Below are positions 1 through 64,000 of a DNA stretch of 64,000 nucleotides, piece by piece. The stretch's first letter is position 1, and each line of letters starts with the position of its first letter. The translations under genes and the position numbers were made by a program. The DNA lies in contig NZ_NMTR01000001.1 of NCBI RefSeq assembly GCF_002549775.1, forward strand, positions 62,001 to 126,000. Direction: 5' to 3'. Source of the DNA: Faecalibacterium langellae. GTDB lineage: Bacteria > Bacillota > Clostridia > Oscillospirales > Ruminococcaceae. A model generated the notes under the pieces. That model was not told the origin of the DNA. It searched no databases and saw only the letters and a list, made by a program, of their open reading frames with translations.

Positions 1-277
1 GCGCTTCCATCAGGCCCGCCAGTACGGCGTTCTGGTGGCCGCGGTTGCGGCTCTGCGAGATGCCGATGAAGTGCTCATCCTGCGCGGCAAAGCCCTGAAT
101 GAGCTCCCAGGTCTTGTCGCGGGAGCCGTCGTTTACGAACAGCACCCGGCTTTTCTCGCTCACAAGGCCCTGTGCGGCCAGGCTGTTGATCTTTTCCAGA
201 AACATGGGTGCCGTGATGGGCAGCACCTGCTCCTCGTTGTAGCAGGGGATCACGATCCAGAGGATAGGTTTTGACAT
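1..277 (-). CDS. Glycosyltransferase family 2 (partial, N-terminus only)
   Basis: The minus strand reads MSKPILWIVIPCYNEEQVLP from an ATG at 277 and runs off the left edge, so only the first 92 codons are visible. The 'VIPCYNEE' start and the later 'VLFVNDGSRDKTW' segment (nucleotide-sugar and metal-binding Asp residues) are the usual N-terminal signature of GT-A fold family 2 enzymes of the DPM1/GtrB type, which transfer a sugar from a nucleotide donor to a polyprenyl phosphate at the membrane. An AGGAG ribosome site lies about 8 bases upstream. The C-terminal membrane helices that would confirm a GtrB-like enzyme lie outside the window. Confidence 0.85.
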   Translation of the reverse strand, partial: MSKPILWIVIPCYNEEQVLPITAPMFLEKINSLAAQGLVSEKSRVLFVNDGSRDKTWELIQGFAAQDEHFIGISQSRNRGHQNAVLAGLMEA

Positions 278-336
278 GATAAAAAAGCTCCTTATAATAA
301 ACAGCAAAAAGGATGCCGTTGAAGTTATGGCCCTTC

Positions 337-382
337 CCGTGAAAAAGAGTTTTAGAAAAATCCGCAGATTTTTCTAAAACTC
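337..382 (-). terminator. Rho-independent terminator
   Basis: A perfect 16-bp inverted repeat (arms 347-362 and 367-382, loop CGCA) is followed on the minus strand by a TTTTT run. It would end the Crp/Fnr regulator transcript before the glycosyltransferase gene. Confidence 0.8.
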
Positions 383-451
383 AAATATAAAAATAAAATT
401 TCCGATGAGAATGGCCAAAGCGCACGCGGCGGCCATTTTAAATGGTCCGGC

Positions 452-1132
452 TCACTGCACCATTTGCTTCAAAGTCTCCGGTTCCAGAAGCTTGAAGCTG
501 CTCTTGTAAGTGTCCAGCAGGCCGTCCCGCTGCATCTGGCTCAGCTCACGGCTGAGGGCGCTGCGGTCGCAGTTCAGGTAATCCGCCAGCTGGATGCGGG
601 AGAACGGGATGCTGAAGGTCAGGCTGCCCGCCCGCTCGGCTTCGCTGAGCAGGTAAGCGCACACCTTGGCCCGCAGGCTTTTCAGCACCAGCAGGTCGAT
701 GCGGCGGGAAAGCGAAAAATACTTGTCGCTGATGGTGCGCACCAGGTTCTGCAGTGCGCGCTGGTGCGCCGGGCTGCCGTCCGAAAGCAGCAGCCGCTCG
801 TAGGGGATGAGCAGCACTTCGCAGGGTGCGGCGGCCAGCACCGTCACCGGGCTGGCAAGGCTGGACCCGCCCAGCACGTCGCCGAACACGCCGCCCGGCT
901 CCATGTGGGTGATGGGGATGCGCGCCCCGCCCGGGGCCGGGCGGTAGGCTTCCAGCATGCCGGTGAGCACCACGCCCACCCGGCGGTTGGGTTCCCCGGC
1001 CAGCACGAGGGCCTCGCCCTTGCCGTAACTGCGCACCACAGCACCCAGCTGGGCCAGCAGCACCTGCAGCTGGTCGGTGGGGATGCCGGTGAACAAAGAG
1101 GTGGATTGTAACAGCGGAAGATAGTTTTTCAT
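452..1132 (-). CDS. Crp/Fnr family transcriptional regulator
   Basis: A 226-aa protein with a cyclic-nucleotide-binding-like beta barrel (about residues 10-120; 'GEPNRRVGVVLTGMLEAYR', 'GGVFGDVL') and a C-terminal winged helix-turn-helix (about 150-215; 'FSRIQLADYLNCDRSALSRELSQM'). Family members bind a small effector or sense redox state through the barrel. I see no N-terminal cysteine cluster as in FNR, so an iron-sulfur sensor is unlikely. The start at MKNYLP is chosen because the sensor domain begins there; a further in-frame ATG exists at 1177. A promoter and two inverted repeats lie upstream. The effector is unknown; no nitrogen oxide or heme genes sit next to it. Confidence 0.85.
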   Translation of the reverse strand: MKNYLPLLQSTSLFTGIPTDQLQVLLAQLGAVVRSYGKGEALVLAGEPNRRVGVVLTGMLEAYRPAPGGARIPITHMEPGGVFGDVLGGSSLASPVTVLAAAPCEVLLIPYERLLLSDGSPAHQRALQNLVRTISDKYFSLSRRIDLLVLKSLRAKVCAYLLSEAERAGSLTFSIPFSRIQLADYLNCDRSALSRELSQMQRDGLLDTYKSSFKLLEPETLKQMVQ

Positions 1133-1181
1133 CACAAATCCGTGGGAAAGAGACAGGCTCCCACAGCCCTCCTGCAATTCT

Positions 1182-1259
1182 GTTGCACACGCAACGGTAT
1201 TTTTACCCCTATTATAGTAAACTTAGACGCGCAAAGCAAATGATTTTGCAAATTTGCTT
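1182..1259 (-). promoter_or_regulatory. Promoter and possible operators of the Crp-type regulator
   Basis: On the minus strand TTGCTT (1239-1234), a 17-base spacer and TATAAT (1216-1211) form a good sigma-A promoter. An inverted repeat GTTGC-N4-GCAAC (1182-1195) lies just past the predicted transcription start, and AAGCAAAT-N10-ATTTGCTT (1234-1259) overlaps the -35 box. Dyads in these places suggest autoregulation; this is an inference. Confidence 0.6.
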
Positions 1260-1356
1260 TGTAAAATTTTGAAAAAGACCGACCCATTCCGCAAACGATG
1301 CGGCCCCGGCGGGGGAAAGGGCGCGGTCTTGCGCGGAAAGAGGAAGGTATCCACAC

Positions 1357-2406
1357 ATGAAAAAGATCGTATCCCTGCTGCTGGCGCTGACCATGGCACT
1401 GAGCCTGGCTGCCTGCGGCGGTGCAGCATCCGAAGCTGCTTCCAGCGAGGCTGTCTCCGAGGCAGCATCCGAAGCTGCTTCCAGTGAAGAAGCAAAAGAA
1501 CTGTCCACCACTGATGCCCTGCGCATTGCCGGGCTGAAGGGCCCCACCACCATGGGCCTTGTCAACCTGCTGAGTATGGAAGAAGACGGCACCGCCGCCA
1601 TGGACTATGACCTGCAGCTCTACGGCGCGGCCGACGAGATCGTGCCTCTGCTGATGAAGGGCGAGCTGGACATGGCTGCCATCCCGGCAAACCTGGCCGC
1701 GACCCTCTACCAGAAGACGAACGGCGGCATTCAGGCCGTGGCCGTCAACACGCTGGGCGTGCTGTATGTGGTGGAAAAAGGCGGCGACACCGTCCAGTCC
1801 ATGGCTGACCTGAAGGGCCGCACCATCCTGTCCACCGGCAAGGGCACCACGCCGGAGTACGTCCTACGCTATCTGCTGAATGCCAACGGCATCGACCCGG
1901 ACAAGGACGTGACCATTGAATACTACAGCGAGGCCACCGAGGTCACCGCCCAGATGGCCAACACCGACAACGCCATTGCCGTGCTGCCCCAGCCCTATGT
2001 GACCGCGGCCGGTCTGCAGGACGACACCCTGCGCGTGGCCCTGAACCTGACCGAGGAGTGGGACAAGGTGGCTGACACCCAGCTTATCACCGGTGTGACC
2101 GTGGTGCGTAAGGAGTACGCCGAGGCCCACCCCGACGTGGTGGCCGCTTTCCTCGCTGACTACGCCAAGAGCGTGGACGCCGCCAACACCGATCTGGACG
2201 GCACTGCCGCGCTGTGCGAGGAGCAGGGCGTTGTGGCCAAGGCTGCCATCGCCAAGAAGGCCCTGCCCAACTGCAACATCGTCTGCCTGACCGGCGACGA
2301 GCTGAAGGCCAACGCCTCCGCCTACCTGCAGGTGCTGTATGACGCCGACCCCGCAGCTGTGGGCGGCGCACTGCCCGGCGACGACTTCTACTGGACTGCC
2401 GAGTAA
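1357..2406 (+). CDS. NMT1/SsuA-like ABC substrate-binding lipoprotein
   Basis: A 349-aa protein with a lipoprotein signal peptide ending in the lipobox LAAC (Cys about residue 21), then a Ser/Glu/Ala-rich tether with near-repeats of SEAAS, then a periplasmic-binding-protein fold (about 45-349) with features of the SsuA/THI5/NMT1 group ('LRIAGLKGPTTMGLVNLL', 'YGAADEIVPLLMKGELDMAAIPANLAATLYQK', 'DLKGRTILSTGKGTTPEYVLRYLL'). Such proteins capture sulfonates, thiamine precursors, nitrate or similar ligands for an ABC importer. No permease or ATPase gene is adjacent and a terminator follows directly, so the transporter partners must be elsewhere. A GAGGAAGG ribosome site precedes the ATG. The ligand cannot be told from sequence. 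Confidence 0.85.
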   Translation: MKKIVSLLLALTMALSLAACGGAASEAASSEAVSEAASEAASSEEAKELSTTDALRIAGLKGPTTMGLVNLLSMEEDGTAAMDYDLQLYGAADEIVPLLMKGELDMAAIPANLAATLYQKTNGGIQAVAVNTLGVLYVVEKGGDTVQSMADLKGRTILSTGKGTTPEYVLRYLLNANGIDPDKDVTIEYYSEATEVTAQMANTDNAIAVLPQPYVTAAGLQDDTLRVALNLTEEWDKVADTQLITGVTVVRKEYAEAHPDVVAAFLADYAKSVDAANTDLDGTAALCEEQGVVAKAAIAKKALPNCNIVCLTGDELKANASAYLQVLYDADPAAVGGALPGDDFYWTAE

Positions 2407-2428
2407 CCCCTGAATAAACCATCTCTCC

Positions 2429-2466
2429 GGCCGCTGTGCGATTGGTACGCATGGCGGCCTTTTTGC
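2429..2466 (+). terminator. Rho-independent terminator
   Basis: GGCCGC (2429-2434) pairs with GCGGCC (2454-2459), followed by TTTTT; it lies 22 bases after the binding-protein stop codon. Confidence 0.75.
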
Positions 2467-2488
2467 GTGTGGCAATAGGGCAGGCCAT

Positions 2489-2693
2489 CAGATAGCTTTC
2501 TCCGCGAACAGCGACGGGTTGCGGCACCCAGCATCCGCTTCGCTATCGCTTGCGTCTTGCTGGCCGCGGCCCCAACAGCAACTCCCTGTTTCCGCCACCG
2601 GCGGCGGTCGTTGCCGTTGCAGAACTCCAGTCCCGCCCCAACGCTTGCGCGCCGGGGCCCCACCCCCAGGTCATTCGCTGGAGAAACTATCTG
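2489..2693. repeat. 205-bp intergenic element with terminal inverted repeats
   Basis: The ends (2489-2508 and 2674-2693) are 20-base inverted repeats that agree at all but about two positions (each end has one extra base relative to the other). The interior is GC-rich and has no convincing gene. The minus-strand translation across it resembles a short 'hypothetical protein' that I recall occurring many times in Faecalibacterium-type genomes, which suggests a dispersed repeat. It accounts for the gene-free stretch between 2407 and 2804. Confidence 0.5.
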
Positions 2694-2732
2694 CCGTCCT
2701 GCCCGGGAAACTGCTGCCGCCCCTTCCACCCC

Positions 2733-2761
2733 TTGCCTTTCCGTTCAAAAAAGACTACAAT
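2733..2761 (+). promoter_or_regulatory. Promoter of the C69 dipeptidase
   Basis: TTGCCT (2733-2738), 17-base spacer, TACAAT (2756-2761), 44 bases before the start codon. Confidence 0.55.
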
Positions 2762-2804
2762 ACCCATAGTAAATCAAAACAAACCGAAACGGAGGACATA
2801 GATT

Positions 2805-4253
2805 ATGGCTTGTACGACAATTCTGGTCGGCAAAAATGCTTCTTACGATGGCTCCACCATGATCGCCCGCAACGACGATTCCGGCGCGGGCCACTTCACC
2901 GCCAAAAAATTCACCGTGGTGCACCCTGCGGAGATGCCTAAAACCTACCGCAGTGTGCTTTCTCATGTGGAGGTGCCTCTGCCCGAAGGTGCGCTGCGCT
3001 TCACCGCCATGCCCAATGCGGTGGAGGGCAAGGGCATCTGGGCGGCCGGCGGCGTCAACGCGGCCAATGTGGGCATGACCGCCACCGAGACCATCACCTC
3101 CAACCCCCGCGTGCTGGGCGCGGACCCGCTGGTGCCCGGCGGCATCGGTGAGGAAGATATCGTCTACCTGACCCTGCCCTACATCCACACAGCCCGCGAG
3201 GGCGTGCGGCGGCTGGGCAAGCTGCTGGAAACGTATGGTACCTACGAGATGAACGGCATCGCCTTCCAGGACGTGGACGAGATCTGGTGGCTGGAGACCA
3301 TCGGCGGCCACCACTGGATCGCCCGCCGTGTGCCGGACGACAGCTATGTGGTCATGCCGAACCAGCTGGGCATCGACAGCTTTGATCTGGAAGATGCCCT
3401 TGGTGCCCAGAAGGAGCACATGTGCTCGGCTGATCTGGCGGAGTTCGTGGAAAAGTATCACCTGAATCTCTCCATGGACGGCAGCCTGAACCCGCGGGAC
3501 GCCTTCGGCAGCCATGACGACGCCGACCATGTCTATAACACGCCCCGCGCCTGGTGGATGCTGCGCCACCTGAACCCCACTACCTGGGTGTGGGACGGCC
3601 CGGACGCCGACTACGGCCCCCGCTCCGACGACCTGCCCTGGTGCATGGTGCCGGAAAAGAAGATCACTCCGGAAGAAGTCAAGTATGTGCTGTCCGGCCA
3701 TTATCAGGGCACGCCCTATGACCCCTACCTGACCTACGGCGACAAGGGCATGAAGGGCGCTTACCGCTCCATCGGCATCAACCGCAACGATTTCATGGCT
3801 CTGCTGCAGATGCGCCCGGATGTGTCGGAAGCTTCCCGTGCCATTGAGTGGATCGCCTATGCGTCCAACGCCTTCAACACCATGGTGCCTTTCTACGCCA
3901 ACGTGGAGCGCACCCCGGAGTACCTTGCAAACACCACCGGCACCGTCTCCACCGACAACTTCTACTGGGTCAGCCGCATGATCGCCGCCATGACCGATGC
4001 TTCCTATAATAAGTCGCTCATCCACATCGAGCGCTACGCCGAGGCTGTGGTCTCTGCCGCCCGGGCGCTGGTGAACGAATACGACGCAAAGCTTACCGCT
4101 GAGCCGGATGCCGCCAAGGGGGCCGCCCTGCGCGAGGAAGCCAACGACGCCATTGCCGCCATGCTGAAGGAGAAAGCTGCCGATACGCTGGATAAAGTTC
4201 TGTTTGAGCTGAGCTGCCAGATGAAGAACGCCTACTCCCGTTCGGATGCATAA
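2805..4253 (+). CDS. C69 family dipeptidase (PepD type)
   Basis: A 482-aa member of the Ntn-hydrolase C69 family. The protein begins MACTTILVGKNASYDGSTMI; Cys3 is the expected catalytic nucleophile exposed after N-terminal processing, as in lactobacillar PepD. The length matches the family (about 470-490 aa) and further conserved stretches such as 'ARNDDSGAGHF', 'NAANVGMTATETITSN' and 'FYWVSRMIAAMTD' are present. It hydrolyses a broad range of dipeptides, probably in the cytoplasm since no signal peptide is seen. A GGAGG ribosome site precedes the start and a strong terminator follows, so it is a single-gene unit. Confidence 0.92.
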   Translation: MACTTILVGKNASYDGSTMIARNDDSGAGHFTAKKFTVVHPAEMPKTYRSVLSHVEVPLPEGALRFTAMPNAVEGKGIWAAGGVNAANVGMTATETITSNPRVLGADPLVPGGIGEEDIVYLTLPYIHTAREGVRRLGKLLETYGTYEMNGIAFQDVDEIWWLETIGGHHWIARRVPDDSYVVMPNQLGIDSFDLEDALGAQKEHMCSADLAEFVEKYHLNLSMDGSLNPRDAFGSHDDADHVYNTPRAWWMLRHLNPTTWVWDGPDADYGPRSDDLPWCMVPEKKITPEEVKYVLSGHYQGTPYDPYLTYGDKGMKGAYRSIGINRNDFMALLQMRPDVSEASRAIEWIAYASNAFNTMVPFYANVERTPEYLANTTGTVSTDNFYWVSRMIAAMTDASYNKSLIHIERYAEAVVSAARALVNEYDAKLTAEPDAAKGAALREEANDAIAAMLKEKAADTLDKVLFELSCQMKNAYSRSDA

Positions 4254-4274
4254 ACGATCAAAAACCGTCAAATG

Positions 4275-4308
4275 AAAACCCGTTCAGAGCTTGTTCTGAA
4301 CGGGTTTT
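4275..4308. terminator. Rho-independent terminator (bidirectional form)
   Basis: A 14-bp perfect stem (4275-4288 with 4295-4308), loop GCTTGT, with A-rich and T-rich outer ends. Confidence 0.85.
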
Positions 4309-4344
4309 CTGCTTGTATCCCACTCTCTGTGCGTGCTGCACAAA

Positions 4345-4423
4345 TTTTGACGCATTTTTTTGTGAGTGAACGCGAACGAAAATGACCGAAACTGATTGAT
4401 TTTGACGCAAAACTTGCTATAAT
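4345..4423 (+). promoter_or_regulatory. fru operon promoter with direct-repeat operators
   Basis: TTGATT (4396-4401), 16-base spacer, TATAAT (4418-4423). The decamer TTTTGACGCA occurs at 4345-4354 and again at 4400-4409, exactly 55 bases apart (about five helical turns), the second copy inside the promoter. Direct repeats of this kind are typical DeoR-family operators, so the encoded regulator probably represses its own operon until fructose 1-phosphate accumulates. Confidence 0.6.
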
Positions 4424-4499
4424 AAAGATGCAAACAATCAAAACACGCCAGACTTGTGCAAAACCGGTCAGGGCGTGGAGGCGAAAAGGAGAGATGCAG

Positions 4500-5255
4500 A
4501 TGCTGGCAGAAGAACGCTTCAGTCTGATCCTGAAGCAGCTGGAACGGCAGCGCACCGTCACCGTGCAGGAGCTGTGCGAGGCGCTGAACACCAGCGAGTC
4601 CACCATCCGGCGCGATCTGACCGAGCTGGACCGGCTGGGCAAGCTGAACAAGGTGCACGGCGGTGCCACCCTGCCGGACAGCCGTTTTCTGGCCGATGAG
4701 CCCACCATGGCGGCCAAGGAGACGCTGGCCGTGGCCCAGAAGCGCAGCATCGCGCAGACGGCGGCCGGGCTGATCCAGGCAGACGACTTCGTCTTCATCG
4801 ACGCCGGGTCCACCACGCTGGAGCTGGTGCATGCGCTGGAGGGCGACGCTCTCAAGGCTGGTTATGTGACCAACGGCGTGGCCCACGCCCGGGCGCTGGC
4901 CCGGAAGGGCTGCCGGGTGTACCTGCCCGGCGGGCTGCTGCGGCCCCAGACCGAAGCCATCGTGGGCGCGCCCGCCCTGGCCAGCCTGCAGCAGTACCGG
5001 TTCACCAAGGCGTTCATGGGGGCCAACGGTGTGGCGCTGGAAGCGGGCTTTACCACTCCGGACCCCGAGGAGGCGGCCGTAAAAGCGGCGGCGGTGCACC
5101 GGGCGCGGGAAGCCTGGTTTCTGGTGGATGACGCCAAATTCGCCCGCGTCTACCCGGCGGTCATCGCGGACCTGCAAAGCGGGGCCATCCTGACAAACCG
5201 CTGCCCGAACCCCAAGTACAAACAGTACACTTTAGTAAAGGAGACAGAGCTATGA
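4500..5255 (+). CDS. fruR: DeoR/GlpR family regulator of the fructose operon
   Basis: A 251-aa protein with an N-terminal DeoR winged helix ('ERFSLILKQLERQRTVTVQEL', 'NTSESTIRRDLTELDRLGKL') followed by the phosphosugar-sensing DeoR C-terminal domain ('DDFVFIDAGSTTLELVHAL', 'PGGLLRPQTEAIVG'). I use the second ATG (4500) because AAGGAG lies 8 bases ahead of it, while the ATG at 4494 is too close. It overlaps the next gene by ATGA, and its position ahead of fruK and fruA fits the usual fruR-fruK-fruA operon, where fructose 1-phosphate is the likely inducer. Confidence 0.9.
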   Translation: MLAEERFSLILKQLERQRTVTVQELCEALNTSESTIRRDLTELDRLGKLNKVHGGATLPDSRFLADEPTMAAKETLAVAQKRSIAQTAAGLIQADDFVFIDAGSTTLELVHALEGDALKAGYVTNGVAHARALARKGCRVYLPGGLLRPQTEAIVGAPALASLQQYRFTKAFMGANGVALEAGFTTPDPEEAAVKAAAVHRAREAWFLVDDAKFARVYPAVIADLQSGAILTNRCPNPKYKQYTLVKETEL

Positions 5256-6157
5256 TCTATACCGTAACGTTCAACCCGGCCATTGATTATGTGGTGCGGC
5301 TGGATGCCCCGCTGGAAGTGGGCGAGGTGAACCGCGCAAACGGCGAGGACTGCGTGCTGGGCGGCAAGGGCATCAACGTGTCCGGCGTGCTGGCCCAGCT
5401 GGGCTGCGAGAGCGTGGCCCTGGGCTTCGTGGCCGGTGAGACCGGTGCCTGGCTGGAGCGGGGCCTTGCCGCTCAGGGCCTGCGCACCGACTTCGTGCAC
5501 CTGGAACAGGGCATGACCCGCATCAACGTCAAGATCAAGGCCGGGCAGGAGACCGAGCTGAACGGCGCGGGCCCCGCCATCCCGGAAAGCGCCATGCAGC
5601 AGCTGGAAGCCCGGTTGGACCAGCTGGGCGAGGACGACATCCTCATTCTGGCGGGCAGCATCCCGAAAAGCCTGCCGCAGGACACCTACGAGCGGCTGCT
5701 GGCCCGGCTGCAGGGCCGCGGCGTGCGGGCCGTGGTGGACGCCACCCGCGATCTGCTGGTGAATGTGCTGCAGTACCACCCCTTCCTCATCAAGCCCAAC
5801 AACCATGAGCTGGGCGAGATCGTGGGCAAAGTGCTCACCACGGACGAGGAAATCACCGCCGCCGCCCGCACCCTGCAGCAAAAGGGGGCCCGCAACGTGC
5901 TGGTGAGCATGGCCGGCGACGGCGCTCTGCTGCTGGACGAGCACGGCGAGACCCACCGCATCGGCTGCCCGAAGGGCAAGGTGGTGAACAGCGTGGGCGC
6001 AGGCGACAGCATGGTGGCCGGTTTCGTGGCCGGGTGGCGCAAGACCCAGAGCTACGCCTATGCCCTGCGCCTGGGCACCGCCTGCGGCAGCGCCACGGCC
6101 TTCAGCCTGGGGCTTGCCACAAAGGAGAAGATCGACGAGCTGCTGGCGCAGCTTTGA
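5252..6157 (+). CDS. fruK: 1-phosphofructokinase
   Basis: A 301-aa PfkB-family sugar kinase. Signatures are the N-terminal 'IYTVTFNPAIDYVV', the substrate loop 'VLGGKGINVSGVLAQLG' and the C-terminal catalytic 'NSVGAGDSMVAGF' with the base Asp near residue 251. It phosphorylates fructose 1-phosphate to fructose 1,6-bisphosphate with ATP, so that PTS-imported fructose enters glycolysis. Translation is coupled to fruR by an ATGA overlap with GGAGA upstream, and fruA follows after 29 bases. PfkB relatives such as tagatose-6-phosphate kinase are excluded mainly by the operon context. Confidence 0.93.
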   Translation: MIYTVTFNPAIDYVVRLDAPLEVGEVNRANGEDCVLGGKGINVSGVLAQLGCESVALGFVAGETGAWLERGLAAQGLRTDFVHLEQGMTRINVKIKAGQETELNGAGPAIPESAMQQLEARLDQLGEDDILILAGSIPKSLPQDTYERLLARLQGRGVRAVVDATRDLLVNVLQYHPFLIKPNNHELGEIVGKVLTTDEEITAAARTLQQKGARNVLVSMAGDGALLLDEHGETHRIGCPKGKVVNSVGAGDSMVAGFVAGWRKTQSYAYALRLGTACGSATAFSLGLATKEKIDELLAQL

Positions 6158-6186
6158 TAGGATAAAAGGAACAAGGAGGAACGTTT

Positions 6187-8112
6187 ATGCGCATCACCGA
6201 GTTATTTACCGCACAGTCCATTGCGCTGGACGAGGCGCTGCAGACGCAGGAGCAGATCCTGAGCCGTCTGGTGGAGCTGCAGGCCACCCACGGCAACATC
6301 ACGGACAAGGATGCCTACAAAAAGGCCCTCTATGCCCGCGAAGCTGAAGGCTCCACCTATGTGGACAACGGCATCACGGTGCCCCACGCCAAGACCGATG
6401 TGGTCACCCGGCCCAGTCTGGCGGCCCTGCGGCTGGCAAAGCCGGTGCAGTACAACGCCGAGGACGACGGCACCACTGACCTGCTGTTCGCCATTGCCGC
6501 GCCGGAGAACGGCAGCCTGCATGTGGACATGCTGGCCCGCATGATGCAGATGCTGATGAACGAGGACTTTGTGGCAAAGCTGAAAGCCGCCAAGACCCCG
6601 GCAGAGTTCCTTGCCTGCATCGACGCGCAGGAGGACGCCCAGTTCGGCACCGAGAGCTTCACCCAGCAGGAGATCCCCCAGAACGGCTACCGCATTCTGG
6701 CGGTCACCGCCTGCGTGAACGGCATCGCCCACACTTACATGGCCGCCGAGGCCCTCACCAAGGCGGGCGACAAGCTGGGCCTGCCCACCAAAGTGGAGAC
6801 CAACGGCTCCGACGGCGCGAAGAACATCCTCACCAAAGAGGAAATTGCGGCCTGCGACGGCATCATCGTGGCGGCCGAGAAAAAGGTGGAGACCGCCCGC
6901 TTCGACGGCAAGCCGGTGCTGTTCACCCGCGTGGACGACGGCATCCATAAGCCGGAGGAGCTCATCAAGAAGATCGTCCACGGCGAGGTGCCCGTCTACC
7001 ACGCCGAGGGCGGTGCGCAGGCGGCCGACGATGCTTCCGGCAAGGACAGCGTGGGCCGCACCCTCTACAAGAACTTGATGAACGGCGTCTCCCACATGCT
7101 GCCCTTCGTGGTGGGCGGCGGCATCATGATCGCGCTGGCCTTCCTGCTGGACGATTACACCATTGACCCCTCCAACTTCGGCATGAACACCCCCGTCGCC
7201 GCCTTCTTCAAGACGGTGGGCGGTGCAGCCTTCGGCTACATGCTGCCCATCCTCTCCGCCTTCATCGCCATGTCCATCGCGGACCGTCCGGGTCTGGCCG
7301 TTGGTTTCGTGGGCGGTGTGCTGGCCATGAACGGCACCAACTTCGCGGGCATCGCGGCAGGCGAGACCACCGGTATTTCCGGCGGTTTCCTGGCGGCTCT
7401 GCTGGCCGGTTTTGCGGCGGGCTATATCGTCCAGTTCCTCAAGAAAATCACCGAAAAGCTCCCCGCCAGCCTGAACGGCATCCGCCCCATGCTCATCTAC
7501 CCGCTGGGCGGCATGCTGGTCATCGGCGCGGTGATGTGCGGCATCAACCCGGTCATGGGTATGATCAACACTGCCATGACCGATTGCCTGAACGCCATGG
7601 GCGGCACCTCCAAGGTGCTGCTGGGTGCCATCGTGGCCGGTATGATGAGCATTGATATGGGCGGCCCGTTCAACAAGGCAGCCTACGTCTTCGGCACGGC
7701 CGCCCTTGCTTCCGGCAACTATGAGGTGATGGCCGCCGTCATGGTGGGCGGCATGGTGCCTCCCATCGCCATCGCCCTTTCCACCACCTTCTGCCCCAAG
7801 AAGTGGACCCCCGACGAGCGCCGCAACGGCATCGTGAACTACATCATGGGCCTGTGCTTCGTCACCGAGGGTGCCATCCCCTACGCCGCCGCCGACCCGC
7901 TGCGCATCCTGCCCAGCTGTGTGGCCGGTGCGGCCGTCGCCGGTGCGCTGTCCATGACCTTCGGCTGTGCCCTGCGCGCCCCCCATGGCGGCATCTTCGT
8001 GTTCCCGGTGGTGGACCACGCGGTGCTGTACTGCGTGGCGCTGGCCGTGGGCAGCGTGCTGGGCGCGGTGATCCTGAGCCTGCTCAAGAAGAACCGCACC
8101 GACGCCGAGTAA
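6187..8112 (+). CDS. fruA: PTS fructose transporter, fused IIABC
   Basis: A 641-aa membrane protein with three fused PTS modules. IIA (about 1-150) has the phospho-accepting His near residue 66 in 'GITVPHAKTDVV'. IIB (about 160-260) has the phospho-Cys near 176 in 'AVTACVNGIAHTYMAAEAL'; the usual CPTGIAHT is CVNGIAHT here, a small variation that keeps the cysteine. IIC (about 285-640) has the membrane segments. The protein imports fructose as fructose 1-phosphate with phosphate from HPr. AAGGAGG precedes the start and a terminator follows, so it closes the fru operon. Confidence 0.94.
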   Translation: MRITELFTAQSIALDEALQTQEQILSRLVELQATHGNITDKDAYKKALYAREAEGSTYVDNGITVPHAKTDVVTRPSLAALRLAKPVQYNAEDDGTTDLLFAIAAPENGSLHVDMLARMMQMLMNEDFVAKLKAAKTPAEFLACIDAQEDAQFGTESFTQQEIPQNGYRILAVTACVNGIAHTYMAAEALTKAGDKLGLPTKVETNGSDGAKNILTKEEIAACDGIIVAAEKKVETARFDGKPVLFTRVDDGIHKPEELIKKIVHGEVPVYHAEGGAQAADDASGKDSVGRTLYKNLMNGVSHMLPFVVGGGIMIALAFLLDDYTIDPSNFGMNTPVAAFFKTVGGAAFGYMLPILSAFIAMSIADRPGLAVGFVGGVLAMNGTNFAGIAAGETTGISGGFLAALLAGFAAGYIVQFLKKITEKLPASLNGIRPMLIYPLGGMLVIGAVMCGINPVMGMINTAMTDCLNAMGGTSKVLLGAIVAGMMSIDMGGPFNKAAYVFGTAALASGNYEVMAAVMVGGMVPPIAIALSTTFCPKKWTPDERRNGIVNYIMGLCFVTEGAIPYAAADPLRILPSCVAGAAVAGALSMTFGCALRAPHGGIFVFPVVDHAVLYCVALAVGSVLGAVILSLLKKNRTDAE

Positions 8113-8156
8113 AAAACGCCATTTCCTCCCATTTGGAGATACCATAAAGCCTGCAG

Positions 8157-8186
8157 AACCGCCCCGGAGCTTTCCGGGGCGGTTTT
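8157..8186 (+). terminator. fru operon terminator
   Basis: ACCGCCCCGG (8158-8167) pairs with CCGGGGCGGT, loop AGCTTT, followed by TTTTG. Confidence 0.85.
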
Positions 8187-8253
8187 GCGTTGTTTGTGCA
8201 AATGTGTCGAAAAATGGCGGGAAACTTTGGTGGGGCGAAAAAGTCCGAAACTA

Positions 8254-8318
8254 TTGCAACCAAATAAGGGGGGGGGGGTATAATGAAGATGAGGTGCCAC
8301 GCCTTCGGGGGAGGCACC
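8254..8318 (+). promoter_or_regulatory. Promoter with 11-G spacer tract, plus leader hairpin
   Basis: TTGCAA (8254-8259) and TATAAT (8279-8284) are separated by 19 bases, the last 11 of which are all G (8268-8278). Slippage in the tract would change the spacer; loss of two G would give the optimal 17. A hairpin (GGTGCC 8293-8298 with GGCACC 8313-8318) lies in the leader. It is an obvious candidate for a phase-variable promoter of the secreted protein downstream. Confidence 0.65.
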
Positions 8319-8347
8319 CGGACAACAAAGAGAGCGAGGGATGAACA

Positions 8348-9364
8348 ATGAGAAAAAAGAGTACGAGACTTCTCAGTGCAGCGCTTGCGGCGTGCATGAT
8401 GCTGTCGGTTCTGCCAGTGGGCGCGTTTGCGGCGGAGCCGGGCACAGAACCGGAGAATGGCAATGGCGTAAGTGCGCAGGCGGAGGAAACCCTGCCTTTT
8501 GCAGGAAAAGAAATCACCGAGGGCGGTACGTATACAATGGAGGGCGGCGAGTATACCGGACCGATCACGGTAAATGTTCAGGATGGCAAGGACGTGATCA
8601 TCAACATTACCGGTCACGTGACCACAAATATCCGGGATATGTTGATCAAAGTGGTCAAAGGCCATGTGACGATCAACGGTGGAAACGACGCGATTGTGGA
8701 AAACATGAGTGAACCGGTATTCTATTACGGTTTAGGTGCTGCACTCATCGGCCTTTCCAGTACGGATGATAATACAACGGTTGAGATCAACGGCGGCACA
8801 TATAGAAAGAAGGTAGAAGCCGCAGTCGGATGCGAGAATGATAGCAAGGGAACCCTTACCATCAACAGCGGTACTTTTGAGACAGGAATGGGCGGTGCGG
8901 TAGTAAATAATGCTGATAAATCTGCAGTAATGCAGATCGAAGGAGGTACATTTATTGGACGAGAGCGGGATGATAATCATCCCGATGCCTACGCACTTGA
9001 AAACTATGGAACAACGATCATCAACGATGGCCATTTCATAGGTTATGAAGATATAGTTGTTCACCAGTATAGTGGAGAGCTGCAGATTCACGGCGGTACG
9101 TTTGAGTTAATGAATCCAAATGGGATTAATGTGATAGATATTCAGAATGGCCCATCGAATACAACGATTACCGGTGGATATTTCAAAAACCTCCAAGGCT
9201 GTCGGTGGGGGAACGTAGTGGATTACGAGTCCTATATGCAAGGAGCGGAAGCAAATGAATTGCATATCACAGGCGGCACCTTTGAGATAGAAGGAGAGAA
9301 TGTAGATGGAATCCGCGTAAGTAGTGTGGATCCATCACAATTGAGAATGCAACGATCAGGGTAA
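8348..9364 (+). pseudogene. Secreted repeat-rich surface protein, 5' part of a frameshifted gene
   Basis: The first 338 codons of a gene that continues at about 9,325 in another frame. It starts with a clear Sec signal peptide (MRKKSTRLLSAALAACMMLS, cleavage near AFAAEP), then a run of short 'ITGGTF/INGGTY/IEGGTF'-type strands typical of a right-handed beta-helix or similar repeat fold seen in gut Clostridia surface proteins. The frame ends in 'PSQLRMQRSG' stop, whereas the +2 frame reads on as 'TIENATIRVKATSGRGAGIERL'. One missing base near 9,333 (for instance in TCC-ACA) explains it. Function is unknown; adhesion or glycan binding is a guess. Confidence 0.75.
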
Positions 9365-10419
9365 AGGCAACAAGTGGCAGAGGCGCTGGAATTGAAAGGC
9401 TCGTGGACTCCGAAACTGCGCTGAAAGTGAAAGATGTGACAATTGAGAATGCCGGCTCATCGGGAGACTTCAGCGATATTCTACTGGATAATTATTATCA
9501 GGACTCAGATCTTCCAGTGGATCTTGAAATAACGGAAGATTTTACCCACAAGGCGGTGGTAGATGCAACCGACATAGAAGAGGGCTTGCAGGTCACCACA
9601 AAAACTGCTACACACTACCAGAAAGACCTGAAGCTGGTCAGCGCAGACCCGCATTATATCATTGACTACCAGAAAGACGATGGCGGAACGGAGTACCGCT
9701 ACTTTAACACACGCGAGCAGGGCAAGTTTTATGTGAACCCCATCAACGCCACAATGACAGCTGACGGCGAGGAGAAGCGCCCCTATAGTCAGTTTGCGCA
9801 GGGAGACAAAGTGACCCTGACTGCTAATATCCCTGAAGGCAAGCAGTTCGTTGATTGGAAAGTAGAAAAAATTGCGGCCGAAGGCGTGGAAGACGTTTCG
9901 AAGGAGGTCAAGATCGACTACGAAGACCCCGAAAACCCGGAAACTGCGATCCTGACCGTGCCGGACTACGACATTTTCGTGACCGCCGAGTACAAAGAAG
10001 GCGTCATCATCGACCCCGGCACGAGTGACACCGACTACGGCGGAGACATCGCGGCCGGTGTGGTCATCGGCGGCATTGCGGCGGTTGGCGCTTACGAAGT
10101 GGGTACCGGCCTGTACCGCATCCTTGCCATGGATGATGTGGCCATGCCCACGAACCGCATTGCCCTGGCTAAGCTGCTGTGGGAGCGCGCCGGAAAACCC
10201 GAACCGGAAAGCACGGCTCTCTACAGCGATCTCAGCGCCGAGGATACCGACGCCCAGAAGGCCGCCCGCTGGGCCGTGGAGCAGGAACTGCTGAAGGACG
10301 ACACCAGCGAGGACGAGCAGAAATTCCACCCGGCTTTCCCGGTGAGCAAGCTGCGCGTCTGCCTGACCTGGGAAAAGGCAAAGCAGAAGGGCCTCTTTGA
10401 CCAGAACACCGAAGCATAA
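9325..10419 (+). pseudogene. Secreted repeat-rich surface protein, 3' part of a frameshifted gene
   Basis: Continuation of the surface protein after the frameshift; the longest open stretch with a possible start (GTG) is 9403-10419. It holds more beta-strand repeat, an InlB B-repeat-like segment ('GDKVTLTANIPEGKQFVDWKVE', 'YDIFVTAEYKEG'), a short hydrophobic segment ('GDIAAGVVIGGIAAVGAYEVG') and a C-terminal module with features of an SLH-like domain ('NRIALAKLLWERAGKPEPE', 'DAQKAARWAVEQELLK') that may anchor it to the wall. No ribosome site precedes the GTG, so separate translation is unlikely. A terminator follows. Confidence 0.7.
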
Positions 10420-10440
10420 CCCCTGAAAAACGCAAGAAAG

Positions 10441-10478
10441 AGCCGCCGCACGAATTGCCGTGCGGCGGCTCCTTTTTT
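10441..10478 (+). terminator. Rho-independent terminator
   Basis: A 12-bp GC-rich stem (AGCCGCCGCACG with CGTGCGGCGGCT) followed by CCTTTTTT, between two convergent genes. Confidence 0.85.
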
Positions 10479-10506
10479 GCGCAGGTGCCTGCCCAGAAGC
10501 GCAAGA

Positions 10507-11715
10507 TCAGATGTAATCCGAAATATAGGGAATTTTGTGGAACAGCACGTCGTCCAGCCGCTCCACGGCTTCCTCCCGGCCTTCGATGCGCTCCAGCTCA
10601 AACAGGCGCTCGGCCGTCTTGTAGCCCAGCAGCAGGGTGGAAAGGGTGCCGATGCCCATTTTCAGGTGGTACTCGGCGGGGGCGTCGGTCAGCTCACAGC
10701 CGCCGTCCGCGAACCGGATGCGGAAGGTGCGGTCGTTCCAGGGCAGAAGCGTGTCTTCAATTTCCAGCTCGATGCACAGCTCGCCGCCGTCCGGGTCGCA
10801 GGGGTAATCCTCCAGAAAGCTGGCCACGTCCACGATGCGGCCCATGGCGTAGGGGCGGATGGTCTCCTTGATGTCGCCATCGTCCATCTCAAAGGCGATG
10901 GGCTCACTGAAGTAGGTGTTGCCGTGCACCTCGTCGATCATGGAGTCGTGGGCGTGGATGTACTCCCACAGGCCCTTCTGCGCCTCGCGGTTCAGGTAGA
11001 TCATTTCCTTGATGTGCATGATGTCGTTCTTGATGAGGTACACCATGTAGCCGCAGGGCTTGTCCTTTACATTATAATAGACGGCCACATTGGTGTCGTC
11101 CTCATCCCAGCGCCAGTATTCCTCCCATGCCAGCGAGTTGCGGAACAAACAGCCGTGGGTGATGGATGCAAAGTGGGAGTGCAGCTCGTGGAACTCGGTG
11201 TTGTCCCAGTCCACCCGCCGCACATAGCCGGGGGCAGAAACTTTGGTGGGGATCTGCCGGTCCTTGATGTTGTAGGAGATTTTGTTGGAGATGATCTCCC
11301 AACCCAGGTGGTGGTACAGCGGGATGGAGTAGGGGTAAAGCAGGGCAAAGCTCTTGCCCTCCTTGTGCATCTGGGTCAGGCCCTGGATCATCAGCCGCTT
11401 CATGATGCCGTTGCCGGTGTACTCCGGGTAGGTGCACACACTGGTGACGAAGCCGACGTGGTACACCGCGTCGTAGACGTTCATCTTCAGCGGGTAGACC
11501 GCGAACTGGGAGACAAGGCTCTTGCCGTCAAAGCAGCCCAGCACGTCGGCGCGCTCCAGCACGGGGAACTTGGACTGCTTGATCTCGTCGTCCTTCCAGC
11601 CGGTGGCGGTGAGTTCTTCCTCCGTCACCTGAAAGGTGTAGCGCAGCAGGGCGTTATACTGGTCGAGATCGTCTGTCTCGAGATAACGGTATGTATAATC
11701 TTCGGCGGAATTCAT
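10507..11715 (-). CDS. Eis-like GNAT N-acetyltransferase
   Basis: A 402-aa protein with an N-terminal GNAT domain ('CTYPEYTGNGIMKRLMIQGL' is the acetyl-CoA loop, 'LYPYSIPLYHHLGWE' the second motif), a second degenerate GNAT-like region, and a C-terminal SCP2-like domain ('AEYHLKMGIGTLSTLLLGYKTAERL'). This three-part build and length match the Eis group of acetyltransferases, which modify amines on aminoglycosides or other substrates. The start at 11715 is chosen because GAGAGGAAG precedes it and the domain begins right after. No neighbour points to a substrate, so drug inactivation should not be assumed. Confidence 0.85.
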   Translation of the reverse strand: MNSAEDYTYRYLETDDLDQYNALLRYTFQVTEEELTATGWKDDEIKQSKFPVLERADVLGCFDGKSLVSQFAVYPLKMNVYDAVYHVGFVTSVCTYPEYTGNGIMKRLMIQGLTQMHKEGKSFALLYPYSIPLYHHLGWEIISNKISYNIKDRQIPTKVSAPGYVRRVDWDNTEFHELHSHFASITHGCLFRNSLAWEEYWRWDEDDTNVAVYYNVKDKPCGYMVYLIKNDIMHIKEMIYLNREAQKGLWEYIHAHDSMIDEVHGNTYFSEPIAFEMDDGDIKETIRPYAMGRIVDVASFLEDYPCDPDGGELCIELEIEDTLLPWNDRTFRIRFADGGCELTDAPAEYHLKMGIGTLSTLLLGYKTAERLFELERIEGREEAVERLDDVLFHKIPYISDYI

Positions 11716-11874
11716 GGATGGACTTCCTCTCTGTTTTTGTGGATCGTTGCCGAACAAGCCCATTATACACCCGGCACGGAAAGGGCGGCAAGAACCTTTT
11801 TCACAAAAAACGCGGCAAAGAATGGGGCAAAACACCGCATTTGCTGGAAAACCGCGCCACCGCCCCCTTTTGCA

Positions 11875-11903
11875 TTGCACCGCCTTTTTGAGTGTGGTAT
11901 ACT
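11875..11903 (+). promoter_or_regulatory. Promoter of the DUF1846 gene
   Basis: TTGCAC (11875-11880), 17-base spacer, TATACT (11898-11903), 66 bases before the start. Confidence 0.65.
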
Positions 11904-11969
11904 GTTCCTGTTATGGAAAAGTTCCGGTGCGGTGTGCCGGGCACAGCAAAGAGGAAAAGGAAACGAACG

Positions 11970-13463
11970 ATGAAAATTGGATTTGACAACGACAAATATC
12001 TTTCGATGCAGTCGGAACATATCCGCGAGCGCATCAAGAAGTTTGACAACAAGCTCTATCTGGAATTCGGCGGCAAGCTGTTCGACGACTACCACGCCTC
12101 CCGCGTGCTGCCAGGCTTCCAGCCCGATTCCAAGCTGCAAATGCTGCTGCAGCTGAAGGATCAGGCCGAGGTGGTCATCGTCATCAGCGCGGAGGATATC
12201 GTCAGCAGCAAGATCCGCGGCGATTACGGCATCACCTACGATCTGGACGTGCTGCGCCTGATCGACGCCTTTCAGGAAGTGGGCCTGTACGTGGGCAGCG
12301 TGTGCGTGACCAAGTACACCGCCGCCCCGGAAGTGGAAGCCTTTGAAAAGCGGCTGAACAGCCTGGGCATCCGCACCTTCCGCCACTACAAGATTCCCGG
12401 CTACCCCAACGACGTGGCCCGCATCGTCAGCGACGAGGGCTACGGCCGCAATGACTACATCGAGACCCAGCGCCCGCTGGTGGTCATCACGGCCCCCGGC
12501 CCCGGCAGCGGCAAAATGGCCACCTGCCTGTCCCAGCTGTACCACGAGCACAAGCGCGGCGTCAAGGCCGGTTACGCCAAGTTCGAGACCTTCCCCATCT
12601 GGAACATTCCTCTCAAGCACCCGGTGAACCTGGCCTATGAAGCCGCCACCGCCGACCTGAACGATGTGAACATGATCGACCCCTTCCATCTGGAAGCCTA
12701 CGGCGTGACCACCGTCAACTACAACCGCGACATCGAAATTTTCCCGGTGGTGAACGCCATGTTCGAGCTCATCGCGGGCGAGAGCCCCTACAAGAGCCCC
12801 ACGGACATGGGCGTGAACATGGCGGGCAACTGCATCGTGGACGACGAGGTCTGCCGCGAAGCTTCCTGCAAGGAGATCGTCCGCCGTTACTTCAAGTGCC
12901 TGTGTGAGCAGAAGGTCACCGGCACCGTGAAGGAAAGCGAACGCTACAAGCTGGAACTGCTGATGAACCAGGCGGGCCTGACCGTGGGTGCCCGCGAGGT
13001 GGAAAAGCAGGCCCATGCCCGCAGCGAGAGCACCGGCGGGGCCCCGGCTGTGGCCATCGAGCTGGCCGACGGCACCGTCATCACCGGCAAGACCGGCCCG
13101 CTGCTGGGTGCGGCCGCCAGCGCCCTGATGAATGCGCTGAAGGTTCTGGCCGGCATCCCGCAGGAGACCGACCTTGTCAGCGCGGCGTCCATCGAGCCCA
13201 TCCAGACGCTCAAGACCAACTACCTGGGCGGCCGGAACCCCCGCCTGCACACCGACGAGATTTTGATCGCGCTGTCCAGCTCTGCAGCTTCCAACGAGCT
13301 GGCCGCAGCAGCCATGCACCAGCTGCCCAACCTCAAGGGCTGTGATGTGCACTCCACCGTGCTGCTCTCCAATGTGGACACCAGCACCCTGAACCGTCTG
13401 GGCATGTACCTCACCTGCGACCCAGTCTATGAGGAAGAAGACCGCAAGTATCACAAAAAGTAA
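11970..13463 (+). CDS. DUF1846 family protein
   Basis: A 497-aa protein that matches the DUF1846 family along its whole length: N-terminal 'KIGFDNDKYLSMQSEHIRERI', a nucleotide-loop-like 'VVITAPGPGSGKMATCLSQLYHEH' near residue 175, and a C-terminal half with 'NAMFELIAGESPYKSPTDMGVNMAG'. Structures of family members suggest a nucleotide-binding fold, but I know of no established reaction. AAAGGAAAC lies before the ATG at 11970, and a strong promoter and terminator make it a single-gene unit. It is common in Firmicutes, so it is core chromosome and not accessory. Confidence 0.85.
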   Translation: MKIGFDNDKYLSMQSEHIRERIKKFDNKLYLEFGGKLFDDYHASRVLPGFQPDSKLQMLLQLKDQAEVVIVISAEDIVSSKIRGDYGITYDLDVLRLIDAFQEVGLYVGSVCVTKYTAAPEVEAFEKRLNSLGIRTFRHYKIPGYPNDVARIVSDEGYGRNDYIETQRPLVVITAPGPGSGKMATCLSQLYHEHKRGVKAGYAKFETFPIWNIPLKHPVNLAYEAATADLNDVNMIDPFHLEAYGVTTVNYNRDIEIFPVVNAMFELIAGESPYKSPTDMGVNMAGNCIVDDEVCREASCKEIVRRYFKCLCEQKVTGTVKESERYKLELLMNQAGLTVGAREVEKQAHARSESTGGAPAVAIELADGTVITGKTGPLLGAAASALMNALKVLAGIPQETDLVSAASIEPIQTLKTNYLGGRNPRLHTDEILIALSSSAASNELAAAAMHQLPNLKGCDVHSTVLLSNVDTSTLNRLGMYLTCDPVYEEEDRKYHKK

Positions 13464-13470
13464 AAATAGA

Positions 13471-13512
13471 TGCAAAAAAGGCAGGTGCCGTGCGGCACCT
13501 GCCTTTTTTGCA
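13471..13512. terminator. Bidirectional terminator
   Basis: A 10-bp GC stem (13480-13489 with 13494-13503), flanked by AAAAAA on the left and TTTTTT on the right, serves both convergent genes. Confidence 0.9.
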
Positions 13513-13524
13513 TCTTAAAACGTT

Positions 13525-14466
13525 TTATTTCTTCTCGGCGCTGCGGGCGTAGAAGTTTGCCAGCACGGCACCGGAGATGTTGTGCCACACGGAGAACACA
13601 GCGCCGGGGATGGTGGCCAGCGGGTACTGTGCAAAGTGGGCAGCCGCCAGGCTGGTGGCCAGGCCGGAGTTCTGCATACCGACCTCGATGGAGATGGCGC
13701 GGCACTTGGTGGAATCCAGCTTCAGGGCCTTGCCCACGGCGTAGCCGGTCAGGTAGCCCAGCAGGTTGTGCAGGACGACCACGACCAGGATCAGCAGGCC
13801 GCTGGTCATGATCTTGGCACTGTTGGCGGAGACCACGGCGCAGATGATCAGCACGATGGCAGTGGTGGACACCAGGGGCAGCACGCGGACGGCTTCCTCG
13901 GTGAACTTATGGAAGAAGTGGTTCACCACAAAGCCCAGTGCGATGGGCACCAGCACCACCTTGACGATGGACAGGAACATGCTCATGGGGTTCACATCCA
14001 CGCGCTGGCCGGCATACAGCAGGGTCAGCAGCGGGGTGAGCAGGGGAGCCAGCACGGTGGAAACGGCGGTCATGCCGACGGACAGGGCAACGTCGCCCTT
14101 GGAAAGATAGGTCATCACGTTGGAAGAAGTGCCGCCGGGGCAGGTGCCCACCAGAATGACGCCGATGGCCAGCTCGGTGGGCAGGTGGAACACCATGGTG
14201 AGCACCCATGCCAGGAAGGGCATAAGGGTGAACTGCGCCACACAGCCTACGATGACATCCTTCGGGCGGCTGAACACCACCTTGAAGTCATTGGGCTTCA
14301 GGGTCAGGCCCATGCCGAACATCACGATGCCCAGCAGGTTGTTCACCCAGCTGGTCTTGACCACGCTGAACGGGCCGGGGAAGAACAGGGCACCGGCTGC
14401 CACCACAATGACGATGGCGGCCATGTATTTGCCCACAAAGTCGCTTACTTTTTCCAGAGTTTTCAT
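13525..14466 (-). CDS. BASS family (bile acid:Na+ symporter-like) transporter
   Basis: A 313-aa integral membrane protein with about nine or ten helices and BASS-family signatures ('VMFGMGLTLKPNDFKVVFSRPKDV', 'VGTCPGGTSSNVMTYLSKGDVALSV', 'RAISIEVGMQNSGLATSLA'). The start at 14466 is set by AAAGGA upstream. Members carry bile acids, pantoate, pyruvate or other organic anions with sodium. Here the gene sits behind a T-box leader whose features point to tRNA-Ile, so a substrate in branched-chain amino or keto acid metabolism is a reasonable inference; bile acid transport is not supported by the context. Confidence 0.88.
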   Translation of the reverse strand: MKTLEKVSDFVGKYMAAIVIVVAAGALFFPGPFSVVKTSWVNNLLGIVMFGMGLTLKPNDFKVVFSRPKDVIVGCVAQFTLMPFLAWVLTMVFHLPTELAIGVILVGTCPGGTSSNVMTYLSKGDVALSVGMTAVSTVLAPLLTPLLTLLYAGQRVDVNPMSMFLSIVKVVLVPIALGFVVNHFFHKFTEEAVRVLPLVSTTAIVLIICAVVSANSAKIMTSGLLILVVVVLHNLLGYLTGYAVGKALKLDSTKCRAISIEVGMQNSGLATSLAAAHFAQYPLATIPGAVFSVWHNISGAVLANFYARSAEKK

Positions 14467-14542
14467 GTTGATTCGTCCTTTCTTTTTTGCACAAGGTGCA
14501 GGCGTCGGTTTGCATGAAACATCCGGAATGGCCCGGTGCCGC

Positions 14543-14842
14543 AATAAAAAACGCCTTTGTCTCCCATCATAAGAGACAAAGGCGTGTACATCCTCTGCGG
14601 TACCACTCTTACTTGCCGACCCAGAACCGGGCCGACCCCTCAGTGCGCATCCAACAATGCGCGGCTTCTGGTAACGGAAGCCTGCCGTCCGGGCCTACAC
14701 ACAGCAGCCGCTGTTTCAGCCCGAAAGCTCGGAGAGGATCTTCCCACGGGGTTCCTGCACTGCCTTGCATCCACCGGCAGCTCTCTGAAGCGCTCCACCC
14801 GGGTACTTGTTCTCGTCATAGCCGAATATTTCACTGCCCCGC
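14543..14842 (-). promoter_or_regulatory. T-box riboswitch (probable isoleucine type)
   Basis: On the minus strand the transcript has a Stem I with the AGAGA-containing distal part, the T-box bulge AGTGGTACCGC (14608-14598) and a terminator (14551-14563 with 14573-14585, then TTTTTTATT). Candidate specifier is ATC in 'GGGAAGATCCTC'. The bulge reads TGGT, which pairs with a discriminator A; tRNA-Ile has A73 while tRNA-Asp has G73, so ATC is preferred over GAT. Uncharged tRNA should open the terminator and turn on the BASS transporter gene. Confidence 0.88.
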
Positions 14843-14871
14843 AGTATACGCCTTTGCCTGCCGAAAGTCAA
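14843..14871 (-). promoter_or_regulatory. Promoter of the T-box/BASS unit
   Basis: On the minus strand TTGACT (14871-14866), 17-base spacer, TATACT (14848-14843). Confidence 0.75.
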
Positions 14872-14974
14872 GCAAAACGGGCCTGCCAATGTTTCATCTG
14901 AACGGAATGGGAAAACAACGTGTTTCACTTTGCATGTGAAAAAATCGAATTTGCGTAAAAATCAGAAAGAAAGA

Positions 14975-15003
14975 TTGTAATTGCATCCCGCTTGTGGTAC
15001 ACT
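14975..15003 (+). promoter_or_regulatory. Promoter of the SNF-type transporter
   Basis: TTGTAA (14975-14980), 17-base spacer, TACACT (14998-15003); it diverges from the T-box promoter. Confidence 0.6.
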
Positions 15004-15048
15004 TGCCCTACTTGTGAATTGGAAAAAAGGATAGGAGCGTGGAATTTT

Positions 15049-16419
15049 ATGGCAAGACAACATAACCGGAGTGCTTTCTCCGGCAAGATCGGCTTCGTGC
15101 TGTCGGCGGCGGGCGCGTCGGTGGGCCTGGGCAACATCTGGCGTTTCCCGTATCTGGCGGCAAAATACGGCGGCGGCATCTTCCTGCTGGTGTACATCGT
15201 GCTGGCCGTCACCTTTGGCTACACCATGATCACGGCGGAAACGGCCCTGGGCCGCATGACCAAGAAAAGCCCGGTGAGCGCCTTCGGGGCCTTTGGCAAA
15301 AGCGCGGGCCTGCGGTTCGGCGGCTGGATCAACGCCATCATCCCCATCCTGATCGTGCCGTACTACTCGGTCATCGGCGGCTGGGTCATCCGCTATCTGG
15401 CGGATTACGTCAGCGGCCACGGCAGCGAGCTGGCCCAGGACGGCTACTTCTCCAGTTTCATCGCCAGCGGCCTGTCGGCTGAGGTGTGCTTCGTCATCTT
15501 CACGGGCGCTACGCTGGCCATCATCTTTGCGGGCGTGCGCAACGGCGTGGAGCGCGTCTCCAAGGTGATGATGCCCATTCTGGTGGTGCTGTCGGTGGTC
15601 ATTGCGGTGTACTCGGTCACCCGCCCCGGTGCGCTGGAAGGCGTCAAGTACTTTCTGGTGCCCAATGTGGCAAACTTTTCCTGGATGACCGTGGTCACCG
15701 CCATGGGCCAGATGTTCTACTCGCTGTCCATCGCCATGGGTATCCTGGTCACCTTCGGCTCCTATATGAAGGAGAACATCTCCATTGAGGAGTCCACCGA
15801 GAATGTGGAAGTGTTCGACACGGCCATTGCGGTCATGGCGGGCCTGATGATCATCCCGGCGGTGTTCTCCTTCTCCGGCGGCGACCCGGACACCCTGCAG
15901 GCGGGCCCCGCACTGATGTTCATCACCATCCCCAAGGTGTTCGAGAGCATGGGCCTGGGCCATGTGGTGGGCACGCTGTTCTTTTTGCTGGTGCTGTTTG
16001 CGGCAATTACCAGCTCCATCGCCCTGACCGAGAGCGCCGTCTCCACCTTTGAGGACGAGCTGGGCTGGAGCCGTGAGCGCGCTACGTTCATGATCGGTAT
16101 CATCATGCTGGCACTGGGCAGCCTGTCCGCGCTGGGCTACGGCCCGCTGGCAGGCGTGACCGTGTTCGGGATGCAGTTCCTGGACTTCTTCGATTTCCTC
16201 ACCAACTCGGTCATGATGCCCATTGCCGCCATTGCAACCTGCCTGCTGGTGTCCCGCGTCGTCGGCGTGGAGCGCATCGAACAGGAGGTCACCCGCGAGG
16301 GCAAGCCCTTCCGTCGCCAGAAGGTGTTCAACTTCATGGTACGGTATCTGTGCCCCATTTTTGCAGTCATCATCCTCGTCAGCTCGGTGGCAAACGCCCT
16401 GGGCTGGATCGCCATGTAA
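15049..16419 (+). CDS. Sodium-dependent (neurotransmitter:Na+ symporter family) transporter
   Basis: A 456-aa membrane protein of the SNF/NSS family. The first helix has the hallmark 'GFVLSAAGASVGLGNIWRFPYLAAKYGGG', which forms the sodium and substrate sites in LeuT-like proteins, followed by about eleven more hydrophobic segments. Bacterial members import amino acids with sodium. I chose the ATG at 15049 since the fold begins there and AGGAG lies upstream; a longer reading from 14992 has no ribosome site and overlaps the promoter. It is divergent from the T-box-controlled BASS gene, another likely amino-acid-related transporter. Confidence 0.9.
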   Translation: MARQHNRSAFSGKIGFVLSAAGASVGLGNIWRFPYLAAKYGGGIFLLVYIVLAVTFGYTMITAETALGRMTKKSPVSAFGAFGKSAGLRFGGWINAIIPILIVPYYSVIGGWVIRYLADYVSGHGSELAQDGYFSSFIASGLSAEVCFVIFTGATLAIIFAGVRNGVERVSKVMMPILVVLSVVIAVYSVTRPGALEGVKYFLVPNVANFSWMTVVTAMGQMFYSLSIAMGILVTFGSYMKENISIEESTENVEVFDTAIAVMAGLMIIPAVFSFSGGDPDTLQAGPALMFITIPKVFESMGLGHVVGTLFFLLVLFAAITSSIALTESAVSTFEDELGWSRERATFMIGIIMLALGSLSALGYGPLAGVTVFGMQFLDFFDFLTNSVMMPIAAIATCLLVSRVVGVERIEQEVTREGKPFRRQKVFNFMVRYLCPIFAVIILVSSVANALGWIAM

Positions 16420-16430
16420 TGTATGTGCCA

Positions 16431-16470
16431 AAGCGGCAGCGTCCCTGTGCGGGAGGCTGCCGCTTTTTTG
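16431..16470 (+). terminator. Rho-independent terminator
   Basis: AAGCGGCAGC (16431-16440) pairs with GCTGCCGCTT (16456-16465), with additional pairing inside and TTTTTT after. Confidence 0.85.
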
Positions 16471-16581
16471 CACCCCAAAGTTTTGCTGTTTTGCACAAGG
16501 CACACGGGGAAACTCTGGGCAGAATGCCAAGGCCGCCAAAGCACCTCTCCGGATTTTGGGGGCATTTTGGAATGACGATGC

Positions 16582-16610
16582 TTGACGGAAGGAATCGTAG
16601 GAAGTAGAAT
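16582..16610 (+). promoter_or_regulatory. Promoter of the zinc-ribbon/PP2C/kinase/VWA cluster
   Basis: TTGACG (16582-16587), 17-base spacer, TAGAAT (16605-16610). No terminator is seen between here and 23,760, so the seven genes downstream are probably one transcript. Confidence 0.65.
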
Positions 16611-16719
16611 TTAAGTAGAATGCTGTGCCGTAAAATCGGCACACGAACGCCTGGGCTGTGCTGCGGAAACCGGCCCGGGAAGGGGAGCATTGCAGCATGG
16701 AAAGACAGAGGAGGCAACA

Positions 16720-18027
16720 ATGAAGATCTGTACAAAGTGCGGCGCAAGAATGAGCGACAGCAACCGGTTCTGCGAAAAATGCGGCAGCACGCTGGTCACC
16801 GAGACGGCGGCAGGCCACACGGCGGTGCCGGTGCGCAGCGAGACCAGCCTGAGCCAGCTGGTGGGGTGGCTGCAGAAGTATGGCCGCCATATCATGCGCG
16901 TTGCGGCGCTGCTGGCGGTGGTGCTGTTTTTCTGCCCGCTGTTCCTGGTCTCCTGTGAGGGCGTCCAGATGAACGTGAGCGGGTTCCAGACGGCCACCGG
17001 CTTCGGTTTTGACGACGACGGCAACACGAAAAGCAGCTGGTTTCTCAGCGAGGAAGACAACTCCCGCTATTACACGCAGGATAACGCAAGCCTGCCGCAG
17101 GGGTCACTGACGGCCTTTGCGGCGCTGCTGCTGGCGGGCGGTATGCTGGGCAGCACCTTTGTGCTTGCCCAGAACGCCTCCAAAACCGAGCAGAAAAATG
17201 TGCACGGGGTGCAGATCGCTCTGGCGGCCGCCCATGTGGCCGCGCTGTTCTATATCTTTGAACGGCTGAAAAAGGCGGCCCGCATCGAGGGCATGGCCTG
17301 GGCGAACTTTACCACGGTGGAGCCGACCGGCTGGTTCAAGCTGGATGTGGCCCTGACGATCTTGTATCTGATCGTGGCAGCGGTGTGCCTGGCGGGAGCG
17401 GCCGCCGACACGGGCAGCGCCGTGCCGCATGCGCCCGCAGCGCCTGCCCCGGCCCCTGTGCCGCCGCGCAGCACGGTGCCGTCCAGCGCGCCCCGCCCGG
17501 ATGTCCCGGTGCGGCCCAGTGCCCCGGCAGAGCCCCCGGTGCCGGACGACGGCGAGGCCACGCTTTATGTGTTCCCCACCCACCCGGCCGGGGAGAAGAA
17601 CGCAGCCGCGCCCCTGCCCGACCCGGAACCGGCACCGGCACCGTTCTGGCCGACGGATGACCGCACCGAGCGTGTCACCCCCTCTGCGGGGAGTTACGGC
17701 TGCGCCGCGCCTGCCGCACCCGCTTATGGTTATGCCGAACCTTCTGCCCCCACGGCAGCGGACTATGGTTACGCTGAACCTGCCGCCCCGGCTGCGGCGA
17801 GCTATGGCTATGCAGAACCCTCGGCACCTGCCGCTGCGAATTACGGCTGCGCAGAACCCTCGGCACCCGCCGCAACAGGTTACGGCTATGCCGAACCCGC
17901 TGCCCCGGCAGCTCCTGCGGCACCGGCTGCAGCTGCCCCGGAAACAAGCGTGCGCATCAGCGGGGCTGCGGGCGCGGCCAAGAACGAAAAGAAGAATACG
18001 CATTTCCATCAGGCACCCAGCCTTTGA
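16720..18027 (+). CDS. Zinc-ribbon membrane protein with Ala/Pro/Tyr repeat tail
   Basis: A 435-aa protein that begins with a four-cysteine zinc ribbon (CTKCG...CEKCG, residues 4-25), followed by about four hydrophobic segments (near 60-80, 132-152, 165-185, 215-235) and a long, disordered C-terminus. The tail has about six near-repeats of the form YGYAEPSAPAAA. This architecture occurs in Firmicutes proteins of unknown function that sit with kinase or stress modules. GAGGAGG precedes the start. It is the first gene of the cluster ending in PP2C, kinase and VWA genes, which suggests that it is a membrane component or a phosphorylation target of that set (inference). Confidence 0.7.
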   Translation: MKICTKCGARMSDSNRFCEKCGSTLVTETAAGHTAVPVRSETSLSQLVGWLQKYGRHIMRVAALLAVVLFFCPLFLVSCEGVQMNVSGFQTATGFGFDDDGNTKSSWFLSEEDNSRYYTQDNASLPQGSLTAFAALLLAGGMLGSTFVLAQNASKTEQKNVHGVQIALAAAHVAALFYIFERLKKAARIEGMAWANFTTVEPTGWFKLDVALTILYLIVAAVCLAGAAADTGSAVPHAPAAPAPAPVPPRSTVPSSAPRPDVPVRPSAPAEPPVPDDGEATLYVFPTHPAGEKNAAAPLPDPEPAPAPFWPTDDRTERVTPSAGSYGCAAPAAPAYGYAEPSAPTAADYGYAEPAAPAAASYGYAEPSAPAAANYGCAEPSAPAATGYGYAEPAAPAAPAAPAAAAPETSVRISGAAGAAKNEKKNTHFHQAPSL

Positions 18028-18095
18028 GTGAGAATAGGAGAAAAACGGACCCCGGAGAGCGCTCCGGCAAAACGTCCCAAGAAAGGATTTGAACC

Positions 18096-19304
18096 GTGGA
18101 GGAGAAAACCGCAGCAGAAGAAACGACCCGCAGCGGCGTGAAGATCAGTGGCTCGCACGCAGAGGAAACGGATGAGGTCGTCAGTGCGGGGCAGTGTTAC
18201 CCCATTTATTCCTACAGCGCAAACCCCTGGAACCCGACCTGGGTCTGCCCGGCCTGCGATGCCGAAAACTCGGAGCAGGTAAAGGTGTGCGGCGTGTGCG
18301 GCGCGGCAAGGCCCGCCGTCGGTGTGCCGAAGGACGAGTTCCCGTACCCGGGCGGCACCGGCGGTGCAGGCGGTCACAAGGAAACAGAACCGCCGTCCGG
18401 CGGAGCAGGGCCGGGCAAACCGGACGAACCCAAAAAGCCCAAAAAGAAGCGCGGCGGCATCCTTGTGGTGTTGGCGGTCGCGCTGGCGGCGCTGGCTGCC
18501 GCAGCCGTGCTGCTGCTGGGCCAGGGCTCCCGCCCGGCCAACACCCCGGCGCAGACGTCTTCTTCCCGTTCGGTCAGCTCGTCTTCCAGCCGGGACGCTT
18601 CGTCCGAGAGCAGCAGCGTGACCTCGGACGAACCCGATTCAGAGGAGCCGTCCAGCTCCGAGGAACCGGCAAGCACCTCGGTCCCGGACAGCAAACCGGA
18701 CAGTACGCCCGACAGCAAACCCGACAGCAAGCCGGTGAGCTCGTCGTCCGGCTCGTCCAGCAGCACTCCGGCGTCGTCCACCGCACCGCAGGTGCCCAGC
18801 TATACGGTGAGCTATAAGGTGTCCGGCAGCGGTTCGCTGACGGGCGGCAGCAGCTCCGGCAAGAGCAGCCTGCAGTACACGGTCAAGCAGAACGAGGGCA
18901 AGAGCTTCACGGTCACGGCCGTGCCGGGGAACAACTACCACTTTGTGCGCTGGAGCGACGGCTCCACCAGTGCCACCCGCACGGACACGAACTTTACCCA
19001 GAATGTGACCTTTACGGCGTACTTTGAGCAGAATGAGCCGGCACCCAGCTACACGGCTTCGGCCTCGCAGGATGGCAACGGCGTCATCACGTTTACGCTG
19101 AATGCGGAAGGCCAGACGGTGGATATCTCCATGGAGCTGGTCCAGACCGCAACGGGCAAGAGCTATTCCCTTGGCAAGATCGGCAGCTTTGGCAGCGGCA
19201 GCTACCGCTTCGACCCCGCCTGCCCCGGCGACCCGGGCGAATATCAGGTCCGGTTCTACGATCAGAACAGACGGATGCTTGCATCTGTTCATGTTGTATA
19301 TTAA
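18096..19304 (+). CDS. Zinc-finger membrane protein with Ser-rich linker and InlB-like repeat
   Basis: A 402-aa protein starting at GTG (AAAGGA 9 bases upstream). It has a RanBP2-like four-cysteine finger (CPACDAENSEQVKVCGVCG, about 50-70), a single membrane span (about 122-142, after a Lys-rich stop), a long Ser/Thr/Pro/Asp linker, and an extracellular part with a bacterial repeat of the InlB B-repeat type ('GSGSLTGGSSSG', 'NNYHFVRWSDG') plus a final beta-rich domain. So it has a cytoplasmic finger and an outside beta domain joined by a wall-spanning linker. It lies in the same transcript as the kinase and phosphatase genes. Confidence 0.7.
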   Translation: MEEKTAAEETTRSGVKISGSHAEETDEVVSAGQCYPIYSYSANPWNPTWVCPACDAENSEQVKVCGVCGAARPAVGVPKDEFPYPGGTGGAGGHKETEPPSGGAGPGKPDEPKKPKKKRGGILVVLAVALAALAAAAVLLLGQGSRPANTPAQTSSSRSVSSSSSRDASSESSSVTSDEPDSEEPSSSEEPASTSVPDSKPDSTPDSKPDSKPVSSSSGSSSSTPASSTAPQVPSYTVSYKVSGSGSLTGGSSSGKSSLQYTVKQNEGKSFTVTAVPGNNYHFVRWSDGSTSATRTDTNFTQNVTFTAYFEQNEPAPSYTASASQDGNGVITFTLNAEGQTVDISMELVQTATGKSYSLGKIGSFGSGSYRFDPACPGDPGEYQVRFYDQNRRMLASVHVVY

Positions 19305-19325
19305 GCATTTAAGGAGGAATTTGAC

Positions 19326-20396
19326 ATGAGAAAGATGAAATTTGTGGCCATGGCCCTGACGGCAGCGCTTGCGCTGCAGTTCACGGTGCCTGCGTTTGCG
19401 GCGCAGCTGCCGGAGACCGAGGCAGCGCCGGAGCAGGCCGCCACCGCGGAAGCACCGGACGAAGTGCAGGCCGAAGCACTGGAGGAGGAAAACCTGATCG
19501 AGTTCCGCACCCTCGTGCGCTACGCCAGCAACACGCACCCGTCCGAGACGGTGAGCGTCGGCTTCACCAGCAACACCAACTATTCCTGGTCCAGCTCGGA
19601 CACCTCGGTGGTGACCGTGGACCAGAAGGGCCGTGTCACCGCACAGGGCCTTGGCTCTGCCACCGTTACCGCTGTGCGCAAGGACGACCCGGAAAAGACC
19701 AGCAAATACTACTATACGGTCAAGAACGCAAGCCTGGAGCTGAGCTGCTCCCCCAGCTCTCTGACCATTGACTACGACGACCTGCACCCCACCGCGCAGA
19801 TGCGCATCAGCGATTCCTACGGCACGATCAATTACAAGAACTGGTCCAGCAGCAACCCCAACGTTGCCACCGTCAGCTCCAGCGGCGTGGTGACGGCTTA
19901 CAATGAGGGCTCTACCCGCATCACGGTTTCCACCAACGAGGGCACCGCTTCTTATATTGTGACCGTTTCCTCCCGCATCGGTGCGCTGTACTTCTCGTAC
20001 GAACGCGCAGCATCCTACGGCAGCACCAGCCGCACCATGCTGGAGTCCGGTAAGCTGGGCAACATCAAGTCCGGTGACGTGTTCAACCTGGGCGACTATC
20101 TGGTAAAGGATTCTCGCGTGCAGGTCCAGAGCTGGACTTCCAGCAACCCGGCGGTGGCCACCGTGACCGAGAGCGGCTGGGTGACGGCCGTGGGCGACGG
20201 CGAGACCACCATCACCGTGACCTCCACCGACGGCAAAAAGGCTGAGTGCCGCCTGCTGATCGGCCAGGAAGCACAGGATCAGTACCGTGAGCAGGTGTCG
20301 AACTCTGCGACCATCGGCGGTATCGTGCTCTTTGTCGGCTTGGGCGTTGTGGTCATCGTGGCCATTGTGACCCTCGCCAACGCAGCGACCGCCTGA
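19326..20396 (+). CDS. Exported BIG2-domain protein with C-terminal membrane anchor
   Basis: A 356-aa protein with a Sec signal peptide (residues 1-26, AFAA-Q), an acidic spacer, at least three Ig-like BIG2 repeats ('YSWSSSDTSVVTVDQKGRVTAQGLGSATVTA' and two similar ones with NWSSSNPNVATV and SWTSSNPAVATV), and a C-terminal hydrophobic span ('IGGIVLFVGLGVVVIVAIV'). BIG2 domains are found in surface adhesins and enzymes. TAAGGAGG precedes the start. It probably acts outside the membrane as part of a surface complex with the two zinc-finger membrane proteins before it. Confidence 0.78.
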   Translation: MRKMKFVAMALTAALALQFTVPAFAAQLPETEAAPEQAATAEAPDEVQAEALEEENLIEFRTLVRYASNTHPSETVSVGFTSNTNYSWSSSDTSVVTVDQKGRVTAQGLGSATVTAVRKDDPEKTSKYYYTVKNASLELSCSPSSLTIDYDDLHPTAQMRISDSYGTINYKNWSSSNPNVATVSSSGVVTAYNEGSTRITVSTNEGTASYIVTVSSRIGALYFSYERAASYGSTSRTMLESGKLGNIKSGDVFNLGDYLVKDSRVQVQSWTSSNPAVATVTESGWVTAVGDGETTITVTSTDGKKAECRLLIGQEAQDQYREQVSNSATIGGIVLFVGLGVVVIVAIVTLANAATA

Positions 20397-20471
20397 GGAA
20401 TGGAACAGGTGTACATCGGCCCGGGCACACGGCTGCCCGGCGGCCGATGAGACGAAAGGAGCGTGGAGGGA

Positions 20472-21086
20472 TTGTTTTGCAGATATTGCGGAACAAGACT
20501 TGCAAAAAATGAGCTGAGCTGCCCCGCATGCGGCAAAGAGCAGGGCCCCCTGTTCGCCACGAGCGGCTACTTCGGCGTGCTGCGCAAGGCATCCGGTGAG
20601 GACGCCGCGCAGCCGGAAGCAGCACCGCCCCCGAAGGCGGCGGCCCCGCAGCCGAAGCCGGAAGAACGGCCCGCCCCGGCCCCCAAAAAGAACGCGGGCG
20701 GGCGGAATGTGCTTTTGCTGGCGGTGCTCGTGGTGGTGCTGCTGTGTGCGGTTGTGCTGAACCTCAAGCTTGGTGGTGTGGAGCGCACACTGAACAGCGC
20801 GAACGCCAAGCTGGATGAGCTGAAGCAGACCGTTTCTCAGCTGCAGGAAGCACAGGCGCAGCAGAGCGAAGTGCTGAACGAGCTGAAGCAGGCGGTGGAT
20901 GCGGCCCAGGGCAAGGCCCCGGCGGCAGAACCCGCCGCCTCGGTCCCGGCCGCCAGCGAGCCGGAGACCCCGCAGGAGAACAGCCTGCTCCCGGCCGACG
21001 AGCCCCAGAAGGACGCAGCGCCCGCCGCAGAAAGCACGGCCCCGGCCGCAGATACGGGAAAAGGGGAGCTGCATGAAACTGTCTAA
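20472..21086 (+). CDS. Zinc-ribbon, single-span membrane protein with coiled coil
   Basis: A 204-aa protein starting with a four-cysteine ribbon (FCRYCG...CPACG), a Pro/Ala-rich stretch, one membrane span near 78-95 ('NVLLLAVLVVVLLCAVVL'), and a coiled coil after it ('RTLNSANAKLDELKQTVSQLQEAQAQQSEVL'), then an acidic Ala-rich tail. I prefer the TTG at 20472 since it gives the usual MFCRYCG start and AAAGGAG sits 10 bases ahead; a GTG at 20463 is only one base from that site. It overlaps the PP2C gene by 14 bases, which suggests translational coupling. Confidence 0.7.
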   Translation: MFCRYCGTRLAKNELSCPACGKEQGPLFATSGYFGVLRKASGEDAAQPEAAPPPKAAAPQPKPEERPAPAPKKNAGGRNVLLLAVLVVVLLCAVVLNLKLGGVERTLNSANAKLDELKQTVSQLQEAQAQQSEVLNELKQAVDAAQGKAPAAEPAASVPAASEPETPQENSLLPADEPQKDAAPAAESTAPAADTGKGELHETV

Positions 21087-22032
21087 GAAAACGGCCCGGA
21101 AAACTGCCGACCCAGGGCTGGAGCTTTCGGCACTGTTCTTTGTGAACGGTGAAAAAAAGCAGGACCTGTGCGAGGACAGCTATGCCCTCGGTGCGCATGA
21201 CGGGGAAGTGTTCCTGGGCGTGTTCGATGGCTGCGGCGGCAGCGGCGCAAGGGTGTATGACGTCTATGGCGGACATACCGGCGCGTACCTTGCCTCCCGC
21301 ATCGCCAGCGGCGCGGCCTACGACTGGTTCCAGAACGAGGAGCCGCCCGCAGCGCTGGAACAGGACATTGCCCGGGCGCTGCAGTGCTACAAGGAGAACG
21401 CCAGCGGCAGCAGCGGCATCCGCAGCTCCATGGCGAAGGACTTCCCCACGACGGCTGCGGCGGCAAAGTGCAGCTGCAGCCCGTCCCGGGTGGATGCCGA
21501 CTTTTTGTGGTGCGGCGACTCGCGCGGCTTTCTTATGACGGCAGACGGCCTGAAGCAGATCACCGTGGACGATGTGCAGCACACCGTGGACGGCCCGGAT
21601 ATGCGCAGCGATGGCATCATGACCAGCGTGTGCAGCGCGTCCAAACCGTTCCACCTGCACGAAAAGCAGGTGAGCTGCAGCCAGCCCTGCATCGTGCTCA
21701 CGGCCACGGACGGCGGCTTTGGCTATGTGGAGTCGCCCATCCAGTTCGAGGCACTGCTGCTGGACACCCTGCTCCAGAGCAGCAGCATCGAAGACTGGCG
21801 CGAAAAGCTGTTCGGCATCCTGAAAAAGATCTCGGCGGATGATTACACCATGTGTCTGGCGTGCTTTGGCTATGCAAGCTTTGCGGACCTGAAAAAGGCC
21901 TTCGAGCCCCGCCATAAGGCCCTGCTGGAAACCTACCTTGCGGTGTGGAACGACAGCACACAGGAGCAGCAGCAACAGCTGTGGCTGGAATATGCGGCGG
22001 ATTATCTGTCGGAACAGGATGACGTGAAATGA
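21073..22032 (+). CDS. PP2C-like Ser/Thr protein phosphatase
   Basis: A 319-aa protein with PP2C-type motifs: the N-terminal 'KQDLCEDSYAL', the metal-binding 'FLGVFDGCGGSG', and 'CIVLTATDGGFGYV', so the Asp residues that hold the two metal ions appear to be kept. It would remove phosphate from Ser/Thr residues. It overlaps the zinc-ribbon gene before it and ends at ATGA with the start of the kinase gene, so phosphatase and kinase are made together. Together with the VWA gene two positions on, this is the PP2C-VWA-kinase combination described for TerY-P triads. Confidence 0.8.
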   Translation: MKLSKKTARKTADPGLELSALFFVNGEKKQDLCEDSYALGAHDGEVFLGVFDGCGGSGARVYDVYGGHTGAYLASRIASGAAYDWFQNEEPPAALEQDIARALQCYKENASGSSGIRSSMAKDFPTTAAAAKCSCSPSRVDADFLWCGDSRGFLMTADGLKQITVDDVQHTVDGPDMRSDGIMTSVCSASKPFHLHEKQVSCSQPCIVLTATDGGFGYVESPIQFEALLLDTLLQSSSIEDWREKLFGILKKISADDYTMCLACFGYASFADLKKAFEPRHKALLETYLAVWNDSTQEQQQQLWLEYAADYLSEQDDVK

Positions 22033-23036
22033 GATATACAGACTACAATGGCTACCTTGTTGCAGGCACACTGAAAAGCGACAACGCCGGTTTCAGCAAG
22101 TGGGGCATCGCGCAGAAGGATGGGCAGGACTACTTTTTGAAGGAGTTCCTCAGCCCCGTTTACCCGCAGAATGCGTCCATGTATTCGCCCGAGCAGGCGG
22201 AAAAGCGGCGGAAGTATTGCGAAAAGTACGAGGCCCAGAAGACCTTGCTCTACAAAACGATCAACGAAGCTTCGGACGGCAACGATGTGCGCATCGTGGA
22301 CTTTTTCCGTTGTGAGAGCCACTATTACATCGCAATGCCGTGCATTCCTTCGGAGAAGCTCACGCCGGAGGACGTTGCGCAGATGAGCAGCGCCGGTCAG
22401 GCCCAGCAGCGGCTTTTGTGCAAGACGCTGGCCCACAGCATCTGGAAGCTGCACAAGGTCGGCATCGTCCATGGCGATCTCAAGTGGGACAACGTCCTGC
22501 TGCAGAAAAGCCAGTCGGGCGGGCTGACCACCAAGATCATCGACTTCGACAACAGCTTTTTTGAGGCTGAACCCCCTTCGGACCCGGAAAGCTTCAACTT
22601 CGACGTGGTCTATCTGGCACCGGAGGGCTATCTGTTTGCGGCCGGAGAGGACGTCAAGGTGGGCAAGCCCCTGGATGTGTTCGCGCTGGGCGTGCTGTTC
22701 CACCAGATCTTCCAGGGCAGCGTGCCGGAGTTCGTCAGCGGGACCAAATATAACTACCTGTTCGAAGGGCTCCTGAGCGGCGATGAGCTGAAGCTGGGCG
22801 ACGCCGTCCCGGCGGATATGGCCCGGCTGATCGCGGGAATGCTGGAAACGGACCCGGTGCGGCGGTATTCGCTGGATACCGTGGTGCGGCTGCTCTCCGG
22901 CGAGGACATCCGGCCGGAACAGCAGGCGGAAAACCGCGAGGCCACCCAGAACGACCGGGAGGCAGCGCTGCGCATCAACATCTACAAGAGCACCAAGGGC
23001 GCCGAAAAATTCAAGCAGGCGGGCAGCCTGTTTTGA
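22029..23036 (+). CDS. Ser/Thr protein kinase-like protein
   Basis: A 335-aa kinase fold. The phosphate-anchoring Lys is in 'DYFLKEFLSP', the catalytic loop is 'VHGDLKWDNVLL' (HxD and Asn kept), and the metal-binding DFG appears as DFD in 'KIIDFDNSFF'. 'VVYLAPEGYLF' corresponds to the APE motif. There is no membrane span or PASTA repeat, so it is a soluble kinase unlike PrkC. ATGA overlap with the PP2C gene and a VWA gene 18 bases downstream argue for one regulatory unit. Substrates may be the membrane zinc-ribbon proteins of the same operon (inference). Confidence 0.82.
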   Translation: MRYTDYNGYLVAGTLKSDNAGFSKWGIAQKDGQDYFLKEFLSPVYPQNASMYSPEQAEKRRKYCEKYEAQKTLLYKTINEASDGNDVRIVDFFRCESHYYIAMPCIPSEKLTPEDVAQMSSAGQAQQRLLCKTLAHSIWKLHKVGIVHGDLKWDNVLLQKSQSGGLTTKIIDFDNSFFEAEPPSDPESFNFDVVYLAPEGYLFAAGEDVKVGKPLDVFALGVLFHQIFQGSVPEFVSGTKYNYLFEGLLSGDELKLGDAVPADMARLIAGMLETDPVRRYSLDTVVRLLSGEDIRPEQQAENREATQNDREAALRINIYKSTKGAEKFKQAGSLF

Positions 23037-23054
23037 GCACAGGAGGAATGCAAC

Positions 23055-23747
23055 ATGATGAACTTCAACTTTGACTACAATGTGGACATGGTGTTCTGCA
23101 TTGACGCAACGGGCAGCATGGGCGGCCTGATCGAAAAGGTCAAGGATAACGCGCTGAATTTTTATCAGGACGTGCAGCGCATGATGACCAATAAGCAGAA
23201 GACCATCGCACAGCTGCGCGTGCGGGTGATCGCCTTCCGCGATTACGCCGCCGACGGTGACGACGCCATGATGGTGACCGATTTCTTCAACCTGCCGGAG
23301 GAAGAAAAGGATTTTGAGGAGACGGTGCGCAGCATCCACGCAGAGGGCGGCGGCGACATCCCGGAGGACGGCCTGGAAGCGCTGGCCTATGCGATCCGCT
23401 CGGACTGGAACAATGCTGGCACCAAGCGCCGCCATGTGATCGTGGTGTGGACCGACGCCCCGACCCACGAGATGGGCTTTGCAAAGTTCCTGCCCAACTA
23501 CCCCAACGGCATGCCGGAAGACCTGCGCGAACTGACCCAGTGGTGGGGCGACGCCGCCACCCAGGAGCGCGGCTACATGGACCAGAATGCAAAGCGCCTA
23601 GTGCTGTTTGCCCCGGAGGCCGAATATTGGTCCCAGATCATGGATTCGTGGGACAATGTTGCCGCTTACCCCGCCAAGGCCGGTGAGGGCCTGAAGGAAG
23701 TGGACTATCAGCAGATCCTGAACATGCTGGCCAACAGCATCGGGTGA
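23055..23747 (+). CDS. VWA domain protein (TerY-like)
   Basis: A 230-aa, single-domain von Willebrand A protein. The metal-ion-dependent adhesion site is 'FCIDATGSMGGLI' (DxTxSM form) near residue 14-24, with later conserved Thr and Asp ('WTDAPTHE'). No signal peptide, so it acts in the cytoplasm. AGGAGG precedes the start. In TerY-P systems the VWA protein is thought to be controlled by the partner kinase and phosphatase; that grouping is what the neighbourhood shows, while the role in this organism is inference. Confidence 0.85.
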   Translation: MMNFNFDYNVDMVFCIDATGSMGGLIEKVKDNALNFYQDVQRMMTNKQKTIAQLRVRVIAFRDYAADGDDAMMVTDFFNLPEEEKDFEETVRSIHAEGGGDIPEDGLEALAYAIRSDWNNAGTKRRHVIVVWTDAPTHEMGFAKFLPNYPNGMPEDLRELTQWWGDAATQERGYMDQNAKRLVLFAPEAEYWSQIMDSWDNVAAYPAKAGEGLKEVDYQQILNMLANSIG

Positions 23748-23775
23748 GAAAAGCACCTGCAAAATCTTCTTAAAA

Positions 23776-23820
23776 ACAAGCAGCGGCAGCTTTCCAGACG
23801 GAAAAGCTGCCGCTGCTTGT
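23776..23820. terminator. Hairpin terminator (minus-strand T-tract)
   Basis: An 18-bp perfect stem (23776-23793 with 23803-23820). On the minus strand it is followed by TTTTTAAG, so it fits a terminator for the tRNA-Arg gene that once lay to its right, and it also ends the VWA transcript. Confidence 0.75.
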
Positions 23821-23826
23821 TGCATA

Positions 23827-23868
23827 TGTCCTCATGCAGATTCGAACTGCAGGCCTTTCGCTTAGGAG
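23827..23868 (-). other. attL: 3' fragment of tRNA-Arg(CCU)
   Basis: The minus strand reads CTCCTAAGCG...TGCAG-TTCGAAT-CTGCA-TGAGGAC-A: a CCU anticodon loop, variable region, a perfect 5-bp T stem and loop, acceptor 3' strand and discriminator A. The 5' side is absent: the bases before the anticodon loop cannot pair with those after it. This is the pattern left when an element inserts at a tRNA 3' end. The intact tRNA would be at the right end of the element, outside the window. Confidence 0.75.
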
Positions 23869-24289
23869 TAGCCCGTGCATCTGTAAACCCATTACAAAAT
23901 AGGGTAATATATTCTACTCTATATCAATGAATTTTTTGTTGGGATGTCAACGTATGTAAATGGATTCGAACCTTTTTTATTCTGTGTAAACAGATGTTTA
24001 TTAGCTGGAAATTAGCTGAGCTAATGAAAAGTGGCCGCTCTATTGTACAACGCTCACCTTTTATTAGCTGGGAGGTGTATATTTCCCTACGGATATTTGC
24101 TTGTTTAGCATTCGTGAACCAGACCATACAGCCGTAGCTGGTGTGATGGACAAATGTTTTCAATAGAAAAAGATCAGAGCTTTCTGCGAGAAAACTCTGG
24201 TCTATGTAACAGTGCGAATGGAAATGCGCATTGTCTTGTAAAAGGAAGGGGCTTATGGTATTCTTACTTTAAGTAAGGGAGTGGCAACG

Positions 24290-24457
24290 ATGTGCAGAGC
24301 ATTTGAAGAAGTACGAGAAGAAACAAAGCATGAGCAGTCGATTGAAATTGCAAAATCTTTGCTAGAAGTTGGAAAAATGACCTATGAAGAAATTGCTCGG
24401 TCGGTTCAGCTTCCTGTTGAAGAAGTAAAGGCACTGGATACAAAGAAACCCGCCTGA
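24290..24457 (+). CDS. Small ORF, possible Rpn/transposase C-terminal remnant
   Basis: A 55-aa reading frame starting MCRAFEEVREE with a GTGGC leader rather than a good ribosome site. The segment 'SLLEVGKMTYEEIARSVQLPVEEVKAL' looks like the helix-turn-helix tail found at the C-terminus of Rpn-type (PD-(D/E)XK) transposase-like proteins, so this is more likely a remnant than a working gene. It lies in the otherwise gene-poor 0.7 kb between attL and the integrase. Confidence 0.4.
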   Translation: MCRAFEEVREETKHEQSIEIAKSLLEVGKMTYEEIARSVQLPVEEVKALDTKKPA

Positions 24458-24483
24458 TCTTAATTCAGCCAAGATATTCTTAA

Positions 24484-24530
24484 AAACAAACAGCGGCAGT
24501 TTTCCCAATCGGAAAGCTGTCGCTGTTTAT
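24484..24530 (-). terminator. Integrase terminator, similar to the tRNA-Arg terminator
   Basis: A hairpin (about 24488-24505 with 24511-24528, two G-U pairs) followed on the minus strand by TTTTTAAG, placed 11 bases after the integrase stop. Its sequence closely matches the hairpin at 23776-23820 including the flanking TTCTTAAAAACAA. Confidence 0.75.
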
Positions 24531-24540
24531 GTATAGGGGC

Positions 24541-25932
24541 TTACAAGTTCTTTGCAAGATTTTTGATGAGTTCGGCCATAGAGGGGTTGGCCAGCAATTT
24601 GGTAAGTGCTGCTGCCGCATCTGCATCAACCGCGCTGTTTTCAGGGATGGGCTGCGCTGTTTGATGGGGCATTTCGGGTTCGGCTCCTTGGTGCTGGTAG
24701 AAGAAATCATCAAAACGCTGTGCATTCAGACGCCGATCATCATCCAAGATATGTGCATACTGCTCTGTGACCATCGAAGCCTGTGCATGACCTGAATCGC
24801 CCTGCACGGCTTTGATATCACCGCCGTTCAGTTTGAGTTTGTATGTAATACTGGAGTGTCGGAAGCTGTGAAAGACCACTTTAGGGAGATTATTTTTTTC
24901 AATCAACCGCTTCAATGCACCGTTGATGGTAGACTGCTCGGTTGGCATTCCCAATGGGCCGGCAACCACAAGATTGTAGTCGGTATATTCTGCACCCAGT
25001 GCTTCCTTTGTCATATCCTGCTCTGCTTTGAATTCAACGAGCATTTCAGCGACCGTTTTGGGCAGGAAGATGGTTCGGATACTGCTATCCGTTTTAGGGC
25101 TTTTCAGAACCTGAACGGTGGTGCAGCGGGAACTCAGCGATGGAAAACGGGTGATAACATTTTTGTTTTCCAATGCGTTCAGTGAAGCAACGTCCACACG
25201 CTGAAGTTCTTTGTTTATGTAAATGGATGCGCGTCCCGCATCAATGCTTTCGGGGGAAATATCCACACAATCCCAAGTCAGACCGAGCAGTTCGCCCAAA
25301 CGCAGGGAGCAGGAGAACGAGAGGTTGATGCACAGCCGCAGCTTCGGATCATCACAAACTTTCAAAGCATGAAACAGCGTTTCGGCTGTCCAGATATCAC
25401 GTTTCTTGGAAGTGTACTTGGGCAGGGTAGCGTAAATGCAGGGATTCTTTTCCATGAGTTCCCATTTTACAGCCTGCTCAAAGGCGCTCCGCAGAATCTT
25501 ATGAACCGAACGGACTGTACCGGGGGAAACAAACTGGTGCTTCCGCTTCCCACACATAGGGTCAGCAGCCTCATATTTGAGCAACCGCTGATAATACCCC
25601 TCGATCACACGAGTGGAGATATCCTGCAGCTTCATCGAGCCGATGAGCGGAGTTATGTAATTAGCAATCAGTGCAGTGTTTGCCTGATAGGTTGAAAGTG
25701 CCCATTTGCTTTTTCCATAGAGGGCAACATATTCAGGAAGCAAGTCGTTAAGGGTTTTGCACTGTGGAACTACAAAAGTTCCAACCGATTCCTTGTATTC
25801 GACCTCTTTCTTGCGATTCTTGGCATCCGAAAGGTCAGTAAAGGTTTCCCACTTCTGCTTGGGGGTGCCATCTGCATCCTTGTAGGAATAGACAACACAG
25901 AAATTGTTGTTGCGCTTGATAATGCTGGCCAT
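24541..25932 (-). CDS. int: Tyrosine site-specific integrase
   Basis: A 463-aa phage/ICE-type integrase: an N-terminal arm-binding region, a SAM-like core-binding domain (about 60-160) and a catalytic domain. The active-site residues are visible: Arg211 (CSLRLGE), His355 and Arg358 (HSFRHS), His382 (GHA) and the nucleophile Tyr392 (EQYAHI). It joins element and chromosome attachment sites, here most likely the tRNA-Arg 3' end about 0.7 kb to its left. The start overlaps the stop of the HTH gene before it as TAATG, with GGAGATAC as ribosome site. Confidence 0.92.
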   Translation of the reverse strand: MASIIKRNNNFCVVYSYKDADGTPKQKWETFTDLSDAKNRKKEVEYKESVGTFVVPQCKTLNDLLPEYVALYGKSKWALSTYQANTALIANYITPLIGSMKLQDISTRVIEGYYQRLLKYEAADPMCGKRKHQFVSPGTVRSVHKILRSAFEQAVKWELMEKNPCIYATLPKYTSKKRDIWTAETLFHALKVCDDPKLRLCINLSFSCSLRLGELLGLTWDCVDISPESIDAGRASIYINKELQRVDVASLNALENKNVITRFPSLSSRCTTVQVLKSPKTDSSIRTIFLPKTVAEMLVEFKAEQDMTKEALGAEYTDYNLVVAGPLGMPTEQSTINGALKRLIEKNNLPKVVFHSFRHSSITYKLKLNGGDIKAVQGDSGHAQASMVTEQYAHILDDDRRLNAQRFDDFFYQHQGAEPEMPHQTAQPIPENSAVDADAAAALTKLLANPSMAELIKNLAKNL

Positions 25933-26822
25933 TATGTATCTCCTTCCACTTTTCGTTTGGATCTTAGAACATCATCAAAAACATCTTTTCGGACACGTTT
26001 TGCCCGCCCTACATCAATTGTGGGAATTCCTTCCTCACGAATCCATGTAACAAGGGCGGTGCGGCTGATGCCGTAGAAGTCTTGAATCTCTTGAAAACTG
26101 TAATATTTGCCGCTTTTGGGAGATTGCAGTTTCAATGGAGGATCTTCTGGAACATCTTCGGCCTGTGGCTGAACCTGATATGTAGATTGACTGAGAAGCC
26201 ATGTTTCAAAGCTGGCTTTGGTAATGCGCCGCCTGTCGGCCACACGCTCAATAACGAAACAGTCCCGATATTTTTTACAGTCGAGAATCCAGTAGACCTT
26301 TTCTCTTGGAATACCGAGCAGTTTTGCCATCTCCGGGATGGAGATGGTTTGTGCTTCAATCTCCCGGTCACGCTCTCGATCAGCCACAGTGCGGTGGCGG
26401 CTTTGTGACCGATACCAACGCTCAAATTCCTCTTTCGGAATCCGCATCCAGAAGTCTACCGTTTCTGCTTTCAACTTTCCCTGACGGATGAGTGTATAGA
26501 CAGTGTCAGAGTCTACCTTTAATATTTCAGCAACTTCCAAAATAGAATATGACCGCTTGCAAAGTTCCTCGCCCGGTGGAGGACCATTGACCTTATGGTA
26601 TTTGACCTGATTGGCGTACCATTTTTCAAAACTGGAAATAACGATACGCATTTTGTCGTTTATCAGAATGACGTCAAAGAAATTCTTATGAAGCAGCCAA
26701 TAACTATCCGTTTTGCCGAGACCGAGAAGATGCTGCATCTCACGAACCGACATGGTTGTTTTAGCGGTGGTAGGTTCGGCTTTTCCGTATAAGGTAGCCG
26801 AAATATTCTGCACATCATCCAT
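25932..26822 (-). CDS. DNA-binding protein with four excisionase-like HTH modules
   Basis: A 296-aa protein made of four tandem MerR/excisionase-type helix-turn-helix units: about 20-65 (MSVREMQHLLGLGKTDSYWL), 88-130 (SYSILEVAEILKVDSDTVYTL), 155-205 (ISIPEMAKLLGIPREKVYWI) and 240-285 (YYSFQEIQDFYGISRTALVTW). Each has the short wing that follows in Xis proteins. The start at 26822 has GGAGG 8 bases ahead. It is translationally coupled to the integrase, so it probably directs excision by binding several arm sites at once. Four modules in one chain is unusual; Xis proteins normally have one. Confidence 0.8.
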   Translation of the reverse strand: MDDVQNISATLYGKAEPTTAKTTMSVREMQHLLGLGKTDSYWLLHKNFFDVILINDKMRIVISSFEKWYANQVKYHKVNGPPPGEELCKRSYSILEVAEILKVDSDTVYTLIRQGKLKAETVDFWMRIPKEEFERWYRSQSRHRTVADRERDREIEAQTISIPEMAKLLGIPREKVYWILDCKKYRDCFVIERVADRRRITKASFETWLLSQSTYQVQPQAEDVPEDPPLKLQSPKSGKYYSFQEIQDFYGISRTALVTWIREEGIPTIDVGRAKRVRKDVFDDVLRSKRKVEGDT

Positions 26823-26842
26823 GAAGGACACCTCCATCTATG

Positions 26843-26876
26843 TAAAAACTTAGCCGGGATTTCTCGTCCCGGCTAA
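26843..26876 (-). terminator. Rho-independent terminator
   Basis: TTAGCCGGGA (26850-26859) pairs with TCCCGGCTAA (26867-26876); the minus strand continues with AGTTTTTACA. Confidence 0.75.
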
Positions 26877-26910
26877 AGAATAGCAGATTTCGCTTGAAAT
26901 GTTGAGGATG

Positions 26911-27156
26911 TCAAACAGCAGGATTGGGTTCGATAATGCCATCGTTCAGCCACGCATCGAAGCTGGTTTTGGAGATACGATAGGCACCACCAACTTTGAA
27001 CCAGCGGAATTCATTCTGTTTCAGCAGACGACAGACGGTGGGGCGGCTTAAAATCAGCATTGCCATCAGATCTTCAATCGTGTAACAGCGGATATCCTGT
27101 ACTACGGGCGTGGGGGTGGAAGATGCAGTAGGTATTTTTTCTTCGCAATTATTCAT
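26911..27156 (-). CDS. Excisionase-type HTH protein
   Basis: An 81-aa protein with a single MerR/Xis-like winged helix ('RCYTIEDLMAMLILSRPTVCRLLKQNEFRWFKVGGAYRISKTSFDAWL'), after a disordered 20-residue lead. The size and the 'KVGGAYRI' wing are characteristic of conjugative-element excisionases. AGAGG lies upstream. A terminator separates it from the four-HTH protein and integrase, so it may be expressed independently. Confidence 0.82.
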   Translation of the reverse strand: MNNCEEKIPTASSTPTPVVQDIRCYTIEDLMAMLILSRPTVCRLLKQNEFRWFKVGGAYRISKTSFDAWLNDGIIEPNPAV

Positions 27157-27186
27157 GGGATAAAACCTCTTTAATTATACATTGAG

Positions 27187-27972
27187 TTAAAACTTGAGCG
27201 GCAGTGCGGCCCGGCGGCTTCCACCATTATAAATAGTATAGACCTGCTGAAGGTACTTCGTCTTGCCGGGAAGGCTTACGCCTGCGGTTCGAGCAAGGCG
27301 AAAAATCGTGAACGCATCGACCTGCCGCAGTTTGGCAATCAAGCGGCCTTTGTTATATTCGGAGTGATACAGTTCTACAAAGCGGCAGATGCCGAGCAGG
27401 TTTGCGGAACTCATGGAATCAGGTTCGCCGTTCCAAGCGTTCAGCAAAACATCAAGGGATTCGATATACAGTTCCGGACCCAGCCGGATGAATTCGTGAT
27501 AGGCGGTTGCAATGCAGCTGATCCGCTGCTTGCCCCGGCCTTCTTCAAAAGAAAGATGAACGCCAGCCAATTCGGTGGCCTGCTGGAATGCAACGGCAGC
27601 AGGCTCCCCTGCAAAAATCAGGGCACGGAGCTTCTGCCCTGCACTCAGCCGTTCCGAAAGGCCTGTCTGCTGTGCAAACAGGAGGGCTTCTTCTCGTTCT
27701 GTCATACCAAAATAAACCTTGCAGCGAATCTGCAAATCTTCGCCGCCGTTCAGAAATTTCCGTGCAGCGATGGTGTTCTGTCCGTCCATCACATAGTAGT
27801 GACCATCCCGGAAGCTGATCTTCGGCTCATTGGCAACCCGCTCGTCAAATTCTTTTGCGATGCGGGCAACACGAGCGGGGTGAAGAGCACGCTGATAAGT
27901 GTCGCGCGGCACGACCAGTTCGCTGCTGTTCAGGCACATCTCATGGTAAGGTTTTACAACTGCGTTCATCAT
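27187..27972 (-). CDS. ParB N-terminal-like (DUF6551-like) protein
   Basis: A 261-aa protein whose N-terminal third resembles a ParB/Srx nuclease-like domain ('LVVPRDTYQRALHPARVARIAKEFD', 'YYVMDGQNTIAARKFL'), followed by an alpha-helical region. Such proteins are common in ICE and plasmid leading regions, where their role is unclear. Its ATG overlaps the MazF stop (ATGA), with GGAGG in front, so the two are co-translated. It could be the neutralising or regulatory partner of the MazF-like protein, but it does not look like a MazE antitoxin. Confidence 0.65.
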   Translation of the reverse strand: MMNAVVKPYHEMCLNSSELVVPRDTYQRALHPARVARIAKEFDERVANEPKISFRDGHYYVMDGQNTIAARKFLNGGEDLQIRCKVYFGMTEREEALLFAQQTGLSERLSAGQKLRALIFAGEPAAVAFQQATELAGVHLSFEEGRGKQRISCIATAYHEFIRLGPELYIESLDVLLNAWNGEPDSMSSANLLGICRFVELYHSEYNKGRLIAKLRQVDAFTIFRLARTAGVSLPGKTKYLQQVYTIYNGGSRRAALPLKF

Positions 27973-28736
27973 AAAGGAACCTCCTTCTTCTTTTGCAGAA
28001 AATCAATTCCTGATTGGATAATCAAACCGATTTTCTTCTTTTCGTTATCGGATAAGCGGAAACTGGAATACCGTTCATAACAGATATTCCAGCGGAACAT
28101 AAGCGATTGAAGTGCATCATCCAGTTCTGCGACCATGAACTCAACAGAAGATTCCGTCGGGGTGGAGAGCATCCTTTCCGATATCTGCTCAATGCTATGT
28201 AGATCGCCTTTTGTGTGCTTGGCGAGAGCAGGGGGCTGACTGTTCAGCACCCGAAGATTCTGAAACTGCTGGGAGAGCAGCTCTTTTGCAGCGGCGAGAA
28301 CATCCTCCTGCGGAGGAGCCGTAAGGTATTTTCGGAATGACTTGTATCCAATGAACCCAAAGCTGTATTGCAGACACACTGACACTTGCCGCATTTCATA
28401 TTTGGACAGGTGCCCAAGGTAGCTTAACACTCTGGATTTATCTGCGGGGCGCGGGCTTTCGCAAATCGCCATAGATGGCGCACTCAAAAAACGATTGTGT
28501 AGAATAAAATGCGTTGGCATATTTCGCTTTTTGATCTGTGTTGTCAGCGGAACGACCAGAAGAACATTGGAGTAAAAATTACCGTCATCGTTCTGGACAA
28601 CAATGGCAGGTCGGATGCCGCCTTGCTCGGAACCGCTGTAAGGATTCAGATCCATCATGTAGACATCCCCGCGCTTGTACATCCAGTTTGCGGGCATAGG
28701 CGGATACGCTTTCTCTTTTTTGCCTCGTGTAGCCAA
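27969..28736 (-). CDS. PemK/MazF-family toxin-like protein with C-terminal extension
   Basis: A 255-aa protein. Residues 20-130 form a PemK/MazF domain ('KRGDVYMMDLNPYSGSEQGGIRPAIVVQND', 'NVLLVVPLTTQI'), the usual mRNA interferase fold; a helical extension of about 120 residues follows, doubling the normal length. It starts at TTG with AAAGGAG 10 bases away. No MazE-like gene lies upstream, which is where an antitoxin is normally found. It follows a very long leader (see 28793-29240). Confidence 0.8.
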   Translation of the reverse strand: MATRGKKEKAYPPMPANWMYKRGDVYMMDLNPYSGSEQGGIRPAIVVQNDDGNFYSNVLLVVPLTTQIKKRNMPTHFILHNRFLSAPSMAICESPRPADKSRVLSYLGHLSKYEMRQVSVCLQYSFGFIGYKSFRKYLTAPPQEDVLAAAKELLSQQFQNLRVLNSQPPALAKHTKGDLHSIEQISERMLSTPTESSVEFMVAELDDALQSLMFRWNICYERYSSFRLSDNEKKKIGLIIQSGIDFLQKKKEVPL

Positions 28737-28770
28737 TTTGGATTGCTCCTTTCTATCCGTATATGTAACA

Positions 28771-28792
28771 GTGGGCTGCTCGCACAGCCCAC
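28771..28792 (-). other. Leader hairpin before the mazF-like gene
   Basis: GTGGGCTG pairs perfectly with CAGCCCAC around a 6-base loop, without a T-tract, just upstream of the ribosome site. It may control translation. Confidence 0.45.
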
Positions 28793-29240
28793 CCTACTAT
28801 CTCAAACAGCAAATTGCTGTGATTTATAGTTCTATGCCTTTCCGTATTTGTCCCCGACATCCCCGGAAAACGAAAACTCAGTTTTCGTGTGGGAAATCTT
28901 TCAGCCGTCCGGCAGCGTACCGAATCCATAGGGTTCTCACCTCTCCGTGGTTCACACCGAGCTGCCCGAAGGCAGAAGTATCATTATTCTGTGATGAATC
29001 GTAGCTATGGAGAAGCTGTCATCCATTTACCGTCAACCTACCGCTCATTCCCTCAGTGGGAGATCATCGCATTTGTTACGGACGTGGCTCATCATCACAG
29101 GAATGTGACTGAAGAATGCGTGTTCAATTTTCAAGGGGCGGATGCCAGATGTTGTCTGGCTTGCTTATAGTATAGCGGCTCAAATTGTGAAATGCGTGGG
29201 CCTCGTAGGCCTACCTTGTAGGCCTATTTCTGGAAGAAAA
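28793..29240 (-). other. Gene-free stretch, possible structured leader RNA
   Basis: No convincing coding frame on either strand over about 450 bases. Local dyads include a perfect palindrome at 28870-28888 and CTGCC-CGAA-GGCAG near 28962-28975. If transcribed toward the mazF-like gene from the region near 29,190 (a weak TTTCAC-N17-TATAAG on the minus strand), it would be an unusually long leader. It does not match a T-box or any riboswitch that I recognise. Confidence 0.35.
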
Positions 29241-29255
29241 TTCCAAACCCTGAAA

Positions 29256-29540
29256 TTACAGCAGTTGCTTTATGGAAGAAAGAATGCTGATGGCAGTGTC
29301 GATTTCCTCTTTGGCAAAATCATTAGAAGGGCCAATACCGGTTAAAAGAAAGTCCGTGCTGGTGTGCAACTCATTTGAAAGATCAATAAGAAGTTCTAAG
29401 GAGCAAGCAACTGTGCCACGCTCAATTCGGCTAATATGACCTTTATTTACATTTACTCGATATGCAAGCTCATCTTGGGTAAGATTGCGAACTTTCCGAA
29501 GATTGCTGACACGCTGACCAAATTCTTTCGTACTGAACAT
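29256..29540 (-). CDS. XRE family HTH regulator
   Basis: A 94-aa protein with an N-terminal lambda-repressor-like helix-turn-helix ('FGQRVSNLRKVRNLTQDELAYRVNVNKGHISRIERG') and a short helical C-terminus. AAAGGACC precedes the ATG at 29540. It is probably a repressor of element transfer or excision genes, given its place ahead of the mazF-parB-xis-int genes. It lacks an ImmA-type protease partner next door. Confidence 0.85.
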   Translation of the reverse strand: MFSTKEFGQRVSNLRKVRNLTQDELAYRVNVNKGHISRIERGTVACSLELLIDLSNELHTSTDFLLTGIGPSNDFAKEEIDTAISILSSIKQLL

Positions 29541-29708
29541 AATGAAGGTCCTTTCCGCCGGATGCGGAGGTTGAGGACACTTCACTGTGGGACAGTTTAC
29601 GGGCTTTTCTCAGCGAAAAAAAGACGCATTAAAAGAAAAGGTTACCGATACCTTTCCATCCGAAAATGGAAAGCAGTATAAGTATCCTCGGCCTTTAATG
29701 CATCTCAG

Positions 29709-29827
29709 GCTTTCGATATGTTTTTATTCGGACGAATCGAAAGCCTTGGAAAATTGCCAAAAAAGAAAAACCTCGTGTGGTAGCTTACAAGGCAGCGATT
29801 CGTGCCGTATAAGCATATCACACGAGG
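29709..29827 (-). terminator. Two hairpins, the first with a T-tract
   Basis: CCTCGTGTG (29771-29779) pairs with CACACGAGG (29819-29827), followed on the minus strand by TTTTTCTTTTTT, which fits a terminator of the SARP-like gene. A second stem GGCTTTCGAT/ATCGAAAGCC lies around 29711-29749. No gene is seen between 29,541 and 29,957. Confidence 0.6.
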
Positions 29828-29828
29828 G

Positions 29829-29957
29829 TCTTACGAAAGTCTTATGAACATCTCACAAAAGTCACATAGGGCCATTTTTATCCTATTTAGGGAATCTCCT
29901 GAGAAATTTTATGTCACATGAAAGTCTCTTGAACATCTCATGAAGGTCTTATGAGAA
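29829..29957. repeat. Two arrays of four 11-bp direct repeats (probable SARP operators)
   Basis: Array 1 (29829-29872) reads TCTTACGAAAG, TCTTATGAACA, TCTCACAAAAG, TCACATAGGGC. Array 2 (29914-29957) reads TCACATGAAAG, TCTCTTGAACA, TCTCATGAAGG, TCTTATGAGAA. Exact 11-bp spacing with a conserved heptamer is the known binding pattern of OmpR/SARP-type activators, and such a protein is encoded right next to them. Confidence 0.7.
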
Positions 29958-31283
29958 TTATTCGCAGCTATCACCTAATGAAGTACACAATTCTTTATAT
30001 TCTTCGGTGGTGAGGTGCTGCTTTGCTAATTGATACTCGTTTGAGGCCAATTCATCCATTCCTTGAACTTTAAGGGAGTGAATCAGCCAGTAGTATCCTC
30101 TGGAGTTTTCAGGGACGATTGCCAGAGACCTTGCAGCATACTGATTCAGCAAATCATAAGAATGCAGCGCATTCAGTTGCTTCAGGAGTTCATTCACGGC
30201 GCCAACATAAGCAATATGATACTTTGCCGCAAACTGAATAAGCCAATGTTCCCCGTCAGCAGAAGAAAGAATTTTTCCACAATAGAGGTCGATCGCATTT
30301 TTTAACAGTTCTACCCGGTTGATAACGGAAGATGCTTTCGAGGCCAACTGGATAAGATCGTCAAATTGCTGATAGTCCGTCATAATATGAAGATCAGGGT
30401 TGAATTGATAACCGGAAGCGGTAGATACAATAAGCTCTTTTTCTGAAATAAGACCGAATGTTTGCCGGAGGCGATAAATCAGATTTCTCATATTCTTAGC
30501 AGGATTCGTTGAATCATCAGGCCAAAGAGCTTGCGCAATTTCCAGCGATGAGTGAGCTTTCTTACCTGAAATCAAAAGATAGGTTAGCAAGCGGCTGATT
30601 TTTGGGGATTTCAGATCGGCTTCTCGCAGGATGCCGTGGGAGGTGTAAATCTTCAGTTCGCCAAAGAGACTGACAAAAACATCATGGCTGCTCTCGATGT
30701 TTTCTGGAGCGAAGGCCATGTTCAGACCGTCATTCATCTTTTTGTCTTTGTAAGCAACGAGAAGAACATACGCCAACAGCCGCAGAATACTCGTTTCGGA
30801 AATGTACCGCTTGGGATTGCGTACCGCAAGTAGAGCGACAGGGCGCGGCTCCAGAGAAGCACCAAGGACAGATTGGATTCCCAGACGCTGATAGAGATTA
30901 TACTCCGCAGGATAGGTGTTTTTTACTTCTTCTGCATCAGGAACGATCATCGGTTTCCCATGGCGCACGGCCTGTACCCATCGGTCAAGAAATTCAGCAG
31001 ATTCAAACTCCTCCGTCAAGATGGTTGTTTTATCTTCAGAACTATCATTATACCACCAGAATGGTGTCCAGATTTTCAAGTCCAAATCTACTTGGATAAG
31101 ACCACACCAATCGGCATCGTAGAATTTGCACGCTGCCTTTAGAATCTGTCGGGCAACTTCTTCTGGCGAATGTTGGTCATAACATAGTTGAGATTCCAAA
31201 GCCTTCACAGTGTGTTCAATGTCAAGCGCACGCTGAATATCATCAAAATTGCGTTCTTCGTATTCCGATGTAGACTGCAACAT
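29958..31283 (-). CDS. SARP-like activator: GAF-like sensor, winged helix and BTAD domain
   Basis: A 441-aa protein. The N-terminal 170 residues look like a GAF-type sensor ('ARQILKAACKFYDADWCGLIQVDLDLKIW', 'SVLGASLEPRPVALLAVRNP'); residues about 205-300 form an OmpR-type winged helix ('FGELKIYTSHGI', 'LEIAQALWPDDSTNPAKNMRNLIYRLRQTFG'); the remainder is a bacterial transcriptional activation (BTAD) helical repeat. The ATG at 31283 follows GGAGG. It lies just beyond a hairpin with a T-tract, so its expression is probably controlled by read-through, and the 11-bp repeat arrays next to its 3' end are its likely targets. Confidence 0.8.
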   Translation of the reverse strand: MLQSTSEYEERNFDDIQRALDIEHTVKALESQLCYDQHSPEEVARQILKAACKFYDADWCGLIQVDLDLKIWTPFWWYNDSSEDKTTILTEEFESAEFLDRWVQAVRHGKPMIVPDAEEVKNTYPAEYNLYQRLGIQSVLGASLEPRPVALLAVRNPKRYISETSILRLLAYVLLVAYKDKKMNDGLNMAFAPENIESSHDVFVSLFGELKIYTSHGILREADLKSPKISRLLTYLLISGKKAHSSLEIAQALWPDDSTNPAKNMRNLIYRLRQTFGLISEKELIVSTASGYQFNPDLHIMTDYQQFDDLIQLASKASSVINRVELLKNAIDLYCGKILSSADGEHWLIQFAAKYHIAYVGAVNELLKQLNALHSYDLLNQYAARSLAIVPENSRGYYWLIHSLKVQGMDELASNEYQLAKQHLTTEEYKELCTSLGDSCE

Positions 31284-31298
31284 GATAATGCCTCCAAC

Positions 31299-31356
31299 AA
31301 AAAAGCACAGCATTCTAGCTTCATCCGCTCTATACGGTGAAGTCAAATGCTGTGCT
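31299..31356 (-). terminator. Terminator/attenuator directly before the SARP ribosome site
   Basis: A perfect 11-bp stem (31304-31314 with 31346-31356) followed on the minus strand by TTTTT, and only then by GGAGG and the SARP start codon. It may be the end of the XRE transcript or an attenuator. Confidence 0.65.
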
Positions 31357-31391
31357 GTATTTTATCATGCAACCGCAAGAGCTGAATGAAA

Positions 31392-31703
31392 TTACTTTTT
31401 TACGATGGTTTTGATAAATGCAGCAAGTGCATTTATCTGCTCGGAATCGAATTGCTGGAGTTGATCGGTAAGAGCATTCATTCCATTGGAAGGTTCCTCA
31501 CTGAAATTGAAAAATTCCTGTGGAGTTACGTTGAGGTACTCACATATATAAAAGAAGTTCGACATGGTAGGAAAGGTAGTTCCACATTCGATTGCACGAA
31601 TATATCCGGGATTTTGCCCAATGGAAAGACTCATGTCTCTCGCAGATACTCCCTTTTTCGTGCGCAGTTCAGCGAGCCGCTTGGAAAACTGTTCTTCGTA
31701 CAT
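31392..31703 (-). CDS. XRE family HTH regulator
   Basis: A 103-aa protein with a lambda-repressor-type HTH ('FSKRLAELRTKKGVSARDMSLSIGQNPGYIRAIECG') in which the second and third helices are clear. It precedes the SARP-like gene on the same strand and diverges from a small unknown gene. It probably represses one or both. The ATG at 31703 is preferred over an upstream TTG. Confidence 0.85.
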   Translation of the reverse strand: MYEEQFSKRLAELRTKKGVSARDMSLSIGQNPGYIRAIECGTTFPTMSNFFYICEYLNVTPQEFFNFSEEPSNGMNALTDQLQQFDSEQINALAAFIKTIVKK

Positions 31704-31781
31704 GAGCAACCACCATCCTTCTTTACTCTATTGTAGTCTAGAGGACAGTCAAAAATGAGTGGTTGAATCTATAATTTTTAA

Positions 31782-31810
31782 TTGAAATAATCAACTATGC
31801 GTGATAGAAT
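31782..31810 (+). promoter_or_regulatory. Promoter of the small gene at 31854
   Basis: TTGAAA (31782-31787), 17-base spacer, TAGAAT (31805-31810). Confidence 0.6.
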
Positions 31811-31853
31811 ATTTATCAAGCCGATTGGATGCTTTGGAAGGGCTGGGGGGAAA

Positions 31854-32066
31854 ATGATCGACTATAATGAAATAAGCTACACGGAAATTGAAGATTGTAT
31901 CGAGGACGCAAAGAAAGGGTTGCTTAGTCCATATTGGCAAGGATACGCAGAAAGAGAAGTTGATTCTTTGAGACTGACTGATGGCTCGTTGCCTGAGCGA
32001 GCCGAACAGTTATATAAAGAACTGAAAACAATCCTGCATGAAGTTCACCAGATAACGGATGACTGA
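31854..32066 (+). CDS. Small protein of unknown function
   Basis: A 70-aa acidic, helical protein (MIDYNEISYTEIEDCIEDAK...), with GGGGGGAAA before the ATG and a good promoter upstream. I do not recognise the family. It lies at the left edge of the cargo region, divergent from the XRE gene; a small antirepressor or antitoxin is possible, without direct support. Confidence 0.55.
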   Translation: MIDYNEISYTEIEDCIEDAKKGLLSPYWQGYAEREVDSLRLTDGSLPERAEQLYKELKTILHEVHQITDD

Positions 32067-32323
32067 AGAATTTAGTTTTCTAAGATTATATCCAAAAAAC
32101 GCAAAATGACGCACAGCTGTAGCTTTTTGCGCGGCGCCGGTGCGGCGGACAGAAAAAATGGCTGTTCGCACAATTATGTGGAGCGCGAGTAGATTGAATT
32201 TTGTATAAAATGACGGAACGAAATCTCCTTTATAGTGGGGACATTAAGTGAATTTTTAATAAATAACGATGGTGCGACGAGATGCGAAAATTGCTATTAA
32301 CCGAAAATTTTGAAAAAGAAGGC

Positions 32324-32411
32324 TTGACAAGCGTAATTAAATGTGTTATTATTTCAATAGTTAATAATGGAAAATTGTATATTGACGAAGTATACCCTTT
32401 TGTGGTAGAAT
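32324..32411 (+). promoter_or_regulatory. Tandem promoters ahead of the defence island
   Basis: P1: TTGACA (32324-32329), 17 bases, TATTAT (32347-32352). P2: TTGACG (32382-32387), 18 bases, TAGAAT (32406-32411). They lie in an AT-rich, gene-free stretch (32067-32570) and drive a leader that ends in a terminator. Confidence 0.65.
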
Positions 32412-32457
32412 CCAGTTGTCTTCAGGACAAGTGGATTCATTGGTGTACAAACTTGGG

Positions 32458-32491
32458 CCTGTAAGACAAAAAGTCTTGCAGGTCTTTTTTT
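32458..32491 (+). terminator. Leader terminator/attenuator
   Basis: CCTGTAAGAC (32458-32467) pairs with GTCTTGCAGG (32473-32482), followed by TCTTTTTTT. It stops a transcript of about 70-130 bases from the two promoters unless read through. Another small stem (GTTGTC/GGACAAG near 32,415-32,435) precedes it. Confidence 0.75.
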
Positions 32492-32570
32492 GTTTCCTTT
32501 GACATCAATGCAATCGTTCCTCAGCAGAGCCGATCATCTGCGGAGGACGAAAGAGAACGGAGAGAATACT

Positions 32571-32867
32571 ATGATTCAGGTGTTATCCAAAAAGAAGAAG
32601 GATTTTCTGGCGTGCTGCACTTATGTGACCGAAGTGGAGTTTGAAGTTGCAGAAGATGGTCAGCCTACCCGCTGGCTGTGTTACAGCGATGCGGACTTTG
32701 CCGGCTTCATCGTGACGGACCGCAGTGCGATGATGGACGAGTCGAAACCGACGGAGTATTACCAGCAGATGCAGGTCCTGGAGGAGTACGAGGATCTGGA
32801 GACGGCAAAAGGGTCGAAGTACTATGACCTGTTTGCCCAGATGCAGGAAATTGCCGAGGAAAGCTGA
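32571..32867 (+). CDS. Small unknown protein
   Basis: A 98-aa acidic protein (MIQVLSKKKKDFLACCTYVTEVEFEVAEDG...) with GGAGA upstream of the ATG at 32571. No domain is recognised. It is the first gene after the attenuated leader and precedes the exonuclease gene in the same direction, so it is probably the first product of the island's transcript. Confidence 0.6.
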   Translation: MIQVLSKKKKDFLACCTYVTEVEFEVAEDGQPTRWLCYSDADFAGFIVTDRSAMMDESKPTEYYQQMQVLEEYEDLETAKGSKYYDLFAQMQEIAEES

Positions 32868-32966
32868 GACCAGTCCATAGAAGAACGTTTTATCGGACAG
32901 ATAAAAGCGTAGAATCATGTCAGAAAATCAACCGAAAACTGTGGGAAGCGAAAAGGGGTACTGCAA

Positions 32967-33650
32967 ATGAGCATCTTCATTGATCTGGAAATGAACACCA
33001 CCGATGCACGTCTGGTACATAAGAAAGATCTCCGGAATGAGGTCATCGAGATCGGCGCAGTGCGGATGGACGATACGTTTCACCCGCTGGACCGCTTCCG
33101 CATTTTCGTGCGGCCCCAGTACAACGGTGTGATCGAGCGCAAGATCTACAAGCTCACCGGCATCAGCAACGGTGCCGTGAGTGATGCAGTCTCTCTGCCC
33201 GAAGCACTGGATGCGCTGGAAGCATGGTGCGGTTCGGACGGCTGCGAGATCTACGCATGGAGCACCAGCGACCTGTGCCAGCTGCGCAAGGAATGCGGCT
33301 TTAAGGGCATCGACAGCGTTTTTCTGGACGAGATGGTGCAGTGGCACGATTTTCAGGAGGACTTCCGGCAGATGCTGGGAGAGAAAAACATCCTCTCCCT
33401 CAGCAACGCCATGCACCGGGCAGGGCTGGAGCCGGAAGGCTGCCTGCACGATGCTTCGTGGGACGCTTACAACAGTGCCCGGTTGATGGAAACGGCTCAT
33501 TCTCCGAATTTTGCGGCAGATGTGGCAAAGGCACAGGCTGCCTGTTATCAGGAAGCTCCCAGAATGCAGGGCGGGCTTCCGCTTGATGTAATGAAAAAGC
33601 TGGCGGCTCTGCTGCAGAGCAGCCAGCCGGAACCCGCAATGGCGGTGTAA
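32967..33650 (+). CDS. DnaQ-like 3'-5' exonuclease
   Basis: A 227-aa DEDD-superfamily nuclease. Asp6 and Glu8 ('FIDLEMNTT') form motif I, 'YAWSTSDLCQL' carries motif II Asp, and 'CLHDASWDAYNSARLM' matches the DEDDh form of motif III. It would trim DNA or RNA from 3' ends. It sits in the defence island between an unknown small gene and the RecQ-like helicase, so degradation of invading nucleic acid is plausible. A plain proofreading role is less likely as no polymerase is near. Confidence 0.82.
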   Translation: MSIFIDLEMNTTDARLVHKKDLRNEVIEIGAVRMDDTFHPLDRFRIFVRPQYNGVIERKIYKLTGISNGAVSDAVSLPEALDALEAWCGSDGCEIYAWSTSDLCQLRKECGFKGIDSVFLDEMVQWHDFQEDFRQMLGEKNILSLSNAMHRAGLEPEGCLHDASWDAYNSARLMETAHSPNFAADVAKAQAACYQEAPRMQGGLPLDVMKKLAALLQSSQPEPAMAV

Positions 33651-33671
33651 TGGGAAGGAGCAAGGATTGTG

Positions 33672-34280
33672 ATGATGGAACATTTGTGGAATTCGTACTA
33701 TGTACAGATGCGGATCACCTACCGGGAGCATTCTCGTGACGGACAGGTGAAATCAAGAATAAGAACATTTGACTGCGACAGCCATATCGCAGAAGCCGTT
33801 CGGCTGCTCAATGAGAAAGGCTATGCAACAGGCAACTGTTGCGAAGATCATCCCTACCGTGTTATTCCGGACAACAATCAGCGCAAATACAAGAACACGG
33901 CGTACTTTGAAGGAGGATATCTACAGTTTTGCAGCATCGAAGACAAGAAAGTTGTTCTCGCAAAACTAAAGGAAAAGAGCGATTACTTCTCAGAGGATAC
34001 GCACAGCAAGATACCCGGCATTATGTCCAGCTTATATTGGGAGCCGATCCGCAGCGCAGAAGTGGATGGACACAAATATAGCGTTATGCGGTATGAGACC
34101 CTGACAAAGATTTTCAAGGTCATTTATCAGGACATCTGGAAAACGCTTCTGGAGGTAGCGCAGGAGCTTCCTCATAAGGAAACGGACGATCCATGGATCT
34201 TGAAAGCGGAAATTCTAGACAAACCGCTAAAGCCGCATTTTGCAAATGTTCAGGGACTTAAAACATTTGAAGAAGTATAA
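33672..34280 (+). CDS. Unknown protein
   Basis: A 202-aa protein with no domain that I recognise. It begins MMEHLWNSYYVQMRITYREH, with GGAAGGAG upstream; a GTG at 33669 is an equally possible start. Several Cys/His residues near 55-62 ('TGNCCEDHPYR') may bind metal. It is placed 20 bases before the RecQ-like helicase, which implies joint expression. Confidence 0.55.
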   Translation: MMEHLWNSYYVQMRITYREHSRDGQVKSRIRTFDCDSHIAEAVRLLNEKGYATGNCCEDHPYRVIPDNNQRKYKNTAYFEGGYLQFCSIEDKKVVLAKLKEKSDYFSEDTHSKIPGIMSSLYWEPIRSAEVDGHKYSVMRYETLTKIFKVIYQDIWKTLLEVAQELPHKETDDPWILKAEILDKPLKPHFANVQGLKTFEEV

Positions 34281-34300
34281 AAAGTACAGGAGGAACGACC

Positions 34301-37300
34301 ATGAACGCACAGAAGTATTTTGAGCAGCACGCCGAAGAACTCATTGCCAGCTATGCAGGCAAAAATGTGGTTCTCTTTTTTCGTGGTTTTGTACCGGCCA
34401 ATGTCCGCTGGCTGGCACATCGCGAAGATGCGGTTTTGCCGGCAGGCAAGATTCTGAACGAGGATGGCAGCATCAGCATTGCCAAGATTGATGTAGCCAA
34501 GCGGAAGCTGGTGCAGAGCCTGATGATGCAGGAAGAAGGCGTGACGGTCGGAATTTATGAGGAAATGCTGGCCATCCTTCAGAACGTACAGGACCCCAAG
34601 GAGATGTTCGATGCGGAGTTCATCGTGGTGGACAACAACGCCTTCCCTGCCTATGTGCCCAGCTGCATCCCGGCAGAGGACGCCGAAGCGCTGTACAAAG
34701 CGTACGAGAGCGAAAAGACCGAGTTTGGTTCTGCGGAAGTTCTCAGCCATTACTATGCAGCCGTCCGCACACTGGATGAGCGTTATTATGTGGCACTGTT
34801 CAATCGGCATCAGGGCGAAAATATCCGCTGTGTTCCGTTCTATCAGAAAAAGCAGTCCGTTTTTACGGACGCACCGGCAACGCTGTCCCACGAAATTTCT
34901 CCGTTGGTACTGGCAGACCAGTTCTTCTGCGGCGAGGTGGAAGGTCCGCTGGTGCTGCCTGTGGAGCGGGAACAGAACGCCAAAAACAATACCTACGATG
35001 TGCTGTCTTTTGTGGCAGCACAGTGCGGCGCGACCTTTGCACTGAACTGCGCCGAGCACAAGGAGCAGGTGGAACCGGAAACCATAAATCGGTATCGGGC
35101 TATCCTCAAGCAGTACTGGGGCGCAAACGCCGATTTCCGTATGCTGGACTTCTACAAAGACCCGGCGGCAGGAACCGAGACTATGCAGATCAGCCAGGGC
35201 GAGATCATCAGCACCCTTGTCAAGCAGTGCGAGCTGGCATTGGATGGCTATCAGGATTACTCCAATGTGTTCCTGACCGCTCCCACCGGTGCGGGCAAGT
35301 CCGCATTCTATCAGGTGTCTGGCATCTATTTGGCACAGGTGCATCAGGCAGTGACCCTCGTTATCACTCCGTTGATCGCCCTGATGCAGGATCAGGTCAG
35401 CCAGCTGGAAGCCCGCGGGGTGCACTGCGCCACCTTCCTCAACTCCAATGTGTCCCATGAGGAGCGGGAAGAGCGCCTGAACGCCATCCATAAGGGCGAA
35501 AAGTCCATTCTGTACATTGCACCGGAAATGTTGCTGACCACCTCGCTGGAGACCCTGCTGGGCGGCCGCAGACTGGGCCTGTTCGTGGTGGACGAAGCTC
35601 ACACTGTTACCAGCTGGGGCCGGGATTTCCGTGCGGACTACTGGTTCATGGGCGATTATCTGGAGCGCCAGCGCAAAAATGGACTGCACTTCCCGGTGCT
35701 CTGCCTGACGGCAACGGCTGTGTTTGGTGGCAGGGATGACGTGGTGCAGGACACCATCAGCACGCTGGGACTGAATCAGCCCATCCTATATCTGGGCCGT
35801 GTCCGCCGCGATAACATCGACTTTGATATTCACTCGCTGGACAAGCAGACGGATGAGAGCCGTGATGAGTTTAAGGTGAACCATGTGGCGCAGAAGATCG
35901 CAGAATATGTGGCAGAAGGCAAAAAGACACTGGTCTACTGCCCGTTCCGTTCTACGGTGGACAGCATTTATCAGGCGGTACCTTTCAGTGTAAAGGATAA
36001 AGTCCGCCGTTACCACGCAGGTATGGAACGGGGAGAAAAGAACGCTGCACAGGATGCTTTCAAGAACAACAAGGCAATTGTGATGATCTGCACCAAAGCA
36101 TTCGGTATGGGCGTGGACGTGCCGGACATTGTGCAGGTGTACCACTATGCCCCTACCGGAAATCTGGCAGATTATGTGCAGGAAATCGGTCGCTGCGCTC
36201 GTGACAAGAACCTGCGTGGCACGGCGGTGGAAGAATATCTGCCCGGCGATCTGTCACAGCTCAAGCGTCTGCACGGCATGGGCGAACTGCGGCAGTTCCA
36301 GCTGCGAGAGATGCTTCACAAGCTGTACTGGATGTACAGCCAGAAAAAGCACCGTAATCTGCTGGTTTCTCCGGATGCGTTTAGTTATCTGTTTGATTCT
36401 GGCGAGGTAGAAAATCGCGTCAAAACGGGTCTGCTCCTGCTGGCAAAGGATCTGGAGGAAGCATACGGCTTCCCGGTGCTGGTAGTGCGTCCCAAGGCTA
36501 TGTTTACAACCTGCTATGCCAACGTGCCCGAAGAAATCGAGGAAGAATTCCTTGCCAAGTACGGCGATTTTGTCAAGAATCTCTATGACAACACCGTGAC
36601 GGTCAATCGCAGCTTCAGTCCGCTGGCATCGGATGTGGTGGTTCGCAACAGTGGCAGCATCTATGAGATTCGCATGGGCGACCTGTGGGAAAAGTATTTC
36701 TCGGATATGACCTTTGGTATGTTCAAGGCCAAGTTCTTCAAAGGTGAACTGTTTGCACAGGATGGTACGAACCGTATCTCGGTGCGGGTCAAGACGCAGA
36801 TCCATTATGGTCAGGACTTCGATACCACCCGCGCAAAGCTGCGTCAATACATGGAAGCGGTTGCTCAAGTGTTTGATGGCTACCGCAAGGAGCATAAGAT
36901 GTTTACAGCAGAAGAATTCCGCCAGAAGGCACAGGAAGCGCTTGGCGCAGAAGTGCTGAATGCTGATTTTGCGAAAGCACTGCTGGAACTGTTTGTGATG
37001 GATGTACAGGCTGATCCTACAAGGCGTGAGGGTGACCGCATGAAGTTTATTCAGGCAACGCAGCGCGGCGGGAACCGTATCGGTCTGCTGTACCGCGTGA
37101 CCAATGGAAACTACTTTTCTATGGCCAACTGGATGGATCAGAAGCTGGTCAACTGTGCCCCCAACCGGGAAGAAACGGAGTACATGGGTTATATCCCTGC
37201 CACCATCGGCGGCAAGCAGAACCCGGTCATGCGCCTGTTGGCTGTGCTGGAGATCTTCGGGCTTGCAAGCTATGAGGTGCGCGGCGGTCAGAATCTGGAA

Positions 37301-37534
37301 ATTTTCGTTCGTGTCAACGACCCGCAGAAGATCCGCAGCCTGTCCGAAGACCGTCGCTATAAGAACCTGCAGCTTCAGGAAATCCATCGCCGCCATGTTG
37401 CAGCAGAAAACATGATGACTGCTTTCCTGACCAGCGATCTGACCACCAAACAGCGCTGGGACCTGATCGAGGACTACTTCCTTGGGCATGACGAGGTTGT
37501 GGCACAGGTGCTGGGACTGAACGAAGAAAATTGA
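34301..37534 (+). CDS. RecQ-family-like helicase, large
   Basis: A 1077-aa superfamily 2 helicase. A 300-residue N-terminal domain of unknown type precedes the motor: Walker A 'TAPTGAGKSAFYQV' (about 325-338), DEAH box 'VVDEAHTVTSWGRDFRADY' (about 428-446, the RecQ-like aromatic loop), 'LTATA', and motif VI 'QEIGRCARDKNLRG'. The C-terminal 400 residues are again of unknown type. It unwinds DNA with ATP. GGAGG precedes the start and a small gene follows after 14 bases. Standalone RecQ proteins are about 600 aa, so the extra domains suggest a defence-specific helicase. It is not one of the named core BREX type 1 proteins. Confidence 0.82.
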   Translation: MNAQKYFEQHAEELIASYAGKNVVLFFRGFVPANVRWLAHREDAVLPAGKILNEDGSISIAKIDVAKRKLVQSLMMQEEGVTVGIYEEMLAILQNVQDPKEMFDAEFIVVDNNAFPAYVPSCIPAEDAEALYKAYESEKTEFGSAEVLSHYYAAVRTLDERYYVALFNRHQGENIRCVPFYQKKQSVFTDAPATLSHEISPLVLADQFFCGEVEGPLVLPVEREQNAKNNTYDVLSFVAAQCGATFALNCAEHKEQVEPETINRYRAILKQYWGANADFRMLDFYKDPAAGTETMQISQGEIISTLVKQCELALDGYQDYSNVFLTAPTGAGKSAFYQVSGIYLAQVHQAVTLVITPLIALMQDQVSQLEARGVHCATFLNSNVSHEEREERLNAIHKGEKSILYIAPEMLLTTSLETLLGGRRLGLFVVDEAHTVTSWGRDFRADYWFMGDYLERQRKNGLHFPVLCLTATAVFGGRDDVVQDTISTLGLNQPILYLGRVRRDNIDFDIHSLDKQTDESRDEFKVNHVAQKIAEYVAEGKKTLVYCPFRSTVDSIYQAVPFSVKDKVRRYHAGMERGEKNAAQDAFKNNKAIVMICTKAFGMGVDVPDIVQVYHYAPTGNLADYVQEIGRCARDKNLRGTAVEEYLPGDLSQLKRLHGMGELRQFQLREMLHKLYWMYSQKKHRNLLVSPDAFSYLFDSGEVENRVKTGLLLLAKDLEEAYGFPVLVVRPKAMFTTCYANVPEEIEEEFLAKYGDFVKNLYDNTVTVNRSFSPLASDVVVRNSGSIYEIRMGDLWEKYFSDMTFGMFKAKFFKGELFAQDGTNRISVRVKTQIHYGQDFDTTRAKLRQYMEAVAQVFDGYRKEHKMFTAEEFRQKAQEALGAEVLNADFAKALLELFVMDVQADPTRREGDRMKFIQATQRGGNRIGLLYRVTNGNYFSMANWMDQKLVNCAPNREETEYMGYIPATIGGKQNPVMRLLAVLEIFGLASYEVRGGQNLEIFVRVNDPQKIRSLSEDRRYKNLQLQEIHRRHVAAENMMTAFLTSDLTTKQRWDLIEDYFLGHDEVVAQVLGLNEEN

Positions 37535-37548
37535 AGGAGGTCGTTCAA

Positions 37549-37758
37549 ATGAAATTCAATAAAGGTCTGTTTGATTTTATCGGCTACATGAGCTTTTTCA
37601 ATCCCGTTGATACGGGAGCTGCTGGGGACTCAAAGGCAAATCGGGAAGTACTGTTTGACGATGTTCAGGAATGTTCTTCCGCTGAAGAATTTGCAGAAAA
37701 ACACGCAGATGAGTATGATAGCGTGGAAGATGCAGAAGAGTTTTGGGAGGATAACTGA
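37549..37758 (+). CDS. Small acidic protein
   Basis: A 69-aa protein, strongly acidic in its second half ('SSAEEFAEKHADEYDSVEDAEEFWED'), with GGAGG upstream. It follows the helicase closely. Unknown family; DNA mimicry or helicase regulation would be a guess. Confidence 0.55.
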   Translation: MKFNKGLFDFIGYMSFFNPVDTGAAGDSKANREVLFDDVQECSSAEEFAEKHADEYDSVEDAEEFWEDN

Positions 37759-37870
37759 GAACTTCGCTGCTCCACGAACTTCGGAACATCTGAAACGATT
37801 TGCTGAGTTTTGCGAGATTTGTTTTGTGCAGAATGTCTATCAATTGAGGATAATTTAGCTACTTTATGAA

Positions 37871-37899
37871 TTGACAAAGCTTCGTATAAACGATAGACT
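37871..37899 (+). promoter_or_regulatory. Promoter of the brxA-brxB-brxC-pglX genes
   Basis: TTGACA (37871-37876), 17-base spacer, TAGACT (37894-37899), 37 bases before brxA. Confidence 0.65.
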
Positions 37900-37936
37900 T
37901 AAATATAATTGTACATTATATAAGTGATGGTGTTTT

Positions 37937-38542
37937 ATGAGCAGCAAAAAGAGACAGGATCAGTATACTGCCGGATTGGTATCAAAGCCCTTCTGGTTCT
38001 ATGAGTATAAAGCCTATGTTAATGAACTTTTGAACGGTTCATCGGCAGACGAAATCAGGAGCAGTGCTTTTGAGAAGCACCTGTTTTCCGCAGCCAAGGA
38101 GTACCGTGTAAAGGAAATTCTTAATTGTGTTTCGCGTCGGGTGACACAGTTTGATCAGGATTGGCAGGAACTTTTCGGACAGCAATCTGTTATGGTGCAG
38201 AGAATGATGGTTCTGCTGTCTATTATGGCAGACGACAAACTTTTCTTCACCTTCATGTACAGAGTATACCGTGATAAGCTGATTGTTGGAGCTGAATCTT
38301 TGGAGTCGAGCGATGTGCTTGCGTTCTTTCGCTTGATGCAGAACGAGTCTGAGGAAATTGCTCAGTGGAAAGACACGACCATTCGCAAGCTGACACAGAC
38401 CTACCGTAAACTGCTGAACGATGCAGGACTTCTTGCTGGCGACAAGATGGTGCCGCCTCTGCCCAGCTCTGCATTAAAGCAGTACCTGAAGGCACATGAC
38501 ATGAACGCCTATCTGATGGCAATCACAGGAGCAGATGAATGA
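37937..38542 (+). CDS. brxA: BREX protein BrxA (DUF1819)
   Basis: A 201-aa protein that matches the BrxA family in length and sequence style ('YTAGLVSKPFWFYEYKAYVNELLNGSSADEIRS', 'DKLFFTFMYRVYRDKLIVGAESLESSDVLAFFRLMQ'). BrxA is a small, mostly helical, DNA-binding protein needed for BREX defence. It ends in an ATGA overlap with brxB. The ribosome site is weak. Confidence 0.85.
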   Translation: MSSKKRQDQYTAGLVSKPFWFYEYKAYVNELLNGSSADEIRSSAFEKHLFSAAKEYRVKEILNCVSRRVTQFDQDWQELFGQQSVMVQRMMVLLSIMADDKLFFTFMYRVYRDKLIVGAESLESSDVLAFFRLMQNESEEIAQWKDTTIRKLTQTYRKLLNDAGLLAGDKMVPPLPSSALKQYLKAHDMNAYLMAITGADE

Positions 38543-39108
38543 ATACGGCTGATAGACTGAATAACCTTGATGCTTTTTTGCACACAATTTCCGAGGAGAA
38601 CCACGCCGGACTCGGCGGTGAAGCTGGCTACTATGTGTTCAGCTATGACCCGAAAGATGAGATGCGTATTCGGCAATGGACAAAGAATGAAATTGAGCTT
38701 TTTCGGAGGGCACATCGTCCGGTTGTGGAGTTTGACCTCTACAAAATCATGGCGGAACTGCTGGTTGAAAAGCATCCACGGCAAAAATACGAAGACCTGG
38801 AGATGCGGACCGGCAGCATGACACGCGTGGTGAATGCGGCGAACAGTGTTTTGCAGATCGGACGGCCGATGGACCTTATGCTGGACTACATTGTGAAGCG
38901 CATCCCACAGGACAATGCTGTTATCCTGTTGACCGGTGTTGGAAAATGCTACCCACTTTTGCGTTCTCATAAAATTCTGAACGACTTGCATGACCGGCTT
39001 GCACAGGGGATTGTTCTGATGATGTTTCCGGGACGATACGAAGATGGCTACCTGTATTTGTTCGGCGATGTAAAGGATGGCAATAATTACCGTGCGAAGC
39101 CTATCTGA
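38539..39108 (+). CDS. brxB: BREX protein BrxB (DUF1788)
   Basis: A 189-aa protein of the DUF1788/BrxB family: 'FDLYKIMAELLVEKHP', 'AVILLTGVGKCYPLLRSHKILNDLHDRL' and the C-terminal 'VLMMFPGRYEDGYLYLFGDVKDGNNYRAKPI' are family-like. Its biochemical role is not settled; it is required in type 1 BREX. It is coupled to brxA and precedes brxC by 24 bases. Confidence 0.88.
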   Translation: MNTADRLNNLDAFLHTISEENHAGLGGEAGYYVFSYDPKDEMRIRQWTKNEIELFRRAHRPVVEFDLYKIMAELLVEKHPRQKYEDLEMRTGSMTRVVNAANSVLQIGRPMDLMLDYIVKRIPQDNAVILLTGVGKCYPLLRSHKILNDLHDRLAQGIVLMMFPGRYEDGYLYLFGDVKDGNNYRAKPI

Positions 39109-39132
39109 TATGGATGTGTAGGAGGAACTGAC

Positions 39133-42100
39133 ATGAATATTGGTCAGATGTTTGCAAAATCGATCAACCGCGAAATCAAACCGGTGGTCAAGCCCGGTCA
39201 GGTTGATGATGCAACTGTCAAGCTGGAACTTCAGGAATATGTTGTGACACAGGAGCTTCAGAAACATTTTGCTGCATTCTTTTCAAATTACCGTCGAGGC
39301 ATTGGCGCAGATACTGATCGTATCGGTGTCTGGATTTCCGGCTTCTTTGGAAGTGGTAAATCTCACTTTCTAAAGATGCTGTCTTATCTAATCAGCGATA
39401 AAGAAGTTGCAGGCAAGCCTGCATTGGAATATTTTATCGAGGACGATAAGATTACGGACCCGAAGGTTCTGGCAGACATCCGCGCAGCAGAAAGTGTCAG
39501 CACGGACGTGATCCTGTTCGATATTGCCTCCAAGAGCCGCACCAGTAGTGCCGCTGCACGCGATGTGATCACCATGGTTTTTCTGCGGGCATTCAACGAG
39601 AAACTGGGTTATTCCTACCAGTATCCTCGCATGGCAGATCTGGAGCGGAAGTTGGATGCAGATGGAAAGCTGCAAAAGTTCCGTGACCGTGTAGAAGAAC
39701 TGGAAGGCAGCAGCTGGGATGATGCTGTGGCTGGCATCGACCTTGCACAGGATTCGTTTGTGCAGGCACTGGTTGAGCAGGGTGTGATGAGTGAGGAATC
39801 TGCACGCAGCTGGTGTGACCGTGTGGGCGAAGAATACAGCATCAGCACGGAAGATTTTGCCAAGCTCGTCCGTAAACATATTGAAAGTAAGGGCAACGAT
39901 CATCATGTGGTTTTCTGCGTGGATGAGGTTGGTCAGTACATCGGTGATGACTCCAATATGATGCTGGATCTTCAGACGCTGGAGCATGATCTGGCAGTTC
40001 AGTGCCATGGCAAAGCGTGGATTCTGGTCACCGCACAGGAAGCCATTGATAAAATTCAGGCTGTCAATAATGTAGACTTCTCCAAGATTCAGGGCCGCTT
40101 TGACACCCGGCTGTCCCTGTCGTCCAGCGATGTGGCAGAAGTTGTCAAGAAGCGTATCCTGAAAAAGAATGCAGAAGCGCAGGCCGAACTGAAAACGTTT
40201 TATCCCAGAAAGGCAGATGCCCTTGATACATTGCTCAAGTTCTCTGGCGATATGCCTGAAATGAAACTGTACGAGAATGCGTCTGATTTCGCAGAGGTGT
40301 ACCCCTTTGTTCCCTATCAGTTCAATCTGCTGGGCAAGGTGCTGGATGCTGTCCGTCTGTTTAGCAGTCCCGGCAAAAACAGCTCCTATGGCGAACGCTC
40401 CATGCTGAGTATGTATCTCAGCACCGCCAAGAGCCTTCAGAATCAGGAAGAAGGCATCCTCGTCCCGTTCAATGCATTCTATCAGGGCCTGTCCGCATTG
40501 GTGGACCACGAAACTGCCATTGCCATTACCAACGCACAGCGTAACAATTCGCTGAACCCCGACCATGCAGAAACCTGCTTTGAGGTTGAGGTACTCAAAG
40601 TCCTGTTCATGATCAAGAATGTGCGGGAGTTTGATAAGCCTACGGTGCAAAACATCGCTACCCTGATGGCATCACGGACGGATGAGGACCGTTATCAGCT
40701 GGAAAACCGGGTGGAAACGGCTCTGAAAAAGCTGGTTCAGGAGCAGTTGGTACAGAATCTAGGCGATAATTACATCTTCCTGACCAATGAGGAGCAGGAG
40801 GTCAACAGAGAAATTGCGAGCCGTCGGCCGGAAGATTCCGAAATGAACCGCGAACTGGCAACGCTGATCTTTGATGAAAACTACCGCGCGGACAAGTACC
40901 GTTATCCGTATCTGAATGGCCGTTATTCCTTCGGCTTCAATCGGAAAATCGATGGCTATGATGCCCTTTCCCGCCCAGACAACAGCATTACAGTCAAAAT
41001 CATCACCTCCCGTGGCGATGATGCAGATGAATCCCGCCTGAAGATGCTGTCCTCCGGCGAAAGCGGCGACCACACCATTTTTGTGCAGCTGCATGACGAT
41101 ACCCGCCTGAACAACGAGCTGCGCATGATGCTGCAAATTCAGAACTATCTGCGCAGCGGCACCGCAGGCCGTATCACGAAGTATCGCGCTATCTGCGAGG
41201 CAAAGCAGGAAGAAGTGGAAGAACGCCGTCAGAATGTTAAGGTGTTTCTGAAGCAGGCACTGTCGGAAGCGGATATTTATGTGTACGGCTCCAAGCTGTC
41301 CGGCGGCTCCCGCGACTTTGAGACACGCCTGAACGATGCCCTGAAGCAGCAGGTGGAACGTCTGTTCAACCACCTGACGGACATTGACAAGTCGGTTTCG
41401 GAGCAGGACATCGGCAAGCTGTTTGCGGATGCCGGGCAGATGCGGCTTGGCGGTGACGGTACCGGCAACAGCCGCGCCTTGGACGATGTCCGTACCCGTA
41501 TTGAGCGCAATTCTCTGTCGAGAACGGTGACGACCTCGCTGAAAACGCTGCTGGGCATCTTTACCAAGGAGCCTTATGGTTTCCTGCCGGTGGATGTGGA
41601 GTGGCTGGTTGCACGCCTGTTTGCAGATGGCATCCTGACGCTGACCATGAACCATGAGCAGCTCAGCCTTTCCAGCCGGAATGCGCAAGAGTTCCAGCGT
41701 CTGTTTACCAGAGTGGAGTCGCAGGAGCGTTTGCTATGCGACATCCGCAAGCACGCCACCGATAAACAGAAGCGCCTTGTTCGTGATATGATGCGCGACC
41801 TGTTTGAAAAGGGCGTTTCTTCGGATGACGATGAGCAGCTGATGGCGGATTTGAAAAAAGAGTGTACTGATCTGCGGGAAGAGCTGCGCAGACAGCAGGC
41901 AACTTACCGGGAGGAATCGTATCTCCCCGGCAAGAACACCGTGGATGCGGGCATTGCCCTGATGACCTCGCTGATCGACCCCACCACGACGGAATCCTTC
42001 TACACGGCACTGGAAAATGCACAGGAGGATTATCAGGACTTCAAGGAAACTTACGAATCCCTGCGGGACTTCTTCAACGCCGGGCAGATCAAGGTATTCC

Positions 42101-42747
42101 GTGAGGCACACGATGCTGTGGAACTCTACATGCGCAATCAAAGCCGCATTGATGACGGTGAAGTAAAGAACGCTGCGGAAGGAATGCGTAAGATTCTGAG
42201 CATGGCAGAGCCGTATGACAAGATTCGGAATCTGGCGGTTTTGCATACGACATTTCAGGAAAAATACCGTGAGCTGTTGGATCGTAAATCCGAGCCGGTA
42301 AAAGACTATGTGGCGGACTGCTATGGACGTGTTCTTCAGCATCTGAATACGCTTCGCTGCAAGGAGCACTACTGGTCCTCTGTAATCGCAGAGCGGGACG
42401 ATGCGCTGGAAAAGATTTGCAGCACCAATAATCTGGGCGATCTCGAATTGGCAAAACTGGATGCGAATCGGACAAAAATCAACTGGATCAACACCATCGA
42501 CCAGTACGAGGCTGCACACCAGCCTGTGGTGCAGACCCCGGCGGCAAAGGTGTCGGGCGGTGCTCCTGCAAAGGCTGCGCCTGCTGCCCCGGTGCGCCGT
42601 CGTGTCACCATCAGCATTCAGGAAGTGACGGATGAATCGTGGCAGATCAACAACGCCGCAGAACTGGACGCATACATTGAAAAGCTGCGCCATGCCCTGA
42701 AGCAGAAGCTGGACAATGGCGATACCCTGAACGTGGATATCTGGTAA
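39133..42747 (+). CDS. brxC: BREX P-loop ATPase BrxC
   Basis: A 1204-aa protein, the usual size for BrxC. The P-loop 'GFFGSGKSHFLKML' lies near residue 70-83 and a Walker-B-like 'HVVFCVDEVGQYIGD' near 258-272. Later coiled-coil stretches ('EKLCDLREELRRQQATYRE'-like) and a Pro/Ala linker before the C-terminal 60 residues are visible. BrxC is an AAA-like ATPase that works with PglX and PglZ. AGGAGG precedes the start. No break or odd composition is seen in it. Confidence 0.92.
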   Translation: MNIGQMFAKSINREIKPVVKPGQVDDATVKLELQEYVVTQELQKHFAAFFSNYRRGIGADTDRIGVWISGFFGSGKSHFLKMLSYLISDKEVAGKPALEYFIEDDKITDPKVLADIRAAESVSTDVILFDIASKSRTSSAAARDVITMVFLRAFNEKLGYSYQYPRMADLERKLDADGKLQKFRDRVEELEGSSWDDAVAGIDLAQDSFVQALVEQGVMSEESARSWCDRVGEEYSISTEDFAKLVRKHIESKGNDHHVVFCVDEVGQYIGDDSNMMLDLQTLEHDLAVQCHGKAWILVTAQEAIDKIQAVNNVDFSKIQGRFDTRLSLSSSDVAEVVKKRILKKNAEAQAELKTFYPRKADALDTLLKFSGDMPEMKLYENASDFAEVYPFVPYQFNLLGKVLDAVRLFSSPGKNSSYGERSMLSMYLSTAKSLQNQEEGILVPFNAFYQGLSALVDHETAIAITNAQRNNSLNPDHAETCFEVEVLKVLFMIKNVREFDKPTVQNIATLMASRTDEDRYQLENRVETALKKLVQEQLVQNLGDNYIFLTNEEQEVNREIASRRPEDSEMNRELATLIFDENYRADKYRYPYLNGRYSFGFNRKIDGYDALSRPDNSITVKIITSRGDDADESRLKMLSSGESGDHTIFVQLHDDTRLNNELRMMLQIQNYLRSGTAGRITKYRAICEAKQEEVEERRQNVKVFLKQALSEADIYVYGSKLSGGSRDFETRLNDALKQQVERLFNHLTDIDKSVSEQDIGKLFADAGQMRLGGDGTGNSRALDDVRTRIERNSLSRTVTTSLKTLLGIFTKEPYGFLPVDVEWLVARLFADGILTLTMNHEQLSLSSRNAQEFQRLFTRVESQERLLCDIRKHATDKQKRLVRDMMRDLFEKGVSSDDDEQLMADLKKECTDLREELRRQQATYREESYLPGKNTVDAGIALMTSLIDPTTTESFYTALENAQEDYQDFKETYESLRDFFNAGQIKVFREAHDAVELYMRNQSRIDDGEVKNAAEGMRKILSMAEPYDKIRNLAVLHTTFQEKYRELLDRKSEPVKDYVADCYGRVLQHLNTLRCKEHYWSSVIAERDDALEKICSTNNLGDLELAKLDANRTKINWINTIDQYEAAHQPVVQTPAAKVSGGAPAKAAPAAPVRRRVTISIQEVTDESWQINNAAELDAYIEKLRHALKQKLDNGDTLNVDIW

Positions 42748-42764
42748 ACGAAAAGAGGAACACT

Positions 42765-45428
42765 ATGGAAAAGGCACCCATCAAGAAGTTTGCGGTGGAA
42801 GCCCGTAAGAAGTTGAAAGCAGATGTGACGTTCCAGCTGGAGCGGTACGGCATCACGGAAAACGGCATTGTGGAGCCGCAAACCAGCACGGACAAGGAGC
42901 TGGTGTTTGACCTCGGCAACGGCAACACCCAGACCATTAAGGGCGAGCGCTATGTGAACCAGTACAGGAACCTTGCCGCCCATGTGCGCGGCTTCTATAC
43001 CACCGATGAACCGAAAAAGGAGCTGGAGCAGTTCATCGAGGAGATCGCCTATACATGGTTCAACCGGCTGATCGCCATCCGCTTTATGGAGGTCAACCGC
43101 TATCTCCCGGTACGGGTGCTTTCCAGCGAGATCACCGGGCAGAAACTGCCCGATTTGGTCAAGGCACCTTTCTCCGGTGATCTGGAGTTTACCGAGGACG
43201 AAAAAAAGCGCATCTTCGAGTTGCAGGATGCCAACAAGGAAGATGACCTGTTCCGTTTCCTGTTTTTTAAGCAGTGCAACGACCTGAGCCGCATTCTGCC
43301 CCGGTTGTTTGAGAATCTGGAGGGGCACAACAGCTTTTCGGAGCTGCTGATTACGCTCAGTTTCAACGACCCCAACGGCGTGGTCTACCGTCTGGTCAAC
43401 GAAGTGGACGAGCGCTGGTTTGACATCCATACCGTGGATGAGGACGGCAAGCCAATCGGTCAGGTGCAGATCATCGGCTGGATGTACCAGTATTACAACA
43501 CCGAACCCAAGGACAAGGTGTTTGCCGACCTGAAAAAGAACATCAAGATCAGCAAGCAGAACATCCCGGCGGCGACCCAGTTGTTTACCCCGGACTGGAT
43601 CGTGCGCTACATGGTGGAGAACAGCCTTGGCCGCCTGTGGTACGAGGGGCACCCGGACTTCGACAAGTCCGACTGGAAGTATTATCTGGACGAGGCCCCG
43701 CAGGAGCCGCAGGTGGAGCAGCAGCTGAAGGACATCCGTGCCCAGTACGCTAAAATGGAGCCGGAACAGCTCAAGGTCATCGACCCCTGCATGGGCAGCG
43801 GCCATATCCTGTGCTACCTGTTTGATGTGCTGATGCAGATCTATCTGGACAACGGCTACTCCAAGCGGGAGGCCGTGCGCTCCATTCTGGAAAACAACCT
43901 CTTTGGTCTGGACATCGACAAGCGTGCGGCACAGTTTGCCTATTTCTCCGTGATGATGAAGGCACGGGAGTATGACAGCGGCTTCTTCGGCCGCAAAAAC
44001 ATCCCCCAACCCAGAGTGTATGATATTCAGGAATCCAACTGGATGGGCGGTGCCTACAAGCACGAGATGGGCAGCTTCCTCAACTCGCAGGCACACCGGG
44101 ACACCCTCAACTATCTGCTGGATGCCTTTGTGGATGCCAAGGAGTACGGCTCCATCCTTCAGATCAAGCCACTGGACTATGAGGGCTTGAAAGAAGCATG
44201 GGAGACCAGCGCAGCCGCTACGGCGGGCGACATCAACATGGTCATGTGGTATGATGCCGCAAAGGATGCCGTTGCACAGCTCATTGAGCAGGCTGTTATG
44301 CTGTCCCAGAAGTATGATGCCGTGGTGACGAATCCGCCGTATATGAGTGCCGCGGGAATGGAAGGGACACTTGCCGAATTTATAAAGAAGAACTATCCAG
44401 ACACAAAATCCGATTTGAGCACGGTCTTTATGGAAAAAACGATAGCCATGTGTAAATCACAGGGCTATATGGCAATGATAAACATTCCTGTATGGATGTT
44501 TATCACTAGTTATGAAAGATTAAGAGTCAATCTGTTAGATAATGAAAGTCTAGTAAATATGGTTCATCCGGGACGCGGTATTTTTGGATCGGATTTTGGT
44601 ACGACAGCTTTTGTTGTTTACAAAAAACACATTCTGAATTATCAAGGGCATTATAGACGGCTGTTTGATAAGCAGGGTGATGTAGAAACTCCTGAAGTTC
44701 GAGAACAACGATTCTTTGAAAAGCGTGGAATCTATTACGCCAATCAGGAGAACTTTAAAAAAATTCCGGGTTTGCCAATAGCATATTGGGTCGGAGAAAA
44801 CTTTATTGACGATTTTCGGACAGGAAAAGCTTTGGGAGATATATGTCCATGCAAAAAAGGCATGGATACCTCCGATAATGACAGATTTCTTCGTCTCTGG
44901 CATGAGGTGAATCAAGAAAAATTCTCCTTTGGTTTGGTCGAGGACGAAAAGAAGTGGTACCCGTATGATAAGGGCGGAAATTTCAGGAGATGGTACGGAA
45001 ACAAAGAATATGTTGTCAACTATGAGGATAACGGAGCTGAACTGCAAAATTCAAGAGCAAATCTAAGAAGTAAGCAACTCTATTTCAAGGAACATATAAC
45101 ATGGAGTGCACTCACAGCTGCTGGGACAAGTTTTCGTCTAAGCGATTACAAATCACTTTTTGATTCAGCTGGTTCATCGGCTTTTCCTAATGAAAATAGC
45201 ATTTTCTATATTTTGTCAATCATGAACACTAAGGTGTTCGATTTGATAATGGGGGTTATCAACCCGACTATCAACTATGGCGCAGGGTCGGTCGCATTGA
45301 CTCCTATAAAGCAATGGGATGAGAAAGATAAAATTGACCGTATTGCTTCAAACAATGTTGAAATTAGCCGTACAGATTGGGATGCTTTTGAAACGAGTTG
45401 GGACTTTAAGAGACACCCGCTGGTGTAA
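42765..45428 (+). CDS. pglX: BREX adenine methyltransferase PglX, N-terminal part
   Basis: An 887-aa polypeptide with the N6-adenine methyltransferase core: motif I 'IDPCMGSGHILCYLFDVL' (about 340) and NPPY at 523-526. The target recognition region follows. It ends at 'RTDWDAFETSWDFKRHPLV' stop, the point where full-length PglX (about 1,200 aa) normally continues into its C-terminal domain; that domain is encoded separately at 49652-50572, and the two lengths sum to 1,193. DNA changes from GC-rich to AT-rich just after the NPPY codons (44,345 on). PglX marks host DNA in BREX and sets specificity. Confidence 0.9.
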   Translation: MEKAPIKKFAVEARKKLKADVTFQLERYGITENGIVEPQTSTDKELVFDLGNGNTQTIKGERYVNQYRNLAAHVRGFYTTDEPKKELEQFIEEIAYTWFNRLIAIRFMEVNRYLPVRVLSSEITGQKLPDLVKAPFSGDLEFTEDEKKRIFELQDANKEDDLFRFLFFKQCNDLSRILPRLFENLEGHNSFSELLITLSFNDPNGVVYRLVNEVDERWFDIHTVDEDGKPIGQVQIIGWMYQYYNTEPKDKVFADLKKNIKISKQNIPAATQLFTPDWIVRYMVENSLGRLWYEGHPDFDKSDWKYYLDEAPQEPQVEQQLKDIRAQYAKMEPEQLKVIDPCMGSGHILCYLFDVLMQIYLDNGYSKREAVRSILENNLFGLDIDKRAAQFAYFSVMMKAREYDSGFFGRKNIPQPRVYDIQESNWMGGAYKHEMGSFLNSQAHRDTLNYLLDAFVDAKEYGSILQIKPLDYEGLKEAWETSAAATAGDINMVMWYDAAKDAVAQLIEQAVMLSQKYDAVVTNPPYMSAAGMEGTLAEFIKKNYPDTKSDLSTVFMEKTIAMCKSQGYMAMINIPVWMFITSYERLRVNLLDNESLVNMVHPGRGIFGSDFGTTAFVVYKKHILNYQGHYRRLFDKQGDVETPEVREQRFFEKRGIYYANQENFKKIPGLPIAYWVGENFIDDFRTGKALGDICPCKKGMDTSDNDRFLRLWHEVNQEKFSFGLVEDEKKWYPYDKGGNFRRWYGNKEYVVNYEDNGAELQNSRANLRSKQLYFKEHITWSALTAAGTSFRLSDYKSLFDSAGSSAFPNENSIFYILSIMNTKVFDLIMGVINPTINYGAGSVALTPIKQWDEKDKIDRIASNNVEISRTDWDAFETSWDFKRHPLV

Positions 45429-45443
45429 TAAAAGGAATCATTT

Positions 45444-46271
45444 ATGGAAGAAGCTGTAAGAAAGGAAATTGAAAAGATTTGCAATGAGGAACTTGCAAAA
45501 CGTACATGGGGAGCAAAACTTAGTAAGGCCAACAAAGGTGGTATGCCACGTTACCTGATTACAGATTACCGTGCGTTTGGCCTTGTGACGGGAATTGTAC
45601 GGTATTTTATTCATCGAGAAAACATTCATGAAAGACTTTTCTACAGAGGACAAACAGAAGAATGGGCATTGAAACCAAGTTTGTATAGAAACATCGAAAC
45701 CCATGATAAAATGGATCTGGCTGATTCATGGAGAAAGCAAGCTCTGGAAGTTCTTGAAAAAGAAAAGTTTGACTATAAAGGCACTCCTGACGAACGGGAG
45801 GCTCTGGCACAGCACTATGGGCTAGCAACATCTTTTATTGATATTGTTGACCATTTCCAGACGGCATTGTGGTTTGCATGTGATGGGCAGAAGGACAACA
45901 ACAGCGTTGGATATATCTATGTTATTTCTGTTCCAGAAGATAAGGCTACTATCATTGACCTGAGAAACAAGCCGTCTAAATGGCTGCGCCCTCATGTTCA
46001 ACAGGGATTTTGCTTTAAGATGAATCACATCTCACAGTGTGGATTAGTTCCAAAAGACTATCATATTATGACGTTTGTTGTGCCACGGGAACTGTTGGAA
46101 CGTTGGAGCAATTATGATGTAATAAAGCACAATTATATGTATCCGCCAGAAGAAGATGACAGCAGTTATGGATTCTGGCAAAAAGTCGAAAATCACCTAA
46201 ATAAAGTGGGACTGGGAACAACCCCACAAACGTGGATTGAGGAACGGATGGATGAAAAAGCAAGAGCTTAA
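45444..46271 (+). CDS. FRG domain protein
   Basis: A 275-aa protein with the FRG motif itself in 'RLFYRGQTEEWALKPSLYRN' (about residue 65-85) and the family's 'LAQHYGLATSFIDIVDHFQTALWFAC'. FRG proteins are frequent in defence islands; no general biochemical activity is settled. The gene is AT-rich compared with the BREX core and starts 15 bases after the pglX N-terminal stop. It overlaps the next gene by 20 bases. Confidence 0.85.
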   Translation: MEEAVRKEIEKICNEELAKRTWGAKLSKANKGGMPRYLITDYRAFGLVTGIVRYFIHRENIHERLFYRGQTEEWALKPSLYRNIETHDKMDLADSWRKQALEVLEKEKFDYKGTPDEREALAQHYGLATSFIDIVDHFQTALWFACDGQKDNNSVGYIYVISVPEDKATIIDLRNKPSKWLRPHVQQGFCFKMNHISQCGLVPKDYHIMTFVVPRELLERWSNYDVIKHNYMYPPEEDDSSYGFWQKVENHLNKVGLGTTPQTWIEERMDEKARA

Positions 46272-47646
46272 ATCTCTCCTGATTGGAAACGGAATCAATA
46301 TCAATTTTGGCGGAAAGGCATATTCAAACCAGTTTATCATTAAGAGAATTATTTTCAATGCGAGGGCTGGAAAATACGACCCACTCTTTAACGGAAAAAT
46401 GAGCGGAGAGCAAATTGAAGAAACCTTTTTGAATCTGGCTGAATGGGCAAACGCTATTTCAAGAGGAGAATGCGACTCCGTAGTAACAGATGAAGAACTT
46501 CCGCTTCTGGAGGATTTCAAGAAAAGGTATAGCAAAAAGGTTGAGCACTACTATGATGTCGGGTTGGAAGACTGGTTGTTTATTCTCCATATTGTCTTTT
46601 TGAAAAATGCTGACCTGAAAAATATTTGGGGTCCCGTAAAGTTCAGCTTTGAGCAGATGATGTTGGATGCCATATACAACGACGGTGACATTCAGAAGGT
46701 ATACTTATCCATGGGAAAACCCGTGAAAAGATGGTTCGAACAGTTTGATAAGATTTTTACATTGAACTACGATAACAATGTTGAAACACTGATTAAAAAA
46801 CCAATATTCCATCTTCATGGTGATTACCGTACAAAAGCTAACAGTGAAAATCCGAATACGATTTTGGGGTATCAAAGGACGGAAGCCCACCAGACAGTAG
46901 TGGTCCCCGGATTTGAACATTGCTACTGTAATGCCCTTTTTGATTACAGAGGTGAGAATAAGCTCCAAGTGGCGGATGGATTCGAAAAAGGAAAAGCAAG
47001 TGTTCAGCGTCTGGCTGACAGTGGAGTTCCTGCAAGCGCATTTCCGGCTCCGGCAGCAGGTTTAGTTCAAACATATCGTGAGCATCCGGAACTTGAGATT
47101 GCACCAACGTACTACTTTGATGAGTTTAGAAAACTTAGCGGAGAAGTACATATCATTGGTATGTCGCCCAACAATGATTCACACTTGTTCAGGTTGATTG
47201 ATGCAAGTGCAGTTGACAAGGTTGTTTTTTACTACTTTTCTGAATCTGAAAAGAAGCAGAAACTCCCGCTCCATCAAAAAGTAGAATATAGAAGTGCCCC
47301 GGATCTTTGGAAAAGCTTGAAAGCAGCTCCCAAGAAATACAGCTGTAATTATGACATTCCGAAATTACCTCAAATTGATGGAATCTTTGACTTTTTGGGC
47401 GAAATATCAGGTGACCCTGTATCAAAAGCGGATATCATAAAAGAAGTTAATTCTATCCCCGAATTTCGGGCAAAAGAACTGTGCGAACTGGTAGATCAAG
47501 AAATAAAGCAGATGGATAAAAAAGGATCGCCTAAAGATGAAAAGGAGCTAAAATGGAGATTTGGTGAAGTCAGTCGAATCGCACTAAGAAATGGTGTGAT
47601 GCCTGCGGCACTGTTAGTACATTATACTATGACGTTGGGAAAATGA
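46252..47646 (+). CDS. AbiH-like / SIR2-fold protein
   Basis: A 464-aa protein with 'LLIGNGININFGG' at its start, 'FTLNYDNNVETLI' near 165 and 'IFHLHGDYRT' near 185, a pattern shared by AbiH-type abortive infection proteins and SIR2-like NAD-hydrolysing effectors. The later 'EVHIIGMSPNNDSHLF' fits as well. It could trigger cell shutdown upon infection by binding or cleaving a nucleotide cofactor; NADase activity is an inference. It starts within the FRG gene and is equally AT-rich, so the two probably form a pair. Confidence 0.75.
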   Translation: MKKQELKSLLIGNGININFGGKAYSNQFIIKRIIFNARAGKYDPLFNGKMSGEQIEETFLNLAEWANAISRGECDSVVTDEELPLLEDFKKRYSKKVEHYYDVGLEDWLFILHIVFLKNADLKNIWGPVKFSFEQMMLDAIYNDGDIQKVYLSMGKPVKRWFEQFDKIFTLNYDNNVETLIKKPIFHLHGDYRTKANSENPNTILGYQRTEAHQTVVVPGFEHCYCNALFDYRGENKLQVADGFEKGKASVQRLADSGVPASAFPAPAAGLVQTYREHPELEIAPTYYFDEFRKLSGEVHIIGMSPNNDSHLFRLIDASAVDKVVFYYFSESEKKQKLPLHQKVEYRSAPDLWKSLKAAPKKYSCNYDIPKLPQIDGIFDFLGEISGDPVSKADIIKEVNSIPEFRAKELCELVDQEIKQMDKKGSPKDEKELKWRFGEVSRIALRNGVMPAALLVHYTMTLGK

Positions 47647-47684
47647 GTTTCTTTGGCAAAATGTATTCATAAGGAGATGAGTCC

Positions 47685-47879
47685 ATGAGCATCAAATCCA
47701 CCACTCCTGCCCAGCACAAAAGCAACCTGCGCAATGTGTACGGCACCTTTGCCATTGAGGGTATGACCATCAGCAAAGCCACCCGCAGCAACCTTGACCG
47801 CATCGGCAACGGACAGGCCAGCTGGCAGGAGGTTGTGAAGGAACTGCGTGCAAAGTACGATCACCCTGATAATGCATAA
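47685..47879 (+). CDS. VbhA-like Fic-inhibitory antitoxin
   Basis: A 64-aa protein of the VbhA type. 'GTFAIEGMTIS' contains the Fic-inhibitory motif ([S/T]xxxE[G/N], here TFAIEG), whose Glu blocks ATP binding in a partner Fic AMP-transferase. AAGGAGATGAG precedes the start. No fic gene follows; the next gene is an AlbA/Schlafen-type protein, so it is an orphan in this island. The GC content is again that of the BREX core. Confidence 0.75.
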   Translation: MSIKSTTPAQHKSNLRNVYGTFAIEGMTISKATRSNLDRIGNGQASWQEVVKELRAKYDHPDNA

Positions 47880-47900
47880 TTAGAATAAAGGAGAAACGCC

Positions 47901-49511
47901 ATGCCCTATTTAGAGACCATTCCAGAACTTCTGGAAGCAAAGGAAGGCGAACACGTCCAATTCAAAGAGGCGAAAAATCGGTTTGATTTTGGAGAAGCCG
48001 CAAGGTGTTGCTGCGCCTTGGCAAACAATGGCGGCGGCAAGCTGGTGTTTGGCATCACAGACAAACGGCCGCGTCAGGTAGTAGGCAGTCGTGCTTTTGA
48101 ACAGCCGGAACGCACTCGTATGGGGCTGATCGACAAGCTGAAAATCAATGTTGACTTTCAGCTGTATGACTATGAGGGAAAGCGGGTACTGGTTTTTGAT
48201 GTGAAAAGCCGCCCGATCGGGATGCCGGTACTGTATGAAGGCGTTGCGTGGATTTATGACGGCGATACGCTGTGTCCAATGCCGGAAGATATGCGCCGCC
48301 GCATCTATGATGAGATTGGAACAGACTTCTCCGGCAAAATTTGTGAGGGCGCGACCTTTGACGATCTGGATGAGACTGCGATTGAAAATTTCCGTTCCAA
48401 CTGGATCGAAAAAAGCGGCAATAAACAGCTTGCAACACGGTCAAGGCATCAGATTCTCATTGATTGTGGTGCCATCACGGATAGTGGCGTGACCTATGCA
48501 GCTCTGATTTTGTTCGGCAAAAATGAAGCGCTTACTCGTTTTTTACCGCAGGCTGAAATTGTTTTTGAATATCGTTCTTCCGAAGCATCTGGCCCTGCAA
48601 ACCAGCGGGAAGAATTCCGGGTGGGCTTCTTTGCGTGCTATGACCGCATCTGGGAGCTGGTCAATTTGCGGAACGACAAACAGCATTATCAGGAAGGTTT
48701 TTTCGTATTTGACATCTTTACGTTCAATGAGCGCGTCGTGCGAGAGGCCATTCTGAATGCAGTCAGCCACAGAAATTACCAGTTTGGCGGCAGCATCTTT
48801 GTGCGCCAATATCGGGACAGACTTGTAGTTGAAAGCCCCGGTGGCCTGCCCTTTGGCATTACGCTGGACAATATACTGGATCGTCAGTTGCCACGCAATC
48901 GCCGTATTGCAGAGATTCTTTCCCTATGCGGCATGGTCGAACGTTCCGGGCAGGGCATGAATCTGATGTTCGAGCTAAGCGTACAGGAGGCAAAGCCGCT
49001 CCCAGACTTTACTGGTACGGATGAGTTCTTTGTCAGCGTTACGCTGAATGGGCTAATCATTGACAAGGCGATGCTTTCGGTGATCAATCGCATCAGTGAA
49101 AGAAGTACAGAGCTGCTGTCCACGGAAGACTTCTTGGCCATTGATGCGCTTTACCACGATCGTCCGCTCAATGGAAAAATGCAGGCGCGGCTGCCCCGGC
49201 TGGTCGAAATGGGTATTGTGGAGCATATCGGCCGAAAGAAATATGTCCTTGCAAGAAGCCTGTATGCGGCAACAGGAAAGACCGGCGTGCATACAAGACA
49301 CGTTGGTCTGGACAAAGATACCAATAAGGCGCTGCTGCTGAAACATATCCGGCAGAATAACGATGTTGGAACTCCGTTCAAAGAGTTGCAGCAAGTTTTG
49401 CCGGGTCTTACTCGTGGACAGATACAAAGGCTGATGCAAGAATTGAAAGATAGCCATCAGGTGTATCCTCAAGGAAAAACAAGCGCGGCACGTTGGTTTG
49501 CCAATGTTTGA
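47901..49511 (+). CDS. AlbA_2 (Schlafen-type) ATP-binding protein with winged helix
   Basis: A 536-aa protein. The N-terminal AlbA_2 domain ('EGEHVQFKEAKNRFDFGEAARCCCALANNGGGKLVFGI', about 12-130) is followed by a GHKL-like ATP-binding region ('REAILNAVSHRNYQFGGSIFVRQYRDRLVVESPGGLP', about 280-360) and C-terminal winged helices (about 420-536). Such proteins are often regulators, and appear in defence islands. GGAGAA precedes the start. Four 11-bp repeats lie just after its stop. Confidence 0.82.
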   Translation: MPYLETIPELLEAKEGEHVQFKEAKNRFDFGEAARCCCALANNGGGKLVFGITDKRPRQVVGSRAFEQPERTRMGLIDKLKINVDFQLYDYEGKRVLVFDVKSRPIGMPVLYEGVAWIYDGDTLCPMPEDMRRRIYDEIGTDFSGKICEGATFDDLDETAIENFRSNWIEKSGNKQLATRSRHQILIDCGAITDSGVTYAALILFGKNEALTRFLPQAEIVFEYRSSEASGPANQREEFRVGFFACYDRIWELVNLRNDKQHYQEGFFVFDIFTFNERVVREAILNAVSHRNYQFGGSIFVRQYRDRLVVESPGGLPFGITLDNILDRQLPRNRRIAEILSLCGMVERSGQGMNLMFELSVQEAKPLPDFTGTDEFFVSVTLNGLIIDKAMLSVINRISERSTELLSTEDFLAIDALYHDRPLNGKMQARLPRLVEMGIVEHIGRKKYVLARSLYAATGKTGVHTRHVGLDKDTNKALLLKHIRQNNDVGTPFKELQQVLPGLTRGQIQRLMQELKDSHQVYPQGKTSAARWFANV

Positions 49512-49543
49512 TGCAGAGGGCATTTGGATGCATGTTTAGAACC

Positions 49544-49587
49544 AACTTGCATCAAACTTGCTGCAAACTTGCATCAAACTTGCCGCA
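49544..49587. repeat. Four tandem 11-bp repeats
   Basis: AACTTGCATCA, AACTTGCTGCA, AACTTGCATCA and AACTTGCCGCA stand head to tail between the AlbA-type gene and the pglX C-terminal gene. They may be a regulator site or a decayed coding tail. Confidence 0.7.
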
Positions 49588-49651
49588 AAATTAAAACGGA
49601 CTTGCAACCTGCCGGGTAGTAGTTGCTGCTAGACAGAGAAGGAATAATAAA

Positions 49652-50572
49652 ATGGGAAAACTGATAAGCGATAAATTTGCCGCATGGCAGGAAGAATGTG
49701 AGCAGCGTTTCCAGCAGCTCAAGGCCAACGAGGAAGAACTGAACCGCATCTTTATTGATATTTACGGTTTGCAGGATGAGTTGACCCCGGAAGTGGAAGA
49801 CAAGGATGTGACCGTGCGTCGCGCCGACCTGACCCGCGAGATCAAGAGCCTGCTTTCCTATGCAGTGGGGTGCCTGTTCGGGCGGTACTCGCTGGATGTG
49901 GATGGGCTGGTGTATGCCGGCGGCGAATGGGATGACAGCAAATATGTAACCCTCAAGCCGGTAACAGACAATGTGCTGCCGTTGTGCGATGAGGAATACT
50001 TTGGCGAAAACGACCTTGTGAACCGCATCGTGGAGTTTGTCCGGGTGGTGTACGGTGCCGATACGCTGGAAGAAAACCTTGCGTTCATTGCAAAGGCGCT
50101 AGGCAACAAGGGCAACACCAGCCGCGAGATCATCCGCAACTACTTTTTGAAGGATTTCTTTGCGGACCACTGCAAAATCTACCAGAAGCGGCCCATCTAC
50201 TGGATGTTCGACAGCGGCAAGAAAAACGGCTTCAAGGCGCTGGTTTACCTCCACCGCTGGGATGCCGATACCACCGGCCGCGTCTACAACAACTATCTCA
50301 GCCCCCTGCTGCGCACCTACGCACAGCAGATCGTGCAGGAGAACAATGTCATTTCCAGCAGCAACGATGCCCGCACGGTGTCCACGGCGCAGAAGCGTCT
50401 GGACAAGCTGAAGCTCCAGCAGGAGGAGTGCGAGAAGTACGAGAAAAATATCGCCCACCTTGCCGCCCTGCGCATCACGCTGGATCTGGATGACGGCGTA
50501 AAAGTGAACTACGTCAAGGCGCAGACCGCCGCAGATGGCAAAAATCTGAACGTACTTGCGCCGATTAAATAA
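49652..50572 (+). CDS. pglX: BREX PglX, C-terminal part as a separate gene
   Basis: A 306-aa protein that corresponds to the C-terminal domain of BREX-1 PglX: 'DKFAAWQEECEQRFQQLKAN', 'EEELNRIFIDIYGLQDELTP', 'VEDKDVTVRRADL', and 'YQKRPIYWMFDSGKKNGFKALVYLH'. It has no methyltransferase motifs. AAGGA precedes its own ATG, so it can be translated as a free subunit. It lies 4.2 kb downstream of the N-terminal half. Its composition matches brxC and pglZ, not the AT-rich genes between. It probably complexes with the 887-aa half to restore PglX, or else is a leftover from a displaced pglX. Confidence 0.88.
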   Translation: MGKLISDKFAAWQEECEQRFQQLKANEEELNRIFIDIYGLQDELTPEVEDKDVTVRRADLTREIKSLLSYAVGCLFGRYSLDVDGLVYAGGEWDDSKYVTLKPVTDNVLPLCDEEYFGENDLVNRIVEFVRVVYGADTLEENLAFIAKALGNKGNTSREIIRNYFLKDFFADHCKIYQKRPIYWMFDSGKKNGFKALVYLHRWDADTTGRVYNNYLSPLLRTYAQQIVQENNVISSSNDARTVSTAQKRLDKLKLQQEECEKYEKNIAHLAALRITLDLDDGVKVNYVKAQTAADGKNLNVLAPIK

Positions 50573-50580
50573 TGTGAAAC

Positions 50581-50619
50581 CAATACACCGGGGTGTTGCA
50601 ACACCGCTCCGGTGTATTG
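50581..50619 (+). other. Strong hairpin between pglX-C and pglZ
   Basis: CAATACACCGG (50581-50591) pairs perfectly with CCGGTGTATTG (50609-50619), with a second nested stem GGTGTTGCAACACC inside. The following TGGTGTTTC is a poor T-tract, so partial termination or RNA processing is likelier than a full stop. Confidence 0.65.
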
Positions 50620-50656
50620 GTGTTTCTACGATATTGTAAAGGAAAGATGAAAACCC

Positions 50657-53185
50657 ATGGCTAAAACGACACTGCGCCAGATCGAAGAACGTCTCCGGGG
50701 AATGTTTACACCGGGAGAGCAGCGCAAACTGGTATTCTGGTACGATGAATCGGCCAGCTTTGAGAACGAAGTGAATCAGCTCGACCTCCCCGGTGTGACG
50801 GTATACCGCATGGAGCCCCGCACCCAGTTTGCCACCAAGTGGATGCTGGAGATCGACCACCCGGACGAGAGCTTTCTGATCTATGCGCCCTTTGCAAAGC
50901 CCCCACTGGAGGAAAACCATCTTGCGGATATGCTGTGCTACTCGCAGGAATACTCCACCGACAAGGCGACCATGATCGCACAGGACTTTGATCTGGATGA
51001 AAGAACCCGGCTCTTTGTGCAGGAACATATCAACTTCTTTGCAGCGCAGGATCGCACGAAACGGTTCTACGATCTGGGTACGCCTGCCTATACGGAAGAA
51101 ACCTTTGCGCTGGCCATGATGGCGGTGCTGTGCAAGTGCCCGCCCAAGCCGGAGGAACTGGTACGCCATGTTCTGCGCGGTGCGCTGGATGCCGGGAACG
51201 AATCCTTGCAGCTTTTTGAGAAATTCGGGCTAGCAACGGATTTCTGGTTGGTCTGCAAACGGCTGTTTGGCTACAATCCGGCCGGGAAGAACCTGAAAGA
51301 TCTGGTCACCTGCCTATTTGCCACCTATGCTGCCCACGCAATGGACATTGATGCCCCGGATGAATGGCTGGATCGCAGCCTGCCGCAGGAGGGCGAGGTT
51401 CTGAATTTCCTTGACAGCATGATGAACTATCTGCCAGATCAGCCGTATTTTGAGCGGTTCTCAGCAACGGCTGCGCAGGAGCTGAACGTCATGCAGGTTC
51501 TGGGGCAGTTGCAGCACACGAATCCCGACTTATTGCTGGACTGTACGGTGTTCGCTGCGGCAGAGACACAGATCAGCAGCTGGATCATGAATCGCCTGAT
51601 GGAAGAAAACACATCGGCAACCCTGAAGGGGTACAGCATCCGGCAGATCTGCGAGGAGCGCAGCAAGACCTACTTTGGCGCAAAGGATGCCCAGAAAGAG
51701 CTGTATTGCCTGCTGGCCAATGCCTGCACCGTTCTGGAGGCAGTGCATTTCGTCCCGGCAGATGGCGTTGATGCACTGGCGGCGCAGTATAGTGGCAGCG
51801 CATGGCAGGCGGATACGGCTTATCGGAAGTTCTACCTGAGCTATGGAAAAGTCATCCGTACACAGGAGATTGAAAAGCTGCAAGCACTTGTGGAAAAAGT
51901 GTATACCAGCTGCTTCCTCGATCCACTGGCGGTGCGTTGGTGCCAGAGCCTGTCCCACGATCTGACCACCTTCCAGACGGAGCGTCAGACCCATTTTTAC
52001 AGCAAGAATGTCAGTGGGACACGGGAGCGCGTGGTGGTGTTTATCTCGGATGCCATGCGGTACGAAGTGGCACAGCAGCTTTTTGAAACGCTGGCGATGG
52101 ATGCAAAATGCACGGCAAAGCTGACCCCGGCTGTCAGCACAGTGCCCTCCTATACACAGCTCGGCATGGCAGCACTGCTGCCTCATGTCAGTCTGGAGCT
52201 TCAGCCTGACAGCACCGTAACCATCCTTGGAAAGAAAACGGTGGGCACTGCTGCACGGGAAAGCATCCTGCAAGCGGCAGAGAAAAACAGCAGCTGCATC
52301 CAGTTCGACCAGATGCAGAATATGCGCCGCGACGAACTGCGCAGCTACTTCTCTGGCAAGACGCTGGTGTATGTTTACCACAACCAGATCGATGCCCGCG
52401 GCGATGAGGCCCGCACGGAAAACGAGGTCTTTTCTGCCTGCGAGGAGGCTGTGGAAGAACTGTACAAGGAAATCCGCCGCCTGACCGACAATGCGAACAT
52501 CCGGCACTTTATCGTAACGGCAGACCATGGGTTCCTGTATAAGCACGACCCAATTATGGAGAGCGATAAAGTCATCAATCTGCCACAGGCAGAAATCAAA
52601 AACAAGCGTTTTATGATTTCTGATGATACGCAGCCGGTGGCCGGAGCCGTGGGCTACCGCTTGGGGGATGTGCTGGATACAGCGGATAACCGCACGGTAT
52701 ACACCCCGCTGGGCAGTTCTATTTTCAAGTGTGCTGGCGGCGGGCAGAACTATGTGCATGGCGGTGCCTCTGTGCAGGAGATGCTGGTGCCGGTGCTGGA
52801 CGTCCGCACGCAGGCCGGGCATGTTGAGACCCAGAAAGCCACCGTTTCGCTTCTGCCAACCCCTGAAACGCTGATGGATGGAAAAATCACGTTGAAGTTC
52901 CTACAGACAGAACTTGTGACGGATACTGTTCTCCCGGCGGTGTATGAGGTCTTTGTCGTCAACGCAATGGACAATCAGGTGTCCACCAAGCGGACGATCC
53001 GAGCAGACAAGACTGTGGGCTGCGCAGATGAAGAACGCCGCACAGAGGTCACGCTGACTTTGAAGAAGCTCCCGTATTCTCGTGAAAATGACTACTATTT
53101 CCTGCTGACGGACAAGGATACAGGTGCTGTTGTGGAAAAAAGATCTGTAAAAATTGATATTGCTGGGGCCAAAAAGGAGGAATAA
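50657..53185 (+). CDS. pglZ: BREX alkaline-phosphatase-like protein PglZ (type A)
   Basis: An 842-aa protein with the PglZ alkaline-phosphatase-like core: 'RERVVVFISDAMRYEVAQQL' (nucleophile region, about 457-476) and 'RHFIVTADHGFLYKHDPI' (about 615-632). The N-terminal 'KLVFWYDESASFENEVNQLDLPGV' is typical of the BREX-1 PglZ. It is one of the two hallmark BREX proteins and acts with PglX. The following HEPN gene starts three bases past its stop, so they are coupled. Confidence 0.92.
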   Translation: MAKTTLRQIEERLRGMFTPGEQRKLVFWYDESASFENEVNQLDLPGVTVYRMEPRTQFATKWMLEIDHPDESFLIYAPFAKPPLEENHLADMLCYSQEYSTDKATMIAQDFDLDERTRLFVQEHINFFAAQDRTKRFYDLGTPAYTEETFALAMMAVLCKCPPKPEELVRHVLRGALDAGNESLQLFEKFGLATDFWLVCKRLFGYNPAGKNLKDLVTCLFATYAAHAMDIDAPDEWLDRSLPQEGEVLNFLDSMMNYLPDQPYFERFSATAAQELNVMQVLGQLQHTNPDLLLDCTVFAAAETQISSWIMNRLMEENTSATLKGYSIRQICEERSKTYFGAKDAQKELYCLLANACTVLEAVHFVPADGVDALAAQYSGSAWQADTAYRKFYLSYGKVIRTQEIEKLQALVEKVYTSCFLDPLAVRWCQSLSHDLTTFQTERQTHFYSKNVSGTRERVVVFISDAMRYEVAQQLFETLAMDAKCTAKLTPAVSTVPSYTQLGMAALLPHVSLELQPDSTVTILGKKTVGTAARESILQAAEKNSSCIQFDQMQNMRRDELRSYFSGKTLVYVYHNQIDARGDEARTENEVFSACEEAVEELYKEIRRLTDNANIRHFIVTADHGFLYKHDPIMESDKVINLPQAEIKNKRFMISDDTQPVAGAVGYRLGDVLDTADNRTVYTPLGSSIFKCAGGGQNYVHGGASVQEMLVPVLDVRTQAGHVETQKATVSLLPTPETLMDGKITLKFLQTELVTDTVLPAVYEVFVVNAMDNQVSTKRTIRADKTVGCADEERRTEVTLTLKKLPYSRENDYYFLLTDKDTGAVVEKRSVKIDIAGAKKEE

Positions 53186-53187
53186 AA

Positions 53188-53481
53188 ATGAATATTGCTG
53201 AAGTTGTGGCAAAAATGAACGTTTACCTTCTGAATGCGGCGGATGTATGTCGCAAATGGTTAGAGCCACGTCTAAAGAGCCTTGAACCAAACGATTGGTG
53301 GAGTATGATCGTTCTCCCCAGCTTATCAGAACTTCAGCAACAGAAAGTGAATGAAAGAGGCATTTCGACGCTGCAAGGACTGGATTTACAGGCTGTTTTG
53401 ACTGTGGCAAGAAAGAATATCTATTCATTCCGTAATATCGAATTCTACACGGATTATTATGGAATGAAGGATAGCATTTGA
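53188..53481 (+). pseudogene. HEPN domain N-terminal part, cut off by an in-frame TGA
   Basis: Ninety-seven codons (MNIAEVVAKMNVYLLNAADV...GMKDSI) resembling the first helices of a Swt1-type HEPN domain, with GGAGG upstream inside the end of pglZ. The TGA at 53479-53481 is in the same frame as the long ORF that starts one codon later, so a single codon change separates them. CGA to TGA would be the simplest origin. Confidence 0.7.
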
Positions 53482-53484
53482 GCT

Positions 53485-56400
53485 ATGTTTGAAGTACGGA
53501 ATGACTGGGCGCATCCTACTCCAGAAGAAGTAACTTTGACTATGACGAAAACCGATTTGTCAAGGTACATTGATTTTATGGAGCGATTTGGCGGTGATCG
53601 TGTAGAAATAAACGAAGCTAAGGAATTCAGGGCCTCGGTAGAAATGCCAAACTATGGAAATCCCATTCGGATTCAGGAACCGTCTCCTTGCCCGGCTGAC
53701 CGGCCTGCTGCTGCGGTCGCAAAACCTGCTCCTGCAGCCAAAGTGCTGGCAAACCCGTTTGAGCTTGGAGTGATCGTCAAGAAAAAGAGTGATCCGAGTC
53801 AAATTGGGCCAATCGTTGGCATCCAGGGCAGTGGCGAAAACACAGAATATCAGGTTTGGATTGGGAATTCACGAGAAACGCTTTATGCGGATCAAATTCT
53901 TCTTGCGGATGCTTCTCCAGAGCGCTGCAATGTCACCATCGATGAATTGAAGATTCTCCTGACTGCTCAGCAGCTCTGCAGCCCCACCAACGACCAGCTG
54001 TACTCCCTGAACGCAGCCCGTGTGGATTTTGTTCCCTATCAGTTCCGCCCGGCCCTGAAGATGATCCATGCGGAACGTCCGCGAATTCTTGTTGCAGACA
54101 GCGTCGGTGTTGGTAAAACCATTGAAGCCGGCCTAATCCTCCGTGAATTGCAGGCGCGCAACGATGATTTCGAGTCGGTACTGATCATCTGCCCCAAGCC
54201 GCTGGTTGCCGAACACAAGTGGCGCTCTGAGATGAAGCGCTTTGATGAAAACTTTACGGAGCTGGATGGTGCTTTGCTTCGGGAGGCGATCAACGAGTGC
54301 GACAAAGATGGAGAATGGCCGGTTGCTCTGCGGAAAACGATCCTGCCGTATTCACTGATGACCAAGGAGTTGCTTACGGGCAAAGGCCGCCAGAAAGGTC
54401 TGCTTGATCTGGAAGAACCGGTTCATTTTGACCTGGTGATCATTGATGAGGCTCACCACATTCGCCACTCGAATACAGGTGCTTACCGGGTTGCACATTA
54501 TTTTACAGACAATGCAGATGCCGTTGTTATGCTGACAGCAACACCGGTTCAGACAGACGATGATGACCTGTATACCTTGCTGAACACTCTCCGCCCGGAT
54601 GTGATCTTGGACAAAAAGACCTTCAAGGAAATGCAGGAGCCGAATGCAGAGATCAATGCGGCAGCAAGATTGATTCGCCATCAGGCAGAAAACTGGCGTT
54701 CGGAGGCTGCAGAGCACCTTGCCTGTGCCGCGCAGACCAGCTGGGGACATAGTGTCATCGAAGATAACCCGACCTATAAAAATGTCATGGCAACGCTCAA
54801 GAGTGCGCAGCCGATCGACCGCGCAACGCGTGTAGGGCTCCTTCAGGATGTGGAAGGGCTACATAGCTTTGCAGACATGATCAATCGTACCCGTCGTCAG
54901 GATATTCAGAACGATTTCTGTGTGCGCCGCCCTCAGAGCGTTTCTGTCCATTTTACCCCGGAGCAAAAAGAACTTTATGAAGCACTGATGGATTTTGAAA
55001 GTCATGCGCTCAGCTATCTGCACAACAATGTGCCGCTGGAGTTTATGATGAGCACGCTCATGCGGCAGGCTTCCAGCTGCATTTTTGGTCTCGCGCCGTT
55101 GCTGAAGGGCATGGTCACACGCCGTCTCGGCGATATTCTTTCGGATTATTGTGATGAAGAAGGCGCTCTCACGGTCAATGAACTTGAAAATCTGAGCATG
55201 GGTTCACTGGAAGCCGAATTCCGCGCAATGGCAAACCATGTGATCGAGCTCTCGGAGAATCTGCCTCAGACTGATGAAAAGCTGGAGCGTTTGTTGGAAG
55301 TCATAGAAACCAAGAGCCACCAGCAGAACAACAAGATCATCCTGTTCAGCTCGTTCCGTCATACGCTTCGCTATATAGAGCAGCATCTTGCAGAAAAAGG
55401 ATACCGTGTGGCGCAGGTGAACGGCAGTGTGAAAGACGAAGAACGTCTGGCACTCCGCCAACGTTTTGAACTTCCGGTGGACAATGCCAATGCGCTGGAC
55501 ATCCTTTTGTTCACAGAGGTCGGCTGTGAAGGTCTGGACTATCAGTTCTGCGATTTTATGATCAATTATGATCTTCCGTGGAACCCGATGGCAATCGAAC
55601 AGCGAATCGGTCGTATCGATCGTCGCGGACAAAAGAGCGATACCGTTATCATCTGTAATCTTGTAACAGAAGACACGATCGATGCAAAGATTTATCACCG
55701 TTGCCTGGAGCGCATTGGTGTGTTTGAAAGCTCGATTGGCGAGTGTGCTGGCATTCTTGGCGATATGACTCAGAAAATCAATGAGGCAGTATTCGATTCC
55801 TCTCTTACTCAGCAGGAAAAAGAGGAGAAGATTGAAAAAATCGCCGACAATGAGGTTTCCAGAGCGAACGAAATGAAACGGCTGGAGGACGAAAGCAAAC
55901 AGCTGTTTGGCATTGACATCTCCGGCTATGTGTTGGACAGAAAGGTTATGGATGCCGAAAATCCGTGGATCGGAGAGCGATACATCCAGGCACTTGTGAC
56001 AGAATACCTCTATCGCATTCTGGGTGAAAAGAAAAACTATATTCAGGGTGAAGGAGCCCATAAAGTTTTGACCCTGAGTGGTGAAAATCGTGCAACTCTG
56101 AAAACAAAGCTGCGCAACTCCCGGATGAAGAAATCGGCGATGTACAATCAGTGGATGGATTATCTGAAAGGCTCTGATACGCGCATCTCTGTGACTTTCA
56201 ACCAGGAAGAAGCAGCACGGGACCGGAATGCGATCTTCTTTACGGCGGTTCATCCGCTTGTAAAAATGGCAGCCGCTGAACTTCATAAAAAGCAAGAGGT
56301 TTATATCAAGCTCATTGTGGATGCCAGTGACTATCCTGTTCCCTGCGGAGACTATCCGTTCCTGATCGTAGAGAGAACAATCGTTGGAATGCGGAAAGAG

Positions 56401-56817
56401 GTTCGTATCGTTCCGATTTCGGAAATCAATCTGTCTGCGTCGGATTTCTGTGACCTGCTGGAAGCAGCGGATTATAAGGAGATTCCTGATGATTGCACGG
56501 ATAAACAGTGGGAAAAGCTGTCCCAGCTGAAACGGGAACAGCAACAGCAGGCTCTTGCGCAGCTGACGATCGATGTAAAAGAGAAATGCGATTATCGCCG
56601 TGCAGCTGTTCTGAAAAGCTATCAGTTCCGCAAAGAAGATCTGTTGGCCCGCATTGAGGCTGTGGACGACGAGAGCATCAAGCGGATGTATACGAGTCAG
56701 CTCAACAGCCTCGAAACTGAGAAGAATTCTTCTTTGAACGATTTGGAAAATATCCAGAATTGCGCAGCGGTCGAAGAAAACGTCATTGTTAGGGGAATCA
56801 TTACGGTTTGTGATTAA
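53485..56817 (+). CDS. SNF2-type helicase (HEPN-fused; frame opens after an in-frame stop)
   Basis: An 1110-aa reading frame. It begins MFEVRNDWAHPTPEE, which carries the HEPN RNase motif RNxxxH, so the HEPN domain was originally continuous with the preceding ORF. The SF2/SNF2 motor follows: Walker A 'VADSVGVGKTIEAGLIL' (about 205-221), 'LVIIDEAHHIRHS' (about 316-328), 'MLTATPVQ', and motif VI 'EQRIGRIDRRGQ'. The C-terminal 350 residues include coiled coil. Such RapA/COG0553-like helicases (BrxHII-like) occur in several BREX types. Whether the motor is translated separately is unclear: I see no strong ribosome site before 53485. Confidence 0.85.
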   Translation: MFEVRNDWAHPTPEEVTLTMTKTDLSRYIDFMERFGGDRVEINEAKEFRASVEMPNYGNPIRIQEPSPCPADRPAAAVAKPAPAAKVLANPFELGVIVKKKSDPSQIGPIVGIQGSGENTEYQVWIGNSRETLYADQILLADASPERCNVTIDELKILLTAQQLCSPTNDQLYSLNAARVDFVPYQFRPALKMIHAERPRILVADSVGVGKTIEAGLILRELQARNDDFESVLIICPKPLVAEHKWRSEMKRFDENFTELDGALLREAINECDKDGEWPVALRKTILPYSLMTKELLTGKGRQKGLLDLEEPVHFDLVIIDEAHHIRHSNTGAYRVAHYFTDNADAVVMLTATPVQTDDDDLYTLLNTLRPDVILDKKTFKEMQEPNAEINAAARLIRHQAENWRSEAAEHLACAAQTSWGHSVIEDNPTYKNVMATLKSAQPIDRATRVGLLQDVEGLHSFADMINRTRRQDIQNDFCVRRPQSVSVHFTPEQKELYEALMDFESHALSYLHNNVPLEFMMSTLMRQASSCIFGLAPLLKGMVTRRLGDILSDYCDEEGALTVNELENLSMGSLEAEFRAMANHVIELSENLPQTDEKLERLLEVIETKSHQQNNKIILFSSFRHTLRYIEQHLAEKGYRVAQVNGSVKDEERLALRQRFELPVDNANALDILLFTEVGCEGLDYQFCDFMINYDLPWNPMAIEQRIGRIDRRGQKSDTVIICNLVTEDTIDAKIYHRCLERIGVFESSIGECAGILGDMTQKINEAVFDSSLTQQEKEEKIEKIADNEVSRANEMKRLEDESKQLFGIDISGYVLDRKVMDAENPWIGERYIQALVTEYLYRILGEKKNYIQGEGAHKVLTLSGENRATLKTKLRNSRMKKSAMYNQWMDYLKGSDTRISVTFNQEEAARDRNAIFFTAVHPLVKMAAAELHKKQEVYIKLIVDASDYPVPCGDYPFLIVERTIVGMRKEVRIVPISEINLSASDFCDLLEAADYKEIPDDCTDKQWEKLSQLKREQQQQALAQLTIDVKEKCDYRRAAVLKSYQFRKEDLLARIEAVDDESIKRMYTSQLNSLETEKNSSLNDLENIQNCAAVEENVIVRGIITVCD

Positions 56818-56831
56818 ATTAAGGATGGCTT

Positions 56832-59800
56832 ATGGGAGATTTATATTCTGAGATCCGGGAACGTAGCAAACAGGATTATGGTCAGAAATTTGAAGAATGG
56901 GCACCCCGCATTCTGGTAGACCAGTACAGTGACCGAACACACTTTATCTTTGAGTTGATTCAGAATGCAGAGGATGCTGGGGCAACCTATGTGGCATTTT
57001 CCCTTTACCAGGACCGTCTGATTCTGTGTCATAACGGAAAACTGTTTACAGAAGCAGATATCCAGGGTATCTGCGGCATTCGTTCTACGAAAGATGAGCC
57101 GGAGTCCGGGAAAATCGGACGATTTGGCATTGGATTCAAGTCTGTCTATGCCTATACGAAAACGCCGCGGATCTATTCTGGCCAGTATTCTTTCCGGATC
57201 TGCAATCTGATCCTTCCTTATGCGGAAGAAAATGAGGCGACCGGGGACGATACGATTCTGATTCTCCCATTTGATGGAGAAGTCAATCCCGAAACAGCTT
57301 ATAATGAGATCGGAGATGCGCTAAAAAAGTATCTTTCTGCGGATGTTTTGTTTGCTCTTTGCAATGTCAGAAATATAAGCTGCAAAATTTATCCGGATGA
57401 AAGCGAATGGTCCGTCAGCAAAGAATCCGTTCCAGTGGACAATGGCGTGGATAAAGTCCTGCTGACGCAGAAGCCAACAAATTCCGCAAGAAAACTTCTG
57501 GTGTTTCGTACACAAGATAAGCAGCCAATTTTGATTGGATATGAACTCGAAACGGATGACCACGGAAAAGATAGGATTATCCCGACAGAACAGCACTATC
57601 TTTATGTTTTCTTCCAGACAGCAGTAGAAACGCATCAGACATTTTACATTCATGTTCCGTTCTCAACGACACCTGCGCGAGACAATGTCAGGCACAATGA
57701 AGTGAATCAGCTCCTTGCTGAAAAACTTGCAACACTTTTTGCCGATAGCATCCGCTGGTTGTTGAAAAATGGTTATGTGACACTTGACTTTTTGAACGAG
57801 GTATACCCAATCTTGGATACCTGTAAGGAAGAAAATCTTCGAGGCATCCATGAAATGGGACTTGCACTTTTAAGGGACGGTCTTGCCCTTCTGCCGACCG
57901 AAGAAGGCGGCTATTGTTCGATCCAAAATGCAATGTTGCCTTATGCTAAAAATATAGCAGATAATATCACACAGTCCATCTTACAGAGAGAATATGGTGA
58001 CACAGCCTGTTGGGTAAAAGCAGATGTCTGCCTTGGAGTCAACGAACATCTGATGATGTATCTGACCCATCATTTTGGTCTGCCGGTATTACGCTGGAGG
58101 GATGTCCTCCCGCGCCTGACCGCAGAAATTCTGGAAGAACAGACGGATGAGTGGCTTCTGAATCTGTTTGATACGATTTATTCAACCTGTACTGGTGTCT
58201 TCCGTTCCAAAGAAAAAGTAGATGCCAAAGGAATCCCCTTTGTCCGGCTTCAGGATGGTTCGCACATCCGCTGCCAGTACGATGGTATGGCACAGGTCTA
58301 CCTTAATAATCCGATGTCCTGCAAAAATAAAATAAGCGCAGCAATCCTTCAGGATCAGCGCGGCAGAAATTTTTATGTTGATGCACTCGGCATTGAGGAA
58401 TATAATGCCATTCGGGAACTGAAAGATGATGTGTTGTGCTTTTATGGTGAAGATTCAGATGATACGGATATCCAGTTTGAGGATAATCTGGAACACTTTG
58501 AACTGATCGAGCGTGCATTAAAGGAGAATGCAGCGGAGGTGCAACGTATTCTGGCAAATGTCCCAATCGTTTGGGATGGACAGCAATGGAAGAAGCCGGG
58601 GGACTGTTATATTCCGTTTGCATTTCTCGATCATTCAGACCTTACAGGACAGGCGGTGCTGAGCCAGCTGAATGTGCCATGGGTGTCGGAAGATTACTAT
58701 GGGAAAATCCCGGCGGAAGTGTTTGAAAAAATCGGCTGTAACATCGGAATTAAAGATATACTGGTGGATTGTTGTACATATGACGATAGGCTGCAAAGAG
58801 CAGATGCCAGTTTCTTTGAAATGCTACAGAAGCGTGTCCTTTACAAGAGATGTCAAAGAGTAGACTACCCGGAAACATGGGATATGTACCATTCTATCGA
58901 CCATTTACAGGATATCTTGTGTAGTAATTCCGTTGAAATGTCAGTTAAAGCGGTGGATCTTATAAATGAAAAAGTGAAGAAACACCCATTATACGGAAAA
59001 ATGACCGGTTCTCATAGTAAGGCGTTTAACACCACGACAACTGACAGCGTGAATCATATTCCTTCAATGCTGGCGTTGGAGCTTAGCGGTACAAAATGGT
59101 TGTACGATAAGACTGGAACACTTCAAAGTCCCGCTGACATAAAAAAGTCAGACCTAGCTGTGCAGTATTCAGGTCACGGAGCAGAGATATTTGCACAACT
59201 TCCCTTTAAGGCAGAAAGCGAAGCTGTCGAGACTGTAATCCAAAGCGTAGAGGAACCATACCAGGCTTTTATCAGTGCTATGCTGAAAAGACCTGATGAA
59301 CTGCGTCTAATGTGCGAAACATACCAGAAACTTCAGAAAAAGCGACAGAAAGAGACTGACAAAACACAATCTTTAACGGAGTTGCTTGAGAAGCAGAGCA
59401 GTGCGCAGACCGAGGTAGAGACAGAGCCAGCTCCAGATGATGAGACATTGGGCGAGTACGGTGCTGTGCGGAACCTGAAACATCGCGAAAAAAAGTTGGA
59501 AGAAAACTTCCAAGAGGGACTTGAAGGCCAAAAAACAGTTGCGCCGCGACTGCGGTATACCTGTTCTGAAAGCAACCACGAAGAAAAGGCTTTTTTGCGA
59601 GCGCAATATTTTGGTAAGTGCCAGATTTGCGGCAAGCAGATTATCCGATATGATGGAAAACCATACTTCGAGGCGTGCAATATTCTGCCGACGGATTCGA
59701 TTCCGACAGCGTACAAGCAGAGCATATCAGAGGGATGGAACTCGCTTTGCCTTTGCCCGAACTGTGCAGCAGAATTCAGATATGGAAAGAAAAATCTTTC

Positions 59801-60002
59801 TGAACTTGTCCGAATGATTCAAACATACAACGTTGAGGAAGAAGATGAAAACCTGATCGTTTGCGATATCGAGATGCAGGGAGAGAAGCGATCAATCAAG
59901 TATACTGGAAAACATTTTCTGGCACTGCAAAAGGCAATCGGATTTTATGATGACTATATTAAGAAAAAAACTGATACAGTGAAAGATGAATCCGATGGTT
60001 GA
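56832..60002 (+). CDS. Sacsin-like GHKL ATPase with C-terminal Cys4 (HNH-like) domain
   Basis: A 1056-aa protein. The N-terminal HSP90-like ATP site is clear: 'FIFELIQNAEDAGATYVAF' (about 38-57), 'GIRSTKDEPESGKIGRFGIGFKSVY' (about 84-108). This is the sacsin N-terminal type. After a long middle part and a coiled coil, the last 140 residues hold 'KCQICGKQIIR' and 'LCLCPNCAAEF' (Cys pairs about 930 and 975), a zinc-knuckle arrangement seen in HNH-type nucleases, but the catalytic His residues are not obvious. It starts 14 bases after the helicase and is the last cargo gene in this direction; it probably forms an effector or sensor pair with the helicase. Confidence 0.8.
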   Translation: MGDLYSEIRERSKQDYGQKFEEWAPRILVDQYSDRTHFIFELIQNAEDAGATYVAFSLYQDRLILCHNGKLFTEADIQGICGIRSTKDEPESGKIGRFGIGFKSVYAYTKTPRIYSGQYSFRICNLILPYAEENEATGDDTILILPFDGEVNPETAYNEIGDALKKYLSADVLFALCNVRNISCKIYPDESEWSVSKESVPVDNGVDKVLLTQKPTNSARKLLVFRTQDKQPILIGYELETDDHGKDRIIPTEQHYLYVFFQTAVETHQTFYIHVPFSTTPARDNVRHNEVNQLLAEKLATLFADSIRWLLKNGYVTLDFLNEVYPILDTCKEENLRGIHEMGLALLRDGLALLPTEEGGYCSIQNAMLPYAKNIADNITQSILQREYGDTACWVKADVCLGVNEHLMMYLTHHFGLPVLRWRDVLPRLTAEILEEQTDEWLLNLFDTIYSTCTGVFRSKEKVDAKGIPFVRLQDGSHIRCQYDGMAQVYLNNPMSCKNKISAAILQDQRGRNFYVDALGIEEYNAIRELKDDVLCFYGEDSDDTDIQFEDNLEHFELIERALKENAAEVQRILANVPIVWDGQQWKKPGDCYIPFAFLDHSDLTGQAVLSQLNVPWVSEDYYGKIPAEVFEKIGCNIGIKDILVDCCTYDDRLQRADASFFEMLQKRVLYKRCQRVDYPETWDMYHSIDHLQDILCSNSVEMSVKAVDLINEKVKKHPLYGKMTGSHSKAFNTTTTDSVNHIPSMLALELSGTKWLYDKTGTLQSPADIKKSDLAVQYSGHGAEIFAQLPFKAESEAVETVIQSVEEPYQAFISAMLKRPDELRLMCETYQKLQKKRQKETDKTQSLTELLEKQSSAQTEVETEPAPDDETLGEYGAVRNLKHREKKLEENFQEGLEGQKTVAPRLRYTCSESNHEEKAFLRAQYFGKCQICGKQIIRYDGKPYFEACNILPTDSIPTAYKQSISEGWNSLCLCPNCAAEFRYGKKNLSELVRMIQTYNVEEEDENLIVCDIEMQGEKRSIKYTGKHFLALQKAIGFYDDYIKKKTDTVKDESDG

Positions 60003-60272
60003 GATAACTCTGGCAAGCAGTGCATTCGTGCGCACAAATGCAAATTTTGCGTTGCAAAATGCTTGTTGGGAAATCCCAAACCCTTTCTGATCTGCACCGT
60101 TCCGGTGCAGGCTGCGCGTTCTTTCCGAACGCTATTGAATGTGTCAATGCACACTCTCTCCGAAAATCCGGGGTGCTTTTTGGTGCAAGCGTCAATGGCA
60201 TAATTCCTAAGTTCATGATAGAATAGGTGCGTTGTGTGCCTGACACATGAAAACGGAAAGGACGATGCAGAA

Positions 60273-60467
60273 ATGGAGCAGCTTTATCTGATGCCCGGTG
60301 AGGAACGCTACACAAAGTTTCGGGATGAGAACGGTGTGCCCAAAATCCGTTACACCTACTGCTCCCTGCACGGCAAGCTGTTCAATTGCGTGTGTCGCTC
60401 AACAGATGAAGCCCAACGGCTGTGTGAAGATTGGCTCGTAACGCAGGATCGCTGCTACATAAACTAA
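60273..60467 (+). CDS. DUF3873-like small protein
   Basis: A 64-aa protein (MEQLYLMPGEERYTKFRDEN...) that resembles small DUF3873-type proteins carried by conjugative elements of gut Firmicutes and Bacteroidetes. GGAAAGGA lies about 10 bases before the ATG. Function unknown; it belongs to the element backbone rather than to the defence cargo. Confidence 0.6.
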   Translation: MEQLYLMPGEERYTKFRDENGVPKIRYTYCSLHGKLFNCVCRSTDEAQRLCEDWLVTQDRCYIN

Positions 60468-60468
60468 A

Positions 60469-60520
60469 AAAGTCGCCGAGGATTCCGCCCCATGAAAGGG
60501 TTAGAATCCTCGGCGACTTT
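60469..60520. terminator. Bidirectional terminator
   Basis: A 17-bp perfect stem (60469-60485 with 60504-60520) between the convergent small gene and relaxase gene. Confidence 0.85.
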
Positions 60521-60523
60521 CGT

Positions 60524-61906
60524 TTATCGGGTCTGCTGCTTTTCCTGTGCGTCTTTTTCTTCTGCGAAGAACAATTCAATATTTTTCTGTGCCTTTACCA
60601 ACTCCTGCATTTCTTCTCGTGCCTTGCGATAGTCCGGGTAGGCTGCTTTCTTTTGGGTCAGAAGATCGGAATACTCTGCATTCAGTGCTTTGACCTTCGG
60701 CAGCTTTTTTAAGCCAGTTTCATCGAAAGCGGCCTTGGCTACTTTGTGCAGTGTGATTTCTTCCCGGTGAGTATCCAGAAACTTTTTGCTATATCCCGCT
60801 TTCCGGTAGGCATCGTAGACTGGGTGGGTCTTGGCGTAATTGACGATGTGCGTTTTCAGCACAGCAATTTCCGCCATCCGTGTTTCGGCGGCTTTGATGG
60901 AATCTCCCAGCTGGTGGTATTTTTCTGTTGCCGCCGCTGTGCGTTCATTCAGTTCATCTGCGCTGCCAATTTTGTGCTCCTGCAAGAAAATCAGCGTCTT
61001 GGACATTTCTTTCAGATTATATTTTTTCGCCCATCGTGCATAGCCTTCGCTTTTGCCCTCGGCCAGCTTTGCCTGAATGTCAACCAGCAATTGGAACGGC
61101 GGCTCTTGGAACGGCTGTGTCTGACGCGGACGGTGTTCGGTTTTTCCCGCAATCACCGCTTGCAGTTCATCCTCACTGTACCCAGCCCCCAGCGTTTTGA
61201 AGCGGATGAACCGCTTCTGCCGTGCGCCCTTGACGGAAGTGTATTTTCCACGCTTGACCTCATAACCCTGTTGTTCCAGTTTTTGCAGAAAATCTTCGTA
61301 ATCCTTGGGCTTTTCTGCAAGGATGCTGTCGATGATGCCACACAGCCTATCACGATTGCTTTCTTTGGGTGGATAGAGGGTACGTTTCTGCCGTTCCCGG
61401 TAGGGCTTTATTTCAATAACAGAGAGCTGATGCTCCAGACAAATCAAGTCGCTCAACCGCTGAACGGCCAGTGCCGAAAAGAAAAAATCCCGGAACTTTT
61501 TTGAACCGTCCAATGCGGTGGAGTTGAAAATCACATGGTTATGGATGTGGTGACGGTCTGTGTGGGTGGCAACGATAAAAGCGTATTTGCCCTTGGTAAA
61601 CCGCATGGCAAGTTCATAGCCCACCTTGTTGGCTTCCTCGGCGGTGATCTCACCGGGTTTGAAAGACTGTCGAATTTGATAGGCGATGATGTCGCTTTTC
61701 TGTCTGCGCCCGGTAGCAAGTTCATACTGCCGCTTGGAAAGCATAAATTCTTCATCGACTGTCAGAGGGCTACACTCGTAGCAGCTTACCAGTTCACCTT
61801 GTTCGGTCTTATCTGGATTCTGCACATAGTCTGTGCGGCTTTTCAGACAAGCCGCAACTGACTTGCCCTTGTTTTTGTGCAACGCGATCAGCCGTGTCGC
61901 GGCCAT
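60524..61906 (-). CDS. Relaxase/mobilisation nuclease (MobP/VirD2-like)
   Basis: A 460-aa relaxase. The metal site with three histidines is in 'ATHTDRHHIHNHVIFNS' (His119, His122, His124), and the N-terminal 'TRLIALHKNKGKSVAACLKSRTDYVQN' has a conserved tyrosine (Tyr28) that may attack the nick site. Coiled-coil segments fill the C-terminal half. It nicks oriT to start transfer. GGGGGTGATT precedes the start. MobC lies upstream in the same direction. Confidence 0.9.
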   Translation of the reverse strand: MAATRLIALHKNKGKSVAACLKSRTDYVQNPDKTEQGELVSCYECSPLTVDEEFMLSKRQYELATGRRQKSDIIAYQIRQSFKPGEITAEEANKVGYELAMRFTKGKYAFIVATHTDRHHIHNHVIFNSTALDGSKKFRDFFFSALAVQRLSDLICLEHQLSVIEIKPYRERQKRTLYPPKESNRDRLCGIIDSILAEKPKDYEDFLQKLEQQGYEVKRGKYTSVKGARQKRFIRFKTLGAGYSEDELQAVIAGKTEHRPRQTQPFQEPPFQLLVDIQAKLAEGKSEGYARWAKKYNLKEMSKTLIFLQEHKIGSADELNERTAAATEKYHQLGDSIKAAETRMAEIAVLKTHIVNYAKTHPVYDAYRKAGYSKKFLDTHREEITLHKVAKAAFDETGLKKLPKVKALNAEYSDLLTQKKAAYPDYRKAREEMQELVKAQKNIELFFAEEKDAQEKQQTR

Positions 61907-61922
61907 CCTGAATCACCCCCAT

Positions 61923-61949
61923 AAAAGAAAAATGCCGCCCGAAGGCGGC
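61923..61949 (-). terminator. Rho-independent terminator
   Basis: GCCGCC-CGAA-GGCGGC (61934-61949), with ATTTTTCTTTT following on the minus strand; it separates the small membrane protein gene from the relaxase gene. Confidence 0.75.
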
Positions 61950-61968
61950 AAACGATTAAAACTATTTC

Positions 61969-62247
61969 TTACAGTTCGGCAAGCCACTCACTGAAACGTC
62001 CGATGTCCTCGGTGATGGCTGTTGCACCGAAAAAGAGAACGAAGCAGATGAACTCAGCTACCAGCAGGATAAAGAACTGATCCCAAGTCTGGCGGTAGGC
62101 AGTGTAGATGCCGCAGCCGAAGATGTAGAGCATCAGCGGAGCAACCACATAGCTGGACAACGTGAGCAGCCACTTCGCCATCAGAGCCAGAAAAGCCACA
62201 AAGAGAGAAACCGGGAAGAGAACAATTTTCTTCAGGATAGACATCAT
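61969..62247 (-). CDS. Small membrane protein of a conjugative element
   Basis: A 92-aa protein with two or three hydrophobic segments ('VLFPVSLFVAFLALMAKWLL', 'VVAPLMLYIFGCGIYTAY', 'FILLVAEFICFVLFF'). It resembles the CD1845-type small membrane proteins found near relaxase genes in Tn1549-like elements. I use the ATG at 62247 (AAAGGAAG about 9 bases away) over a GTG at 62256. Confidence 0.7.
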   Translation of the reverse strand: MMSILKKIVLFPVSLFVAFLALMAKWLLTLSSYVVAPLMLYIFGCGIYTAYRQTWDQFFILLVAEFICFVLFFGATAITEDIGRFSEWLAEL

Positions 62248-62275
62248 ATCAGGCACTTCCTTTCTGTTCGCTCTT

Positions 62276-62305
62276 ATTATAAAGGTATCGACTATTGCAC
62301 TGCAA
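62276..62305 (-). promoter_or_regulatory. Promoter of the small membrane protein
   Basis: On the minus strand TTGCAG (62305-62300), 18-base spacer, TATAAT (62281-62276). Confidence 0.55.
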
Positions 62306-62328
62306 GGATGTCAAGCATTATATGTACA

Positions 62329-62350
62329 CCCGCAGTCCTCCAACTGCGGG
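62329..62350 (-). terminator. Hairpin after mobC
   Basis: CCCGCAGT pairs with ACTGCGGG around a 6-base loop, shortly after the mobC stop; there is no strong T-tract on the minus strand. Confidence 0.5.
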
Positions 62351-62357
62351 AATTTTC

Positions 62358-62687
62358 TTAGAGATTTGCCAGTTTAGTCAGAATCTGCTTGCCAATGGAA
62401 ATCAGTTCGTCCAGCCGGGTGCGCAGATCAGCAAGGTCGGCAGAGTAGATCTTGCCGTTTTCGTTAGCGCGTTTGGCGACCTGATTCAGATTGTTACTGC
62501 AATTCTGAAGCAGATAAGCCATTCGGCGCAGCTGTGGAAGGTCGAGGTTCAGGCAGTAGCCATCCAGTGCCATTTTGCGGATATAGGCACTCAGACTGTG
62601 GATGCCCATTCCATACATCTTATCTAAAATGCGGTTTCGTTCTTCATCGGTCACACGAATAAATAGACGGTGTTCCCGCTTTTTCAC
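62358..62687 (-). CDS. mobC: MobC relaxosome protein
   Basis: A 109-aa protein with 'REHRLFIRVTDEERNRILDKMYGMGIHSLSAYIRKMAL', a ribbon-helix-helix type N-terminus, and the MobC helical segment 'LPQLRRMAYLLQNCSNNLNQVAKRANENGKIY'. It helps melt oriT for the relaxase. The GTG start at 62687 overlaps the end of the upstream gene and has AAGGAGGGG ahead of it. Confidence 0.87.
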   Translation of the reverse strand: MKKREHRLFIRVTDEERNRILDKMYGMGIHSLSAYIRKMALDGYCLNLDLPQLRRMAYLLQNCSNNLNQVAKRANENGKIYSADLADLRTRLDELISIGKQILTKLANL

Positions 62688-62688
62688 A

Positions 62689-64000
62689 TTATCGCCCCTC
62701 CTTATCCAGATAACTCTTGAACGGCTTGACTGGTTCCGGTTGGTTGGTCTTTTCCCCCAGTGCAGCCAGCACAGACGGACGAGTTGCAGGTGTTTCGGTT
62801 TCCTCGGTTTCTTCGGGAGCATCCTGCGAGGAACTGCGGTCACGGTCGATGTTCAGCAAGGCGTTCAATTCAGCAAGGCGGGCAGACTTTTCGGCCAGTT
62901 CTTCCTCCTGTGCAAAGGGCTTTGCCACTTCGACCTCTGCGGCCTGCTTCTGCTGTTCAAGGTTTTGCAGAGCATTTTCGGCATCTGCAATACGGTCAGC
63001 GAAATTGTCGATGGCATTGTCCAGACGAGTGATATTGCCGCGCGCATCATCGCCCAGCGACACCGGGTAACTCAACTCTGCCCGGAGCACGGCCTGATGC
63101 TCGTTCTTGAAGCTGTCGAATCGAATGTTCAGTTCAAACCCACGGTAGGTGCCCAGCAGCATCATATCAGCATTGGGCATCTCCTGCCGAGCCAGCAGCA
63201 GCCGTTCGCCTGCAGCCTTTTTGTCATCGTACACCATGCCCTTGATGGTCATGCCGCAGAAGTTTTCTTTGTCCTGCGGGTGTGCTGCTGCAATCTGTGA
63301 ATCCTGTTGTAAAGCAGCAATGCGGGTTTTCTGTTTCTGGATCTCCTCCGGGAAAGTTTTGAGCAGCTTATCCTCCAGACGATATTTCTGATTCTGGAAG
63401 TCACCGCGCAGAACTTTCAATTTTGCCACCTGCACGTCCAAGTCCATCTTTTCCCGGATGCGAGGGTCGCCTGCACACAGAGCCTTGATTTCTGCGTAAG
63501 ACAGAGCCTGTTCATCAATATCATCGCAGGAGCGCATGGGAGATTTGCTCGTCATAATCTGAGAAATGAACTTCTGCTTATTCTCTAAGGTCTGGTACAA
63601 GTAGGCGTCAAATGTCGATTCAGTGACGTAATTATAGACGTACACTTGTTTGTTTTGATTGCCTTGACGGATGATTCTGCCATTGCGCTGAGTCATATCC
63701 GACGGACGCCAGCCTACATCCAGATGATGCACTGCCACAAGAAGCGTCTGGACATTTGTACCGGCTCCCATTTTTGCAGTGCTGCCCAGCAGCACACGCA
63801 CCTGTCCGCTGCGCACCTTGGAGAAAAGTTCTGCTTTCTTGTTCTCCGTATCTGCGTTGTGGATGAACTCAATCTCCTGTTCGGGCACACCGGCGTTGAG
63901 CAGCTTGGTGCGAATATCATCATAGACGTTGAACGAACCGTCCCCCTTGGGAGTAGACATATCGCAGAAAATCAACTGGGTCAGCTTCTGCTCCTTAGTG
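62689..64000 (-). CDS. Very large element helicase, C-terminal part (partial)
   Basis: The last 436 codons of a gene that enters from the right edge; the frame is open up to base 64000. It contains a helicase C domain ('GQVRVLLGSTAKMGAGTNVQTLLVAVHHLDVGWRPSDMTQRNGRIIRQGNQNK', with motif VI Arg residues), then coiled coil and a Pro/Thr-rich tail. It matches the C-terminus of the multi-domain SNF2/methylase-like proteins (often over 2,000 aa) of ICEs from gut Clostridia. These are thought to help element replication or establishment. Confidence 0.85.
   Translation of the reverse strand, partial: TKEQKLTQLIFCDMSTPKGDGSFNVYDDIRTKLLNAGVPEQEIEFIHNADTENKKAELFSKVRSGQVRVLLGSTAKMGAGTNVQTLLVAVHHLDVGWRPSDMTQRNGRIIRQGNQNKQVYVYNYVTESTFDAYLYQTLENKQKFISQIMTSKSPMRSCDDIDEQALSYAEIKALCAGDPRIREKMDLDVQVAKLKVLRGDFQNQKYRLEDKLLKTFPEEIQKQKTRIAALQQDSQIAAAHPQDKENFCGMTIKGMVYDDKKAAGERLLLARQEMPNADMMLLGTYRGFELNIRFDSFKNEHQAVLRAELSYPVSLGDDARGNITRLDNAIDNFADRIADAENALQNLEQQKQAAEVEVAKPFAQEEELAEKSARLAELNALLNIDRDRSSSQDAPEETEETETPATRPSVLAALGEKTNQPEPVKPFKSYLDKEGR

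Follow-up and report, generated by a model that had tools for sequence, protein, structure and literature searches.

In the window (the whole stretch of 64,000 nucleotides analyzed), pglX of a type I BREX locus consists of two intact genes on the + strand, which lie 4,223 bp apart with four genes between them. We consider it probable that they encode PglX as two subunits, that pglX thereby offers two slots for exchange, and that the enzyme activity would be that of PglX. The same cut, with different genes inside, recurs in related bacteria and looks like a maintained design rather than damage.

The two pglX genes and their BREX neighborhood

The core genes of a type I BREX locus lie side by side, all on the + strand: brxA (37937..38542; PDLC02451, 3.3e-53), brxB (38539..39108; PDLC02463, 7.5e-44), brxC (39133..42747, encoding 1,204 aa; NF033441 BREX_BrxC, 1110 bits), pglX, and pglZ of BREX-1 type A (50657..53185; PF08665, 4.9e-49; PDLC02564, 3.1e-236; TIGR02687, 1.3e-161). 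A DrmD/BrxHII-like helicase is encoded at 53485-56817. BrxL had no match in the genome when one Collinsella BrxL served as the query, without a positive control, and no tRNA that might represent an integration site was found within the window. Between the two pglX genes no terminator was found on the + strand; five terminator-like sites were counted on both strands, compared with 6.0 in shuffles.

The first gene, pglX-N (42765..45428, + strand), encodes 887 aa with an N-terminal bundle, an N6-adenine methyltransferase, and a target recognition domain, and it ends with KRHPLV (..DWDAFETSWDFKRHPLV before the stop codon). It carries the methyltransferase motifs GSGH (aa 344) and NPPY (aa 523), as is characteristic of the gamma-class N6-adenine methyltransferase of type I BREX PglX, and matched Eco57I (PF07669, 1.1e-24) and NF033452 (961 bits). 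The second gene, pglX-C (49652..50572, + strand), encodes 306 aa starting with MGKLISDKF, which comprise spacer helices and the C-terminal domain. It has its own ATG, preceded by GAGAAGGAATAATAAA, and is present in a single copy in the genome. Upon alignment to full-length PglX, the N half covered positions 1-869 and the C half positions 877-1166 of the PADLOC profile PDLC02521 (length 1174); for NCBIfam NF033452 BREX_1_MTaseX (length 1210) the corresponding ranges were 1-899 and 906-1209. Because the halves are adjacent and do not overlap in either profile, they jointly make up one normal PglX, on two ORFs instead of the single polypeptide of type I BREX. The first-pass annotation had described an 887-aa methyltransferase half and a 306-aa C-terminal half restarting 4.2 kb later with its own ATG and ribosome site, had added their lengths up to a normal PglX, and had proposed the alignment; ORFs and profiles bore it out on all these points. 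Judged by its sequence, the pair is a split variant, not canonical PglX, that probably works like PglX and would then methylate a non-palindromic 6-bp site together with the other BREX proteins.

The cut separates the recognition domain from the first spacer helix, at about residue 870 of E. coli BrxX. As evident from a second look at the Foldseek matches, which is silent on absent folds, PglX-C keeps the type I C-terminal fold unchanged. Of the E. coli BrxX metal ligands D997, D999, D1012, and Y1113, two are matched by D106 and Y215; the other two positions are occupied by V104 and N120, the latter next to an alignment gap that is ambiguous by one residue. In the mechanism that we propose, PglX-N would contribute the bundle, the methyltransferase, and the target recognition domain, and PglX-C, with its two spacer helices and C-terminal DNA-binding part, would most likely re-join PglX-N through the spacer and so rebuild the DNA-clamping jaw. 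Against this proposal stand the two unmatched ligand positions and a passage on Salmonella PglX, which reports that its C-terminal region, in a construct that included the recognition domain, could not be expressed alone (PMC11341690).

Recurrence and conservation of the cut

Loci whose N and C genes are separate but share a contig (cis-split loci) numbered 21 including the window: 17 from a first set plus L264, L269, L306, and L309. In 19 of these the N gene ends at most six residues past an ETSWDF-type motif (..ETSWDFKRHPLV before the stop codon); the exceptions continue into a DUF3791 domain (L121) or are 11 residues longer (L126). The split is present in the named isolates Ruminococcus callidus ATCC 27760 (L142) and Pseudoflavonifractor capillosus An386a (L165) as well as in the complete circular record of Collinsella aerofaciens (L309), and MT837207.1, whose first position falls within the Schlafen gene, matches window positions 48520-55976 at 99.84% identity. 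An assembly error is ruled out by these records. A scan of viral contigs yielded only four loci, at 57-61% identity. PglX-C was absent from all four same-genus genomes drawn, so that the genus offered no comparison allele.

Both halves are under purifying selection. Between the window and its near-relative allele (L306, MT835838.1), dN/dS was 0.15 for 306 codons of N and 0.03 for C; for split-split relatives, with some dS values near saturation, it was 0.05-0.21 for C (seven pairs) and 0.08-0.17 for the 5' part of N (two pairs). A start signature was seen, with kinship ignored, in 18 of 19 split C genes and 4 of 5 orphan C genes, as against 2 of 73 fused genes and none of the 7 that were frameshifted or cut. 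On the C-domain tree the split label needs 13 changes, at least seven of them forced by starred branches, and none of 500 shuffles was as low. This clustering implies that the recurrence is partly inherited and that the 21 loci are not 21 independent events. In the tree and signature counts, two loci outside the 21 were labeled as split, namely L151, which lacks N at its locus, and L115, whose N is not on the contig; L095, L129, L136, L161, and L191 (frameshift or remnant) and L157 and L099 (contig edge) were labeled as shifted. Seven duplicate loci were removed before the GC, tree, and signature counts; L128 was dropped and its twin L042 is also absent, so these counts lack that locus. Nucleotide identity at the C start was 71.8% for split-split and 66.2% for split-fused comparisons, values that are uncorrected for kinship and hence not used as evidence.

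These data bear on the possibility, also raised by the first-pass annotation, that an insertion broke pglX and left remnants in a BREX system that is inactive here. A passage in PMC9716671 reports interrupted pglX and treats it as non-functional, and the locus set itself includes frameshifted pglX genes (L095, L129, and L161). Nevertheless, we regard such damage as very unlikely, given the common cut point in 19 of 21 loci, the shared start and the ribosome-site-like sequence of separate C genes, the lack of this signature in all 7 frameshifted or cut cases, and the purifying selection on both halves, including between the window and its near relative. Among the signs of a one-off disruption, the first-pass annotation had named a pglX that is contiguous in related genomes and a lack of further split cases. 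Contiguous pglX is indeed the majority form, yet split cases are many, and 20 further cis-split loci, together with the low dN/dS between the window and L306, argue against a one-off pseudogene. These loci contain varied gap genes, which was the outcome sought with the proposed search of relatives for the same split with different payload.

Payload genes and proposed exchange slots

The gap in the window is occupied by four genes on the + strand. The first (45444..46271, 275 aa) encodes an FRG-domain protein (PF08867, 9.3e-15; PDC-S15). The second (46237..47646, TTG start as listed) encodes 469 aa without a match in Pfam, NCBIfam, or PDB; a partial match to PADLOC PDC-S21 (8.3e-9, residues 293-350) did not confirm its initial label as AbiH-like. 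The third (47685..47879, 64 aa) had been called VbhA-like, and it did match PF18495 (2.2e-4), but below the curated cut-off; this small gene is conserved in L306. The fourth (47901..49511, 536 aa) combines SLFN_AlbA_2 (7.6e-11) with HATPase_c_4 (1.1e-15), in agreement with its AlbA-type label, just as the FRG label agreed with the Pfam match. A copy of this Schlafen protein with 87.6% amino acid identity resides inside the split pglX of L097, the N and C halves of which are 38 and 58% identical to those of the window. Direct repeats of 11 bp of the AACTTGC type (49544..49587, + strand) lie upstream of pglX-C, and similar repeats occur in L097 and L306.

The gap holds a payload of one to four genes in 19 of 21 split loci; that of L036 is 71 bp long, that of L181 147 bp, and neither has payload. 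Payload families across the loci comprise FRG, RES-like, DUF2971, DUF559, PIN, DUF3990/3791, PRTase, and Schlafen, and some payload genes are without family. Different pglX alleles can share one payload family (window/L097, L094/L097, and L155/L179). The listed payload genes run along the pglX strand, both strands having been viewed for part of the loci; L126 has a longer ORF on the opposite strand, but PIN was matched on the strand of pglX.

Comparison of the window with L306 revealed exchange at two places. The methyltransferase parts share 90.8% amino acid identity, the recognition domains 38.0%, the last 20 residues of N 90%, the C proteins 96.1%, and the Schlafen proteins 95.3%; genes for 297 and 270 aa stand in place of the FRG and 469-aa genes. 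The 3' part of pglX-N that encodes the recognition domain (slot 1; 44436..45374, + strand) did not align with the near-relative allele at the nucleotide level (38% amino acid identity) and has a GC content of 0.39, compared with 0.55 upstream, where amino acid identity is 91%. A conserved block of 56 bp between the slots (45375..45430, + strand), which encodes the pglX-N end and stop codon, is 94.6% identical to MT835838.1 at the nucleotide level, and both its flanks differ. L094 and L098 exhibit a like pattern: their N genes are 89.7% identical in nucleotides over aa 1-612, do not align over aa 613-809, and are 84.7% identical in the 59-bp end; the payloads (1,359 and 833 bp) have no similarity, and the first 327 bp of C are 94.5% identical.

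Relative to the 5' part of split pglX, GC content differed by -0.137 in the recognition domain, -0.106 in the gap, and -0.003 in C (19 rows, including the frameshifted L129 and L136). The gap lay below the 5' part in 14 of 17 cases (p 8e-4), and its GC content tracked that of the recognition domain (rho 0.61, p 0.01) and not that of the 5' part. The recognition domain of fused PglX has the drop too (-0.100, 66 of 67), so that it speaks for recognition-domain exchange and not specifically for the split. Strict pairing of one recognition domain with one payload was not supported; the two do not travel strictly together.

We propose that the cut creates, within pglX, two slots for exchange that are surrounded by conserved DNA. 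The recognition domain (slot 1) would determine specificity; slot 2, the space from the N stop codon to the C start codon, would be where back-up or abortive-type defense genes are gained, lost, and swapped. Swaps would most likely proceed by homologous recombination in the flanks, namely the methyltransferase region, the block of about 56 bp from ETSWDF through HPLV to the stop codon, and the C start. Among 20 of 43 direct-repeat families none paired both gap edges; an insertion-element footprint was rejected on these grounds, and the exchange mechanism is for this reason only proposed.

The split may work while slot 2 is just a tolerated landing place for payload unrelated to PglX or BREX. 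This reading is compatible with the two-subunit part of our explanation, and the diversity of the payload families, several of generic toxin-antitoxin type, the many payload proteins without a Pfam family, and the empty gaps of L036 and L181 fit it. We consider it rather improbable, since payloads with a family are mostly of defense type (FRG, RES, DUF2971, DUF559, PIN, PRTase, and Schlafen), the listed genes are co-directional with pglX, and a passage in PMC12839542 describes such effectors beside BREX core genes generally.

Switching of pglX by inversion occurs in lactobacilli, and within-strain recombination of alleles might likewise turn specificity on and off here. Such phase variation is highly improbable for the window, where the longest inverted repeat in 42000-51500 is 29 nt at 72% and the genome contains only one C copy.

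Unlinked genes and relation to known systems

N and C genes also occur apart from each other, the unlinked N genes being located away from BREX genes. Among 297 family genomes, an orphan C was found in four, and the same four carry an unlinked N (kinship ignored; G035, truncated where its contig ends, and the degraded G206 were not scored as unlinked N). In one genus of 38 genomes, 15 had both, 2 only C, 1 only N, and 20 neither, again with kinship ignored. These counts exclude G691 (36-residue match) and G698 (151-aa frame) as stand-alone C and include as both G668, G680, and G694, which are cut by contig ends; the C-only genomes G700 and G683 have C at contig ends, and in G667 a single contig carries N and C at a distance of 5 kb. 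Short frames in G1076, G958, and G931 were left aside. Of 11 other genomes tested, 9 combine unlinked N and C genes with no detected PglZ, which argues that C is of more service to N than to the other BREX components.

PglX-N could instead be a complete short methyltransferase that does not re-join PglX-C, comparable to MmeI or to CamA, the orphan methyltransferase of Clostridioides difficile; PglX-C would then be a separate BREX or regulatory protein. In line with this, a passage of PMC11842806, which names CamA as an orphan, describes the C domain as confined to type I BrxX and lacking in MmeI, DrdV, and CamA. Moreover, an unlinked N without a detectable C gene was found in G685 (65% complete), and in G687 C adjoins brxC, N is elsewhere, and PglZ was not detected. 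We nonetheless judge it unlikely, because most genomes with a separate gene for one half also have one for the other, PglX-C retains its fold, and PglZ was undetected in the 9 of 11 genomes mentioned. A two-subunit enzyme and a docking site for payload had been offered as separate options by the first-pass annotation. Both are supported, the activity of the enzyme being predicted, and both fit together in the two-subunit PglX with two slots; the support comes from the common cut, the differing payloads in it, the allelic swap in the near relative, purifying selection, the C start signature, and the co-occurring unlinked N and C genes.

More tentatively, PglX-C may be a general trans-acting clamp subunit, one C serving several PglX-N specificities inside and outside BREX. 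This idea comes from G209, which carries a pair of genes for N proteins of 820 aa and of up to 855 aa (with the ends HPLI and HPLV), one C on a third contig, no detected PglZ, and one fused 901-aa relative, and from G659, where a BREX locus reads brxC - C - pglZ without N and the N gene lies on another contig. If so, a new specificity and a payload of back-up effectors could be gained via the N cassette alone.

Through the split, the BREX specificity gene would become a modular platform in which a single enzyme offers one slot for the recognition domain and another for payload; with PglX as two proteins, payload need not break the enzyme. It allows tests of why extra effectors accompany BREX and of whether these are tied to specificity, and it provides a natural cut for work on the C-terminal domain of PglX, which is little understood. 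Annotation in Collinsella calls the N half PglX but the C half "hypothetical protein"; split systems can thus be missed in surveys.

In type I restriction, a shared methyltransferase works with exchangeable HsdS, half-HsdS subunits exist, and one HsdM serves several HsdS. Like HsdS, pglX here has exchangeable recognition domains and spacer helices as a joint, and a passage in PMC11341690 likens PglX spacers to those of HsdS. Unlike in type I restriction, the methyltransferase is not parted from the recognition domain, and it is the spacer with the C-terminal domain that forms a subunit of its own. CamA resembles the unlinked N genes in its position away from BREX genes and differs in that here the genome with the unlinked N also carries PglX-C as a gene of its own. 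PglX/BrxX of type I BREX (E. coli 9EWZ and Salmonella 8C45) is one polypeptide, whereas here two genes enclose a payload. The interrupted or truncated pglX mentioned in a passage of PMC9716671, citing its reference 56, is treated there as needing replacement to work, and that passage mentions neither a constant cut position nor payload or a start signature. The accessory BREX effectors of PMC12839542 (GmrSD, PARIS, Schlafen, PIN, and others), including a class that combines Schlafen, a minimal histidine kinase, and wHTH, are, as in the window, defense-type genes within BREX operons; the portion of its text at hand does not place effectors inside pglX, nor does the word "split" occur in the main text, and it is within pglX that the window and its relatives carry theirs.

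Recurrence of split pglX and position of the cut

The first-pass annotation had described the pglX of the window BREX locus as split around other genes and suggested looking in relatives for the same split with other payload. Twenty-one loci with separate N and C genes on one contig (cis-split loci) were read, and their payloads indeed differ. A search of 297 genomes, drawn evenly from the family, with the C half as query (pglX-C, 49652..50572, plus strand, 306 aa) gave matches in 24. According to frame length and neighbourhood, 7 were cis-split, 12 had a fused, one-frame PglX (two cut by contig starts and one with a damaged C end included), 4 had a C gene lying apart, with no BREX gene matched within the 7-20 kb fetched around it, and 1 was degraded. 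The C half was matched in 12 of 394 genomes of the order set (5 cis-split, window counted) and in 34 of 398 of the phylum set, with frames of <600 aa in 5, window counted (two of the five were inspected). Among the best 80 loci (of 529 relatives) in a contig scan, 64 had a single long frame, 11 had frames that were separate or shifted, 4 lacked an upstream N match, and 1 lay at a contig edge. Thus, PglX is commonly fused, and the split form is a frequent variant.

Going by record names, split cases occurred mainly in Ruminococcus, Gemmiger, Pseudoflavonifractor, Oscillibacter, and their kin, often in MAGs. One lay outside, in Collinsella aerofaciens (Actinomycetota; L309); its complete record, with annotation running from brxA-like through brxL, lists the N half as PglX and the C half and payload (9140-9739 and 10001-10969) as "hypothetical protein". 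Two GenBank records named "Bacteriophage sp.", MT835838.1 (L306) and MT837207.1 (L307), carry BREX DNA of the window species or a near relative.

In 19 of the 21 cis-split loci, the N gene stopped no more than six residues past an ETSWDF-type motif and ended in HPL[VIT] or a close variant (CPLV, NPLV). The exceptions were L126, with a pglX-N eleven residues longer, and L121, where pglX-N continues in frame into a DUF3791 domain. In L121 (8957-9983), DUF3990 and another DUF3791-like gene come after this fusion, forming a module that resembles a toxin-antitoxin pair fused to the MTase half.

Payload genes and exchange slots

The window gap encodes an FRG protein, an unassigned protein of 469 aa, a 64-aa VbhA-like protein, and a Schlafen/HATPase protein. 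Elsewhere, Pfam assigned PRTase (L031), DUF2971 (L037, L096), DUF4357/RAMA (L114), DUF3990 plus DUF3791 (L121), PIN with a small gene upstream (L126), and DUF559 (L155, L179); RES scored just below the cut-off in L097 and well below it in L094, and HEPN (L264) and DUF3180 (L269) were weak matches. Pfam gave no family for the payload of L032, L035, L039, and L098, the L309 gene, or both L306 genes, and the gap of L036 and L181 held no gene at all. The window Schlafen protein has an 87.6% identical copy within the split pglX of L097, whose N and C halves are 38% and 58% identical; nucleotide similarity begins at 47888, 13 bp ahead of the Schlafen start codon. In the window (49544-49587), L097 (~9600-9645), and L306 (~5732-5775), AACTTGC-type repeats lie downstream of the Schlafen gene and ahead of pglX-C; they are a possible operator of the Schlafen/HATPase protein.

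L306, from human faeces and filed as phage, is a near-relative allele of the window locus and begins within pglX. Compared with the window at the amino acid level, its MTase part was 90.8% identical, the recognition domain 38.0%, the last 20 residues of N 90%, Schlafen 95.3%, and C 96.1%. The VbhA-like gene is retained, and two other genes replace those for FRG and the 469-aa protein. The 56 bp at 45375-45430, comprising the N end and stop codon of pglX-N (42765..45428, plus strand, 887 aa), showed 94.6% nucleotide identity between unalignable flanks. L094 and L098 were likewise 89.7% identical in N up to aa 612, unalignable up to aa 809, and 84.7% identical over the 59-bp N end; their payload was unrelated, and the first 327 bp of C were 94.5% identical. 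A conserved N-end block between unalignable stretches in both pairs shows that the recognition domain and the payload are separate slots. Base composition agrees with this reading, the 5' part of N being close to C in GC content and the recognition domain and gap being lower. The recognition-domain drop was also seen in 66 of 67 fused PglX and therefore reflects general recognition-domain exchange.

L094, L096, and L098 have two more spaces of variable length, brxC/pglX-N (10 versus 918 bp) and pglX-C/pglZ (about 0.9 to 1.6 kb), which are further cargo places around the split gene. The window BREX is helicase-rich, with a RecQ/DpdF-like helicase before brxA (34301-37534) and a DrmD/BrxHII-like SNF2 helicase after pglZ (53485-56817). 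Directly behind the latter lies a protein of 1,056 aa (56832-60002) that has a sacsin-type N-terminus and matches PADLOC TmtA models. BrxL, searched with one query, had no match in the window genome.

Selection, start signature, and unlinked halves

Between the window and L306, dN/dS was 0.15 for N (306 codons), 0.03 for C, 0.06 for Schlafen, and 0.10 for pglZ. In other split relatives, 7 pairs gave 0.05-0.21 for C and 2 pairs gave 0.08-0.17 for the 5' part of N, several of the dS values being close to saturation. Both pglX halves are maintained.

Separate C genes share a start of the form M-x-x-L-I-x-[DE]-K-[YF], or near it. This signature was present in 18 of 19 split C genes (the other begins MSTRISDKY), 4 of 5 orphan C genes (no BREX gene matched nearby), 2 of 73 fused genes, and 0 of 7 frameshifted or cut ones (enrichment p = 6e-16, kinship ignored). 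In L116, one of the two signature-bearing fused genes, it is preceded by the in-frame stretch GGAGGTGCATATATGAGT, and GGAGG..ATG is retained around 9990. The stretch resembles the ribosome site and start that an earlier separate C gene would have had, and L116 is likely to be a re-fused pglX. In a tree built from 104 C domains by a quick method, with SH-aLRT supports only, the split label required 13 changes, of which starred branches force at least 7; it was clustered (none of 500 shuffles was as low), yet fell into more than one clade.

The four orphan-C genomes of the family set (G209, G028, G246, and G001, the last two with divergent C genes) are exactly the four that also have a short, unlinked N gene. 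Judged by frame length, the 38 genomes examined from the G209 genus comprised 15 with both halves, 2 with C only, 1 with N only, and 20 with neither (Fisher 1.3e-7, kinship ignored; three genomes were truncated at contig ends). Fifteen N proteins with no C gene behind them were read; 13 ended at HPL[VIL] and the other two ran 3 or 8 residues on. PglZ, searched in 12 genomes, was matched only in the window genome and G668. None was matched in G659, even though the brxC - C - pglZ locus there reaches into pglZ before the contig ends. Nine genomes therefore carry separate N and C genes on different contigs with PglZ undetected; in one, G687, the C gene adjoins brxC. PglX-N-like MTases also occur apart from BREX genes (L100, L101, L103, L104, L105, L261, L263, L272, L275). 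A 658-667-aa type has similar neighbours across several genomes of one genus (L103, L265, L272, L275, L276) and resembles a resident epigenetic MTase.

Proposed working and known systems

The sequence data point to a two-part PglX as the most likely arrangement: PglX-N would carry out catalysis and recognition, PglX-C would supply the spacer and the DNA-binding part, and the two would re-join at the spacer helices. The cut would let pglX carry internal genes with the enzyme unbroken; these run in the same direction as pglX, probably on one transcript, and abortive- or nuclease-type payload may form a back-up layer.

The open-licence PMC articles searched yielded no account of a fixed cut position, internal pglX payload, or a stand-alone C subunit, and the word "split" is absent from the main text of a 2026 survey (PMC12839542). 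As far as the texts consulted go, two extra genes have been described between pglX and pglZ (PMC9009780), a Salmonella PglX lacking the entire C-terminal region together with the recognition domain failed to bind DNA (PMC11341690), and Schlafen and PIN proteins close to core genes of BREX have already been proposed as a back-up layer (PMC12839542).
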